This document shows, piece after piece, positions 1 to 64,000 of a stretch of DNA of 64,000 bases. A model generated the notes under the pieces. It made no database searches. It saw only the letters and a program-made list of their open reading frames with translations, and was not told the DNA's origin. The stretch is from Owenia fusiformis (taxonomy: Eukaryota > Annelida > Polychaeta > Sabellida > Oweniidae), in the NCBI GenBank assembly GCA_903813345.2, contig CAIIXF020000009.1, positions 19,927,759 through 19,991,758 of the forward strand. Direction: 5' to 3'. Position numbers and translations under genes: made by a program. Each line of letters opens with the position of its first letter. Position 1 is the first letter of the stretch.

Positions 1-1186
1 ATCGGTGAGCGTAGAAAAACTACTGTGAAATGTGACTGCAAAAGTATGAGAGCGCAGAAATTCTGCGGCGAGCGTAGAAAAGCTACTGGCCGCAGAAATG
101 ATAGACCGCAAGGTCGCCGTAGAAAATGTGACTGGGGTGTTACACCCCAGTCACATTTGTCGCACGGCGGCCGCAAGTCGACCGCAGATCAATTAAATCG
201 GTGAATTTCTGCGGCGAGCGTAGAAAAACTACGCTCGCCTTGCGGCCTTCGTACGGCGAATGCAGATTTTTACAGGCCGCAGGGAAGGCGTAGAAATTAT
301 AATTCGGTGTTATAATATTTGTTCATTTCTGAGGTCGCGTAGAAATCAACTGGCTCAACAAGATTGAATCATTATTTGTCAATGTTTCACGATCACTTTT
401 CATTTGATATTACATCCTAGCACTTTGAATAACATTTATAAATTGTCCTGATGTAAATAAAATGAAAAAAACTATTATTTATCAATAGAAATTTAAAATT
501 CACCGTGCGGCTGCCGTGGGAAATGTGACTGCAAAAGTATGAGAGCGCAGAAATTCTGCGGCGAGCGTAGAAAAGATACTGGCCGCAGAAATGATAGACC
601 GCAAGGTCGCCGTAGGAAATGTGACTGGGGTGTAACTCCGAGTTATAATTTCTACGCCTTCCATGCGGCCTGTAAAAATCTGCATACGCCTTACACCCCA
701 GTCACATTTCCTACGGCGACCTTGCGGTCTATCATTTCTGCGGCCTGTAACATTTCTACGCTCGCCGTGGAATTTCTGCGCTTTCATACTTTTGCAGTCA
801 CATTTCCCACGGCAGCCGCACGGTGAATTTTAAATTTCTGTTGATAAATAATACTTTTTTTCATTTTATTTACATCGGGACAACTTATAAATGTTATTCA
901 TAGTGCTAGGATGTAATATTAAATGAAAAGTGATCGTGAAACATTGACAAATAATGATTCAATCTTGTTGAGCCAGTTGATTTCTACGGCGACCTCAAAA
1001 ATGAACAAAAATTATAACTCCGAGTTATAATTTCTACGCCTTCCCTGCGGCCTGTAAAAATCTGCATACGCCGTACGGAGGCCGCAAGGCCGTAGTTTTT
1101 CTACGCTCGCCGCAGAAATTCACCGATTTAATTGTTCTGCGGTCGACTTGCGGCCGCCGTGCGACAAATGTGACTGGGGTGTTACA
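1..1186. mobile_element. Foldback element, about 1.04 kb palindrome plus an extra arm fragment
   Basis: Bases about 145-660 are a near-perfect reverse complement of about 667-1182, centred near 663. For example, the stretch starting CTGGCTCAACAAGATTG at 350 reappears inverted ending at 976, and GTCGCACGGCGGCCGC near 157 reappears inverted near 1150. Bases 27-136 repeat 521-636 directly, so the left edge of the window cuts a further unit. The element is much richer in G+C than its surroundings and carries many short GCGGCGAGCGTAGAAA-type motifs. The open frames it contains on both strands (about 95 codons each) mirror one another because of the palindrome and are not genes. It is a foldback or MITE-like element of unknown superfamily; no transposase was seen. 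Confidence 0.8.
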
Positions 1187-1266
1187 TCTATATTTCACGA
1201 CTATATTTCATTTAACTTCATAGTCCCAACTAAATCCCGACTTAGACGTTACACAATTAATTCCAG

Positions 1267-1383
1267 GTGAACCAGGGTGTGTAGACTGGAATGGAATATT
1301 TCGACCTGAAAATTCAACATGGATGGAGGGTTGTGTGGAGTACTCGTGTTACCAAGGGGGCTCATATGGACCAAGTAAACTAG
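1267..1383 (+). CDS. Cys-rich module exon 1 (phase 1-1)
   Basis: The acceptor TTAATTCCAG and donor GTATGT flank a 117-nt open exon. It encodes a module with GCVDWNG, then W-M-E-G-C-V-E-Y-S-C-Y-Q-G-G. It has one fewer cysteine at its start than the next two modules. Confidence 0.6.
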
Positions 1384-4300
1384 GTATGTAGTACTTTCGT
1401 TTTGAGTACATTATGTCGCAAAATGTAATAGGATTCAATATATTTGCAAAGGTCAAAATCTCCAACCAAACTTGAAGATATTTGTGAAATTAATTGGCCG
1501 ATTTGAATATACTTAACACGTTGTATGTTATGGACTAAAAAGGTATTTTTGATTCTAAATCTAAAAAGATTGACTCTCCGGTCCAGTCATGATTTAGCGA
1601 ATATAGCAGAACAGTAGGCGTCTGGCAGTAGACAATTACGTTAAAGTGTGCCATGATTGTGCCTTCTTATGCTGATATCTTTATTTTTGATTTTTTTCCT
1701 GTCGGGTTGTGGAATTCAAAATTCTTCAACGATTATGAACAACAAGAATATGTCATTCTTAAGGATGTCGCAGGAACACTGACGGCGTATGTGTTGACAT
1801 CGGGGCGCAGTGGTACGACGGTTGTATTGGGTATGAGTGCTTCCAGGACGGTGGTAGTTTTGGCACGAGGGTATTTAAGAAAGGTATACAATTAAAAAAA
1901 ACACTTTCCACACTAATCATAAAGGTCATTAGAAATAGTGAAAATGAACCTAGACTTTTCCTCCAAAATGCCTGCGATTTATTTTTTGAATAAGTCCAAC
2001 TTCTGTCATGCGTGACTTATGTTTTTAATTTTTTGGAAGATTTTGATATATATTATCTTCAAAAAAGTTCACCCAGGTGTATTAAAAATATTTTTTACAG
2101 CATGTAGTGACGGCGCCGGAGGCTGCAAAGATGTAAATGCTACATGGGTCAATGACCAATGTACAACCTATCAGTGCTTTGAAGAGGGGAATTATCTCGT
2201 TAGTAGGGTAGTAAATCAAGGTATGCTGGAAGAAAAATATTGAAATCACTTAATGAAAATTATTCAAGTCGAGCCCATTGAACACATCTAGTTCTTTAAA
2301 ACATACACTCTCGTAATCTCACCAAGTATAACTTGTATTTATTGCATCAATATTCGTAACATTAATATCTTTTTTTACCCCACGGAGTAAGTTAAACCGA
2401 ACATAAACAAAACCAGTTACAACAAATGGTACCTACTGTCCCACATATAATTCACTGCCTTACACAACAAATATGTAAAATGCTTCAAAACTGTATTCGA
2501 TCCGATCAAATATAAATTTGATAAGTATTTTAAATATATGCGATGCCAAGTACCCTTCGTATTGGGTAAACATATTCATTTGTGGTAAACATATTAATTT
2601 GTGGGGTAAGTCACGTGACTTACCGAATGCTTTTATATAAACCAATGTTCATTGTTTTGATGTGGGGTAAGTCACGTGACTTCGACCATGTGACTTGCGC
2701 CATCTATATATTCAAAGCAAAGAGCTCTGGTGTAATTCTCCAATCGCGAAAACGGATCGCTTGAAGCCTCGTGCCTGTTGTAATGATATAATAACTTGTC
2801 ATTCTATACTCATCACTCTCTTTCATAAGACACAACACACATTTCTTCAGTTTCAAGAAATGAGAGCGCTTGGCACGCGTGTTTATTAATGAACATGGTA
2901 CAACAGTTACATAAATAATGAGAACATGACAATGTATACGCATACAGTGAGTGAGTTAGTGAATGTCACTAGAAAATACAAAACAGAATAACTGCACATG
3001 TATGACAATTCGATTGACACCATTAAAACCTCATCCAATTAATTAGGATTTATGAGGACTCTTAAGCTAAGCAAAGACCCAAAGTATTGAGGCCGAAATT
3101 CAAAATAGGTCTTTGCAGAGATAAAAAGGTATGCCAATCAAAATATCAATTTGTACGATCAATACTGACAAAATCTATTCTATGAAACATTCAGAAATAA
3201 TATAATCTACAAATTAGAAGTTAAGTGTATTCCTCGCACGCTGGCAAGCCTCAGAATGACGTGTTCCTAACACTTACTCACTCCAAACACAAATAACCGC
3301 CAAACCGTTCAGCCAATAGAAATCATTTATGTTCTCAAGTCGCTACACTGCGTTCCGCTTCACCAAACATAAATAGCTAATATCCTCTCTGAATTGTGAA
3401 TATGAATCGTATTCAAATTATTTTTCCTCGCTTGTTTCATCCATTTGAAATAATTTCTACGTCACTGGTCACGTGATTTACCGAATGGTTTTATGCTACA
3501 TGCAGCATGTGTCATTTATGTGGGGTAAGTCACGTGACTTACCCCACATAATTTTTTGCGAAAGTACATGTCATTAATTATGAGGGGTAAGTCACTATAT
3601 GTCCGTGCTATTTTGTACTCTATGATTGTTTGGTAAATGAACATTGTTTGGTTCTAAAGTGTATTTGTATTTGATGCGTGTTCTAAATATATGTGTCAAC
3701 CGTCTTTGTTCGTGTGTGTACATGGACTTAAATATGTGATATTTTACCAAACACTGAATAACATAAACCGAATATACAAGTGCATTTACCGCATATATGG
3801 GTACATAAATCAAATATAAATGTGTAAAAACAAACAAATTTATTACGTGTTTCGAATTATTTTAATAGAGTGGAATATCGAATGGTTGTAATCAAATACA
3901 AAAGTGTGAAAATCGAATAAAGATGCAGAAAAAATTCCATAACCAAGAGCATAAAAGAATTGCTAATATGAGGCTTACATCTATCAGGTGTTCATGCATG
4001 GTCACACATTACCATCTTTCCATCGGTAGATTATTTACTATCACATCCCATTCTCTTATACGTCGTAGCACCGGAAGTTTACGACGTCATACCCAGTATT
4101 TCCCACTGGAGATTTGTAAGTACTCATTTATTTTGACATTTTGACAGAATATGGTCATTTCACTTTCATAAAAACATTGACAATACCATGCAGATATACT
4201 CCTCGTTTGACTTCGTCTCGACATTTCGTCTGAACACGGTCTAAAACTTCTTAAACCTTCTAGAAAGCACAACAATTTCTTGAAAAACAAAGATCATTTT

Positions 4301-5200
4301 TTCACGAAAAGCATCATAGTTTCTACAATTTTAGCCCTATCATCTTGAAATATTGATAAGATTAACAATACAATTTTTACATATCATCCAGTCACTTCAG
4401 TTTCCCAAGAGTAATGAAAGAATTCCGAGAAGTTATTTTTTCTTTGAAAGTATACGACGTAAAAGGAGTACGACGTTCAGGTAATTAAATATCTACAATG
4501 AAATGCCGTATACCTCCTTTACGTCGTATACTTTCAAAGAAAAATTAATTTCTCGGAATTCGTTTATTGATTTGGGAAACTGAAGTGTCTGGATGGTGTA
4601 TAAAAGGATAAAGTTAGAATTATAGAAACTATGATGAATTTTGTGAACAATGATCATTTTTTCAAAAAAATTGTGCTTTGTAGAAGGTTTGAGAGGTTTT
4701 ATACCGTGTTCAGACGGAATGTTGAGACGCTGTGATACTAGAGGTATACCTGCATGGTAAAGATAATATTTCTACGAAAAGGAAAGAACCGTATTCTATC
4801 AAAACGTCGAAACAAATGAGTACTTACAAATTTCCCGCCAAAAACACTTGTATAACTTCATAAACTTCCGTTGCTACGACGTATAAGAGAATGGGATGTG
4901 ACTATATGCTAGATTTAGATTAGATTAATTAACTTTGTAACACCCATATTGGGTTAAGTGTAAACAAAGTATATTTTATGAAAATAGAAAATATATATGA
5001 GATATTTGCTACTTGCAGAATGTAGAACATGTTCTGGTTCATGTGTTCCCCTGGGCTCTGAAGGGTTTTGCTATATCATTGGCGGAAATACCTACCAGAA
5101 CTGTCGCTGTTTCCAAGACGGAAATTACATCAGATATCAATGTAGCGGTTTCTATGGTTACCAAGATAATCAGGAAATCAGGACGCGCATGAATGTATGA
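1267..5200 (+). CDS. Cysteine-rich small-module protein, 3' part of gene (four exons)
   Basis: Four exons in one reading frame: 1267-1383, 1764-1883, 2101-2220 and 5019-5200, ending at a TGA. The first three are 117, 120 and 120 nt, start after an AG, end at GTATGT, GTATAC and GTATGC, and are all phase 1-1. They encode related modules with the pattern C-x(5-6)-C-V/K-D-x(2-4)-W-x(3)-C-x(2)-Y-x-C-F/Y-Q/E-x-G, for example YECFQDGGSFG in the second and YQCFEEGNY in the third. The fourth module (CVPLGSEG, then CRCFQDGNY) has extra cysteines and a 24-residue tail. The spacing recalls short extracellular cysteine-rich modules of the von Willebrand C or single-VWC type, but I cannot assign a family. 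The start codon and signal peptide must lie left of the window or in an exon I did not find. Confidence 0.6.
1764..1883 (+). CDS. Cys-rich module exon 2 (phase 1-1)
   Basis: A 120-nt exon between ATTCTTAAG and GTATAC. It reads GCRRNTDGVCVDIGAQW followed by YDGCIGYECFQDGG. It has four cysteines and the best match to the module pattern. Confidence 0.62.
2101..2220 (+). CDS. Cys-rich module exon 3 (phase 1-1)
   Basis: A 120-nt exon after the strong acceptor TTTTTTACAG and before GTATGC. The module has C-x(6)-C-K-D, then W-V-N-D-Q-C-x2-Y-Q-C-F-E-E-G. The following 2.8 kb intron holds two repeat families and a foldback element. Confidence 0.62.
2597..2683. repeat. Repeat with GTAAGTCACGTGACTTAC palindromes, copy 1
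   Basis: Contains GGGGTAAGTCACGTGACTTA twice (the second copy partial), separated by CGAATGCTTTTATATAAACC. A closely similar 80-base block recurs in the same orientation at about 3464-3550, so the two may bound one inserted element. The block sits in the last intron of the Cys-rich gene. Confidence 0.55.
3464..3600. repeat. Repeat with GTAAGTCACGTGACTTAC palindromes, copy 2
   Basis: It has the same layout as the block at 2597-2683: GTCACGTGATTTACCGAATGG, a short spacer, then the perfect palindrome GGGGTAAGTCACGTGACTTACCCC. A third partial GGGGTAAGTCAC ends it near 3595. Confidence 0.55.
4042..4900. mobile_element. Foldback/MITE-like palindrome, about 860 bp
   Basis: The outer end CACATCCCATTCTCTTATAC at 4042 is repeated inverted ending at 4900. 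Matching continues inward through ACGTCGTA, AACACGGT, TTCTAGAAAGCACAA/TTGTGCTTTGTAGAA and GTATACGACGTAAA-type blocks to a centre near 4471. The arms are about 400 bases and diverged. No protein is encoded. It sits in the last intron of the Cys-rich gene, 120 bases before its terminal exon. Confidence 0.75.
5019..5200 (+). CDS. Cys-rich module terminal exon
   Basis: The acceptor is TGCTACTTGCAG and the frame stays open to a TGA at 5198-5200. The module contains CRTCSGSCVPLGS, then NCRCFQDGNYIRYQC, and ends in a charged tail (EIRTRMNV). A polyadenylation signal follows 35 bases later. Confidence 0.6.
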
Positions 5201-5234
5201 ATATGATTTGCATGTTGACATAATGTTTTCCAAA

Positions 5235-5240
5235 AATAAA
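5235..5240 (+). promoter_or_regulatory. Polyadenylation signal of the Cys-rich gene
   Basis: AATAAA lies 35 bases after the stop of the terminal exon, which supports that exon being the 3' end of the gene. Confidence 0.5.
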
Positions 5241-5367
5241 AAAACCGCAACTTCTACTGTTCCAAATGAATTCTGCGACATTAGGAGTAGGACTGAATAG
5301 GGCTCAATTATATTGTGAATATATGGGCTTGAAATGACTTGAAATGACGGTTTTTTCGAATGCCAAC

Positions 5368-5710
5368 ACTATGTAAAATCCTATGATTAATACTTGTGAT
5401 AACATCTTATATTGATGTTTAATTTGTTGTTTAATCCAATATCACAGAAAGTATCATTCAATATTATAACATCTGATCCGGACTCAAATATCATTAGAGA
5501 ATGATACCCGATTAAACCAAAATATATTCCAGTTTAACCTGATATAATTTAAGTCAGGATCAGATTAAACAGTATTATACGCATATCATTTTCTATTATA
5601 ACAGGTTTCAAAGTGGTATAATACAAATTATACATATCATTTTTTGTATAATACAAATTAAACTGGAATATACCATGACCAAACAGATGATACTGTATTA
5701 TACGGTTCAG
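5368..5710. repeat. Dispersed repeat, diverged copy also near 12.0-12.25 kb
   Basis: The end CACTATGTAAAATCCTATGA at 5370 is found inverted near 12227-12250 (CATGGGATTTTACATAGTGC). Both stretches carry AT-rich repeats of the TGATACTGTATTA / ATAACAGGTT type. No coding potential was seen. Confidence 0.4.
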
Positions 5711-5817
5711 AAATTAATGGCACTTTGTTTTCATAACGTCAGACTTTAATTAGATAAGCTAACGTAAATATTTACATAAGGTACATACGTAATTCTAGAA
5801 TTTTTTTGAAACTCATG

Positions 5818-5910
5818 TTTGACCATTTGTCTCAGACTGAAATCCGATATTGTTTTTTTGGCAATCGCACCCCCCCCCCCACCCCCGACTGAAAGTTGGC
5901 TACGCCCCTG
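5818..5910. mobile_element. Fragment of small CAGGGGCGTAGCC-ended element
   Basis: Ends in GACTGAAAGTTGGCTACGCCCCTG, preceded by GGCAATCGCACCC and a long C run. It matches the right half of the fuller copy at 7677-7876. Confidence 0.55.
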
Positions 5911-6290
5911 TACATGGCTAATAGGGGCACTATTACGCTACGTGCAGAGTCTAGTTATATACTACGAGAAGACGAAACTCTCTTTTAAGAAGTGAAGTCG
6001 AACGAATGCAAAGGGTAGGGCACTATAGAAGGGGATCATACAAAAGCACGATCTATTTCACAACGCCTTTAATTTTTGCTCTTCAACTGTTGCCCTTTGT
6101 GCATTTAATAAATAAAATATCTTAATCTGATTTGTTCAACCTTTCTTTTCGCTCAGTTCTGCAATATTACGTCCACATGTTATTTAGGCTTACATGCATG
6201 TCATTTGCGAAATAGCTGTAAGACATTATGAGAATGAATATGGGAATTTCCACGTAATATGTTGTTCACATGATTATATACACATATCTG

Positions 6291-6985
6291 CATAACAATC
6301 GGAGACAGAAGTCAAAATATTGTCCAATAAAGAATCTAACATTTAGAGATAACAAAAGGATTAATTGCTATATAGTTCTCTTTGTCTTAGTCTTTGTTTT
6401 CTTAACTGTGGAAGTCTACCAACATCACCTAGACTACATAAGAGATCATCTAACAGTCTAAAATTGCTTTTAATCGCAAGTTAAAGTATTCCGACCAAAA
6501 GTTGTATACCTGTAATTTGGGGGGGGGGGCGATGTTACATCACATAACTACAACGTTCATATAGAAATATACAATAAGCATGTCGTATAAAAGCTTAAAT
6601 TATAAATACTCATTTCAAAGTCATTCTGTTCATGGAAGCGTCAAGTTATGAAAAACAATGCTAAACACTAAAATAAACAAATCGACTTGATTACGTTTGA
6701 AAACTTCTTGATAGGTGATGGACAAATGTATTTTTCTAACTCATTAGAATGTCTGTCTGATTGAAATACTATTTTTTAAATACAAACATAAATGAATAAA
6801 TCTTGGTCAGAAGTCTGAACATTGTCCAACGAAATAATAAGAATTTACTTTAAACATTTAATGATTACAAAAGGATTAATTGCTATATAGTCTTTGTCTT
6901 AGTCTTTGTTTTTCTAACGGTGGAAGTGTACCAACATTACCTTGATTACAGAAGATCTAACAGTCTAAAATTGCTTTTAATTCCC
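6291..6985. repeat. Direct duplication (6291-6475 and 6810-6985)
   Basis: Two copies, about 520 bases apart, share ACAAAAGGATTAATTGCTAT, TCTTAGTCTTTGTTTT, GGAAGT.TACCAACAT and CTAACAGTCTAAAATTGCTT. A fainter third copy may lie near 10070-10145. The block between them (about 6594-6740) also resembles 9150-9310 (AAGCGTCAA, CTAAACACTAA.ATAAACAAA, TCTGTCTGATTG). This points to an old segmental duplication in this gene-poor stretch. Confidence 0.5.
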
Positions 6986-7676
6986 GGGTTTTAATTACAT
7001 TGTATGAATAGAGTTTTTTGCCTCTCTTTCCATTTTTAAACCGGTCTCTGTTTCCGTATTTAACAATTTATTGTGATAAATTATTTCAGTTAGTGTCGAA
7101 ATCAAAACAATTTTCTACATTATAGTCCCCTCCTCTTGCACTGACTAAATATTAAAATAAGCCAGTCTGATTGCGAATTTACAAATCCTATAAAAGTAGC
7201 TTCAAACCGCCTTTTAATCAGAGAAAACAATAAGTTAATTCATCTGATTGCGAAAAAAACGAATCCATCTAATTATCTGATCTCCATGCTATTTGATTCG
7301 TGCATTATCTACAAGCCAATCGGGCAAGGGTGAAATTATTTCATTTGAAAACAGAAATAAATATTATAACCCCTCTAGCATAACTGTTCGGGAGAAATTC
7401 ATACAAAAATAAGGTACACAACTGATGAGGGATCGCACGCAATGCACGCACCCCTCTCCTCCTCCTCCGTGTTTGCCCAAACACGACGATATTTGATAAT
7501 TTATAAAGGAAAAAGCATTTCCCCCAGGAATATAGGTGTAGCGGATGCCAGAAGTCGCACAGCTTGGGAGTCAGGGTATCCTGATCCATGCCTCATCGCC
7601 TGATTGGTCTGACATTTAGAGGGGGCGCAAAAATGATTAGGGGGGGGGGGTAAACGTGGAAGTTGCCAAAATATCC

Positions 7677-7876
7677 GTGGGCGTATCCAGGGGGGGGGGG
7701 TTGTGATGGGTGCGATCGCCCCCCCCCCCTTAACAATAAAAATAAAACCCTGAGAAAGAAGAAGAAAGGAGCTTTAAAATGCTGCTCAGGCCACAATCGT
7801 ACCCTCCTGACTGAAAACCGAAAACTTTTTGGCGATCGCACCCCCTCCCCCTGACTGAAAGCTGGCTACGCCCCTG
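7677..7876. mobile_element. Small CAGGGGCGTAGCC-ended element, near full length
   Basis: The left end GTGGGCGTATCCAGG and the right end GGCTACGCCCCTG are imperfect inverted repeats. Internal landmarks are GGTGCGATCGCC, AAAATAAAACC, GACTGAAAACCGAAAACTTT and poly-G/poly-C runs. Related copies lie at 5818, 39552, 59610 and 61146. The termini resemble those of hAT-type MITEs (an inference from the CAGGGGCGTAG end). Confidence 0.6.
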
Positions 7877-8166
7877 ATATCTGTTTTTGGTCATCAATAA
7901 AACTATATTTATATGGTGATGATTATGGGTTTTGATAACAATAGGCTTTATATATGTATAATTAATCCAAATTCATGTTGTATCATGTTGGCTATATCGT
8001 TTCAAGTGAAGAATGAAGAACTGAAATCGGGGTTGACTTAGTTTGAGCTGAGGCATATAAAATATATATGTTTTATATATCTCTGGTTTGAGTCAGGGAA
8101 CAAAATCTAATCAGACAGACGGATAAATTAATTTTTGTTTTAATAAATGAGTATTATAGGTTATAG

Positions 8167-9034
8167 GCAGGCCCGTAGCCAGGGGAGGGGTTCGCAGGGT
8201 TCGGGCGAACCCCCCTGGCCAAAGATTCTTTCAAAATCATGCAGTTTTTCACCATTTTGAGCATTTCTCGTGTGATTTTAGCCATATTTGGACCAAAATT
8301 GTAGATTGAAAAACAAGGATCAATAAATACAACTACTCAAAATCAAACATTAGAAATCTATTTTTGACTGGACACATTTTTGTTCTCGAATGCCAACTTT
8401 GATTTGAATGATTTCAATCAAATAGGTAGGTGTGAATATTTTCGAAACAAATGCGTGATATATACACATATTTTGTACCAAATATGTGACACAAACGGCA
8501 ATCGCGTGCAAAGACCGAACGGAATGCGTTCGCTTTTTTTGCCGTTCGGTATTTTACTGTGTCGGCATTTCACAAAAAAACGGTTTTTAAAAATTTCAAC
8601 AAAATCCGCGATTTGTGTGATATTTGATCATACACGCTAAATTGATGCGTGATTTCTATTTTTTCAGCAAATGCGTAACAATCACGCCTAATGCGTGAGG
8701 GTTGACAGGGCAGTTATTACATCAGAGACAATTAAAACGTGACCTGATCGGGAGAGGATTCGAGTTGTACACAGTACACACATTGCTATCTCTTTATGCA
8801 TGCTTAATTGCCAAATTACTATAAAAACAAGCTGGAGTAAACATTAAGTATTTATTTAGTATTTTGTTATCACACATCAAAAGGCGCATTTGAAGTTCAG
8901 AAAATGCAAGAAGACTTGGATAGACATTGTATTTATATATTTATATGTTATGAATTTATTTCAAGTTGTATTCAATTCGAATTCTGTTGAGTTGGACTCC
9001 TTGAACACCCCCCCCCCCCCTTGGCTACGGGTAT
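8167..9034. mobile_element. Element with CCCGTAGCCAGG / CTTGGCTACGGG ends, about 870 bp
   Basis: Starts GGCAGGCCCGTAGCCAGG and ends in a C run followed by TTGGCTACGGG. Its internal motif TTTCAAAATCATGCAGTTTT.CACCATTTTGAGCA recurs in shorter form near 60950-61010. The ends also match the 150-bp element at 63150-63303. It carries no convincing ORF. Confidence 0.45.
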
Positions 9035-9567
9035 AAGTACCTTCGGCACAGGAGAGAATAATATTAGACTTCTGCAATGCAACTAATTAGAGAGACCTTA
9101 AAATGAAAATAATGTGTCTACTTCGGGTAACTGTTCCTGTAGAAAATATACAATTGTAGTCCATCACAGAGTTCATTTATTTCACGAAAGCGTCAAAGGA
9201 CATTGCCTCTAAACACTAAGATAAACAAATTAACTTCCGCAGAAACATCCTGTAGAGGAAAAAACAAATGGCTTTTCATAACGGATTAGAATAGTCAGTC
9301 TGTCTGATTGTATACATATAATATATTAGATACATTTTAAATTAAATGAGTTTTGACGGATTATGTGATTCCTGGGAAATGAAAATTAGTTTATTTTTCC
9401 TGGCTGTTTAATGAAAGCACATTTAAAAATCTCCATTCATTAACATCTAACGGGCTTTGAAAACCAGGGATTGAAAACGAGGAATCAATGGTAATTAATA
9501 TGATCTTGGAATTTGTACACGTGTATGAGAGGTGCGAAAGGCAGGCTGACCGTGCGGTCGCCGTATG

Positions 9568-9720
9568 GTTGACATGCGGACAATGTAAGAATGCGAAGGG
9601 TAACTGTGTTCCCCTGGTCTTGTCTGCTACAAATGGATATGCATGGATTTATTGCACTCGACAGAGTTATGTTTATGTCTTTTGAACGGTGGCTCTACCT
9701 CGATGCATCTGTTAATAAAT
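9568..9720 (+). pseudogene. Decayed copy of the Cys-rich terminal module
   Basis: The frame reads TCGQCKNAKGNCVPLVLS, matching the terminal exon at 5019 (CRTCSGSCVPLGS). A change of frame is then needed to continue as ELCLCLLNGGS, the counterpart of NCRCFQDGN. The shifted reading and the lack of a clear acceptor at the expected place suggest a non-functional duplicate. It lies downstream of sequence resembling 6594-6740, consistent with a local segmental duplication. Confidence 0.4.
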
Positions 9721-11080
9721 GATACTATAAGCTTTATTGGATGTGAATTCACCCTTTCAAATTCAAATTCCAAATAAATAAAGCACACAATTTAAGTGTG
9801 ACAAAAAAGAGCAAAACTGAAAACCCGTTCACCTATAGTGCCCGACATATCGTTAATAAACAATTTCCACATGTTGAAATATATTGCTATTTGATTGAGG
9901 TCAAGACAAAACATTTTGGAATTGTTTCACATAATGTAATATTCCTCGGATTTGATGCATACACATGTTTCACAATCAGAGACAAGGGTCTTATACGGGG
10001 TCTTACATTTGGAAGACCAATCTATAAGTAGTATTAGATTATCACAAAAGATAAATAACTTTTAAAACTGCGGTTAGGTAGCATCTTGATTACAGTAAAG
10101 ACAGGTCATCTAGGAATTATTTCTGCCTCTAATTCCTTAAACCTTCGTTGAACAGTGCCAAAATATTTCAGTCAGATCCTAAAACAAAACTATTTTTATT
10201 TCTAATCCCCTCACCTTGTCAATGTCTATGCCTGCATCTGGTTTTGGCCACCATTGGGAGGGAGCCGATATACACATAGATTACGTACTTGCCATGGACA
10301 GGGGGGGGGGCACAGAAACGAACAATCTGGGGTCATAAAAGATAATTGGGGAAGGGGGAGGGGAGGTGGTGAATAGTGAAGTCCGGGAGTGAAGTTAAGG
10401 GGTACTGAAATCTTTCTTTTGATATTTAGTGCTTGAATGGAGACTCGTTTCCACTCCCCGCACTCTAGTAAAATTTAAATATTTGATCCAAAGGAGTTAT
10501 TTTGTATCAAACTTGCATTCCGATTAATTAACACTCCCACGATTGTACCGCTTCACTATTGTCTAAGATAATTATAATGAATTCACGGGACACTATAGTC
10601 TTCCTTTTAAACTTTAGTGGTTGGATCAGAGACATAAAAACAATTATAAATATTTGATTTAGGGAGGTATTTGCAATCCAACTCTGATGATACAAGACTA
10701 GTCAGCCAAGACTAAATCCCGGGGACTAAGTTATGAACTTATTTATCATTTAGACTATTGAGTTCATTAAATTATTATTCCATAGATATCGCATTTAATC
10801 CTGTCAACACAATCGTGGTATTAATTGGCATGATATTTAATCAGACAGACGGTTTAAAAAGTTGTTGATTAATGATTAGTATTAAGTATTAATGATTAAG
10901 TATTAGGAAAATCCTAATTCAAAGTTTTTGTTCTCTTGCAATAGCAAACCCCTCACCGGGCAAGCATTCTTTAAAAACGTGAAGTTGAGCAGTTTTGAAA
11001 ATTGTCCATTTTGAACCATCGCCTTGTATATTTTTATAACTGCCCTTAAATCACGATAACCGTGATTCCCGAAAGCTGAG
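9720..11080. other. No gene recognised
   Basis: AT-rich non-coding sequence with a G-run near 10300. Near 10940-11010 is a diverged fragment of the repeat at 8200 (ACCGGGCAAGCATTCTTTAA). No exon with splice sites was seen. Confidence 0.4.
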
Positions 11081-11082
11081 AT

Positions 11083-11528
11083 AAGGCCATAAGAATTAGA
11101 TTCTCTGTTTTGCGTCCTGGCAAAATCCTAATCATGCAAGGGTACAAGGAAAACAAACACAAACTCAAAAAAAACACTAACATTTTTGCTAAGAAATGTA
11201 TATACATTTTATGGGCATTAAAAGGGATGACATACCAATTTGCAGTGATACAAACACAGATCTATACATTTTATACAATATATTTAAATATAGGTATTAT
11301 TCAAGGGTAAAAATAAGAAAATACACAATGTATGCCAAAGTAATCAATATCACTGTCAATTTTGACGCACATCAATTTATCCGCCATTTCGTCTGATTCT
11401 GATTGAACAAAATGTAACTTCCAGACCCTTGTGATTGCTATTTGGATGTGTTTGTTTTTTCTGATTTACTCAAAATCGTGCAAGCAAGGGGACGCAAAAC
11501 AAAGAATCTACTTCTTATGGCCTAACTA
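11083..11528. mobile_element. MITE-like element with about 45-base inverted ends
   Basis: AGGCCATAAGAATTAGATTC...TTTTGCGTCC at the left is repeated inverted at the right as GGACGCAAAACAAAGAATCTACTTCTTATGGCC. Two overlapping open frames inside lack any recognisable domain. Confidence 0.6.
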
Positions 11529-12432
11529 TGGCACACAAATACTAGTAGCCGTTATGGAAAATAAAAACACCGAATTTTGAAATGGGTTAAAATGTCGCAG
11601 TCTTACGTTGTCTCCGTTAACAATGTAGCTTTAATATTAAGACATATTGATTTCAATTAATAAAGTGCCCACATTTTTCTTTCATGGAGCGCATTGAAGC
11701 AATCCAATATTATAATAAAACCGCTAATAATCTAAATGGGCGCCCGTGTTTTTGCAAGCACGTTATAAATGCTAAAACTAAAATATATCTTTCAACTGCT
11801 GCACTAATCACTTCTGGTGACTTATTTTGAAAAATCATTAATATTAATTCATTACAACTTTCAAATGTCAAAACTTAATTTATCAATACCCGCTTTTATT
11901 AAAACACTCAATATGTCTATGTCAACAAGATCGTGTCAACACGTTGTGTCAACAACATGTAACCTAATGTAAACAAATTATACGCAAGAGCAGAGAAATG
12001 TATCATCCAGTATAATATGTTTTTCCCAGTTGAACCAAATGGAATATAACAGCTGATAATAGCTGATAACAAATTAAAACAAATTATACAAGTATCAGAG
12101 GAGAAACTCCAAAAAAGTCCGTATCATTCATTGTTATAATTATGTCTTATACATAAACCTATGATAACAGGTTAAAACGAATTAAAACAACTGATATGTA
12201 TGTTTAATAGGTTTATGATACTGTATTAATCATGGGATTTTACATAGTGCAAGAAACTTCCCATTGGATAACATTATAATGCTAACCTTCCCGACACTTA
12301 ATTTTCTGAATCTGGCAAAAATAAGCAATATGCAAATTAAATGATAAGGTAAAATTACCACTTGTACAGTAGATTGATCGAATTCATTGAAAATATCCAT
12401 AAAAAAGAAGGGTGTCATTAGCAAGTGGTAAC

Positions 12433-13776
12433 ACCCCTATCACACCAAACTAGTTCTTAACCGTTCTTGCCAGTCCTACGAAAACAGGTCGCACCACGTC
12501 GGTGTGCAACGTCGTATAACGCGTCCCTTAGTCTAGAAGGTGATCATGACCTGATTACATAACGGTATGGTCGCCATCGAATTTCGAATCGATTCAAAAT
12601 CCTAAATCACATTCTCCGTCCGGGAAAATCCGTACGAAATTCGTAAACAGACCGTAGAACGTTGTAGCTACGTTCATTCCGTTCGCACACAGTTTAAAAC
12701 CAGTTTTGAAGAACGCAGTGGCAACTTGCTTGGTGTGATAGCTATATTTTTGCTAACTCGTTGATAAATACGTTCTAAATCAGTTTTAACCCGTTTGCAA
12801 TTAGTTCTACCTCGTTCTCAAAACGTCCTCAGACAGTTCAACTCGTTGTAAAAACGTCCCTAGTAGGATTGAAGTACGACAGTTCCGTTCGTAGTACGTC
12901 CAGCTCGTCGTTGGCAGGTTGTCATTCGTTCTAATTGTAGAATGTGACGACCAAGAGAACATTTTGAGCATGTTCTAAGTTCCAGAGCACCTACCCGTTC
13001 GAGTACGTTCGATGAAGTTTGTAAATAGACCCCAAACGGTTCTAAGTACGCCCAGTCTGTTCGTACACAGTTGAAGCCCGTTTTCGAGAACGTAGTGAGA
13101 ACTAGTTTGGTGTGATAGTACCCCCAATATCACACCAAACTAGTTCTTACTACTAGGTAATTAATAATACTAATTGTCAACTGGTTTAAACTGATTAAGG
13201 ACGTAATTGAACGGCTTGGATACGTTGTGTAGACGACGAGACGAACGCACAATTTAACCCGATCTAAACTTGATACCAACGTACTTCAGACGGAATAAAG
13301 ACGAGATGAACGTATTAAAAACTGCTTATGAACGAATTAACAAAAATAGCTTTTATACAAGAACCAGTTGTCACTGCGTTCTTCAAAACGTTGCCGAATC
13401 GGTTTTAAACTGTGTGCGAACTGAATGAACGTTGCTACAACGTTCTACGGTCTGTTTACGAACTTCATGGACTTTCCCAGACGGGGAATGTGATTTAGAA
13501 TTTTGAATCCACTCAAAATTCGATGGCGACCATACCGTTCTGTAATCAGGTCATGATGACCTTCTAAACTAAGTGACGCGTTATACGACGTTGCACACCG
13601 ACGTGGTGCGACCTGAACGAACTACGAATGAGATGGACGTATTGAAGACTGTTTATGAACGGAGTAGCTAATTATTTTAAACATATTTCCCGACCACAGC
13701 CAGATTGAGCCCGTTTTACGACGTTTTCGTAAGACTGGCAAGAACGGGTAACAACTAGTTTGGTGTGATAGGGGGG
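12433..13776. mobile_element. Foldback element with CCTATCACACCAAACTAGTT ends, about 1.34 kb
   Basis: The left end CCCCTATCACACCAAACTAG is inverted at the right end (CTAGTTTGGTGTGATAGGGG). Inner blocks such as CGGTATGGTCGCCATCGAAT near 12560 match ATTCGATGGCGACCATACCG near 13515 inverted. The same terminal motif occurs again back to back near 13110-13145. The element therefore looks like either two tandem copies or one copy with a duplicated end in its middle. Short GTTC-ACGT-type motifs are abundant. No transposase is encoded. Confidence 0.75.
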
Positions 13777-13786
13777 TACCTATCCA

Positions 13787-14030
13787 ACGAGTTCCAACAT
13801 TGTCAAGAATTGGTAGAAAGCGGCAAAAACAATTGCACTATAAAAACAAAAAACGTTAACAAAAACAGTTATATAAAATATTTCTTAATAATTTTCGCAT
13901 TAAATTTTTGTCAATCAGTCAACATTACATAAAATACCGTGGTTTTTACAGAATGTTTTCAATGATTGGTTTAAGAGAAAAACATTGTTGAATTCAGTTC
14001 TCCATATCGATATCACTCCTTTTCACACAT
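13787..14030. mobile_element. Partial copy of the element at 46.9-47.6 kb
   Basis: Shares, in reverse orientation, the blocks CAATTGCACTA, AACAAAAACAGTTATATAAA, TGATTGGTTTAAGAGAAAAA and CATATCGATATCACTCC with 46906-47120. Only about half of the element is present. It ends some 350 bases upstream of the putative promoter of the MAM/FAMeT gene. Confidence 0.55.
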
Positions 14031-14377
14031 ACAAAATTGAGATAATTTTGGAGAGAGGAATAAGACATTTTTGATCGCAATATAAAACTTTACATTCCAT
14101 TGGTCATTTTCGGTTTTCATTTTCATTTTCAAGTGGGTAGAACTGACTTTCACATCAACAGTCTGTTTTCCTTGTTTATATTAGTATCACATGTATCTTT
14201 ACCAATTCTTTACGGAAGTGCATAAAGCCGAGGAGCTACTGATATGCGACTATGTCTGTCAAATTTCTGAAAGCGTTTTAGATCGACAATTTAAGCACTT
14301 TTTATCTAACCAAGGTTGTTATTATACTCTTGACTTCATTGACTCCTCACTATACTCGAGTTAAAAAAGTGGTACTG

Positions 14378-14475
14378 CATATAACATAAACTCCATTGCG
14401 CATGCGTGCAAAATTAAACATTAAAGGGGCGCAGTTTCACTCAAAGACAAAAAGTGGATTGCCCGAACATGAACA
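14378..14475 (+). promoter_or_regulatory. Putative core promoter and 5' leader of the MAM/FAMeT gene
   Basis: CATATAA at 14378-14384 is TATA-like. TGCGCATGCGTG at 14397-14408 resembles an NRF1-type site. A short leader follows, with an upstream ATG at 14469 that opens a 6-codon frame ending TAG at 14487-14489, overlapping the main ATG at 14476. The assignment rests on position and motif resemblance only. Confidence 0.3.
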
Positions 14476-14521
14476 ATGTCAAAATATAGTTTACTTGGAT
14501 TTGCTACTTTAGTTACTACTG
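14476..14521 (+). CDS. Exon 1: start codon and first part of signal peptide
   Basis: ATG followed by hydrophobic codons (MSKYSLLGFATLVTT), ending at phase 1 before GTTAGT. Joining it to the next exon gives a continuous signal peptide, ...LLGFATLVTTVCMCSGG, with likely cleavage near residue 20-22. The 3.7 kb intron that follows holds a LINE copy. No other start exon was seen in this interval, but RNA evidence is lacking. Confidence 0.6.
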
Positions 14522-17500
14522 GTTAGTATATTTTTACAATTTCCTCAAGATATAAGGTAAATCAATTTAATTTGCACGATATAAATTAAAATAGGGTATT
14601 TTAAGATATTTGTAATTTTGTTAAATTCCATTTCTTTGTAAACCCAAACGTACTCATATTCACAGATATACATGATATAGGCTCCGTACAACTTGCAAAA
14701 TAATAAACATGATCTAAAGTGATTAACAAAATTAATTTATATGTTCTTCGGAGAAGATTTATATGCATAATATTCACGGATTCGATTTTTGGTGGAAATT
14801 GATTGGCTAATATCTAATCGTTGGTTATCTTGCTAATCGAAAAATCAAAAATGTCTAGGATATATATGGGGTGGGCCAGCAAAACGTTCATATTTGTAAA
14901 ATAAAATGTGGTTTGAGTAATAAACATTATGATAAGATCTCCCACCCATTTGATAAAGAAAGCTAAGATAGCTAGCCTTCTGGCATTGATAATGATGAAC
15001 GTATTGCCATTGATGACAAGCAGATACAATTTGAATATCATAAGCTTTAAACATTGTAACAGTTGTAACTTCTCTTATTCGGCGATTACAGATCAGTAGT
15101 TTTTAGTCAGAGCTTCTAATCATATTATTCATAGCAAGACGAAAAGATGTGTTAAATATCACAATGAATAGGAGGTATGTTCTCACACCTTTCACACCTT
15201 GAAAAGTTGGACGAACTCCCTTATCGTGTGTATGTGCATTTAATAGAAGAATACACCATTGTACAAACCCACGATTGTTTGAAGAGTGTAAAAGCATTGT
15301 TTTCTAATCAGAAGAAATATAGGTAAGGGTGCTTCATGTAACATGTCAATGATATAAATAAAATGGTTTCATGATAACGATAAGGAGCAATATTATAAAA
15401 CTATATGTAGAACAAATAAAAAAAATGACAATACATTGATCAGTTTGTCATCTAGATCTCCATAAAGGTGCATTTGAGAATTCTGTGTTTGTATATTACT
15501 AATTATATTGCATCAGGTAGAAATATTTGAACCATCAAGTCGAGCATCTTGATACTGGATTATGCAACTGATTCATATTTTTCCAAACCCTTCATTGACA
15601 ATAACATAATATTGTAAACTACAGTCGACAATAACATCTTATTGTAAACTGTAGTTAATTGACTATGTTCAAGCTCTTGATGATGTTTCCCAATTGCAAA
15701 TTATCCTTTTATGGTCCATTTTCTTAGATTACCAGGTCCAACCTTGCAAAGATCTGTGTTTAATAGTTCTGCGGTTTTTACAATTAATACATCTTGTATG
15801 TCGTGTGTTAATTTTATACTTTCATTAGACTAAGTAAGATAATTTTATGTTTTGCAAATTGTTGCCTATATTGTGCATTTTTATTTTGAAAATTGTTTTG
15901 ATTGATTTCAGTGGTATCTATTTTGTAATTTGCTAGATGTAATCAGAGGTAGTGTCTAAGAATGTCAAACACAATGCCATTGCAGATAACATTATTTTTA
16001 TATTGACACAATAATAATATAATAATAATAATATTTATTGACACAACCTCATGTACATGTACAGTGTGGTATCGTCAGGCTAACTAAGTATAAGGAAATA
16101 CATAGAAAAAATATATATATATATATGATACAGTGTGTACATTTTTAATATTTTACAGGTTATTGGATATGAATTTCATTATGTCAGTCATGTTTGTTTT
16201 ATAAGACATGATGTGGAGAAATTGCTGTACATCTGTCATGGAATAAAATGTTGAACATGATTTAGATATTTTTTCGAATAAGATGTTCCTTGTTACAGAA
16301 TATTTGTTACATTTCATGACAAAATGAAATTCATCTTCAATAGGTTTGTCAGAGTTGTTGCATTTAGTACAGTGACGATTTTCAAATTTGACATGTTTGC
16401 GACGTCCCTTTTCCACCTCAAGATTATGGTCACTTATACGAAGCTTTGTGAATTTTACTCTACTATATACATTTTGTGTTGAAGTTAAGTATTTTTCTAA
16501 AGTCAGTTCTGGTTTAAATTTAACATAAGTCCTTAGTTTGTTATTAAATCGTGGATTTTGACTAGATGAAGATTTTGATTTCCATTGTGATTTGATCTTT
16601 AATGATAACTTTTGCTCCACCAGTTTTATGAAACGATTCTTAGAGTTTAGGTCAGTCAATTGTATCGTATCAATATCTAAGTCAATATTATCAAGGATAT
16701 GTTTAATGTGAGTGTACCATTTACTCTTTGACTTTGTGTGAAGAAACACCTTTTTGACTAATCTCTCATCTGATAAAGTTTGAATATGAGCCCAATATTT
16801 TAACATGCTGAGTTGAATAAAGTATGACATAGGTAATCTTCCCAGTTCACCTAGAATAGCTAAGTTGCTACATGTTCTCGAGACTCCAAGGATCCATCGG
16901 CTACATTTTAGATTGATTATTTCAGTTTTTTTCCTGAAGTCAAAGTTATTAAGTATGTTAAAAGATGTGCCCCAAATTTCGCTACCATAAGTAAGAATAG
17001 GTTTGATGCATGCATCAAATAGATGTAAGATTAGCTTTATTGATTTGACATTAGCAGAATAAAGAGTGTGTTTTAGACTATTCCAAGCTTTTTGAGCTTT
17101 TAGGGCCAATTCCTGGCCAGCTAGCTTAACGCCATCTTTCGAGAATTTCAATCCCAGGTATGTGTAAGAGTCTGTGCTCTTTAGCTTTTTGCCATTATAT
17201 AGGAACTCTTTTTTGATTTCTGTACCAATTGTTATGATTTTTGATTTTTCTACATTGATAGATAGTTTCCATTTGGAACAATAATCTTGAAGTTTTATCA
17301 GATTTCTCTGCATTTCATCATGTGATGTTGAAAAAATTACGAGATCATCAGCATATAAGAGTGAGTTTATCATAAAATCTTTAGCTACTGAGATACCATG
17401 ATGCATCCCAGAGCTTAGAGTATCGACAATAATAATAACAAAGATTTTCATGGTTTATTGAATACTATATCTAGTATTTTCTGGATTCAAGTGCAGAATA

Positions 17501-20500
17501 TTTACATCATTTCTATATGATCTAGCTTTGGGTTTAACTCCTGGATTCTCGTTCTTTTTGTATTGTTTTTATGTTGAACTGGCAAACGAAATGTTGCGCT
17601 TTCAATCTTCAGCGAATAAAAATACTTATTTGAAGATTGATCCACTGATAATATTCAAGTTTCAGGGAACTCGTGTATGCCTGCTATGTTTACATGAAAT
17701 AAGTGAATAGTCCGGTAATATTAATTCCGTTTATAAATGTCACAGACTGTATTTTATTTTTAGTTAGCACAGAAAGGATCAGAAACAATAGGTTGATTGA
17801 GTCTGAAGTTATTCACATAAGAAAACATAAAAACTTCAATAGAGACATGGGCAACTTCAATTTAAACCGCTTGTGGGATGATCCCGGGGATGATGTAATA
17901 TCGCCATAGCAATTATTTGACGTTGTTCGGTTCAATGGCGTAAAAAGTAGATTTACATGTACCTTAGATGTATTTTAACTGTTTTCACTTCAAGTTTTAA
18001 TGATCATGGATGCAGTACCGTATGCATTTGAAACGTCTAAAATAAAGAAGACAGTCGGTGACAATGAACAGTAATAAACGGTACCTGTCATGTTAATTAA
18101 TTTGCCTGATGGTGAAACTCGTAACTTCCTACTCGCATCTGGGTTATCCGCTACGCGGCGACGACTTACATGCAGGTCATGATGTGTTAAATCATAAAAT
18201 CGAATAAAATTACATGTATATTGAATCATTTTTGTAGTATGTATGTGTAGCGGTGGTAGCCCAATAGACTGTAACTTTGATCAAGGATTGTGCCAAGGGT
18301 ACACTGTTACTCCAAATGACAACAGTTTCCAATGGAAAACCGAGAGTAGGAGCTTCGGAAAGTATGGTACGTCTGATAAACTAGAAATACTATTTCAACT
18401 TTTAATTCAATTCATTTAAACCCCAAGTCATTAGGCAAGCAATAGTGATACCAATTAAATATGAGCACTTTCTGTTTTAGATAGAGAATTGGCCATTTTT
18501 ACACCGAATGATTACTCATTCGACCATGGCTACGTCACCGTCCAAAACTCTGTGTGGATGCCGTTCCGCGTCCAGGCGTGTAACGACGCACATCTCGAGC
18601 TTTCTTCCGTGCCAGGTTTCTTGTTGAACCAAACATATGAGATAGTACTTGGGAGCGGGAGAAACACAAAGTCTGATATACGTGTCGGAAGACAGGTCAG
18701 TTTTAAGTAGTAATTGACATTATAATGAAAGTTGGGCAAATTGTCCAAAGGACCAGGTATAGTATGGCGACTGATTTTGGACAGCCGTGTATTTCACCAT
18801 GAGAACTTTCTCGCCATAAATACAGCTATTTTATTAAAGAAAAATGGCTTCTTTCGAGTTAAGTCCCCGTTATAAAATAGATCCGACTCTCTCAAAAATT
18901 ATGGATTACGACCCCACCTTTTCACTTTTAAAAAAATGTTAGGCTTATTTTCTCAAAAGAGGATCTTGTTTTTCTCAATTTAAATATATCAAACGTTTCT
19001 TCTCCACTATATTAAAACGTAATTTTGGTCATCTTCAAAACTAGATTTTCAATACCATTTTACTTTTGAGGAAGAATAGACCCATTGTTGAATAATATTT
19101 TCTCGCAATAAAAATCTGAAAAAGATCCTCTTAAATAGGTTCAATAATTTGAAATATGTTAACATGGTGTCCCTATTCATCATTTTTCGAATTGCTCGAT
19201 TGATATTTTTATAATTCTTGAGAATTTACTAGAAAGATAAGATATTGTGTTAATGAGAAATGTCATATTTGAATTGATATAATATTCATGATTCAAAATA
19301 TGACGGTCTAAAACCACTGCCATACTATACACGGTCCTTTAAAATGATCTAAAAGGAGACAACTGCATATAGTAATGCTTCTAAAATTGCAACCATTTTT
19401 AGAGTTTCTCTCTTCTCGTATTAAGTCTTTGCAATAATGAATCGATCGAAATGTTTTTGACTAAACAATTATAGTTTGCACTAAAACATCCTATAATATA
19501 TCATTTAGGGTAGAGGAGGTGGAGGAGTTCGTGTTAATACCCCTGATATAATGAAATGCGCCGTGATGCAACAGTTCTGGGTGAGCTGGGAGAGTGGACT
19601 CATCCAGGTTGGAAGGGGTGCAATTTATGGCCAACAGACTTTCATGTCGTGGTATGATCCCAATGCATTCCCTGTCTATGGGATAAGTGTTGCAACTGGT
19701 TGGGGCGCTACCGCCGAGTGGAGGCTCCCCCTAATGCCCGGTAAATTCTATAATACATTTACACTCCCCTCCATAAGTTTGGCAACCTTTGCTCCCCCAT
19801 TGAACTACGTGATAAAGCCTCTTTACCTTTGGATTTTTATTTACTTATCCTGCGGTGGAAATACTTAATACTATTGATTGAAACGTAATTGACTTTATTT
19901 CCAATACCTTCAAATTTTCTCAATTTTTTTCCTCAATTACAATAGGTCGAAAATTGATGATTTTGATGAATTTTTGAAAATCGACATTCCCATGTTAACA
20001 TTTTCTTCAAGCTTGAACTAAACCTCATCCTTATCAACAATTAAATGCAATCTTATAGATCATCAAACTGTCATCAGTACGCCGAATGATTACGAGTTCA
20101 ACCATGGTTGGATTCGTGTTGATGACCGCCAGGACTTCCTCTTCAGTGTACAAGCGTGTAATGATGCGCATCTTGCCCTTAGTGCTGAACCCGGTAAAGA
20201 GGATTCAGACACATATGAGATTGTTCTCTCCGGATATAGCGGGACGAGGTAATAAATGCATTATTGACGCCTGGTTTGTGAGTCACACAGCATTGGGATG
20301 CTCAATCGAATCTGATGGGACTAACCTTATTTTTATTTTTCTACCTTGAAAAAATTCCTGACAAGGCGCACACAATTTTGTTCGATTATAGATATTCACG
20401 AGTATATATACAATAAACATTTCAAGTTTTTTTTTGTTTTATTTTAAACAGGCAAATCTATGCAATTTCTTATGAAACCTTTTAGATCTGATATTCGTGA

Positions 20501-23500
20501 CGCGAAACAAGGAACAGTTCGTGCAAGTGCAAACACACGAAACTTCCTCAGTTGTAACGAAACGAGGCCTTTCTGGGTGAGCTGGAGAAATGCTTACATC
20601 GAAGTGGGAAGAGGATATATAATTGGTCAAAACCGGTTCATGACATGGCTAGATCCTGTTCCACATCCCGTAAATGCTATATCTTTTGCAACGGGATGGG
20701 GATCAAGTGCAAAATGGTCAATTTATGAAGAACAAGGTAAATCAACTGCTTTCATTGTAAAGTATAGTCCAGTTTAATAATCTCATTAGTAGAATATATA
20801 TAGGGAGCAGCAATATGAAAGTCAAGAGAACGATACATTAGATCGACATCTGAATTTTGTATTTTGTAAAATGAAATGCACACTCGGGAATACATACTAA
20901 ATATTCGAAATATTCCTTTACTATTGTAGGTCGACCGGTAACAATATATACACCGAATGACTATAACTTCGTGCACGGTTGGATAACAACGTATGGTCTA
21001 AATCAGATAGTGTTTGAAATCGAAGCATGCAGCGATGCCCATATACAATTACCACTCGATCCTACAAACACTGCTGTAGATGTATACGAAGTAGTCCTAG
21101 GAGGCTGGGCAAATACACAATCAGCCATCAGGGACAGAAAAATGGGAGAACTAAAGACTCAGGCTGCGACTCCAAACATCTTAAACTGTGACGAATTTAG
21201 GAAGTTTTGGATAAGCTGGAAAGGTGGTTTGATACAGGTTGGAACGGGCTCATTGTACGGTATCAACCGTATCATGTCGTGGCAAGACCCAGCTCCTCAT
21301 CTTGTAAATGCTGTGAGCGTTGCAACGGGATTTGGTCATGAGGCGATATGGAGATTACCGGTTTTTCCAGGTACTATTTTCGCTATACTAGCGATAAATC
21401 CTACTGTAGTAGTAGGATTTATCAAGTCCTTGACAACAGAAACAAGTCCCATAAATATGTCGTGTCCTAATATAGAATCGTAGTATCCCAAAAAGAAAAA
21501 CATGGTACGAATTGTATTAGTATTAAAGAGATATTGTGTCAAGGCTAGTTTCCCAACATGAACATATATCAATTACAGGTCGAGAAACCCATATAATGAC
21601 ACCAAATGACTATATCTATAACCATGCCTGGACACCTGTGCACGACCTCCAATACAAAGTATTTAGAGTAAAGGGGTGTAATGATGTTCACGTTGCTCTT
21701 ATGGCCACACCTGGACGGGATGAATCAGCCATGTACGAGATCGTCATCGGGGGCTGGGGAAACACTCAGTCGGTAATCAGAAACAAGAAACAGGGCCGGA
21801 ATCTCTTTACGGCGAAAACAAAGAACTTCCTTAATTGTGAAGATTTTAGATCATTTTGGGTGGGCTGGAAAGATAACAAGATTGAAGTCGGAAGAGGCTT
21901 GGTGTACGGGCAGCAGAGATTCATGATTTGGGCAAGACTAAACACGTACCAATTCAAAGCATTGTCGGTCAGCACAGGGTGGGGTAGCACTGGAGAATGG
22001 GTATTCTTTGAGCAATCTGGTAAGTATTACGGAAAGCATACAGGGTGATCTACTAAAAATGCAACCCATGAATCGAATAGACGTAACATTCATCCACATT
22101 GTGAAAACTTCTAGATAAAGACTATATATTTCTTGATATAAGTCGATTTCTTCGTTACCGAGGCGTTCATAATAATTTATCATTGCCAATTTCTAGGGCG
22201 TCTGAACTATATGAAGCCACGGAACGATCATACTGCAGCAGGTGGGAGAGAAATGGCAATTTACACCCCAAATGACTATAACTTCAAGCATGGGTGGTTT
22301 TCTGTTCAAAACACCAATCACATTGTCCTTAAAATACAGGCGTGCAATGATGCACACATTGCCCTAATGACTACTCCCGGGGTTGATTCGGCAGACACGT
22401 ATGAAATTGTAATCGGAGGTTGGAGAAATACGAAAACAGTTCTCAGACCTTCCAAGGGAGGAAAGCCAATGGCAACTGCCCTTACGAGGGACATTCTGAG
22501 CTGTGACGAGCTGCGTTCGTTTTGGATTAGTTGGTATGATAAGTCTATTGAAATTGGAAGTGGAAACGTGTATGGAATGAACAGGATTATATATTATCCA
22601 GATCCTAATTTCCATGATGTGAATGCGATATCTTACGCGACAGGTTGGGGAAGTAGCGCCGAGTGGAGACTCACTGTTAGCGAAGGTATGGTTATCGCTT
22701 TGAAGTGGTCTTTATATAGCCCAGTTGTCACTGTAGATTGAAATGGACATTGTTCGTAAAACATTCTCACGAAGACGGCTTCTTTTTTGGCGTTCTTCCG
22801 ATTCACTAAGATAAACAACATTTTCATCTGAGTATGTATGTCAATCATGTTAGCTATGCAAGATTATTCAATAGGAAATCAATGCGTTGATCATCCGTGG
22901 GATCATGAATGAGCTGTATAGTATGTTTTAATATGCAACAATGAAAGACATTTAATTAATCATTTACCAGGTATGAGTGCTGCTATTCTTACACCGAACG
23001 ACTACTCTAATAAGCACGGATGGGTAAAAGTACATGATGTGACATCTATTAACATCCAAGTGAAGGCTTGCAATGATGCTCACATTTATCTAATGGCAAC
23101 TGCCGGGATAGATACTGAGCTCACGTATGAAATTGTCCTCAGTGGATGGGGAGGTACCAAGTCTGTCATACGCGACGCTAAACAAGTATGTTTTCCTGAT
23201 AGTAACAGATTCATATACTCTACTCGGTCTAGAATTATCTAGGGATAGACTTTATATGTCAAAGTTAGAATGATGTATTTGAAATTTCAGAGTACAATAC
23301 GTGAAAAATAAAATATAAATATAGCAAATATAGCAATTTTGGGTCAAAATGTACTGTATACATTTGAATGAACTTTACAACACATGTATAGTAACAACCT
23401 AAAATAATTTAAAAAGAGATATCAAATACTATGTTTGAACAGGGCAATATAATGGCTGAAGCAGACACTACAGGTTATTTGGATTGTGATTCGCTCCGGA

Positions 23501-26500
23501 ATTTCTGGGTGTCTTGGACAGATGGGTGGATTAAGGTTGGAAAGGGATTTGACGGTCAGAATGAGTTCTTGGGCTGGCAACACATAAATCCACGGGTGAT
23601 ATCAGCGGTGGCTTTTGCATCCGGATATGGCGCTGCGGCGGAATGGAGATTTGTAGAACCACAAGGTTTGAGTGTTTTATTTTATGCCAATAAAGCGGGA
23701 AGCGTTATCTTTTTATATTTAAAACCATATTTGAAGCGTCATTGGTACCTGACTATCAAGATCCCCGTTTCGTTGAAATACATTGTGTGCCCTATTTGGT
23801 AATAATCATGGCAAGATATGTATGCAGAGTTCATATAGATGAACCATGTGTTGCGTACCAAGACATGAAGAATTTAATGTGCTCGAATGAGATACATTCA
23901 TATGCCACATGAATGCCAACATGAATGCTGTAGAAGACGCGATCATTTTAGATCGTGTTGTCAAAATTCACAATAACAGATCTGCTCATTGACATTTGTA
24001 ATGTGAAATTGTATGAAAGACGATATTCAATGTGTTTCATCAGCAAAAGTAGCTCTCAATCTGTAAATAGTCCTTATTTCACATTACTCAGACTTAAGAA
24101 TATTTGTTTTATTATTTATGAATATTTTATCGTCATATCTTATTACAACTTATTTCTAATTTTCATGGCATTTAGTTCATAGAAACACTTTTATGTGCCA
24201 TTTTGAATGGCAGGGGAATCATAAAAACTTGGATATACGATTGTTATTCTCTCTCGCAGCAGACATAACGTGTTTGCCGTAACATGATTCAATGGCATTC
24301 CCATGTATTCATGTTGTTTATTATAGCCAGTTCAATGAAACATTTTGACCATTTTAGGGAGAGTAACCTCTATAAAGACAATAAATGACTATTATTTCAA
24401 ACACGGTTGGGTGTCGACACAGGAGACTACCTTCATGCCATTTCAAATACAGGCATGTAATGATGGTCATATCCAGCTTCAAGGTATTATCGGAGATATT
24501 ACTCAGCAAACCTACGAAATTGTGCTGGGAGGAAATCGAAATCGAAACTCGATGATTCGAGCTAAATCACGTGGTCCAGATATGATCCGTGTCAAGACAG
24601 ACCAGTTCCTTAATTGTACGGAAATGAGACCATTTTGGGTATCGTGGGCAAATGGTAATATTGAAGTTGGTAGAGGATTTGTGTATGGTATGGATAGATT
24701 CATGGCATGGCAAGACCCCAGTCCTCATCCAGTCAATGCACTTTCGTTTGCTACTGGCTGGGGCAGCACTGCTGAGTGGAGGATCCCAACAGCTCCAGGT
24801 AAAAGAAAATACCATGTAAATGGTCTTTGATGAGACCGGCAGTTTCATTTCTTACATCTTGCAGGTAGAATTTTTTATGAAAAAAATGTCTCGTGGTATA
24901 GAATAATGGTTTCTGAAAGGATAAGAACGGGGTGTTAGATACTGGGATTTTCGGGTTTGTTCTTTATGATGCTTTTTTTACATTATTATTCAATCCCCTT
25001 TGAAATTGTAAAACGTTACAGCATTCTATCATATTACAAAATGGTTTGGTTTATATTGGCTATAAGAGTATTTTCATAACCTTTTCTTTATAATTTTCTT
25101 TATAATCATTCCATTCCTTCTGCATACTAGGTCATTCCACTCAAATTATGACTCCTAATGACTATAAATTCGAACATGGATGGATGGATGTCCGTGACAG
25201 AGTTGGACAAACATTCCGGGTACAGGCTTGCAATGATGCTCATCTGGCCCTGACAGAAGTCAAACAAGATGGAACTGGGAGAATTTATGAGGTCCACCAA
25301 TCATTGCTTAGTTCAAATATCAAATTATGAACCCTTTTTAATCATGCTTATCTGAAGCAAACACTTTAATCGACAAAGCTAAATGATTAATTTCCAGACA
25401 GTTTACCAAACTGTTATTGGTCGTGATTGGCAACATTATGAAGCCGGTGGTCTTCAATTTTAATATAACTATAATCAACTCGTTCAAGGAGTTTTGTTCC
25501 TGAATGATACATACACATACATAATAATACATACGTATATAGTACAGAATCTTGATACATTTTCAAAGAATGGTGTAACATTGTGAGCGTATGTTCGGTG
25601 CACAGCTTATTATGTCAATGGCATTAGCAAAATTGAATCTGTTAAACCACGGTGTCGAATCAATTTCAGCTTGTCCTTGGGTCTTATGCGAACCAGAAAA
25701 CCAACATCAGAGACTGCAAATCGTGTGGTGACAAGGCTATAGTCGACACTCCTGATATTATGCAATGTAACCAAACTTTAGACTTTTGGGTGAGATGGGA
25801 CTCAGGTTTGATAGAGATGGGAAGAGGAAATGTATTTGGCGTGGATAGAATTATATTTTGGCAGGACCCAAATCCGCACAGGGTTGACATAGTTTCTGTT
25901 TCCACTGGTTGGGGATCGACCGCAATTTGGGCATTTGACGAACCAGCGGGTAAACAGCAATACTAATTTTTTGAGTTCCTAAAGTTTGAAAAAAGAGACA
26001 CATACAGTGTATCATCGATTTTAAAGCAAAACTCTTATGCGTTATACAGTTAATGGTATATATTTTCACTTTAGGACAATATGCCTATGCAGATGTTAAT
26101 TATGGTACAAGCAGTGACACTAGTAACCTTGTTTCACCAACGCTTCCGCCTAACAGTCTCGACTGCCTAGAAGCATATTATCACATCCAGGTACACAAGG
26201 GAATTTTCAGATTTCACATTCAGATAAACAAGTACTTTCTTGTGTTGGAAGCTTGATTAGTGGTGTGTTCGTTAATTCGTTATGTGCGTTTACAATTTTA
26301 GGATCCCAACAGCGGTTCCCTTAACGTGAGGTTTTCTGAGGCCGGGGGTCAAGTAATAATCGACGAAAAACGTCTCCCTGCCTCTGCTACGGATGGTTGG
26401 AATCACGCCCTCGTCCCTGTAAATTCAAATGGACAAAGTTTTCAGATCATATTTGCGGCTATGCACGGATATGGTTCAAAGGGGTATATATCAGTTGATG

Positions 26501-29500
26501 ATGTCCGACTACTGGCAGGGCAATGTTCATTTTATGGTAAGATAATGATTACGCCATGACCAACTTTTTAACCGTAGTCTGAATAGCCTAGCTTTCCTAG
26601 TATAAGTCTCAAGGCTGAAACATGTACATAGCTCAAACATTTAAATAGAGAGAAATGTATTTCTTGTATGATGATACAATCAATGAAACGTGGTATAATG
26701 TTGGTACATTGTACTTGTATATTATACTTGTATACTATAAAGTGTAACTTATTTCATAATATTGTCATGCATTAATTTTAGATACCAACAAAACGACGAT
26801 GCCAGTCAATATTCTGCCAACCCCTCAACCAGACCCAACAACTACAACAAGAGCTCCAGTCGTTACGCTACCACCCCCAGTCCCACCAGCGTCTCCTACA
26901 GCTGGAGATTGCAATTTTGAGGAGGGAACTTGCGGATACACTGTTAACCCCTGGGAATCAAATAAATATCATTTCGAAAAGGAAGATGGCGGTGCCCTCT
27001 TTGCGGGTATGCGTCACGGTTTTCTAAAATGCCACATTTTTCATAAGTAAAGTCATTGACCTTGTTATAGCTAAGTCGGGGACCATTATGTTTTGGAATT
27101 GTTCTTTGTTCTTTCCCGTTTCTCTCCCCTTTTTATTTGTGCTTCTATATATCGATGTGTCTATTTGACATACCGAATTAACAACTTGAACTAGGATATG
27201 TATGTAATACTTTTATAAGGCATACTCAATTTGATGGCAGGTAAAAAGATGGCGATCTACACACCGAATGACTACGACTTCAAGCACGGTTGGGTGACAG
27301 TTACTGGGTATGACTATATTGAATTTACGGTAAAGGCCTGCAATGATGCCCATATCTTGCTGTCTAATATCCCAGGTGAAATAGATGAGTTGGTCATTCA
27401 GGTCATCATTGGTGGGTGGAAAAATACAAAGAGCGCCATCCGAACGGGAAGAACAGTCGGGACACCTATAGTAAAACAAACAAACACCCCAAATATTCTT
27501 GATTGCAACGAGGCTAGAAGCTTCTGGTTGAGTTGGAAGAATGGTCGGATTAGGGTTGGTCAGCATGGGCTCTACCAGGATCAGTTCTTACAATGGTCCC
27601 AGCCCCGGAATAACCCAATCAACTCTATATCTGTCGCCACTGGTTGGGGTAGCTGGGGAGATTGGAGACTACCAGTTTTGATGGGTACAGTAATAATAAT
27701 ATAATAATATAAATATCTAATGACCTTCAATAACTTAAATTATATGAAACGATGCTATTTGACGCATACAAAATATACATACAATACAGACATTAGTTAA
27801 AATAATAGGAACTTAAGCTTGGGATTCATTCTCGATTATTTGAAGCCTTTGTATTTTCATTATATTTTCATGAAACGTTTAGAACGTTAGCGCTATAGCC
27901 CGCGTGCGTTTTATGAAAATGGATTTGAAATGGCTGTCCAGTCCGCCTGTTTTACCATAGTCGGTTATACCAATAATGTTGTAAACATTCTAATTGTAGG
28001 ACAAAGCAGCACGCTATTTACTCCTAATGACTATGCATTCAGCCATGGCTATTTGGAGGTGGACGACAAAACGTGGATGATATTCGACGTCCAGGCCTGT
28101 AGTGATGCACATTTAGCATTGGCTGCAACATCTGACGACTTTAGTAAAAACACTTATGAAATTGTGATTGGGGGATGGAGTGGTACGAAGTCTGTTATAA
28201 GGGACGCGAGAGGGGGTGGCGTCATGGCTGAGGCTGAGACTTTAGATATTGTAACCTGTGAAGAGTTCAGGTCATTCTGGGTAAGCTGGAAGAACGGCCT
28301 TATTGAGGTCGGAAAAGGCAAGACACATGGCGTAGGACGCTTTATGTTCTGGACAGACCCAAATGCACATGTTGTGAAGGCACTAAGTTTAGCTACAGGA
28401 TGGGGCAGTAGAGGAAAATGGACATTATATCATCCAATAGGTATCGGATATTATATAAAGTTTTTTTTCCAGAAACGTCTAATCTGTATTTTAGCCATTA
28501 TTAGTAAAGAAATGAAAAGATGAATACTGTTCATTTGAAATATTCAAATGATATGCATCGTTTTCAAGGCCGAGAGGTAAGGATTCAAACTCCGAATGAC
28601 TACAGGTTTGATCATGGGTATGTGACGGTCGGAAGTTCTACAAGCTTACTGTTTAATGTGAAAACTTGTAACGACGCTCACTTGGAACTCCTAGAGAGGC
28701 CGAACCTCATTGATTGCAATGTTTATGAAATTGTCATTGGTGAGTATATCGTTTATTAATTTGAATACCATATTAACATCAGGTTTTTACGACAAAATGT
28801 TCCCGCGAACAATGAATCAGTACCAATCAGTTACATTAATATGCAATCCAATGTTTTTCAATGAATCTTTTTCTAAACAAACGATTGTAAATTGTATTGC
28901 TAATGCATCGGCCTATTTGTGTATTACATGAAATTGTTGCCATAGGATGCTGTGGTGGTAGAGGAACGAGTATAAGAAATAGGCGTCTAGGGCCAAACAA
29001 ACAATCTGCGTGGACCCCGAATGTACTAGCGTGTAATGAAACCAGACCATTTTGGGTTAGTTGGGACGGAGGCGTAATAGCTGTTGGGGAGGGAAGTCTT
29101 GTGGGCGTGAATGGCATCATTGCATGGAAGGACCCAGATCCACATGGGGTGAAGGCGGTTGCGTTTGCTTCATGGAGTACGGCCTCGGCTGAATGGTCTG
29201 TCCAGTTGTTACCTGGTAAGTGATGCACCTGATCAGCATGCTGTCTTCTCTTCTCTTATTCTTTATGCTTTGCAATCATAACATACACAAATGTTTCTGG
29301 AAATTACATTTACAAGTCGCATACCAAAACAAGTCTCCATTAATTCCCGTTTAAGGTCAAACCTCAGTGGTTAACACTCCGAATGACTACACGTTCAACC
29401 ATGGCTGGGTAGGAGTTCAAGATCGTACAAGTGCAGTATTTGACGTCCAGGCGTGCAACGACGCCCACTTGGCACTTTCAACGGAACCAGGGAATGGCGA

Positions 29501-32500
29501 TGTGAACACGTATGAAATAGTTATAGGGGGATGGGACGGTACAAAATCTGCAATAAGGGAGTCAAAGCAAGGACAAACTGTGGTATTTGTAGACACTCCT
29601 GATATACTTAACTGTAATGTATCAAGAACATTCTGGGTAAGTGTACATTTCATTTTGATTTCAAAAAGTAGTTTGTGTTTGTACAAATAACTTGAAAAGT
29701 ATCTTACAGTGAGGATAGTACGGTCCCTTAGATATAGAATCGTTATTATATATAACACGTGACTGAGCAAAAAATCTGCAATTATTAGATAAATTGGCGC
29801 TTATTTGTTCATGTTCGTGTACTGGACAAAATAAGTAATTGATTATGGCTCGAGATTTGAGAACACTTGATAATGTGAAATTCCGAGCAAAGCTCGTTCC
29901 AGTATTTTAATACATTCGCTCTTGATTGAGTTATTTCATGTTCCTGTTGTTACATTATTATTTTTTACCTTTAGGTGTCGTGGCTCAATGGCGCAATCAA
30001 TGTGGGGCGCGGGCCAGTGGTTGGAATGAACTCGTTTATGTCGTGGACTGATTCCGATCCTTATGTTGTCAATGTTATATCTGTAGCCACTGGCTGGGGC
30101 AGCTCTGCCATTTGGAAATTCCAACAGGATCTGCGTAAGATTTGTGTTAAAGCAATCTGAAGTAGAAACACCTGATTTTAGAAAGTGTAGATGTTTGAAA
30201 TTGAGGAGGCATGATTGGGCAATGGGTCATATATTTACTTATATTGTGTCTACATATGTTATTTATTAATCGTTGTGCGTTTCAGCTGCACTTGTTGATG
30301 TTGTAAGGCCAATACAGGATCATACTTCGCTGTCATGTAAGCATATTCCCCTCAAACTTATAAGTTATTGAATGATTTGAAGTGCAATATAGGATTCATA
30401 TATTCAGCTCTGTATTGGAGACGAAGTTGAGTGCCAATACAGAATATCGACATGGAATATATCCTGCATTGAACTTCGAATCATTAAATAACGTTTGACG
30501 TGTGACCTTAGGCAAAACATTTACTTACTAAGGAGATAATCCCTAAGAAATACTCTGTATTCTCTGTATTGCTACTGAGATTGTCCCCGCCCCCGTACCA
30601 ATATTTTCTGTATTGCTACTGCGATGATCAATGGAGACAATTCCAGTACCCATACAAATCGGTACAGCACAAGAACTGACCAATCAGAGGGCTTCATCAT
30701 ACAATAACATTTCTTATTCTCATTTGGCATAATACTAAGCGTACTTCAAATGAATCTTGTATTAGAATATCATCACATTGGATTATTTGGAAGTTGCTTA
30801 TTTCATCCACATGATTGCAAGAATCGAATGTATTGTAGCCCATGAAGTCCAAATAAACACGCCAAATGACTACAATTTCAAACATGGCTGGGTTGCTACG
30901 GGAGATACAAAGTTCTTTACTTTCGCTGTCCAAGCCTGTAGTGACGCCCATCTAGAACTCCAAGCTACCCCTGGAGATACAGATAACCTCAATTATGAGA
31001 TAGTAATTGGTGGCTGGAGTAACACGCAGTCAGTTATCAGGACACGCAAGATGGGACCTAACGTAGCAGTTTTCCAGACGCCAAACCTATTGAGCTGTAG
31101 TGCGTTCCATCTGTTTTGGTTGAGCTGGGCCGGCGGTGTAATTGAAGTAGGAACCGGATCCTCGTATGGGGCTGGAAGGTTTCTAGGGTGGCAAGATCCT
31201 AACCCACATGCCGTGACTGCCATATCTATGACGACTGGCTATGGTAGCAACGGAGTGTGGCGGTTTCTACACTCATCAGGTGTGAATAATACGACATATT
31301 ATAGATAGTTATATATAGCCATCCTTCGATTCTATTTCTTAATAAATAAAGAACGAAAGAAAACAAAAGTTTTCATTAGGCTTATATAAATATATATCTA
31401 ATTATCTATCCGTGGCATGCATAGCATATTATTATTATATTATTTATTTCCAATTACAGATAAGAGTGTGCTCATCAATACTCCTAATGATTATGAATTC
31501 GTTCACGGCTATATGAACGTCCACGACCGAGTTGGAGTTCAGTTTGAAATTCAGGCATGTAACGACGCTCATATTGCATTAGAGTCCAAACCTAGTGTGG
31601 TTGGTGTACCACAAGCGTACGAAATCGTATTAGGAGGATGGTCAAATACCAGGAGTGTTATAAGAGATGGTAAACAAGGGACAGAGAAGGTAACGGTCGA
31701 CACACCAAACTTGTTGAACTGCACTGTTTTCTTACCTTTTTGGGTAACTTGGCAAAATGGCATAATTAGAGTCGGGAAGGGGTTCTCTTACGGCAGAAAC
31801 TTACTAATGGAGTGGCAGGATACCACCCCTAAACCGGTCACTGTGATCTCCGTAGCAACTGGTTGGGGGAGCACAGCTAACTGGAACTTCAGGGAACCGA
31901 CAGGTGAAATGATTCATCTTTTTTGTTGAATTATCTTTTAAAATTACTCTTCCAAAGCTTCTTAACAGCATAGCAGCATAGATAGGATACCTCAATCATT
32001 GAGTCAATGCACCTATTATTTTATACCATGAAGTCATGTGTCAATATGTTTTTTTATGAAGGGCGTGAAGTACGAATCATGACTCCAAATGACTACAACT
32101 TTAATCATGGCATGCTGAAACAGACAGGGACCCACATGATATTTAAGGTGATGGCATGCAACGATGCCCATATTGAACTCCAGGAAGACACGATAAGAAA
32201 TAGGGAGAATGTTTATGAAATTGTTTTGAGTGGTTATGGGGGAAGTCGCTCAGATATTCGTACGGGGAGAGGTGGTCCCGCTATGTCATATGCACCGACT
32301 AGTGGGTTTTTAAGCTGCACAGAATTTAAATCATTTTGGATAGGGTGGGAAAATGGCTTCATTCAAGTTGGACAAGGCACTGTATTTGGTGCAAACAGAT
32401 TTATGGCTTGGCAGGATCCAACACCACACCAGGTGAACATCATTACATTCGCTACAGGATGGGGAGCAACTGGAGTTTGGTCTGTCTCACTTCCACCAGG

Positions 32501-34603
32501 TATCAGATTTTGATGCATTGTTTGCGTCATTCCGATATACATTTAAACCATGTACTTTTGCTGGTATCTCATTCATATGGATTCGGAACTATGAATAGCA
32601 AATGTTAATCAATATGAGATGAAGTATCTGTAGTTGGTTTGAATGATGCATTCGTTGTAGTTTAACGAAGTTTTGAAAAACAATGCCTGAAAGGTCGTTT
32701 ATTCAATATTTTTGATGTTTTATGTATCTTACCCGCAATTATTGTTTTAATTATTGCGATTCTATGCGACTAGTATTAACTACATATTACCAAAAAATAA
32801 AGATTCGACACTTCGAAAATACAACAAAATATATATTTTATTATACAGCTGGTCTTGTTGATATATTGACGCCTAATGATTACAAATTTGAACATGGTTG
32901 GCTTATGGTGTCTGATCGCACATGGATGCCCGTACAAATCAAAGCTTGCAATGACGCGCATTTTGCTCTATCGGCGCAGCCAGGAGATGGAACTGTTGAA
33001 ACGTATGAGATCGTACTTGGCGGGTACTCTAACCAGAAGTCAGATATAAGGGCGGTCAAACAAGGTCCTCCGATGAATCAAGCTGAAACCCCTGATCTGA
33101 TGAAGTGTGATCTGACGCTTACTTTCTGGGTCAGTTGGAAGGGTGGTTTGATTGAGGTTGGACATGGGGGTGTGTACGGGAAAAATAGATTCCTCAACTG
33201 GCAAGATCCGAACCCGCATCCTGTCAATGCCTTCTCTGTGGCCACGGGGTGGGGGAGCACCGGCATGTTTAGATTCAAGGAATCCCCAGGTATATTATGA
33301 CTGGCAATGAAAAATCAAACTGAGATAATGGCACAAATTCAAAATCAGGAAAATATTGGTTAAGATAAACAGCTAACAGATAAATAATAATTTTTATTAT
33401 TTGAAGAGATTGAGCAGTTATGTTAAGTTAAAAATATTTTTTTCCTTTTGTCTGTATTTATTATTTTGAATTTAGGCTCCTATATGATCGCCGACTCTGT
33501 AGTTGGCACAACACGTGATACAGCCATTCTAACATCACCACCGATCTCACCAATGTCTTTGGCCTGTGCCGAAGTATATATTATGTTAAGTGGTACTGAT
33601 ATTGGCGAATTCAAAATGGGATATGGGTATCCTGGAGACTCAACTCCCCAATGGCAAATTATGACTGGTCCATTTCAGACAGGTGGACAATGGATCCCAA
33701 TAAGGATGGCCATAGATCAAAGAAGAGAATTTCAGGTATATACACAGTGCATAACATGCATCAAATGTAACTATTTATTGTAACAAATTCCACTCATATT
33801 TTTTGATAGACAGATTAAAAGTAAGTTTGATCGACAATTTAAAAGTAAAATCGGGGAATACTCGTTTGATCACTGCTACCATTTTGATTTTTATCTGTAA
33901 AATGTCCTTTTGATAACGTTTACAATTGTATTTTGCGTTTTAGCTTATGTTCCTTGCAGCGGAGGGTCTTGGGTATAGCGCGACAATTGCGATTGACGAC
34001 ATTAAGATCTATAACGAGCTTTGCTTTACATACGTGAACCCTATGCCGACCCCCGGTACACTGTCCACTCCTGCATTCACAGGAACAACGACAAAATTCA
34101 CACTTCCCGTACAGACAACCACGAAAGGACGTTTCACATTACCTCCACTGGTAACTACACGCCGGCCGATATTTACATTCCCACCAAGGACAACATCAAA
34201 ATTTACAATCCCACCAAGGACAACATCGAGATTCACATTCCCTCCGTGGACCTGGAAGCCCGTAACCACTCGTCCCTGGTCTCCGGTCAGCACCCCAGGA
34301 AGAATCAGTGGAACGCAGACTCCCAAGACATCGGTGAACGCAGCTGCTATCGTGATACCAATACTAATAGTACTGATTATTGCAGCCATTGCAATTTTTA
34401 TATTCTCTAAAAAACGAAAGGGCGAAGATTGGAAAGAAAGTATCAAAAAAATTTACAACAGGAATCCTTCTCACCAACGATTTGATAATCCGAACTCAGT
34501 AAATTATTCTCAAGGTGGGGGTGTTGGTGGATTAGATAACCCAACATACGGGACAGGTTCAAGTAGTGTATCCGGACTTCCTTCCACAAAGAGTGAAGCT
34601 TAG
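14476..34603 (+). CDS. Giant receptor-like protein: two MAM domains, each split by eight FAMeT modules, plus a TM helix
   Basis: Thirty coding exons with matching phases total 8,832 nt (2,943 residues): 14476-14521, 18238-18366, 18481-18695, 19509-19740, 20059-20248, 20486-20736, 20930-21370, 21579-22019, 22197-22685, 22971-23185, 23443-23665, 24358-24798, 25131-25291, 25670-25949, 26075-26190, 26302-26536, 26782-27006, 27241-27684, 28000-28440, 28569-28739, 28946-29215, 29356-29636, 29975-30134, 30286-30336, 30839-31279, 31460-31903, 32062-32499, 32849-33289, 33476-33735, 33944-34603. Order: signal peptide (1-20), MAM1 N half (27-58), FAMeT 1-8 (59-1251), MAM1 C half (1252-1368), linker, MAM2 N half (1412-1443), FAMeT 9-16 (1444-2637, with a 17-residue spacer), MAM2 C half (2638-2751), Pro/Thr stalk, TM (2857-2878), NPTY tail. 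MAM domains act in adhesion. Methyltransf_FA modules are named after a crustacean enzyme, and I see no SAM-binding motif. The likely role is surface binding or adhesion. Exon 1 is the least certain exon. Confidence 0.85.
16014..17451 (-). mobile_element. 5'-truncated LINE retrotransposon with partial RT ORF
   Basis: An uninterrupted frame (17451 to 16153, 432 codons) begins just before the RT catalytic LLYADDLVIF motif (YADD at residues 33-36) and runs through the thumb and C-terminal region. It ends with a C-x2-C...H-x4-C segment (CTKCNN ... DEFHFVMKC). The 3' end on this strand is an ATT-repeat tail (plus-strand TAATAATAATAATATTT near 16020). RT fingers, endonuclease and ORF1 are missing, so this is a dead 5'-truncated copy. 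It sits in intron 1 of the MAM/FAMeT gene, in antisense orientation. Confidence 0.85.
18093..18180. repeat. SINE-like fragment shared with 55.39 kb
   Basis: TGGTGAAACTCGTAACTTCCTACTCGCATCTGGGTTAT-CGC matches TGGCGAAACTGGTAACTACC followed by TACTCGCATCTGAGTAATTGCC at 55397-55440 (about 35 of 42 positions by eye). It ends roughly 60 bases upstream of exon 2 of the MAM/FAMeT gene. Confidence 0.4.
18238..18366 (+). CDS. Exon 2: end of signal peptide and N-terminal half of MAM 1
   Basis: After the signal peptide the exon encodes CNFDQGLCQGYTVTPNDNSF followed by Q-W-K-T-E-S-R-S-F-G. This is the typical MAM start, with the first two conserved cysteines and the F-x-W motif. It stops at phase 1 where an ordinary MAM domain would continue toward its G-x-Y-x-Y-V strand. 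That continuation is found only at 26075. Confidence 0.8.
18481..19740 (+). CDS. FAMeT module 1 (two exons)
   Basis: Exons 18481-18695 and 19509-19740, intron phase 0 after the R-x-G-R-Q position. Landmarks are FTPNDYSFDHGYV, QACNDAH, TYEIVLG, FWVSWESGLIQVGRG and ATGWGATAEWR. The intron has the same position and phase as that of module 6. The 813-bp intron holds nothing recognised. Confidence 0.85.
20059..20736 (+). CDS. FAMeT module 2 (two exons)
   Basis: Exons 20059-20248 and 20486-20736, joined in phase 2 inside the G-T-R-S-D-I-R-D motif. Landmarks are STPNDYEFNHGWIRV, QACNDAHLAL, YEIVLSGY, FWVSWRNAYIEVGRG and ATGWGSSAKW. The phase-2 intron position is unique among the sixteen modules. 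Confidence 0.85.
20930..21370 (+). CDS. FAMeT module 3 (single 441-nt exon)
   Basis: A complete phase 1-1 module. Landmarks are YTPNDYNFVHGWITT, EACSDAHIQL (Ser in place of Asn), YEVVLGGWANTQSAIRD, ILNCDEFRKFWISW, DPAPHLVNAVSVATGFGH. Confidence 0.9.
21579..22019 (+). CDS. FAMeT module 4 (single 441-nt exon)
   Basis: A complete phase 1-1 module: MTPNDYIYNHAW (Ala for the usual Gly), KGCNDVHVAL, YEIVIGGWGNTQSVIRN, FLNCEDFRSFWVGW, STGWGSTGEW. It is followed by GTAAGT. Confidence 0.9.
22197..22685 (+). CDS. FAMeT module 5 (single exon, two possible acceptors)
   Basis: The module has YTPNDYNFKHGWFSV, QACNDAHIAL, YEIVIGGWRNTKTVLR, ILSCDELRSFWISW and ATGWGSSAEWR. Two in-frame acceptors are available: TTTCTAG before 22197 and GCAGCAG before 22242. 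The second matches the usual module start (G-R-E just before the TPNDY strand) and would make the protein 15 residues shorter. Alternative use is possible. Confidence 0.85.
22971..23665 (+). CDS. FAMeT module 6 (two exons)
   Basis: Exons 22971-23185 and 23443-23665, phase-0 intron after R-D-A-K-Q, exactly as in module 1. Landmarks are LTPNDYSNKHGWVKV, KACNDAH, YEIVLSGWGGTKSVIRD, FWVSWTDGWIKVGKG. The W-x-D-P-x-P-H motif is degenerate (W-Q-H-I-N-P-R) and the last donor is a weak GTTTGA. Confidence 0.8.
24358..24798 (+). CDS. FAMeT module 7 (single 441-nt exon)
   Basis: A complete phase 1-1 module in which TPNDY has become TINDY and ACNDAH is ACNDGH. The rest is typical: YEIVLGGNRNRNSMIRA, FLNCTEMRPFWVSW, QDPSPHPVNALSFATGWG. 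Confidence 0.9.
25131..25949 (+). CDS. FAMeT module 8 (two exons), last before MAM 1 resumes
   Basis: Exons 25131-25291 and 25670-25949, phase-0 intron directly after I-Y-E. Landmarks are MTPNDYKFEHGWMDV, QACNDAHLAL, LVLGSYANQKTNIRD and TPDIMQCNQTLDFWVRW. It carries two extra cysteines (DCKSCGD) not found in the other modules. The donor GTCCAC is non-ideal. Confidence 0.75.
26075..26536 (+). CDS. C-terminal half of MAM 1 (two exons)
   Basis: Exons 26075-26190 and 26302-26536. They encode Q-Y-A-Y-A-D, then LVSPTLPPNSLDCLEAYYHI (third MAM cysteine) and DPNSGSLNVRFSEAGG, then SFQIIFAAMHGYGSKGYISV, DDVRLLAGQC (fourth cysteine). This is the classical second part of a MAM domain, resuming after eight FAMeT modules. 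Confidence 0.85.
26782..27006 (+). CDS. Pro/Thr linker and N-terminal half of MAM 2
   Basis: A 43-residue Pro/Thr-rich linker (QPDPTTTTRAP, LPPPVPPASP) is followed by CNFEEGTCGYTV and the F-E-K-E-D-G-G strand. It ends in phase 1 at the same MAM position where MAM 1 is interrupted, and the next exon is again a FAMeT module. Confidence 0.8.
27241..27684 (+). CDS. FAMeT module 9 (single 444-nt exon)
   Basis: The first module of the second array: YTPNDYDFKHGWVTV, KACNDAHILL, IIGGWKNTKSAIRTGR, ILDCNEARSFWLSW, ATGWGSWGDWR. It lacks the W-x-D-P motif (W-S-Q-P-R-N). Confidence 0.9.
28000..28440 (+). CDS. FAMeT module 10 (single 441-nt exon)
   Basis: FTPNDYAFSHGYLEV, QACSDAHLAL, YEIVIGGWSGTKSVIRDARG, FRSFWVSWKNGLIEVGKG, ATGWGSRGKW. 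Phase 1-1. Confidence 0.9.
28569..29215 (+). CDS. FAMeT module 11 (two exons)
   Basis: Exons 28569-28739 and 28946-29215, with an intron of phase 1 right after YEIVIG. Landmarks are QTPNDYRFDHGYVTV, KTCNDAHLEL, then CCGGRGTSIRNRRLG and FWVSWDGGVIAVGEG. The ATGWG motif is replaced by A-S-W-S-T-A. It is the most diverged module of the second array. Confidence 0.8.
29356..30134 (+). CDS. FAMeT module 12 (two exons)
   Basis: Exons 29356-29636 and 29975-30134, with a phase-0 intron splitting F-W from V-S-W. Landmarks are NTPNDYTFNHGWVGV, QACNDAHLAL, YEIVIGGWDGTKSAIRE, ILNCNVSRTFW, ATGWGSSAIW. Confidence 0.85.
30286..30336 (+). CDS. 51-nt spacer exon between modules 12 and 13
   Basis: A phase 1-1 micro-exon between TTTCAG and GTAAGC encoding ALVDVVRPIQDHTSLS. 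It keeps the frame and could be skipped without harm. Module 16 also opens with the similar A/G-L-V-D motif, which suggests this is a trimmed module start. Confidence 0.5.
30839..31279 (+). CDS. FAMeT module 13 (single 441-nt exon)
   Basis: NTPNDYNFKHGWVAT, QACSDAHLEL, YEIVIGGWSNTQSVIRTRK, LLSCSAFHLFWLSW, QDPNPHAVTAISMTTGYG. Phase 1-1. Confidence 0.9.
31460..31903 (+). CDS. FAMeT module 14 (single 444-nt exon)
   Basis: NTPNDYEFVHGYMNV, QACNDAHIAL, YEIVLGGWSNTRSVIRD, LLNCTVFLPFWVTW, ATGWGSTANW. Phase 1-1. Confidence 0.9.
32062..32499 (+). CDS. FAMeT module 15 (single 438-nt exon)
   Basis: MTPNDYNFNHGMLKQ, MACNDAHIEL, YEIVLSGYGGSRSDIR, FLSCTEFKSFWIGW, ATGWGATGVW. Phase 1-1, one codon shorter than most. 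Confidence 0.9.
32849..33289 (+). CDS. FAMeT module 16 (single 441-nt exon)
   Basis: LTPNDYKFEHGWLMV, KACNDAHFAL, YEIVLGGYSNQKSDIR, FWVSWKGGLIEVGHG, ATGWGSTGMF. Phase 1-1; the next exon resumes MAM 2. Confidence 0.9.
33476..34603 (+). CDS. C half of MAM 2, Pro/Thr stalk, TM helix and NPTY tail (two exons)
   Basis: Exons 33476-33735 and 33944-34603. The MAM part shows ILTSPPISPMSLACAEVY (third cysteine), Q-W-I-P-I-R, MFLAAEGLGYSATIAIDDIK and NELC (fourth cysteine). A stalk follows of about 100 residues with repeated FTLPP/FTFPP-RTTS units, likely O-glycosylated. The TM helix is AAAIVIPILIVLIIAAIAIF, followed by the stop-transfer KKRK. The 65-residue tail contains NPTY, a motif bound by PTB-domain or endocytic adaptors in other receptors. 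The stop is TAG at 34601. Confidence 0.85.
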
Positions 34604-34995
34604 TTCCAAAAGCATTTAGACAGCACAGCATTCTCGAGCCACAGAAATAAGTGTGTTGTTATATTGTTGGAGTGTTTTCCGATAAAAGGTGTGCCGTGGG
34701 ATTAAGCTCACGGGTTTATGTATATATTATTACCTATGAGTCTAAACTTCTTCCATCGTGACAATGCTGGTGAAACTTGAAAATGTCTGTCCTTCGGAGT
34801 AGCCATCCATGAACTGAATAGAACTATTCTACTACTTATTTCGAGGTCAAAAAGTTTTACGAAGATTTTCGTTACCGTATGTGCTTGCCTAAATGCTAAT
34901 AATAGATATGTAAATAATTGTATGTCATGTCGTGAAGTTCATATGCGTTTTAGATGAAATACATTTTAGACCCACAAGTATATTTTACTGGTCAT

Positions 34996-35001
34996 AATAA
35001 A
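34996..35001 (+). promoter_or_regulatory. Candidate polyadenylation signal of the MAM/FAMeT gene
   Basis: AATAAA about 390 bases after the stop codon. It is the first clear signal I noted in the 3' flank. Confidence 0.35.
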
Positions 35002-35422
35002 TTGGAACAATTACTTTTTGATAAATCTCGTTTCTAGAATCTAAGTTTACTTTCGAAATCGTAATATCGATGTCATTTGTGAATTCTACAAAGCAATACA
35101 GAAGAGCTATAATACATCAATTCTAAGAAATTGTAATACAATGGTTGGAAGCCATCATTGTGGCTATACTGTTATGTCATTTATTCGTATGTGTTATCAA
35201 CTTGCAATTTAAATAACATTTTATGGAGGGGCTGGCCATACCTGTAGTTACAAATTATTATTAATGAGAATTTACCGAGTAATTGTTGTAATTTACCGAA
35301 TAAGTTTTGTCTTCCATTTTCATTTGTTTTGAATTTACAAAGTTACAAGTCACAGGTTTTTATATGATTTATTTCCTAATTAAACAGTCTTCACCACAAA
35401 CCACACAACATAATATCACATA

Positions 35423-36390
35423 TACAGGGTGACCCAAAAAATGCAACCCTCCATTTCTTCAATATTTTTCTTAAATGGAACTTAATTGCTCTGCAATTTG
35501 GCACACAAGGACTTCATTCAATGTGGGATCCTCTGGCAAAGTTTCGATAATCAAAGTCTTATATTGAGAGAGTTATGGTCGTTCCAAAATATGCTCCAAA
35601 TGTCGTCCATTTCCAATGTTAGGTTTTCCGATAAATCACATTCTCTTCTTTCTGAACATGTAAACTCAAGAAATAATGTGTTCTGGGATCACAAATTCCG
35701 GATGAAGTGCTTCAAAGGCCCCTTCATTCTGTTATATGCACAGCTTGGGCTGCCAATTTCCAAACATGAAATCATCAGCCCCTTTTGGTTTGAGGTTGAT
35801 AATGGCAACACTGTTACTGTTAACACACAGCGCAATATTGGCGTTCCCAGGAAGTTCTAGGCAGTTCTAGAGTGACATAGAGGCTTCAATAGACAAGAAC
35901 AGTGGTTCTAGAAGGATGGAACTACTCCTCACACTTCTAATGATAGCATAGCCTGGCTCACTAGTCATTTCTATGAGAAGATTATCTCTCCTAGGACGGA
36001 GAACCCATGGTCATCTCACAGTCTTGATCTCAATGCCCCTGACTTCTATATATGGGGTTATGTAAAGGATAATGTGTATGAAAATAACCCTTCCGCAATT
36101 GCAGAACCCCAACAAGCAATGGCTGCAAAGCTTTGAGCCTTACCCATGAGGAAGAATGCATCCGTGTTATGAACAGTTTTCCTTGAACATTGCAAGTTTG
36201 TTTTCAGAGAAATTGACGACATCTTGAGCATATTTTGAAACAACCATAACTCTATCAATACAAGACTATGATTATTAAAACTTTGCCAGATGATCCCACA
36301 TTGAATGAAGTCCTTGTGTGCCAAATCTTTACCTGCATTTAAGAAAAATATTGAAGAAATGGAGGGTTGTATTTTTTGGGTCACCCTGTA
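35423..36390 (+). mobile_element. Decayed mariner-type DNA transposon
   Basis: The inverted ends TACAGGGTGACCCAAAAAAT and ATTTTTTGGGTCACCCTGTA flank 970 bases, with about 60 bases of inverted match continuing through the CCATTTCTTCAATATTTTTCT region. Transposase remnants on + occur in several frames: ISPFWFEVDNGNTVTVN near 35775; W-F-stop-K-D-G-T-T-P-H-T near 35913, a decayed W-F-Q-x-D-G-A-x-P-H motif; and SLDLNAPDFYIWGYVKDNVY near 36020. Stops and frameshifts make it inactive. Confidence 0.85.
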
Positions 36391-38440
36391 TTATAGGATT
36401 AAATTCGAACCAGCAGCCCGCGTTTATTGGAATAGCGTTAAGTACATCTGATACAAAGAATGAGTGAAAAATGAAAAGATGAAGCCAGTTCGCGATGCAT
36501 CCAGGTACCTATGACGGCCACGATGCCAATGTCATAGCGGCCACGATGCCGATGGCATTAATGCCAGAAACCTTAAAGGTTCAAATATACCCCACATCCG
36601 TCCTCGGCTCACGACCTCGCTGCTTATTTACGATGTTAACTGCCTTCAAGACATCAATAAGACACCATGGACCTAATCAAAACATGTAAATCCAACAACC
36701 CATATCCAATGATCGACTGTCATTAAAAGCCACTGTGGCTACACGTTTGTTAACACGTCAAAGATCTCAAATAAAATATAAATTCACAAATTTTGGAATA
36801 AACCAAATTCTAAATTATGACTGTACAATTGTATGTCAACTTGCCCTATAAAAAACTTGTATAAGGACCATACGCGTATATAGAGCCGTCTAGCACTATG
36901 CAAAATCTGTGAGTAATATACCTCACTATCTAATACACTAATCACACACTGTCATTAATGCATAATAATAATCTAAATCACTGTCTACAGACTTGCACTG
37001 TAACCATAACATTGCCTTTTGGCAAAAACGTAACTTAGCAAGTTAATGAAACTTACTTCCTTAATAGACTGTCGTAATATTCGACATTGTTGGTCCAACA
37101 GACAAAAATTCCGTGATTATCACAAGAATATACGAACGGACGTATACAAAATTCTCCGATCTTCTAAACTATTGTGATGAACAATATAAAAGCACCATGC
37201 TTTGCAGATCTAAACCCTTATACCAGCTGATCTGGTATTGCAACAAAAGCAAAAATACAATTCATCGAAACGTTGTAAATCTAAAAACTATAAGAACTGT
37301 TTAATATAAAATACAATTAGCTGACAAGCACGTCTCTTAATGTGTTTGTCACACTAATATAACACAACTACTTGAATGTTGTTAAGGAACACAACTATCA
37401 TCTAAAATACCAACACTTGATGCCCTTCTGGAAATAGATATTTTATATCTCAAAATATGAAGGGCTTTCGGATATAATCAATATCTTAAAAAGCAAAACG
37501 TTGTGCCTTCCTCGAAACAATATGACAGAAACGCACTTAAATACATGTTATTCACTTAGATACAATGCGCTGTCAGTAAAAAGCCATGCCTTGAGATTCA
37601 GATTTATATGCAAATTACATAATTGCTTTTAAGAAACCTGATATCTAAAAGTTTTAATTAACTTAATTAACATCCTATATTATGCAATGCATTGTAATAA
37701 TTGCAGAATAATATACTTCCAAAAATAGTAATAAATGGTGACAGGTTACCTCAACGTCAGAACACGTATACTTTATTCAAAAACATTGATTTGGTCGATA
37801 GCACTTACAAGAAAGTGTTCATTGACTTCAGTATGAAAAACTTTAGTTTATCGACCTGACACCGTTAAAACCCAGATCAAAATCTTTGTGACTTTCGAAA
37901 GGGAAAAAGGTATGCCTCCTCGAACAATAAAACTAAATTTTCGAATTGGTTGTATGACAACTTACAACATTAACTAAAACTGTGTAAACGCTTCGGTTGC
38001 TACTCGCAGAATAACACGATCCCATCGTGCATCTACTCACATAACCTACTCATGAAATAAAAAGTTCCAACCATCCTAACTCAGCCACCAGACTTCGATC
38101 ACCTGGATTATTGCACACCCCTCCTCTTTACTGTTATCACTGTATCATGCATTAATTTACACGTATAGAGAGAACATGATTTACGTGTACGATCTATCAG
38201 ACCTCTGAAACTTCATCTGATAATAAAATGTTATTATTTAGTATATTTATTTTGTAGCAAACATATTATTAAACCAGAGCATACGAATAAGCCCTAGCCA
38301 AAAAGGGCCAATTCCCTCGTCGATATGCTTAACCCTCTTCATAATTGTTCGCAATAAACACTTAATCGCTGCATGCATATGTGACAGTTGTCATAAATAT
38401 TCGCTTGTTTTGCAATACACGAAATGGCCATTTTAATACG
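36391..38440. other. No gene recognised
   Basis: AT-rich intergenic DNA. One short direct repeat (GGCCACGATGCC, twice near 36515-36550) and no exon-like stretch. Confidence 0.4.
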
Positions 38441-38445
38441 CTTCC

Positions 38446-39136
38446 TGGTCATCTCAACCCCAAGTCAACTCAGCCTAGTAAAACTCAACCCCAAGTCAAG
38501 TCAACCCCTGTAAAACTCAACCCCAAGTCAACTCAACCCTGTAAAACTCAACCCCTATATTTTTTATATATTCATAAAATTATATTCCACATGATGTGAA
38601 AGTTCATTTCATAAAAATACAAGTAGTTCTAATAATTCTGAGTCAGTTTGTGATTTTTAATCTTAGACCTCTGCCTTTTTAGATAGTTGATAATGCGTTT
38701 ATCTCCAAAATGTCAACATGGAACTAATCAGCTAATATGATTAAAATATGGATCATTTTGTTGTAATCTCTCTGAGGTCGACAAAAAGTTATATTCCATT
38801 GTTAATTATTTCTAAATTATCTATGTCTTCAATTAGCTTAACTGTTTTTTTAATAACAATGCTTTGTTTAAAAATATGTTTTGAATATCATAACAACTTT
38901 CTATTCAAAGTATCATGCAAAATGCTAAATTTTCAGAAATGATTGATTTAAATTACTCATCATGAAATTAAATTAGACATTGCACAAATGAATAGGGTTG
39001 AGTTTTACTGGGGTTGAGTTTTACAGGGTTGAGTTAACTTTGGGTTGAGTTTTACTAGGGTTGACTTGGCTTGGGGTTGACTTGACTTGGGGTTGAGTTG
39101 GACTTGGTTGAGATGACTTGGAGTTGAGATGACCTG
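38446..39136. mobile_element. Foldback element with CAACCCCAAGTCAACT tandem-repeat ends, copy 1
   Basis: The left end is GGTCATCTCAACCCCAAGTC, then alternating CAACCCCAAGTCAACT and CAACCC-TGTAAAACT units. The right end carries the same units inverted (GGGTTGAGTTTTAC, GGGTTGACTTG) and closes with GAGATGACCTG. The AT-rich core has no gene. Confidence 0.8.
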
Positions 39137-39142
39137 TGCTTC

Positions 39143-40123
39143 CAGGTCATCTCAACCTCAAGTCAACTCAACCCAGTAAAACTCAACCACAAGTGAACTC
39201 AACCCCAAGCCAAGTCAACCCCAGTAAAACTCAACCCCAAGTCAACTCAACCCTGTAAAACTCAAGCCCAGTAAAACTCAACCCCTATATTTCTATATAT
39301 TGATAAACATATAAGAAGGTTTATTTAATAAAAATAATTCTGATTATTCACTTTGTGATTTTCATTCTTAGACCACTGCCTTTTTAGATTAGAGTTAATA
39401 ATGAGTTTATCTCCAAAATGTCAACATGGTACTAATAGGATTAAAATATGGGTCATTTTATTAATCTTGCTAATATATTTGTTTTGTTGTAATCCCTATG
39501 AGGTTGACACTCGTGATTATTTGGAAAACTGGAACATGACTATTGCTTTCCAGGGGCATATCCAGCAGCTTTCAGTCAGGAGGGATGCGATCGCCCAAAA
39601 AATCAGGTTTTCAGTCAGTGGGTGCGATCGTGGCACAAGCGAGCCAAAAAAGATATGATTTGACAAAAAATGATGCAACTTCCTTCAAAATTGGGGGGAG
39701 GGTGCGTGCGCACCCCTCCTGGCTACGCCTATATGCTTTCAGTCTATTAATTAGTAACTGTTAATGATTTTGTTAATGCATGTTCATATAAATAAAAAGT
39801 TATATTACATTGTTAATTATTTCTAAATTATCTAAAATTTGATTTCAAAAGATGTCTTAAATTAAATAATAGTGACAACTTGATGCATTAGCCTTGAGCT
39901 TTACCGTTTTTTTTTTAATACTTTAGTATCATGCAAAATGCTAGATTTTCAGAAATGAATGACTTAAATTATTCATCATAAAAAATTAAATTAGACATTG
40001 CACAAATGAATAGGGTTGAGTTTTAATGGGGGTTGAGTTTTACAGGGGTTGAGTTGATTGGGGTTGAATTGACTTGGGGTTGAGTTGGACTGGGTTGAGA
40101 TGACTTGGGGTTGAGATGACCTG
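39143..40123. mobile_element. Foldback element with CAACCCCAAGTCAACT ends, copy 2
   Basis: It follows copy 1 after about 6 bases in the same orientation and has the same ends and core (TCATCATAAAAAATTAAATTAG, CATTGCACAAATGAATAGGG). The core is interrupted by a small CAGGGGCATATCCAGC...GGCTACGCCTAT element at 39552-39732, which explains the greater length. Confidence 0.8.
39552..39732. mobile_element. Small GGCTACGCC-ended element nested in foldback copy 2
   Basis: Begins CAGGGGCATATCCAGCAGCT and ends CCTCCTGGCTACGCCTAT, with the internal landmarks GATGCGATCGCCCAAAAAA and GTTTTCAGTCAG typical of the family at 7677, 59610 and 61146. Confidence 0.65.
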
Positions 40124-40204
40124 TCACTATGACCTGTCACCATTAATACAGTCACCAAACAAAATATCTGTGAACATTTAATACTTCTTCAATAAACATT
40201 ACAG

Positions 40205-41206
40205 TCAAGGTGGGTGGGTTTTTAAATAGGTTTGTAAAACTTTTCTGTCTCTCTTGAGCAATTTTGGCAGCATCTTACTGTGAGCTTTATCTCGATCGTA
40301 GCGTATTCCTAACTTTTTAGTATGAAATAATTTGATATTTCTTAATTTCAAGGATCTCGATGGTTCGTATACTCTAGTAATCCAGTCGTCTGCGTACCAT
40401 GCACTTAGTTCCCGGGGATAATAGAAACCGAATATGTCGATATGATGTCGATGTACGAAGTCGTAAGTAAGTATGGACAGTTTGCCGCCTTTGTGATTTG
40501 GTCCGACAACGCCTATCAATGGAGGTTTATACGTAGATAGGGTAGCAATAAATTGTTCCGTCCAACCACTTGTCTGTAAAATTGTGTCATCGTTAATTCT
40601 GTAGAAAAACGTCATATTATCTGCGTGCGCAGCCATCATAGCATCGTTTTGGGCCCACGCTGGCTTGCCTGAATATTGACATTTCACAAAATGGACATTT
40701 ATTGCTTTTTCAATGTCCTCAAATTTATGACACTCACTTCTATTCTTTAGGACACCATTAAATATCTCATTGAACCTCTCATAAGCAGCGTCTCCAATGA
40801 AGAATGTGTCGTTATAATCATGCGCAAAATAAAATTCATATATGAAACCTTTCGACATTGTTGAACAGAAAGAAGGAAGCAAATCCACAAATAGAGGCAG
40901 ATGGGATATGTCGTCTTTCTGAAGGTCCATTTCTCGAATTTTTATAGCGCATCCTATGGCGATACGCGTTGTGTTGATTCCAAGTGATTGCCCTTGTAGT
41001 AATGTACTATCTGTATTGGCACTATTGTATTTTACGGCAGTTGCTCTGATTTCTGATATGAAGTCGCAACTTCTAACGAAGGGGTCACTGGTGTTGCTAA
41101 TTAATGTATCTTCCAAATGGTTTAACAGTAGATACATTAACGCGACAATTAAAGTCACAGTTACCATTCTCACCAACGGACGCAATTTCTTAAGAAATAA
41201 TTTCAT
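40205..41206 (-). CDS. Putative type II membrane GT-A glycosyltransferase, intronless
   Basis: A 333-codon frame with no intron. A short basic cytoplasmic N terminus precedes a TM anchor (residues about 11-30, MVTVTLIVALMYLLL), as in Golgi enzymes. The luminal part has a DxD-like R-I-N-D-D-T at 203-208, G-V-V-G-P-N at 232-237, and W-Y-A-D-D-W-I at 270-276. The order acidic metal-binding motif, G-V-V-G-P, Y-x-D-D-W is what I expect of a GT-A-fold transferase. The exact family and substrate are unknown. The lack of introns could mean a retrogene or a naturally single-exon gene. It is probably intact, since length, anchor and motifs are complete. Its neighbours are all transposons. Confidence 0.65.
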   Translation of the reverse strand: MKLFLKKLRPLVRMVTVTLIVALMYLLLNHLEDTLISNTSDPFVRSCDFISEIRATAVKYNSANTDSTLLQGQSLGINTTRIAIGCAIKIREMDLQKDDISHLPLFVDLLPSFCSTMSKGFIYEFYFAHDYNDTFFIGDAAYERFNEIFNGVLKNRSECHKFEDIEKAINVHFVKCQYSGKPAWAQNDAMMAAHADNMTFFYRINDDTILQTSGWTEQFIATLSTYKPPLIGVVGPNHKGGKLSILTYDFVHRHHIDIFGFYYPRELSAWYADDWITRVYEPSRSLKLRNIKLFHTKKLGIRYDRDKAHSKMLPKLLKRDRKVLQTYLKTHPP

Positions 41207-41460
41207 GATATCATACTATATTCTGAATTTCCTTCGAAATAAAACTTTTTTTATGAATTTAGATATCCCTTGCTGTACTTCTGATGGTTACAATAATATA
41301 TGTAATAAATCCACTGTGTAACGAGTCGCATGTTAATCTCGTTTCCACCTTTTCTACTGACAATTTCGTTTTCATCCTCGGAAGGTACTATCTTATTAAC
41401 AATGTCCGGTCAACAGCATCAACATCCATCGGGATACGACCTCTCTTAGTAAACACCCAT

Positions 41461-42492
41461 TTATACAAGGGGCGATCCATATATTCTGATAAAAATGCTC
41501 TCATTTTGTGATTTTTTTTCACATATCCCTCTCATTTTTTCAGAAAATGTAAATTATGTAATTACACATACAATGCTAAAATATTATAGCTATGTCTTAA
41601 ATTATTAATGAAATAGGATTGCTATGGTAACCTGTATTAAGGGTAGGCAGGTCAATCAAATTAAAACATATAAAATATCATAATAACTTGTTATTTTAAT
41701 TATTTTAAAGCATGCGGAAATCAAACATTTTTTCTAAAAAAGTTTGGTATTGTTGCTCGTTGTTTGTTGCTAAACAAAAGTTTATTTGTGCTCACTATAA
41801 CATCACAACAACTCAGAACTGACCAGTTAACATTACATGTCATGAGACACACCAAAAATCAAAATGTCAGATGAGGTAAGTGTGGTTGATGCAGAGTGTG
41901 ACATTAACAGATACATTAGGAGTACCATTAGATTTTATGTACTATCAAGAATAAATAAGAGGACACTGTCAGAGAAATATGGACTTGTTAAATGTATGGG
42001 CAAGGTGTTATAGAATCTATAGGTATTATTGTAAAGAGGAAGGCATGGTAACTGTTGAAGATCATCCACAATCTGGTTGCAAGAAGAGCTTGTGGACAGA
42101 GAATAACACTACAATAAATTGAGATGCAACTTGAAGAGAGAACTACCCCACTGTAGAAATTAGCAAACAAGGGCAACAGGGGTATGGAACAGTTCAACAA
42201 ATAGTTGGCAATGACTGGAAGATGCGTTTGATCTGCTTAAAATAGGTACAGAGGAATGATTAAATTAACAAATTTATCTATTTTATACATTATAATTTAA
42301 CTGACCTGCCTACCCTAAATACAAGTTACCATGGCAACCTTTTTCCAAAATTAATTTAAAATATAGCTATAATATTTTAGCATTGTATGTGTAATTACAT
42401 AATCTACATGTTCTGAAAAAATGAAAGGGATATGTGAAAAAATCACAAAATGAGAGCATTTTTATCAGAATATATGGATCGCCCCTTGTATA
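41461..42492 (+). mobile_element. Tc1/mariner-like element with long inverted repeats
   Basis: TTATACAAGGGGCGATCCAT at the left is exactly inverted at the right end. The match continues about 200 bases through ATCAGAATATATGG, CTCATTTTGTGATTTTTT and TAGCATTGTATGTGTAATTA. Between the arms, 41865-42240 contains pieces of reading frame (ERY/EKYGL, EGMVTVEDHPQSG) that could be the DNA-binding part of a decayed transposase, with stops in every frame. The TA at the outer border fits the Tc1/mariner target preference. Confidence 0.65.
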
Positions 42493-42739
42493 AAAGTGCA
42501 AACATAGTGCTCGGTTTCAAAAGTTCGTTGAACCACTTAAAAGTATAAGTCTATAATGGTGCTGTCATATAAAGCCACTGAGCTGAACGGCCTTTCCAAA
42601 TTCATAGAAAAACATTGGGATGACTCACCAACTACCGCGTTGATTTCTTTTAAGAGGCACGTAAGATATGTCGAGCATTTTTAAGAGTTGATTTCTCTTA
42701 AGAGGAACGTAAGATATGTCAAGCATTTTTGAAGAGTTG

Positions 42740-44150
42740 ATTTCTTTCCTAGTTTACATAAATGATCTTCCTGAGAACTTACACAGTAAATGTTACATAT
42801 ACGCAGATGACACTTCTCTTTACCAGTCATTTAACCATGATAATTTACTTGAAAAAAATAATATTTTACAAAATGATTTGAATTCACTTTTCAACTGGTC
42901 AAACTTATGGAAATTGAATTTCAAAGCTGAAAAAGTAAGGACATTTTATTCTCAAACCCTCGTAAAGTAGTTTTACAAGTACCAGATCTAACTATTGGAA
43001 ATAGCTCTCTACCTCGTGTTGACTATCACAAACATCTCGGCTTAACACTTGACAAACACTTATCATTCGAACAACATATTAATGAACTATACAAAAAAGT
43101 TGAAAAGCACTTAAACCCACTCAGGTCACTCCAAAAGAAATTAGGAGGTAGACACTTGGAACTAATTTTCAAGTCATTTGTTCTTCCGATTTTTGACTAT
43201 TGTGATATCCTCTACTCATGCGCAAACTTATCAAAATTAAAATTAATTGATCAGCTTTATTATAAGGCATATGCTCAGGAGTCATTCATGGTACATCATG
43301 TACTAAAGTTTTGAACTGTTTAAATTGGACATCATTAGCAGAAAGACGCAAATATCACCGCAATATTCTTGTATTTAGATCGCAGAATAATTTGTTACCA
43401 TCATATGTTTCAAGTATTTTCCAAAGATTTCGTAGACATCATGCAGTTAATGTTCGACGAATTGCTCCTTTCCAAATCCCAACAAAAATTACATCATTTT
43501 CACATCGATCCTGTGTTTTACAAGCAATGATAGATTGGAATACCCTTTCAAAGCCCCTCATAGAAGCTGAGAATTTAAGTATATTTAAGCCAAGGGCAAA
43601 GAAAGATTCATCTAATTCAATTATTCGATCCTCTGAACTTAATATTTCAAGAAATCAAGAAATTATACTTAACAAGGTTCGTTGTGACTTAATTTTTAAG
43701 TCCCATCTATACTCTCATAATTTTACAAACGTTACTTCACCTGCATGTTCTTGTGGCCATGCAAATGAAACAACAATTCATGTAATTTTCTCCTGTATTC
43801 TCCGTGCTCCATTCTTAGAAGAGTTGGAAAACAATTTAGCTTTTCTTAATTTTGGTTATTCTCAATTCAAACACAAGAGGGACAAAATAGAATTATTTCT
43901 TTATGGGGATTCAAACTTAACTAAATCCACTAATTTGAAAATTCTCAAGCTCATTGCATCATTCTTAGAAAAATGTGCAAATGTGCAGGTTTCCCTGCCA
44001 CCACTCACTTCACTCTTGAGTCCATATTTAAATTTTTCTTTTTTCTTCACCCTGCAATTATTAATCAAGTGGCTGATAATGCCTTCAGCAAAGCCACTAC
44101 GAGTGTATAATGTTTATGTACTTTATGTATTTGTAAAATAAATTCTATGA
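42740..44150 (+). mobile_element. 5'-truncated LINE copy, frameshifted
   Basis: It starts inside the RT near Y-I-N-D-L-P and CYIYADDTSLYQSF. The frame then shifts near 42968 and again near 43315, and the C-terminal part continues to 44141 with CSCGHANETTIHVIFSC. The protein is clearly related to the copy at 50.7-52.6 kb (same Y-I-N-D-L-P and Y-A-D-D-T and the same R-x-Q-E-I-x-L-N-x-x-R-C motif). Flanking direct repeats near 42648 and 44162 (TTTCTTT-T-AAGAGGCACGTA) may be a target-site duplication. Confidence 0.8.
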
Positions 44151-46029
44151 ATAAAAAAGAAATTCTTTCAAGAGGCACGTATATCATGATCACATCATGT
44201 TATCCAATCAGTTGAAATCAAGTTCGATTTCACTAACGTTACGACGTTATATCAACCGGAAATAAAATAATTCAACTCTAATTTAAAACATGTTGAATTT
44301 TAAATCATGACTGACGGGCAATAACAGGAAAAGCAAAAACTGCTAAAGGAAAAATGTTTCTTCAATGTGAGATAAAACGTGGCCCATGTGGATTTCTCAA
44401 ATTGCACTTATATCGTGGATAAAATACTAGATTAGTATGAATGCTGGGTTTTATGAGAAAATACGTAATCAATGACCTTGAGACCCAGTACGAATGGTTC
44501 ATCTGACCTAAGACCGCACACTGACTCTTAATAGGCCAGGATATAGCATGGGTTTTGGGAAGTTCAAGGGCCACTTGATAGACATAATGTTTCTGAAAGA
44601 TGACTTCATTTAGCATCAATTCATATATGTCTGGGTCTTTTTAGTTTGTGGACGAAGGATTCTGAGCAGTTTTACCCCCCTAGAATAATATTTCAGGGGG
44701 GTACTATATTATCATTCTATAAAATGAGTTATACATTAACTATAGCACTGATTTATTGATATTATGTTGCTTGCACTGTAGTCAAGTGTTTCCCAAAGTT
44801 ATAGGGAGATATGTTGATCGGTTTTGACAAAAACACAATTTATAGTAATAAATAAGCATATTTTCATTCGTTTTTTAGTCTTGCCAACTTTATTGTTGCA
44901 GCTTCAGAGAAATAATTGGCACCAATACTGCTTTAAGAAGTAATCTAAAATTATTTCCAATCTATGTGGGGAATTGTAATATAAAGAATGTAATGATACA
45001 ATACTATTTGGAATTTTAAATATGGCTTTGTTGACCCCTACCCCTTAGAAATATGAGAAAGTGAAGATGGCACAATTAGATCAGAAATTCTATAATGAGT
45101 ACTAATACTTCTCCAAGTAGCATTTTAAAAATGTATGTGTGATATGTAGAGGTAATTTAATGGGAGGGATGGAATATGAATTTTATTCTGAGGGAAAATA
45201 TGATATTGGCCAAGGAAAACATCATATTGACTGAGGGCAATAGCCCGAGTGTTAATATGATAGTTCTCGAGGCGAATAAAATAAATAAAATTCATATTCC
45301 TCCAACACCATCAATAACCTATTTATTAAAAAAAAAATTCTGAAACATAAAAATCAAGAGATATCCCGGGAATGGTTCTGATATAGGATCTGATATGTGA
45401 TTTAGGCTGAGACAGGATTGAATACGGGAGCTGGTATAGGAATCTAGCTATAATATGAGATCTTTTGAATATCAGTTCTATTCCCTGTTTATTTCCCAGC
45501 AAAAACATGCTATTATGGAATAATGTTATAATTTTGTAATGATCAACTTTTTTTTCTGGATGCCTTTGTTAGTCTAAAGGGTCATTTCTTCATGTTAAAT
45601 TCTTGTTTTTATATTTTTCTTTTTCTAAAGATTTATCAAGAATTTCTCTTTATAAGTCAAGGTCTTACGATTCTTATTCAGATGCATCAGTCTGCATTTG
45701 TATGCTCATTATTTCATTTAATATATCCTTAAAAGTACAATAATTTACATCCCAATGATGCCTTGAAGCATGAGCTCTGTCTAGTCTAGCATAGCTTATC
45801 CAGGCAGGCACATGTGCATTTTATCAGCTAAGGGATTCCTTCCAGGGGGAACAGTTAATTGCTATTGAGTCTATGCTGTCAATCTTAAAACTAAATATAG
45901 TTTAATAGGGAGTAGCCATATCAGCATCTTCCATATTCTCCCCCCCCCCCTATAATCATTCAATAGGGACAATTGACGTTACATACTTATTCACATAGCA
46001 CTCCTAAATGCACTGTTTACCACTGAAGG

Positions 46030-47760
46030 AATCCTACAGTTGATTAAATTCACATGTGACTCTAAAATACACCTTTACCCATGAAAGAATTCTCACTCGG
46101 GAAGTTCAGCTGCATCTCTGAGGATGCGTTGTAGAGGTGTTAGCTGTTTGTGCTTCCGAGGAAAATTCTTATATGATTTATTCATGAAGGGATTATATAT
46201 TTTATTTGTTTACCCCCAGTCCCACTCCGTTCATGAGTATATACTCACTTACTCCAAAAGTAGTTCATAAAGCAAACCTTTTAAAGCCATGGCAAGATTC
46301 TACAGTTGATACATTTCACCCGTTTCTCTGAGGGTTAAGAAACTGTATAATGTTTGTGGTTTATGCTCCCAAGGATAATTTTAATTTACCGTTGTACCTT
46401 AACCTCCCTTCACCCCATCAATTAACAAAGGAGGAAAATTCTTATATGACTTATCCCTCCCCAATTCATCGATAGAGGATGGCTGATGGACATGATGGCT
46501 GATGGTGCTCCCAAGGAGAATTTTAATCTACCTTAACCTCCCCCTCACCTCATTCATTAACAAAAGGAGATGTAAAATGTCTCCACCTGCCATTTGCTAC
46601 AGATGGCGACCATTGACTGCCAACTGCCAGCCCTCTAACACCATCCACAAAATACTATAACAAAAGGAGATAGACAGCAGTCGCTTATTTCAAAAGTATT
46701 TCTAATAACATAGCCATAAAGGGATTCTACAGTAGATAAAGTTCACATATACATATGTACCTCTGAGGGTGGTGTGTGGAACTGTTTACAGTTTGTGCTT
46801 CAAAGGGAAATCGTAATATGACTTATATAGCTTATATATACTACCTCAGAGGGTCATGTTTGGAACTGTAAACAGTTTTTGCTCCCAAGAAAAAGGATAG
46901 GTATCAATATGGTGAACTGAATTCAACAATGTTTTTCTCTTAAACCAATTATTGAAAAAATTCTGTAAAAAACACAGTCCTTTATGTAATTTTGACCGAT
47001 TGGCAACAATTTAATGCAAAAATTATTTATATATATTTTATATAACTGTTTTTGTTAACATTTTTGTTTTTTTTTAGTGCAATTGTTTTTTGTTCCTTTC
47101 TACCAATTGTTGGAACAAAATAGCATATACAACATTTTCTTAAACCTCTCAATATTATAGTTATACAAAGGAAATTTTGGTTGATTTTACAATAAGTATG
47201 CAAAAACTTTTACAAAACCCCCCAAAATAGATAAAAATTAAGTTCAACCTTTAATTTATATAAACAAGATACTTTTTTAATATCAACCAAACCTTTCTTT
47301 GTACGATTACAATATTGAGAGACCTACACACGTTGTGTTTATGTCGTTTTGTTCCAATGAGGTTCGGATAGAGGTTTCATTTCATTCCGAACATATGATA
47401 CCAAGAACAAAAGAAGTGTCTAATGTGTTATCTTAAACAATATAGAGAAAAGTATATAAATATATTTCAAATTATAATGTTACCATACAAAAGATAACCA
47501 TTAAATTGACGATGTGTAAAATTTTCAGAATGTTTTGATGACTGGTTTAAGAGAAACGTGTATTCAAAAAGTTCACCATATCGATACCACTCCTTTGAAG
47601 ATGACTTAACCCCCTTCTGCTCCACTTTATCCATGAGCAAAAGGAGAAAGATAGAAATGATTGTTCAGAAGTATTTTTTATAATATTCCTTTTATATCTA
47701 AAAATGATTCTACAATAGATAAAGTTTGCATGTACCTCTGACTCTGAAGAAACTCAGAAT
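46030..47760. repeat. Diverged repeat units inside the 4.5 kb element
   Basis: Units like TTCTACAGT-GAT-AA-TTCACA-GTACCTCTGAGGGT occur near 46030, 46295, 46730 and 47708, usually followed by GTTTGTGCTTC-AAGG-AAATT and TTATATGACTTA. Spacing is irregular (270-980 bases). Confidence 0.45.
46906..47600. mobile_element. Nested MITE-like element with GGAGTG-TATCGATATGG-GAAC ends
   Basis: The left end GGTATCAATATGGTGAACTG then CTTAAACCAATTATTGAAAA is inverted at the right (TGACTGGTTTAAGAGAAAC ... CACCATATCGATACCACTCC). The partial copy at 13787-14030 shares these ends. It is inserted in the 4.5 kb element. Confidence 0.6.
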
Positions 47761-49059
47761 GACTCCCCCTCCCCCCCCCCTTTCATTCAATTAATAAGGG
47801 AGAAGGACTGGACTTTTCTCACTTATTCCAAAATCATTTTTTCAAATATCCCCTTTACCCATGTGCAGTTGAGCATAATTCAAAGGTTTGCGTGAGACCC
47901 CCACATGGGAAGTGGTGGAGGTTTTGACAAAATAAAGATTGAGCTATCAAACTCAAATCATGGGAGTAACCTATTGAGTCAACTTCCCCACCTTGGAAGC
48001 AATAATAGAAAGTCTCTACTCTCAGGACTCTTTGAATGGTGCATAATATTTGAGAATGTATAATGTTCATGTTCACTAGGAAAATTCTAATTATGTCAAA
48101 CTTTACATCGTGCACTCTATATTAATAGGCATTCTTAGCATGTACATTATTTTCTTTCGGCCCATATCTTTCAGCCCATAAATTCCCATCCTCTAGGTCT
48201 ATATATAAACATTGAAACAGGCTTTTGACCCAAGAAATTTGTGCTTGATGACATTTGTGAAATATATTCTTGTAGAAAATAATATACAAGGCAGGACATA
48301 AGTAGTCATCATAGAATTTCTGATCCAATTGTGCCATCTCCGCGTTCTTGTATTTCTAAGGGGTAGGGGTCAACAAAGCCATATTAAAAATACAAAATAG
48401 TACTTTATCATCACATTACTTATATTACAATGTCACACATAGCTTGGAAATGATTTTTGAATACTACTTGGAGCACTATAACTGCCTATTATTTCTCTGA
48501 AGCTGCAACAATAAAATCGGTAAGACTAAAAAGGGGTAAGGGGTAGGGGTCAACAAAGCCATATTAAAAATACAAAATAGTACTCAATCATTACATTTCT
48601 TATATTACAATGTCACACATAGCCTGGAAATGATTTTTGATTACTACTTGGAGCACTATTACTGACTATTATTTCTCTGAAGCTGCAAAAATAAGATTGG
48701 TGAAACTAAAAAGATAAAGAAACTATGCTTTTTATTTCGATAAATTATATTTTCTCCAAAACCAATCAACATATCTCCCTATAACTTTGGGAAACACTTG
48801 ACTACAGTGCTAGCAACATAATATGTATAAATCAGTGCTATAGTTAATGTATAACTGATTTTATAGAATGATAATATAGTACCCCCCTGAAATATTATTC
48901 TAGGGGGGTAAAACTGCTCAGAATCCTTCGTCCACAAACTAAAAAGACCCAGACATATATGAATTGATGCTAAATGAAGTCATCTTTCAGAAACATTATG
49001 TCTATCAAGTGGCCCTTGAACTTCCCAAAACCCATGCTGTATCCTGGCCTATAAGAAAG

Positions 49060-50690
49060 GTAAATGGCCCATTCTTGAATTGACTATGAGGTAAGTGTGT
49101 TGAGAAGTGGGTGGATGTAATTAGTTCAGCTTCAGTGCACTACATGTAACCGTCTAAAATTTGATGTTTACTATTCATCTCTTGAATGAGTGAATATGGT
49201 GTAACTAGTTGTAACTATACATTCTTTTAAATAAATACAGTTCATTCTCTTGTTGTGCAATATAAGTGGAGTTTAATTTTTACTAAAAATGAAAAACTAG
49301 TTGTGATACGCCACCTATTATTTTAGTAACCATATACAGTAACTGTGCTACGGATTAGTCAAGTATTAATTTATATTTTTAAAGTGTCCGATAAAGTATA
49401 AAATGTGCATGCGTCCGGGCGCTGATAAACTATAAATAGAGAATCCCCTGGCCCGCGTGGGGGGTCTCACACAAACTTATGAATGGTGCACAAATGCTAA
49501 GGTTCTCTGAACCATGGTCGCCTAAAATGTGTTGGATGATATTATATTGGCTCAGATGCCTCGGTGTTGCACTAGTACCACTAATCTGTCCCTCCCGGGA
49601 TTTATTGTCTTCTGAAATTATACGATTAATTAATTAATAGTCTAGGAACGCCCATAGTAGTATTAACAATATGCCATAAATTGGTGTTGTTGCATCATTG
49701 CTCAAATCTAGAGGGGTGTTTTTGTATCTTCGGTGTGGTGTTGTTGCATCAACAGTGAGGAACTAACTAAAACTGTGAATTTATCGCTTCGTGATGGCAG
49801 ATTTTAAAATATGGATCGTGTGCTTACTAAACGTGTATGATTATTGAGAAACTCGTCCTAGAAATGAGTTTAGATTTGGAAAACAAAATATCTTTCGGAA
49901 ATCTATCACCGGAAGGCTGGCCATCTTGAGCACGGTGTTGTTGCATCGCCCCCCCCCCCTCCCCATGTTCTTGGGAGAGCTTCGTAATCATACGTTTAAT
50001 GGAGTATTTAAAAACGAGTTAAACGAACACGTGCTTGCAAGTTATGATTCTGAGTATAGCATTCATCTAGCTCATTCATCTCACAAAAGTATTTTGAAGT
50101 GACAAAAATAGGCTCTCCGTTCTGATCTATTAATAGATCAGTAAGTAAGTGAAATTGACCTGTATTTCTGTGTATTTCAAGCTGAACAAAAATTGAACAT
50201 ACCATACGATTAACTGTAATAAATGTCCTAGTTGTCTTAAACCTAATGAAATCAGTAATATACGACTTTTAAATGTGACACGTAACATTTGGGAATTTAG
50301 AATTAAAAAGTGACTAAAGGTACCTCCCTGACCACTTTTGGGAGCCCTTACGCGAACTTGTAGTGAACACCACGTTTCCAACTTACCACACTTGTTTATG
50401 TTTTCAAAAACTTGTGTGTAATAGCATTGTACGCAGGTACACTGCACAATAAACTATAGTTTCATAACCATGATAACGCAACATCAAAAATAAATAGTAT
50501 GATTTCGGTTCATTATACGTTTATTTCAATCATATTGCAGTCAAAAGAGTTACACAGGTCGCTGCCTAGCGCAATGTGCATTACAGGCTAGCGTTTTGAA
50601 ATGAATATAAATTAAATTAATTTAATTAATTGAGTGAGTTATACATATAAATGTGCTAACTAGTAGCCTACACCTAATGGTGAAAAGTAA
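49060..50690. other. No gene recognised
   Basis: Intergenic DNA with a C run near 49950. No splice-flanked coding stretch or repeat ends were recognised. Confidence 0.35.
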
Positions 50691-50706
50691 ATCGAAATAA
50701 AATAGG

Positions 50707-52600
50707 TTAGGTTAAGCTAAGAATAAAATCAACGAACCTTCCTTTTAGTTGAGAATCTTGTTGAATTGAGAATGAATTTTTGAAAATTAAAAATTCAATT
50801 TTGTCTTGTCCACTGAGATGGGTCTCAAGGTTTTGCTGCTCAAGGGTTTCTTCAAGGTTTTTCCCTTGTGTTGAATGGCGCTTACATTGCAGAATCAGGT
50901 GTTTAGGGGTTGCACTCTTACCACAGACACATAGATTAGTTGTGTTGGGAAAATTATGAGCAAACTTTTGTGATTCAAAATAGAGTCCGCATCTAATTCT
51001 GTTTAAGGTAATTTCTTGTTTTCGAGAACGATTGAGTTTAGAAGTTGTATTGAAGTCATTAAACTTTGACGATTTCTTTTTGATTTTACTTTTGAACAAA
51101 GAGATGGTGGGAGTAGACCTCTCTTCTAGTGATAACTTATTCCATTCAGAGATCAATCTTAGCACTGGTCCATTAATTAGTCGTGCACTTGATTTAACCG
51201 GTATTTGGAAAGGTCTATGGGTTCTGAGAACCCTTCTTTGCTCAGATTTATAATGGTCAAAACATTCAACAATATAATCGGGTGCCATATTTCTACAAAT
51301 TTTAAACATAATAATGAGATTTTTGTCTCTCCTTCTGGACTCAAGAGGTTTCCACTTCAGGCAATCAAGAGTTTTAAGAGTACTTGATCCATGTAATGCC
51401 CCAGAGCAGCTGAGTGCTGCTCTATAGTGCAATCTGTCTAGTTTTATCAAATTTTGAGCTGTGCTTGAGCCATAGATTGAACTACAATAGTCCAGGTGTG
51501 GTAAAATAAAGGAGTTATATATAAGTTCAAGGTGCCTAGATTTTAATTTATAAGATAGTGATTTCAGTGGATTGAGTTGTTTTTGCACCTTGCTGGCAAG
51601 TTCACTTATATGTACATCAAATTTTAAGCGGTGGTCAAAAGTGAATCCCATGTGTTTATGGGAAGTTTTGTATGGGATTTCAACACCTTCAAAGAATAAG
51701 GGCATAATGTCAAAATTATTAATATTCTTGGGTTGGAATATCATGTGAGCACTTTTTGATGCTTTAAATTGTAAATGCCATTTAATAGACCACTGTTCAA
51801 TTATGTTCAGATCATGTTGCAGGTCAAAGGTTTGGTTATCATCGATATTGAAAGAGGCATAGGCTGACGTGTCGTCCGCATAAATATAGCATTCTGATCT
51901 GAGGTTGTCAGGAAGATCGTTTATGTAGATGGGAAATAGGAGTGGCCCAAGGACAGATCCCTGAGGTACTCCTGTGTTAATGTATCCGATATTTGAAAAG
52001 TTCGATTTTACATCATCAACTGTTACACAGATTTTTCTTTCTGAGAGGTAGGATTTAAGAAGTGTTAGGGTCATACCAGAAATTCCGTAAGATTCTAGTT
52101 TATGGAGAAGTAGAGAGTGCGGAACGGAATCAAACGCAGAACTGATATCAAGGAAACAGGCATTTACACATTTCCCTTTTTCGAATTCATTCAAAATAAA
52201 GTCAATGATAGCCGTAATTTGGAGTTCAGTATTATGACCAGCTAAGAATCCGGATTGTTTTGCAAAGAGTAGTTTGTTTCTAAAAATATGCTCGGTAATT
52301 TGAGAGTGGACAACTGTCTCCAGGATTTTTGAAAATCCTTGAAGTAAAGTTATAGGTCTATAATTTTCAATAGCTGATCTGTCGGTTTTTTTGAAGATGG
52401 GGATGGTGTTGCCTTCCTTCCATATAGTTGGAAATTCTCCAGTCTTGAAGATAAGATTAAAGAGGTCAGCAAGCTTAACTGATAGTGATGGGGAAGCTAA
52501 TTTGATCATATCATTGGTTACATTATCTAATCCAGCTGCTTTATTCTTTTTTAGTGATTTAATAATAAGGTCAAGGTCAAATAGTATGATGACATTGTGA
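50707..52600 (-). mobile_element. LINE retrotransposon with long intact RT frame, 5'-truncated
   Basis: An open frame of 600 codons (52509 to 50707), extended upstream in frame through LKKNKAAGLDNVTNDM to about 52600. RT motifs in order: E-N-Y-R-P-I at 48-53, FLDISSAFDSVPH at 119-131, GVPQGSVLGPLLF at 180-192, Y-A-D-D-T at 210-214. It ends in a C-x-C...H-x4-C-like motif (CVCGKSATPKHLILQC). Endonuclease and ORF1 are absent. The motifs fit CR1/Jockey-type LINEs, though the clade is an inference. It is the younger relative of the 42.7 kb copy, since no stop is seen. Confidence 0.88.
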
Positions 52601-52937
52601 CATAGCGCATTATCATATCATGGTCTTGAAAATAAACATTTACGGGCAAAATGTTCTGGGTGTATAGAATGTATATTGAAATTGTCCAGTGGCACTGTAT
52701 TTTCTATTGACTAGTTATTCTGTTGTGTGTGCAGTCAAGGATGTTGTATCCGATTATACAACCTCGGTAGTTATGACAAAACAGTACAAACGAAAAAAAC
52801 GCCATAAAGAGAGCCTCCACGCCCATATAAATATGAACAAGTCTAATCCGTGAGTATAAATTCTGTGCTATACGTAGCCAAAACGGGAGGACACTTTAAG
52901 ATAGGAAAATAACTATGTACTATGTACATAGGTACAT

Positions 52938-53578
52938 AGTAGCCTGGCCAGAACAAGTCATGCCTCTCTATTTTCTCAATAACTTTCTCAATTTTGAATA
53001 TTTTTTCATGAAATTTCCACAGAATAAACTTTAAAGATTTCCTAACATACACATTTTTTTATATGGTAAATGCCTCATTAATTTCATTGTTACAACCTTT
53101 TAAAAAATAATGTCATATTCTGTTGATGGGTCATTTTTGTCGCCATTTGAAAGCATCTTTTATCTCCATCATGTATGACAATCGGCGAGTAGTAATGCCT
53201 TTTATGGGACGAGCAGTACAGAGGCTTGAGATCATGAGGTCTTGAAATAATATGGTGGATTTAGAACACTTAAAAAGATAAATGATCCCCTATCAAAGAC
53301 TGCAATCAAATTTGTAGACCATATTAGGACAAAACGTAATAGGAGATTTTTCGTATCTTTTTAGAAAAAATGGCGACAAAAATGACCAATCAACAGAATA
53401 TGACATTATTTTTTAAAAGGTTGTAACAATGAAATTAATGAGGCATTTACCATATAAAATAAATTGTATGTTAGGAATTCTTTAAAGTTTATACTGTGAA
53501 AATTTCATGAAAAAATATTCAAAATTGAGAAAGTTATTGAGAAAATAGAGAGGCATGACTTGTTCTGGCCAGGCTACT
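52938..53578. mobile_element. MITE-like element with about 210-bp inverted ends
   Basis: AGTAGCCTGGCCAGAACAAG at the left is inverted at the right (CTTGTTCTGGCCAGGCTACT). Matching extends through GAGAGGCATGACTTG, AATATTTTTTCATGAAAT, TGTTACAACCTTTTAAAAAA and GGCGACAAAAATGACC. The core of about 220 bases is unrelated to any gene. Confidence 0.8.
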
Positions 53579-54733
53579 ATTTACTGTATGTCTTCACTGT
53601 GAAGTAAGTGTTACACTTGTATGCATTTGCAATAACAGATGAAAAGATGACATTTGACATAAAAACGCTACAACTATCACTTTAATTGGGTCTGATTGTT
53701 ACTTGCTTTATTCAAGGATGATCGCTCCAAAATAGAAGATTCAATTCCAAATGCTTATTTCTACATATTAATCAAATATTTGAAATACATGAATTTTTGC
53801 AACGAATTAATTTATTAGACATTTCGATATGTAATAAAGAAATTGCTCTCCGCAATTGGAAGATATTTGTATCTATCGAACATCTCTATGGTCTCCCAGT
53901 CTGGTCATTGGTGTAATGTGATTTTGAAAAAGATCTTCTTGTGCAGTGAGATCTGGCACAAATGTACAAATAACCACCTAAAATGGAATGCAAGTGCATG
54001 TAACACATGGTGAATAGTAGTGATGCAATATTCTCGGGTATACTCACCATTATAAAAATATCAAGTTACATTATTTTTCACTACGTCAACGGAAACAGAC
54101 GGAATCAAGCTACCAAATAGGATCAAAAAATGAATGTACTATGTATCTTTTATCCCCGATTTCAAATCGGATTTCATATCAAATAATTACATTGTTGTAT
54201 TACAGTGTTAAAAGAATAAACATAAACAAGGTCGCAACATATTTACATTCTTCAATTTAGTTTAAAAATTCCAATTACAACATCTTCTGCGTGTTTCTGC
54301 ATGTTTACTGAATACTATCCAGGGATCTTTCTTTCTGTATGGGTTATTTTCTGATGATAATGACGAATGTACAAGTATATTTTTAATCACGTAACTTATT
54401 AAACAAGTTGTTTTAAACAAGTTGTTGTTTAAAACTACAGGTCGGTGAAAACGGCAACCCTGGATTTTCTTCATATCTTTTTATTTTTAGGGCATTACTC
54501 CTTGATATTTGGCAAATTAAAGTGTCCATCATTCAATTTTCATATGGCATGACCATCAGACCAAAGGTCACAATTCTTTTGGCCATCCTGCATATCTATC
54601 AGAAAAACAGCTACTTCGAATGTCTCATTCTACACTTAAATATTGAAGTTGAGCGGGTGTGTTTCGGGAGAAGAGGGGGAAATACCCCAAAATTAAAAAG
54701 ATGTGTCAATCTCCATGAAAAGATTAACCTAAG

Positions 54734-55795
54734 TACAGGGTGGGCCAAAAAAACGCCACTTTTTTTCAAGACGCTATAACTTTTTTATTTTTCCAACCTA
54801 CATACACCAAATTTTGCAGTTATATAGTGCCAAGGGTTCTTAGTAATAATATAATGTAACAAGTCCTTCAACTTGAATTATATTTGATCTAAAAGAGGAG
54901 TTCAATTGGTCCGTAATCCTATTTGATGATAGATTTTAGTTTTAGTTGCCTTGCTGATATAGCAGTATCAATGAAATGTTAGCTAAATTTTTTTCAACAT
55001 GTCCTAATATCCTAGATGCGAGTAGAAATGATCCTGATTTAAGTCATTAAAAATTCAAAATTCAGTCAAACTGATGTCATATTTGGAATTTACATGTAAA
55101 ATTACATCTAGAAATATGGTTTTGAAAAGAGTTTATCAACTTTGAAAATTTAATTTTCTTTGAAAATGTGACTTCTAGGTCGGGGAGATTCCCCATAGCC
55201 CCCATGTTGTAAAATCACAAAAATGGAAATATCTTTTCTTGTGTCGGGCAGATAATATTTTCTTTTACTGGACATATTTTAATCTGTATAACTATCAGAT
55301 ACATAAGGGTAATATGAATAGTGAACCACTCAAACTGATGAATATTCAAGTTTAAGGGAATTTTGTAATACCCTGCCATGTTATTTCCCCCGAGTCAGCC
55401 ACCTGGTGGCGAAACTGGTAACTACCTACTCGCATCTGAGTAATTGCCAGCTTTAGTTGAGCAAATTTCTAAATTGGGTGCCTTCATACCATCTCCTGGA
55501 GACCTTCCCATACCCTATACTCACTGGGGTTTGCATCAGAGCGATTAGCTTGACGGTAATCTGGCCGTATCAGTTTAGGAACATTTTGCAAAGTATGCTT
55601 ATTTCTCATGGCACACCACATGTTTAAGTGAGACGCTGGTGACATATTTTATTCAAGTAAAAGTGTATAATTCATGATCCATGGCTAGATAACAACCTCC
55701 AGTTTCATTTGGTATGGAAATTATGATTTTGTATCAAAAATTAAAAAAGTTATAGCATTTTGAAAAAAAAGTGGCGTTTTTTGGCCCACCCTGTA
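54734..55795. mobile_element. Non-autonomous mariner-like element, TACAGGGTGGGCC ends
   Basis: TACAGGGTGGGCCAAAAAAA plus CGCCACTTTTTTTCAA at the left is inverted at the right end (GTGGCGTTTTTTGGCCCACCCTGTA). The ends share TACAGGGTG with the mariner-type copy at 35423 but then differ, so it is a separate family. No transposase was found. A SINE-like fragment sits inside it at 55385-55440. Confidence 0.75.
55385..55440. repeat. SINE-like fragment shared with 18.09-18.18 kb
   Basis: GGTGGCGAAACTGGTAACTA then CCTACTCGCATCTGAGTAAT. The same short core is found upstream of exon 2 of the MAM/FAMeT gene in unrelated flanking sequence. Confidence 0.4.
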
Positions 55796-56863
55796 TATTC
55801 TATTGGTGTATGACTGATATACTTGTACATTACGTCATGTCATCATCTCTGATTGGTCCAATGACATTTATTGAATTACAATTACCTAGTACACTACACT
55901 GCAATTACTTACACCGTATGTCACCATCTTTAGATAACTTACCTCATCAAATGCACCAATGAATCCATCCCCGAGTCGAATTGGGTACTTACTAGCCAAT
56001 ATAGGAGCTTTTGTAAGTGCACCGGGAATCGAAATTGATGCTGAAACACACCCCATACAAACACAACTTATTAGAAACCCAAAGCTGGCACTGTTTTCAC
56101 AACAAGTTGAACGGACGGATTTACTTGATCCTGAGGTCGACATGGGAACGTGTTGTGCAGAGATACATATACTTCAATCTGCGCACCTCTTCAATAACCG
56201 TTTAGTTTCAATGTTTAGTAATAAAAACGGGTATGGATTTACACGTACTTGTAGATATCTACGGAATGATGCTACTCTTCTTTATTGAGTACTATTCAGG
56301 GATTTTTTCCAATTTGTTTCTTTCCTCAGTAGAATATATTCTGAATATAGATGATGTACGTCAGAATGAAACGGCTTCAAATATCATACCAAACCAAATA
56401 TCTTAAAAATATCTCTAATATATCATAGGGAAACTATTTTAACATAACTTTATATAATTTGAGAGGTGAAACATATAATGTTTTCTTAATCATACACATT
56501 CCTTACAGTATACATTGTACATACGTTCTCCTTATAGTATATATAAGTTCTCCTTTTAGTATATATAAGTTTTCCTTGTAGTACATGTAAGTTCTGAAGT
56601 ATACGTTAATCTTTTTATATTGTTCATTATATCATAACATATAACTTTTAGAGTATAAATTAGCCTACCACGAGGAGAAATTATATTGTCTTCACCTCGC
56701 AAATGGTTTCGTGTAGTTTATACCGTGGTGGATGTATTCCCTATGCCAAACATGTTTCTTTATAGGTTATTTGGGTTTTGATACTGTACAATAAATTGTA
56801 GTAATTGTTGTAACTTGCTATTGTGTAGTTCTTCTCTATCTTGACGTGAAATGATAAGTTCAA

Positions 56864-58145
56864 TTATTATATCACTATCTAGCTAGCAACAGTATGATTG
56901 GTCAAAACCGGGTCACATGTCGTGGGATATCTGGCGATATTCAATGGCAATGCTAATCAGATAAGACAACCGTGAGATGTCTAGCGATATCCCACGCTCC
57001 CGGGAATTTTCAAAGAATTTGTTTTCGTTCAGTGTAAATAATTAAGTTCAGTGTAAGTCAAAATGGCAGACGAACCGAGTAGATTCGTAAAAATATCTGA
57101 AGACTTAATGACTTAATAGCATTAGGGATGTTTAGCTAGACAGTGATATAATAAAACAAATATTTCACTCTATTTTCGGTGAATACCTGTAGCACTTTCA
57201 CAAGGTGATATTCCACTTGCCCTTCGGGCTTCGTGGAATATCACTTGTGAAAGATGTACAGGTATTCACCTCAATAGAGTGAAATATTTGTTATTTCACT
57301 CTATTGAGGTGAATACCTGTACATCTTTCACAAGTGATATTCCACGAAGCCCGAAGGGCAAGTGGAATATCACCTTGTGAAAGTGCTACAGGTATTCACC
57401 GAAAATAGAGTGAAATATTTGTTTTATTATATCACTGTCTAGCTAAACATCCCTAATATTGTTAAGTCATCAAGTCTTCAGATATTTTTACGAATCTACT
57501 CGGTTCTTCTGCCATTTTGACTTAAACTGAACTAAATTATTTACACTGAACGAAAACAAATTCTTTGAAAATTCCCGGGAGCGTGGGATATCGCTAGATA
57601 TCTCACGGTTGTCTTATCTGATTAGCATTGCCATTGAATATTGAACAAATATTTCACTCTATTGAGGTGAATACCTGTACATCTTTCACAAGTGATATTC
57701 CACGAAGCCTGAAGGGCAAGTGGAATATCACCTTGTGAAAGTGCTACAGGTATTCACCGAAAATAGAGTGAAATATTTGTTTTATTATATCACTGTCTAG
57801 CTAAACATCCCTAATATTATTAAGTCATAGGTTAACATTGAAATACATTGAATCTACTCGGTTCGTCTGCCATTTTGCCTTACACTGAACTAAATTATTT
57901 ACACTGAACGAAAACAAATTCTTTGAAAATTCCCGGGAGCTAGGGATATCGCTAGATATCTCACGGTTGTCTTATCTGATTAGCATTGCCATTGAATATC
58001 GCCAGATATCCCATGACATGTGACCCGGTTTTGACCAATCATACTGTCGCTAGCTAGATAGTGATATAATAACGCCAGATATCCCACGACATGTGACCCG
58101 GTTTTGACCAATCATACTGTCGCTAGCTAGATAGTGATATAATAA
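56864..58145. mobile_element. Complex foldback element, one and a half palindromes
   Basis: Terminal TATTATATCACTATCTAGCTAG and ACCGGGTCACATGTCGTGGGAT at the left are inverted at 58010-58070 and again at 58080-58145 (72-base end duplication). Bases about 56938-57640 form a palindrome centred near 57290 with AATAGAGTGAAATATTTG at the turn. Bases about 57645-58010 then repeat its right half. The inner segment AGGTGATATTCCACTTGCCC/TTCGGG occurs three times. Confidence 0.8.
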
Positions 58146-58710
58146 TGGTATATATTATTCTAAGCGTTTTTACACAAGAATCCGCCGTTTTGCTTTTTTT
58201 CAATTGAAGGCAATGGTCACCTCTTTATGAATTTCAATTGTAAGTATGGTCATCTCTGAACCCTGTGGTATTCCCGGGGATATCCCCCTCTTCGCACAAC
58301 TGTATGTAATCGTATGCGTGCGCACGCGTTACACGTTCCCATATCGACTTTATGTGTACGCGTAATGTCTCTCCCTCACTTGGAAAGGCTAAGCAATATT
58401 ATGTACGAATAGAACATTTGGACACGTACCTCTTTTTAATCGTAAAAGTACTTTCTCTGTCAAAATATTGTTGTCTTTTTCAAAATGGTTCTCATCATCT
58501 ACCGATCGTTTTCCTAACTGATCTATTTGTAAAATAGCATCGAGCGACAGTACGTTTCTACCTGATAAATAATAAGCTCAGATCATTCAGATTTCAGAAT
58601 ACGAGGACATGTTTATTTGGTATACTTTTCTATTATTTATTCAAATTTTAATCGTCTTTCGAACCTTGTCATTTCCTCGGTAAGAAAAGTTATCGTTATG
58701 TTATATGTTG

Positions 58711-58974
58711 TCAAAGCTCTACAACAATATATACAAGTGATTCGAAATAAACAGCAACACGTTTGTCCCTACCATTTGCAGTTAGAAGAGTGAACGCAAG
58801 GCGCATGTAATCGTCAATAAGATGATACTCATAACCTCCGATATCAGTGAGAATTGCGTCAACATCTGAAACTAGTGAAGCACCGATCTCAAGATTCGCA
58901 ATCAATTGTTCCACTTCTGCAATATGTTGTCGATCTCCAGATTCTAAGACGAATGGCAAAATTTCGGCCCTGAC
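58711..58974 (-). CDS. Candidate terminal exon, function unknown
   Basis: On the minus strand an acceptor-like TTATATAG at 58975-58982 is followed by 87 open codons to a TGA at 58711. The composition is protein-like and acidic (for example ESGDRQHIAEVEQLIANLEI). No domain was recognised, no upstream exon was found, and a TIR element starts at 58985 just upstream. It may be a real last exon or chance. Confidence 0.25.
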   Translation of the reverse strand, partial: VRAEILPFVLESGDRQHIAEVEQLIANLEIGASLVSDVDAILTDIGGYEYHLIDDYMRLAFTLLTANGRDKRVAVYFESLVYIVVEL

Positions 58975-58984
58975 CTATATAATC

Positions 58985-59945
58985 AATGTGTGATCACTGC
59001 GTGAAAAATGGAATTTCTAGACTAAGCACGTCTAGAAACTAAGTCTAAGCACGCCGGGTGCTTAGGCGTGACTAGTTTTGACACGTCTAGGTACGCGATG
59101 AAACCAACTCTAGACATCTCTAGGCACGTCTAAGCACACGCAGTGCAAAGACGTGCTTAGAGTGTGACAAAAAGTCTTGGCACGCCATGAGACTAATGAT
59201 TGAAATCTAGAATAAAGTAATTATCGAATCAGATGAATGTATTGTTATAAGCAATTATGATCAACATTCATAATTTAGACATATTTTCACTGAAATATAC
59301 TGATTTCTTTTTATCTTTTATCTATTTTATTTATTATTTTGTATAACAAACTGTTCACGTATACCATGACGTTTTACATATATGATTGAATAATAAATCA
59401 CGTACTGTTTAAAGGTTGTAAAATACCAAACAAGCTGTACTGATAACTAGTAAAAATGGTTTTCCCGGGCATCTATCAAGTTGTTACATCAAGCCCCGGG
59501 TATCAAGCAAGATACAAGAATAGTATTATTATTGTGCGTCTGACCAAATGGATGAAAAAACTATGTGTTCATATTGTGTATGCAATGTATCATTACTAAT
59601 TGATATAGGGCAGTGGCGAAGCCAGCTTTCATTCAGGATGGGGGGGGGGTGCAATCGCCAAAAACTTTTCGGTTTTCAGTCACGGGGTTACGATTGTTGC
59701 ATAAACATACCATGAAAATAAGATTTATTTTGAATTTTACAAAAAATTCTTCAAAATTGAGCTTTTTCTATTTCTCGTGGTTTTATTTCTATTGCACCCC
59801 CCCCCCCTCCCCCCTCGCTTCGCCTATGGACGCAATTAGCATATTCATTTAAGTTGCCTCTCCCCGTAGATACGCGGAGTTTCTAGACCATCCTACGTCT
59901 AGAAATTGCAAGAAATTCCACATTTGATGCAGTGATCATACTTGC
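58985..59945. mobile_element. Inverted-repeat element with GTCTAAGCACG internal repeats
   Basis: TGTGATCACTGCGTGAAAAA then TGGAATTTCTAGAC at the left is inverted near 59895-59940. Inside the left end are several copies, in both orientations, of CACGTCTAG and GTCTAAGCACG (59015-59160). A GGCTACGCC-type element is nested at 59610-59830. Confidence 0.5.
59610..59830. mobile_element. Small GCAGTGGCGAAGCC-ended element
   Basis: Left GGCAGTGGCGAAGCCAGCTT, G run, GTGCAATCGCCAAAAACTTT. Right TATTTCTATTGCACCC, C run, CGCTTCGCCTAT. The family is that of 7677, 39552 and 61146. Confidence 0.65.
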
Positions 59946-60879
59946 GAATCATATTGAAATTAATCTTATTAAGCAAACAAGAATTAAAATACAGTGTACG
60001 TTACGCTAAAAACAAAAACTCCTTTGCACAATTACAGAACGATGATTCAAAATAGTTTTGAAACCCTTTTTAGAGTACTTCTCTCCTATAGTGCAGGAAA
60101 TAATTGTTTGGACGGTGGTCAATATTACATACACCCCCCCCCCCTCCATAAAATTAGTAACAGGATCCCCTTTTCGGCCACCTATCTAATCAAAGCCTGA
60201 TTATGATTGGCGATTTAGATAAATTCGTCAAATGTCACAAATAACTGAACTACTAGATCTAGCATTGCAATTGAGGAAAGAATTAGATTTAAATATTGAT
60301 ATGCTTCGAAATGAAAACACACGATTGCCAATCTAATGGAAGGGGTACGTAATGAAGACGCGATATTGTGTTTACCGTCCATCGTCCATCGCTCGAAAAG
60401 AAAATCGCATTGTCCTGACCAATCCATCTCACAAAAATCGCATTCACCTCAAAACAAAATTTGAATTCGTCTCCCATTTGAAAATTAAGAGATTTTGAAA
60501 CGAAAAGAGTATGAAGCTCTGTTTGAGCCTATTAGACACAGGCGAATGGTAATTTCATCATCATGCTCTGACACAGTAAAGTCATAGACATCTGAGCAAC
60601 AAGCGATTTTGTTTGGTCGCTGGTATATTGTTTTGTTGATTTTTTTTATGCTGGTGTGTTTATATTATTCAATAAAATTTTATATTTCAAAATGTCATTA
60701 GTTAAGTCATTCGGATATTTTGTAGACTTATGATATAAGACTTCTGGTTTTGTTTCATCATACAAAGTTTAGATATGGACTTCGAACTTCAGATTTCATT
60801 GAAGAGAGTTAGGAATATCATGATCGGAATTGAATATGGCCTGTGGTTTTATACCCTGTGACAACATGATTAACCTCTG

Positions 60880-61015
60880 GCCCTCTGAGCCCTCGAGAAA
60901 TGTATCGTGTCCCTTTGGAAGGGTTGGTGCACGTCACCCCCCCCCCGGCCAAAAAGTCTAGATCTTTCAAAAGCGTGCAGCTTTTCACCATTGTGAGCAC
61001 TTTTCAAATACACCA
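60880..61015. repeat. Fragment of the 8167-type repeat
   Basis: CCCCGGCCAAAAAGTCTAGA, TCTTTCAAAAGCGTGCAGCT and TTCACCATTGTGAGCAC match the left part of the element at 8167. Confidence 0.45.
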
Positions 61016-61145
61016 TTGACCATTCCAATGACTTAGCATCGGGATACCACCATGTATTTCACCAGTCCATGTTATGTCGATGCACCATTGAAGACTCCTC
61101 ATTTTTCCAGAAGAACTCAAGTTGATCGAATCCCAAAAGGTACAA

Positions 61146-61405
61146 TCATGCCAGCTTTCAGTCGGGGGGGGGGGTGATGCCCAAACGAATTTCGGTTATC
61201 AGTCAGGGGGGTACCATTGTGGCTAAAACACCAGGCCAATAAATTTATTTTGAATTTTACAAATATTGATGCAACTTCTTTCAAAATTGAGCTAGAGGCT
61301 CAAAATAAAAAGCATTTTACCCTTTTCTTCTTCTATCTCATGGTTCTATTTTTATTGGTTATCGCACCCATCGTACCCCCCCCCCCCACTTTGTAACGCC
61401 TATTG
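61146..61405. mobile_element. Small CCAGCTTTCAGTC-type element
   Basis: Landmarks are ATGCCAGCTTTCAGTCGG, AATTTCGGTTATCAGTCAGG, TTTATTTTGAATTTTACAAA and, at the right, ATCGCACCCATCGTACCC, a C run and CGCCTAT. It is longer than the 7677 copy and shares its middle with 59610-59830. Confidence 0.6.
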
Positions 61406-61669
61406 TTTTTTAAACAGGACATTAACACGCGGGAAGTCTCGGGAAGATATATTGTATTAATATCCCTCAGAATATTCCCTATATCCAAAACATTCCAGTG
61501 CATAACCCCTATGTATTAACTTTATCATTTGAGAGGAGTTAAGCTACACGTTTTAGAGACAAAGTGCACGTGAACTTGTAATATTATGACCCCTCCACAT
61601 TGGTTTCTCCAGGGCCCCTTATAATTCAATATCCCTTAAACCCCGGGCCTTAAACATTTATCACAGAGT

Positions 61670-62040
61670 CCTAAATACGACCGTTAGTTTGAATTTCAAA
61701 CCTACCATGTGTTTAAAAATCAAGGATTATGAGTCTCATAATGTACCGTTTTTGTTCCATTAAAAACAAAACAAAAATGCCTCTCTGTCGGTGCATTGCT
61801 GTCGGGGCCGGTCCCAAGCTTTGTGAAGCGCTTCTCACAGCTGGGGATCCAAACGCCGCTAAAAGGAGGGACTCTCAGTCTGTATAACAGTATAATGTAA
61901 CCATCAGAAAAATTTGTTTTCTTTTAATGGAACAAATTTGAAGAAAAACGGTGCAGTATATTGATTCACAATCCTTGATTTCCAAACAGGTGTAGGTATA
62001 AAATTCAAATTAACGGTCGGAGTTGGTACCTCGTGTTTAT
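61670..62040. mobile_element. Inverted-repeat element, about 370 bp
   Basis: Left blocks ACGACCGTTAGTTTGAATTT, AAATCAAGGATTATGA and ACCGTTTTTGTTCCATTAAA are repeated inverted at right as TTTAATGGAACAAATTTG, CACAATCCTTGATTTC and AAATTAACGGTCGGAG. Confidence 0.55.
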
Positions 62041-63047
62041 ACTTACTAGTAATCGGACAAATAATACTACGAAAGGCAGAACTTATTCCAAGAGGACCAA
62101 AATTCTGCACGTTCACGAACAAGCTCCTTCATAACCCCCCTATCATGAAAAATGGCATCTATTGCAGTTTTCTAAACCTACATTCTAAAGGACGTAATCC
62201 AAGTTCCCCCCTCCCCCTATTCGCTCATGTTTATAATGTCCAGTGAAGATCATGAATTGATGCACATGTATACATGTGTCTGATATGTACATGTATGATT
62301 ACAATTGTAGAGTTAGAAATTGAAATGTTTCCCTTTGTCACTTTTATGCATCTTATGTAAACCTGTTTGAACTAATAAAATACTAAAAATATGATAACTT
62401 CATTCGAAATGCGGACTGTGGTTGTGATTTGGGAGGGGGTATACTGATACTCTACTAAGGTGTTAGACCCAGCAATCTTCACAAATGGTGGCTACAACTT
62501 AAGTTCCAATTTATGAATCTCTCATTAAAATAAACAACTATTACTAAAGGTTCTTTCTGATTGCATTTTACCAATGAAATTATAATCTCTGACTAAACTC
62601 GATTTTAGATTTTAAGATATGAATTTTAGATCTCACTGTTATTTAACATTAAATGTCTAGTGTGGGATTGAGCGATAAATCTCCAGTCAAGAAAATGGAA
62701 TGGCATCTCTTAGTCGGGCTCTTACTATGCTATTTGGACATTCAATCTCACTTCTGACATTGCGTGTGAGGTACAATTTGATCAAAGAAATTCCAAAATC
62801 AGAATCTAGTAAATCGCAATCTTTGCCACAATCATTTATTCGGACATTGCACATACAACTATCGTTCCCAGGAAATTGTACATGTTATTAAAACTTCCAG
62901 TAATTCCGGAGACCAATGTATTATTTTGTTTTCTAGCGTCATTAGATGATAGCAAAAAGTAATTGATTGATTGAACAATTTATTTCCTTATTTTGTAAGT
63001 GTACCAATGTATAAGATGACATGATTTATCATAATTACAGGGTCTTA

Positions 63048-63825
63048 ATAGTCTATGGCTACCCTTTGCATTCGTTCGACTTCTAATGCTGCTAATCACC
63101 CATCCCCTCTTCACAAAACGACGACATTTTAACTGCTTTCCAAATTCAGGCCCGTAGCCAAGTGGAGCGGAGGGAGCGGCCGCTCCCCCTTCTGGCCAAA
63201 TGATGTTTTGCCAAAACAGTCAAAAAAGCCCCCCCCCACTCCCTTGGCACCCCCCCCCCCCATGATAAAACCGCTCCCCCGGTAAATCCTGGCTACGGGC
63301 CTGAAAATATTATATATTGATCTATAATTTATAAACATGATTTTCTAGGTTCTAGGTTTCATGGGTCGTCATTCCCCCAGAGGCCTCCTTGAAACATACC
63401 GATTGCGATGTTTACCCATTTCAAACATGTCTTAGGCCCAGGTCTTGTTGCACCATTTTCGTTGCCACATTCTTACAGGAAATGTATAGATATCGGAGAT
63501 ATATATAGTACTTTTTATTTTTATTATAAAGAAGATGTTATCTGGATTGAGCATAAACTTAAACTTGAAAAACATCACCAACGACTTAATTATAGTGAAT
63601 GTATTGGGGGGGGGGGTAATGATTCCATCTTTATTTTCTAGATTGGACTCTAAAAGTAGACCTCTAATACGCCTTACTTTCTGGTCTAGACCAATAGTAT
63701 GCCTCTTTTTAAAGGTTTTGTTATGGCGTAGACCTACCCTGCGTGCAGAGTCTAGTTAAACTACGAAGACGAAGCTCTCTTTTAAGAAGTGAAGTCAAAC
63801 GAATGCAAAGGGTAGCGTAGACCAA
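63048..63825. mobile_element. Inverted-repeat element, related sequence near 5.93-6.03 kb
   Basis: GGCTACCCTTTGCATTCGTT at the left is inverted at the right (CGAATGCAAAGGGTAGCG). The right end (TGCAGAGTCTAGTT, AAGCTCTCTTTTAAGAAGTG) also matches 5940-6025. The 63150-63303 element is inserted in it. Confidence 0.5.
63150..63303. mobile_element. 150-bp MITE with CAGGCCCGTAGCC ends
   Basis: Starts CAGGCCCGTAGCCAAGTGG and ends CCTGGCTACGGGCCTG, so both inverted ends are intact. Runs of C and CCGCTCCCCC motifs lie inside. It is related by its ends to the element at 8167-9034. Confidence 0.75.
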
Positions 63826-64000
63826 ATCATCTCCTTAAAGTTTTCTATTATAAGCATATAGACCAAAACTGCGCTTAAAACTTAACAATTATATCTAGTC
63901 AAAATGACCATTAAAAACTCTAATGATTACACAAAGTGGCCATAAGTACGCCTCAAAAACTCAAAAAAATTGCAAGCAACATCTGAGAATAACATAAAAG

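What the first reader, a model, noticed from the sequence alone, without database searches (positions are those of the whole stretch)
14476..34603. Two MAM domains each interrupted by eight FAMeT modules in one giant receptor-like gene
Seen directly: MAM start motifs with cysteines 1-2 occur at 18238-18366 and at the end of 26782-27006. MAM continuations with cysteines 3-4 occur only at 26075-26536 and 33476-34030. Between each pair lie exactly eight modules of about 147 residues carrying TPNDY, ACNDAH, YEIV, FWVSW and ATGWG motifs. All 30 exons join in frame (8,832 nt). Known: MAM is one continuous adhesion domain, and Methyltransf_FA modules occur in invertebrate extracellular proteins. Inferred: the FAMeT array is an insertion in one loop of each MAM, projecting as a long arm. 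I do not know of a described 8+8 nested architecture.
Basis: partly seen in the sequence, partly recalled or inferred. Interest (0 to 1): 0.9.

Follow-up and report, generated by a model that had tools for sequence, protein, structure and literature searches.

The report
MAM domains split by lectin-fold arrays
A tube-worm gene encodes a giant cell-surface protein in which each of two adhesion (MAM) domains appears to be cut into three pieces by two runs of four lectin-fold modules, and one of the two cut points is a spot where other animals have inserted lectin-type and other small modules too, so this fold may serve as a socket for other domains.

The parts
14476..14521 (+). exon 1: start codon and most of the signal-peptide-like segment (MSKYSLLGFATLVTT)
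   Evidence: translation identical to deposited P0103
18238..18366 (+). exon 2: rest of signal-peptide-like segment and MAM1 piece a (MAM profile 1-26, cysteines 1-2)
18481..22019 (+). array 1A: FAMeT modules M1-M4 (18481-19740, 20059-20736, 20930-21370, 21579-22019)
   Evidence: PF12248; exons
22197..22241 (+). MAM1 piece b: RLNYMKPRNDHTAA spacer (MAM profile about 27-41), first 45 nt of the exon that also holds M5
   Evidence: present in P0103
22242..25949 (+). array 1B: FAMeT modules M5-M8 (22242-22685, 22971-23665, 24358-24798, 25131-25949)
26075..26536 (+). MAM1 piece c (exons 26075-26190, 26302-26536; MAM profile 40-157, cysteines 3-4)
26782..26909 (+). Thr/Pro-rich linker between the two MAM units
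   Evidence: sequence
26910..27006 (+). MAM2 piece a (profile 1-24)
27241..30134 (+). array 2A: FAMeT modules M9-M12 (27241-27684, 28000-28440, 28569-29215, 29356-30134)
30286..30336 (+). MAM2 piece b: 51-nt phase 1-1 mini-exon, ALVDVVRPIQDHTSLSS
   Evidence: PIQDHT identical to neuropilin-1
30839..33289 (+). array 2B: FAMeT modules M13-M16 (30839-31279, 31460-31903, 32062-32499, 32849-33289)
33476..34024 (+). MAM2 piece c (exon 33476-33735 and start of exon 33944-34603; profile 41-157)
34025..34339 (+). Thr/Pro-rich stalk
   Evidence: sequence
34340..34405 (+). transmembrane segment AAAIVIPILIVLIIAAIAIFIF
   Evidence: sequence, (judged by eye)
34406..34603 (+). cytoplasmic tail (65 residues) with NPTY (LDNPTYG) and an FDNP motif, stop codon at 34601-34603
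   Evidence: sequence; motif meaning recalled

Best explanation
The locus encodes a type I transmembrane, receptor-like protein of Owenia fusiformis. Its ectodomain is two tandem copies of one unit: a MAM jelly-roll interrupted at two surface loops, each loop carrying four tandem FAMeT modules (MAM-a / 4 FAMeT / MAM-b 'DHT' / 4 FAMeT / MAM-c). SHOWN: the frame and splice signals of the exon model, module counts, the better fit of three pieces than two to the MAM profile, the site-2 position shared with amphioxus and cnidarian proteins, the predicted lectin-type fold of a module, and the alternating A/B relatedness of modules. INFERRED: the three pieces reassemble into one MAM hub. Each four-module array leaves the hub and returns as a closed loop, which is possible if the first and last strands of a FAMeT module are neighbours. 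The DHT fragment docks back between the arrays at the MAM metal site and pins both loops. The 16 lectin-fold modules then offer a multivalent binding surface for glycans, microbes or matrix, held by two hubs on a Thr/Pro stalk, and the NPTY-bearing tail links it to endocytosis or the cytoskeleton. Origin (inferred): phase 1-1 module exons entered phase-1 introns inside the MAM, an A-B module pair was amplified, and the whole unit was duplicated.
Against: No structure of the joined MAM was made. Scanned alone, a spacer is not significant (E 0.35-0.52, negative bits). With the untrimmed MAM1 spacer, 64 of 1,000 shuffles of it and 33 of 2,353 array windows (those over the spacers included) score as high; for MAM2 4 of 1,000 and 19 of 2,353. 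For MAM2, PTPRK scored better without the spacer (6.2e-4 vs 3.3e-3). The Ca-site Glu of NRP1 is Asn in both Owenia MAMs; NRP2 has Asn there and lacks the DHT-site Asp too, and the paper thinks it unlikely to bind calcium. The 16 Owenia modules themselves lack the flanking cysteines (listing). No transcript or protein data were seen here. No FAMeT ligand was tested.
Confidence: 0.65

Rival explanations
1. One reading: one insertion per MAM, eight modules in a single loop; the DHT spacers are plain linkers.
For: Two-piece joined MAM already covers the profile; any filler raises the MAM1 score (85.7-89.6 against 78.5); spacers alone are not significant; 64 of 1,000 shuffles of the untrimmed MAM1 spacer do as well.
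Against: Both spacers sit exactly between modules 4 and 5, both carry P..DHT, DHT occurs nowhere else in the protein, they rank first among 2,353 windows, beat four other junction pieces in each MAM, and fill the profile gap about 27-41.
Confidence: 0.15
2. The MAM fragments are degenerate leftovers: only piece c folds, and pieces a and b do not pair with it.
For: Piece a scores weakly alone (5.4 and 5.2 bits).
Against: Cysteines 1-2, DHT, the C-part core and cysteines 3-4 are kept in both copies. In amphioxus P0105 and the seven other proteins the N pieces score 35-49 bits in 13 of the 14 site-2 splits (15.7 in the other), so interrupted MAMs are maintained.
Confidence: 0.12
3. Gene-model artefact: two genes or isoforms joined, with real transcripts ending inside an array.
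For: No transcript evidence was seen here; the first intron is long (3.7 kb) and holds a frame with a partial reverse-transcriptase match.
Against: 29 of 29 canonical introns in one frame; the deposited annotation is identical; the gene finder chose both spacers at two penalty settings (its codon table came from seed stretches of this gene, one of which overlaps the first spacer by 17 nt); the amphioxus nested MAM is independent.
Confidence: 0.07
4. Permuted pairing: piece c of MAM1 pairs with piece a of MAM2 across the linker.
For: Swapped joins score about the same (X12 68.1, X21 77.6 against 67.1, 78.6), so sequence cannot tell.
Against: It would leave MAM1-a and MAM2-c without partners, and in amphioxus the pieces flank a single insert.
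Confidence: 0.05

Closest known systems
Amphioxus MALRD1-like protein with one nested FAMeT (P0105, Branchiostoma lanceolatum)
   Same: A FAMeT module inside a MAM, after DHT, before GYY (profile 41/43)
   Different: One module, one site, 5,074 aa MAM/LDLa chain with a second FAMeT between MAMs; Owenia has four modules at each of two sites, twice, and no LDLa match at E 0.01
MALRD-like proteins with ricin-B or FN2 in a MAM (P0140, P0141, P0144-P0148; the four named ones are Hydractinia, Hydra, Nematostella, Pocillopora)
   Same: Same MAM loop used as insertion point
   Different: Other inserted modules (Ricin_B_lectin, fn2, fn2+WSC)
Neuropilin-1 / RPTP / meprin MAM domains
   Same: Same domain family; DHT Asp as metal ligand in NRP1
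   Different: Continuous MAM
Other FAMeT proteins (CPAMD8, arthropod FAMeT, sea-star footprint proteins, mollusc shell proteins)
   Same: Same module, sometimes repeated
   Different: No MAM hit in the other 140 of 142 fetched FAMeT proteins
Galectins and CBM66
   Same: Similar overall beta-sandwich fold by model comparison
   Different: 8% identity in the best rows; binding residues not compared

Membership tests
MAM (PF00629) | Profile match over the whole domain once inserts are removed | tested here: met
   97.7 bits (1-157/158) and 69.5 bits (1-157/158) with the trimmed spacer; 78.5 and 60.5 without; cut-off 26.4
MAM (PF00629) | Two cysteine pairs | tested here: met
   sequence: CNFDQGLC / DCLEAYY..GQC and CNFEEGTC / ACAEVYI..NELC; disulfides not tested
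MAM (PF00629) | Continuous domain | tested here: not met
   pieces separated by arrays of about 590 residues
MAM (PF00629) | Jelly-roll fold | not testable with these tools
   spliced sequence not accepted by the structure tool
FAMeT / Methyltransf_FA (PF12248) | Profile match of the modules | tested here: met
   16 stretches, 1,586.6 bits for the whole protein
FAMeT / Methyltransf_FA (PF12248) | Methyltransferase activity | not tested
   PMC10015273 passages: never reliably shown in vitro; function unclear
Galectin/CBM66-type lectin fold | Fold similarity | tested here: met
Galectin/CBM66-type lectin fold | Carbohydrate binding | not tested
   no ligand assay; a sequence search of PDB with M5 gave nothing below E 0.67
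MAM and LDL-receptor class A (MALRD) proteins | LDL-receptor class A repeats | tested here: not met
   only PF12248 and PF00629 at E 0.01

The most novel reading that the evidence does not exclude
The animal MAM domain is a general socket fold. Its post-DHT loop has repeatedly accepted other extracellular modules (FAMeT in chordate and annelid, ricin-B lectin and FN2 in cnidarians). In Owenia a second socket (profile about 26/27) is used too, so that one MAM becomes a three-piece, perhaps metal-pinned hub closing two four-module lectin-fold loops, with about 1,180 inserted residues in a host of about 160.
Probability: 0.55. Interest if true: 0.78.

Novelty: new variant of a known kind. Interest (0 to 1): 0.68.

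Why it matters
[quoted passage not shown] Here the inserts total more than seven times the host and seem to interrupt it twice. It would turn MAM, usually drawn as a bead on a string, into a hub. Profile scans under-read such proteins: the best of Pfam's two MAM stretches in the whole protein starts only at profile position 40. The recurrent loop makes a testable rule for where new domains can enter an adhesion fold by exon insertion, and the functionally obscure FAMeT module gets a predicted lectin-type fold.

Tried and rejected
The gene finder with a low exon penalty gave 67 exons, many spurious; penalties of -8 and -12 gave 36 and 29. My hand-trimmed model had left out both DHT spacers; comparison with P0103 and the sliding control showed this was wrong. 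Relatedness by slot within blocks of four: 598 of 5,000 shuffles reach the observed value, not significant. M_i with M_i+8: 551 of 40,320 permutations (402 by BLOSUM), weak support for duplication of the whole unit. In a FastTree of 74 domains (16 modules and 58 others; of the 40 and 14 domains of P0227 and P0104 only 6 each were kept) the split holding just the 16 modules has support 0.062, so their common origin is not settled. An IQ-TREE run timed out. FAMeT homologues in PDB by sequence: none below E 0.67.

Of the 25 complementary MAM splits, 11 were not counted as site-2 insertions: one 27-aa gap near the same site (P0147, 47/36) and one 40-aa gap (P0159, 29/43), neither scanned against Pfam; four tunicate ones at another loop (of these one insert scanned has two FN2 stretches, one has no match, one only a 31-residue piece scanned with no match, one not scanned); and five that look to me like prediction artefacts or retained introns. 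All 14 counted inserts were scanned: FAMeT 1, FN2 6 (one with WSC), ricin-B 7, of which two (P0144, P0146) are below Pfam's cut-off.

Literature: (open-licence PMC library only) showed no description of FAMeT in a MAM or of a split MAM; subscription papers and preprints were not searched. These are listings, except the papers opened at passages: the three that one search listed were checked and hold no MAM domain. One search gave no lectin assignment for FAMeT: its 10 listed of 1,210 have zero mentions of Methyltransf_FA. The own-genome search did not complete. The second structure job was not used.

Full report
What it is. The window gene is that of the annelid Owenia fusiformis: the 30-exon model on the + strand (14476-34603) translates letter for letter to P0103, 2,943 aa, deposited as an unnamed product / 'MAM domain-containing protein'. 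All 29 introns are GT-AG; 22 are phase 1, 6 phase 0, 1 phase 2. The order is: signal-peptide-like start, MAM1 in pieces with FAMeT arrays, Thr/Pro linker, MAM2 in pieces with FAMeT arrays, Thr/Pro stalk, transmembrane segment, 65-residue tail with NPTY.

Modules. Pfam finds 16 Methyltransf_FA stretches (1,586.6 bits) and 2 MAM stretches; the best MAM stretch, the MAM1 C-terminal part, starts at profile position 40. The modules are 33-57% identical to each other. Ten are uninterrupted exon stretches of 438-444 nt; six have an internal intron, and by eye only M1 and M6 share its position.

MAM halves. A MAM profile built from 150 domains cut out by a pattern from 11 other animal proteins (150 of 222; P0103 and P0105 left out) finds pieces 1-26 and 40-157 in MAM1, and 1-24 and 41-157 in MAM2. 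Joined pieces score 78.6 and 67.1 bits, against 66.4 and 55.9 for the C parts. 0 of 1,000 and 3 of 1,000 shuffles of the N parts reach the joined scores. In the control that slid 461 array segments into the N slot, 2 of 461 beat the real N part in each MAM; the two best MAM1 segments are the central spacers.

The third piece. Those two segments are the only long junctions of the arrays (18 and 21 residues; the other 12 of 14 have 2-6), each exactly between the fourth and fifth module. Both read P..DHT, the MAM motif at profile positions 34-39 that the N pieces lack. DHT occurs nowhere else in the protein. Slid over all 2,353 positions of both arrays, windows over the two spacers rank first (101.8 and 100.8 bits for MAM1, best unrelated window 96.3; for MAM2 84.5 and 84.3, best unrelated 81.7). 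Shuffling the N piece with the spacer in place: 0 of 1,000 in both. Against: with the untrimmed spacer 64 of 1,000 (MAM1) and 4 of 1,000 (MAM2) shuffles of the spacer do as well, and 33 and 19 of 2,353 windows, spacer windows included; alone the spacers are not significant. In Pfam any filler helps MAM1: four other junction pieces give 85.7-89.6 bits against 78.5 with none, but DHT gives 97.7; for MAM2 59.4-61.4, 60.5 and 69.5 (spacers trimmed). In MAM2 the hexamer PIQDHT is identical to neuropilin-1, and the NRP1 hit goes from E 0.017 to 1.8e-5, while PTPRK, which shows no DHT in the aligned stretch, gets worse, 6.2e-4 to 3.3e-3. One spacer is a 51-nt phase 1-1 mini-exon, the other the first 45 nt of the M5 exon; the gene finder had included both.

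Why the DHT piece matters. In the NRP1 MAM crystal structure Ca2+ is bound by E651, D685, N691 and D796, joining the N-terminal region to the first and last strands (PMC5104691, passages). Counted along the alignment (offset 627), D685 is the Asp of DHT and D796 the first Asp of VDD. In Owenia both Asps are kept; E651 is Asn. So piece b could pin the two loops by a metal or by packing (inferred).

The same loop elsewhere. In amphioxus P0105 one FAMeT lies between profile 41 and 43 of a MAM (44.0 and 120.1 bits on either side; Pfam joined 144.2 bits, parts 34.1 and 99.5). Of 233 fetched proteins 142 have FAMeT, 93 MAM, and only P0103 and P0105 both; the protein searches were limited by length. 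Among 2,294 MAM hits in 93 proteins, 25 complementary splits were found; 14 of the 25 break at 40-46/39-44 with inserts of 53 aa or more. All 14 inserts match Pfam: ricin-B lectin 7 (two below the cut-off), FN2 6 (one with WSC), FAMeT 1. Host proteins: P0105 and seven others, of which Hydractinia, Hydra, Nematostella and Pocillopora are named; the cnidarian cases are probably inherited from few events. In ordinary MAMs the spot is a short length-variable stretch between DHT and GYY: 17 of 150 lack positions 42 and 43. Tunicate P0190 and P0197 have inserts at another loop, one of them with two FN2 stretches. Owenia's first site (26/27) was not seen in the other proteins scanned.

History. Modules fall into odd and even types: 4 of 6,435 partitions reach the odd/even similarity by identity, 2 by BLOSUM. 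A FastTree split puts seven odd modules (all but M5) together, support 0.852. Seven of the eight MAM/array borders carry a phase-1 intron and the eighth (spacer/M5) none. The likely path is exon insertion into MAM introns, amplification of an A-B pair, then duplication of the unit.

Function. FAMeT is not shown to be an enzyme (PMC10015273, passages). It occurs in sea-star footprint proteins and mollusc shell-repair genes with unknown role (PMC9382459, PMC8194122, passages). A reference list names a haemocyte Methyltransf_FA protein of oyster 'exhibiting microbe binding activity' (title only, seen in PMC9358689; that paper was not read). A multivalent glycan, microbe or matrix receptor, perhaps endocytic through NPTY (motif recalled), is the best guess, about 0.45 on its own (I had 0.4 before seeing that title). 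Novelty: no description found, which cover open-licence PMC papers only.

Noticed in passing
window 16153-17454, minus strand: Open frame with a partial reverse-transcriptase match (RVT_1, 44.7 bits) inside intron 1 of the gene.
   Followed up: partly
window 50707-52617, minus strand: 636-aa open frame with a reverse-transcriptase domain (115.3 bits), a likely LINE-type element.
   Followed up: partly
window about 35380-36440, plus strand: Fragments that look by eye like a broken mariner/Tc1-type transposase just downstream of the gene (listing).
   Followed up: no
P0190, P0197 (sea squirts): MAM domains split at a different loop (profile about 81-88), one insert carrying two FN2 stretches: a possible third MAM socket.
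   Followed up: partly
P0227 (Dimorphilus gyrociliatus, 7,356 aa): 40 FAMeT domains in one predicted protein without any MAM hit.
   Followed up: no
P0003 (another Owenia protein): Trypsin, thrombospondin type 1, three FAMeT, C-type lectin and fibrinogen domains in one chain.
   Followed up: no
P0105 residues 3717-3918: A doubled MAM stretch (profile 1-83 then 44-157) that looks like a duplicated or alternative exon joined in the prediction.
   Followed up: no
P0104 (Lingula anatina, 3,814 aa): 14 FAMeT modules separated by long acidic-looking linkers, no MAM.
   Followed up: no
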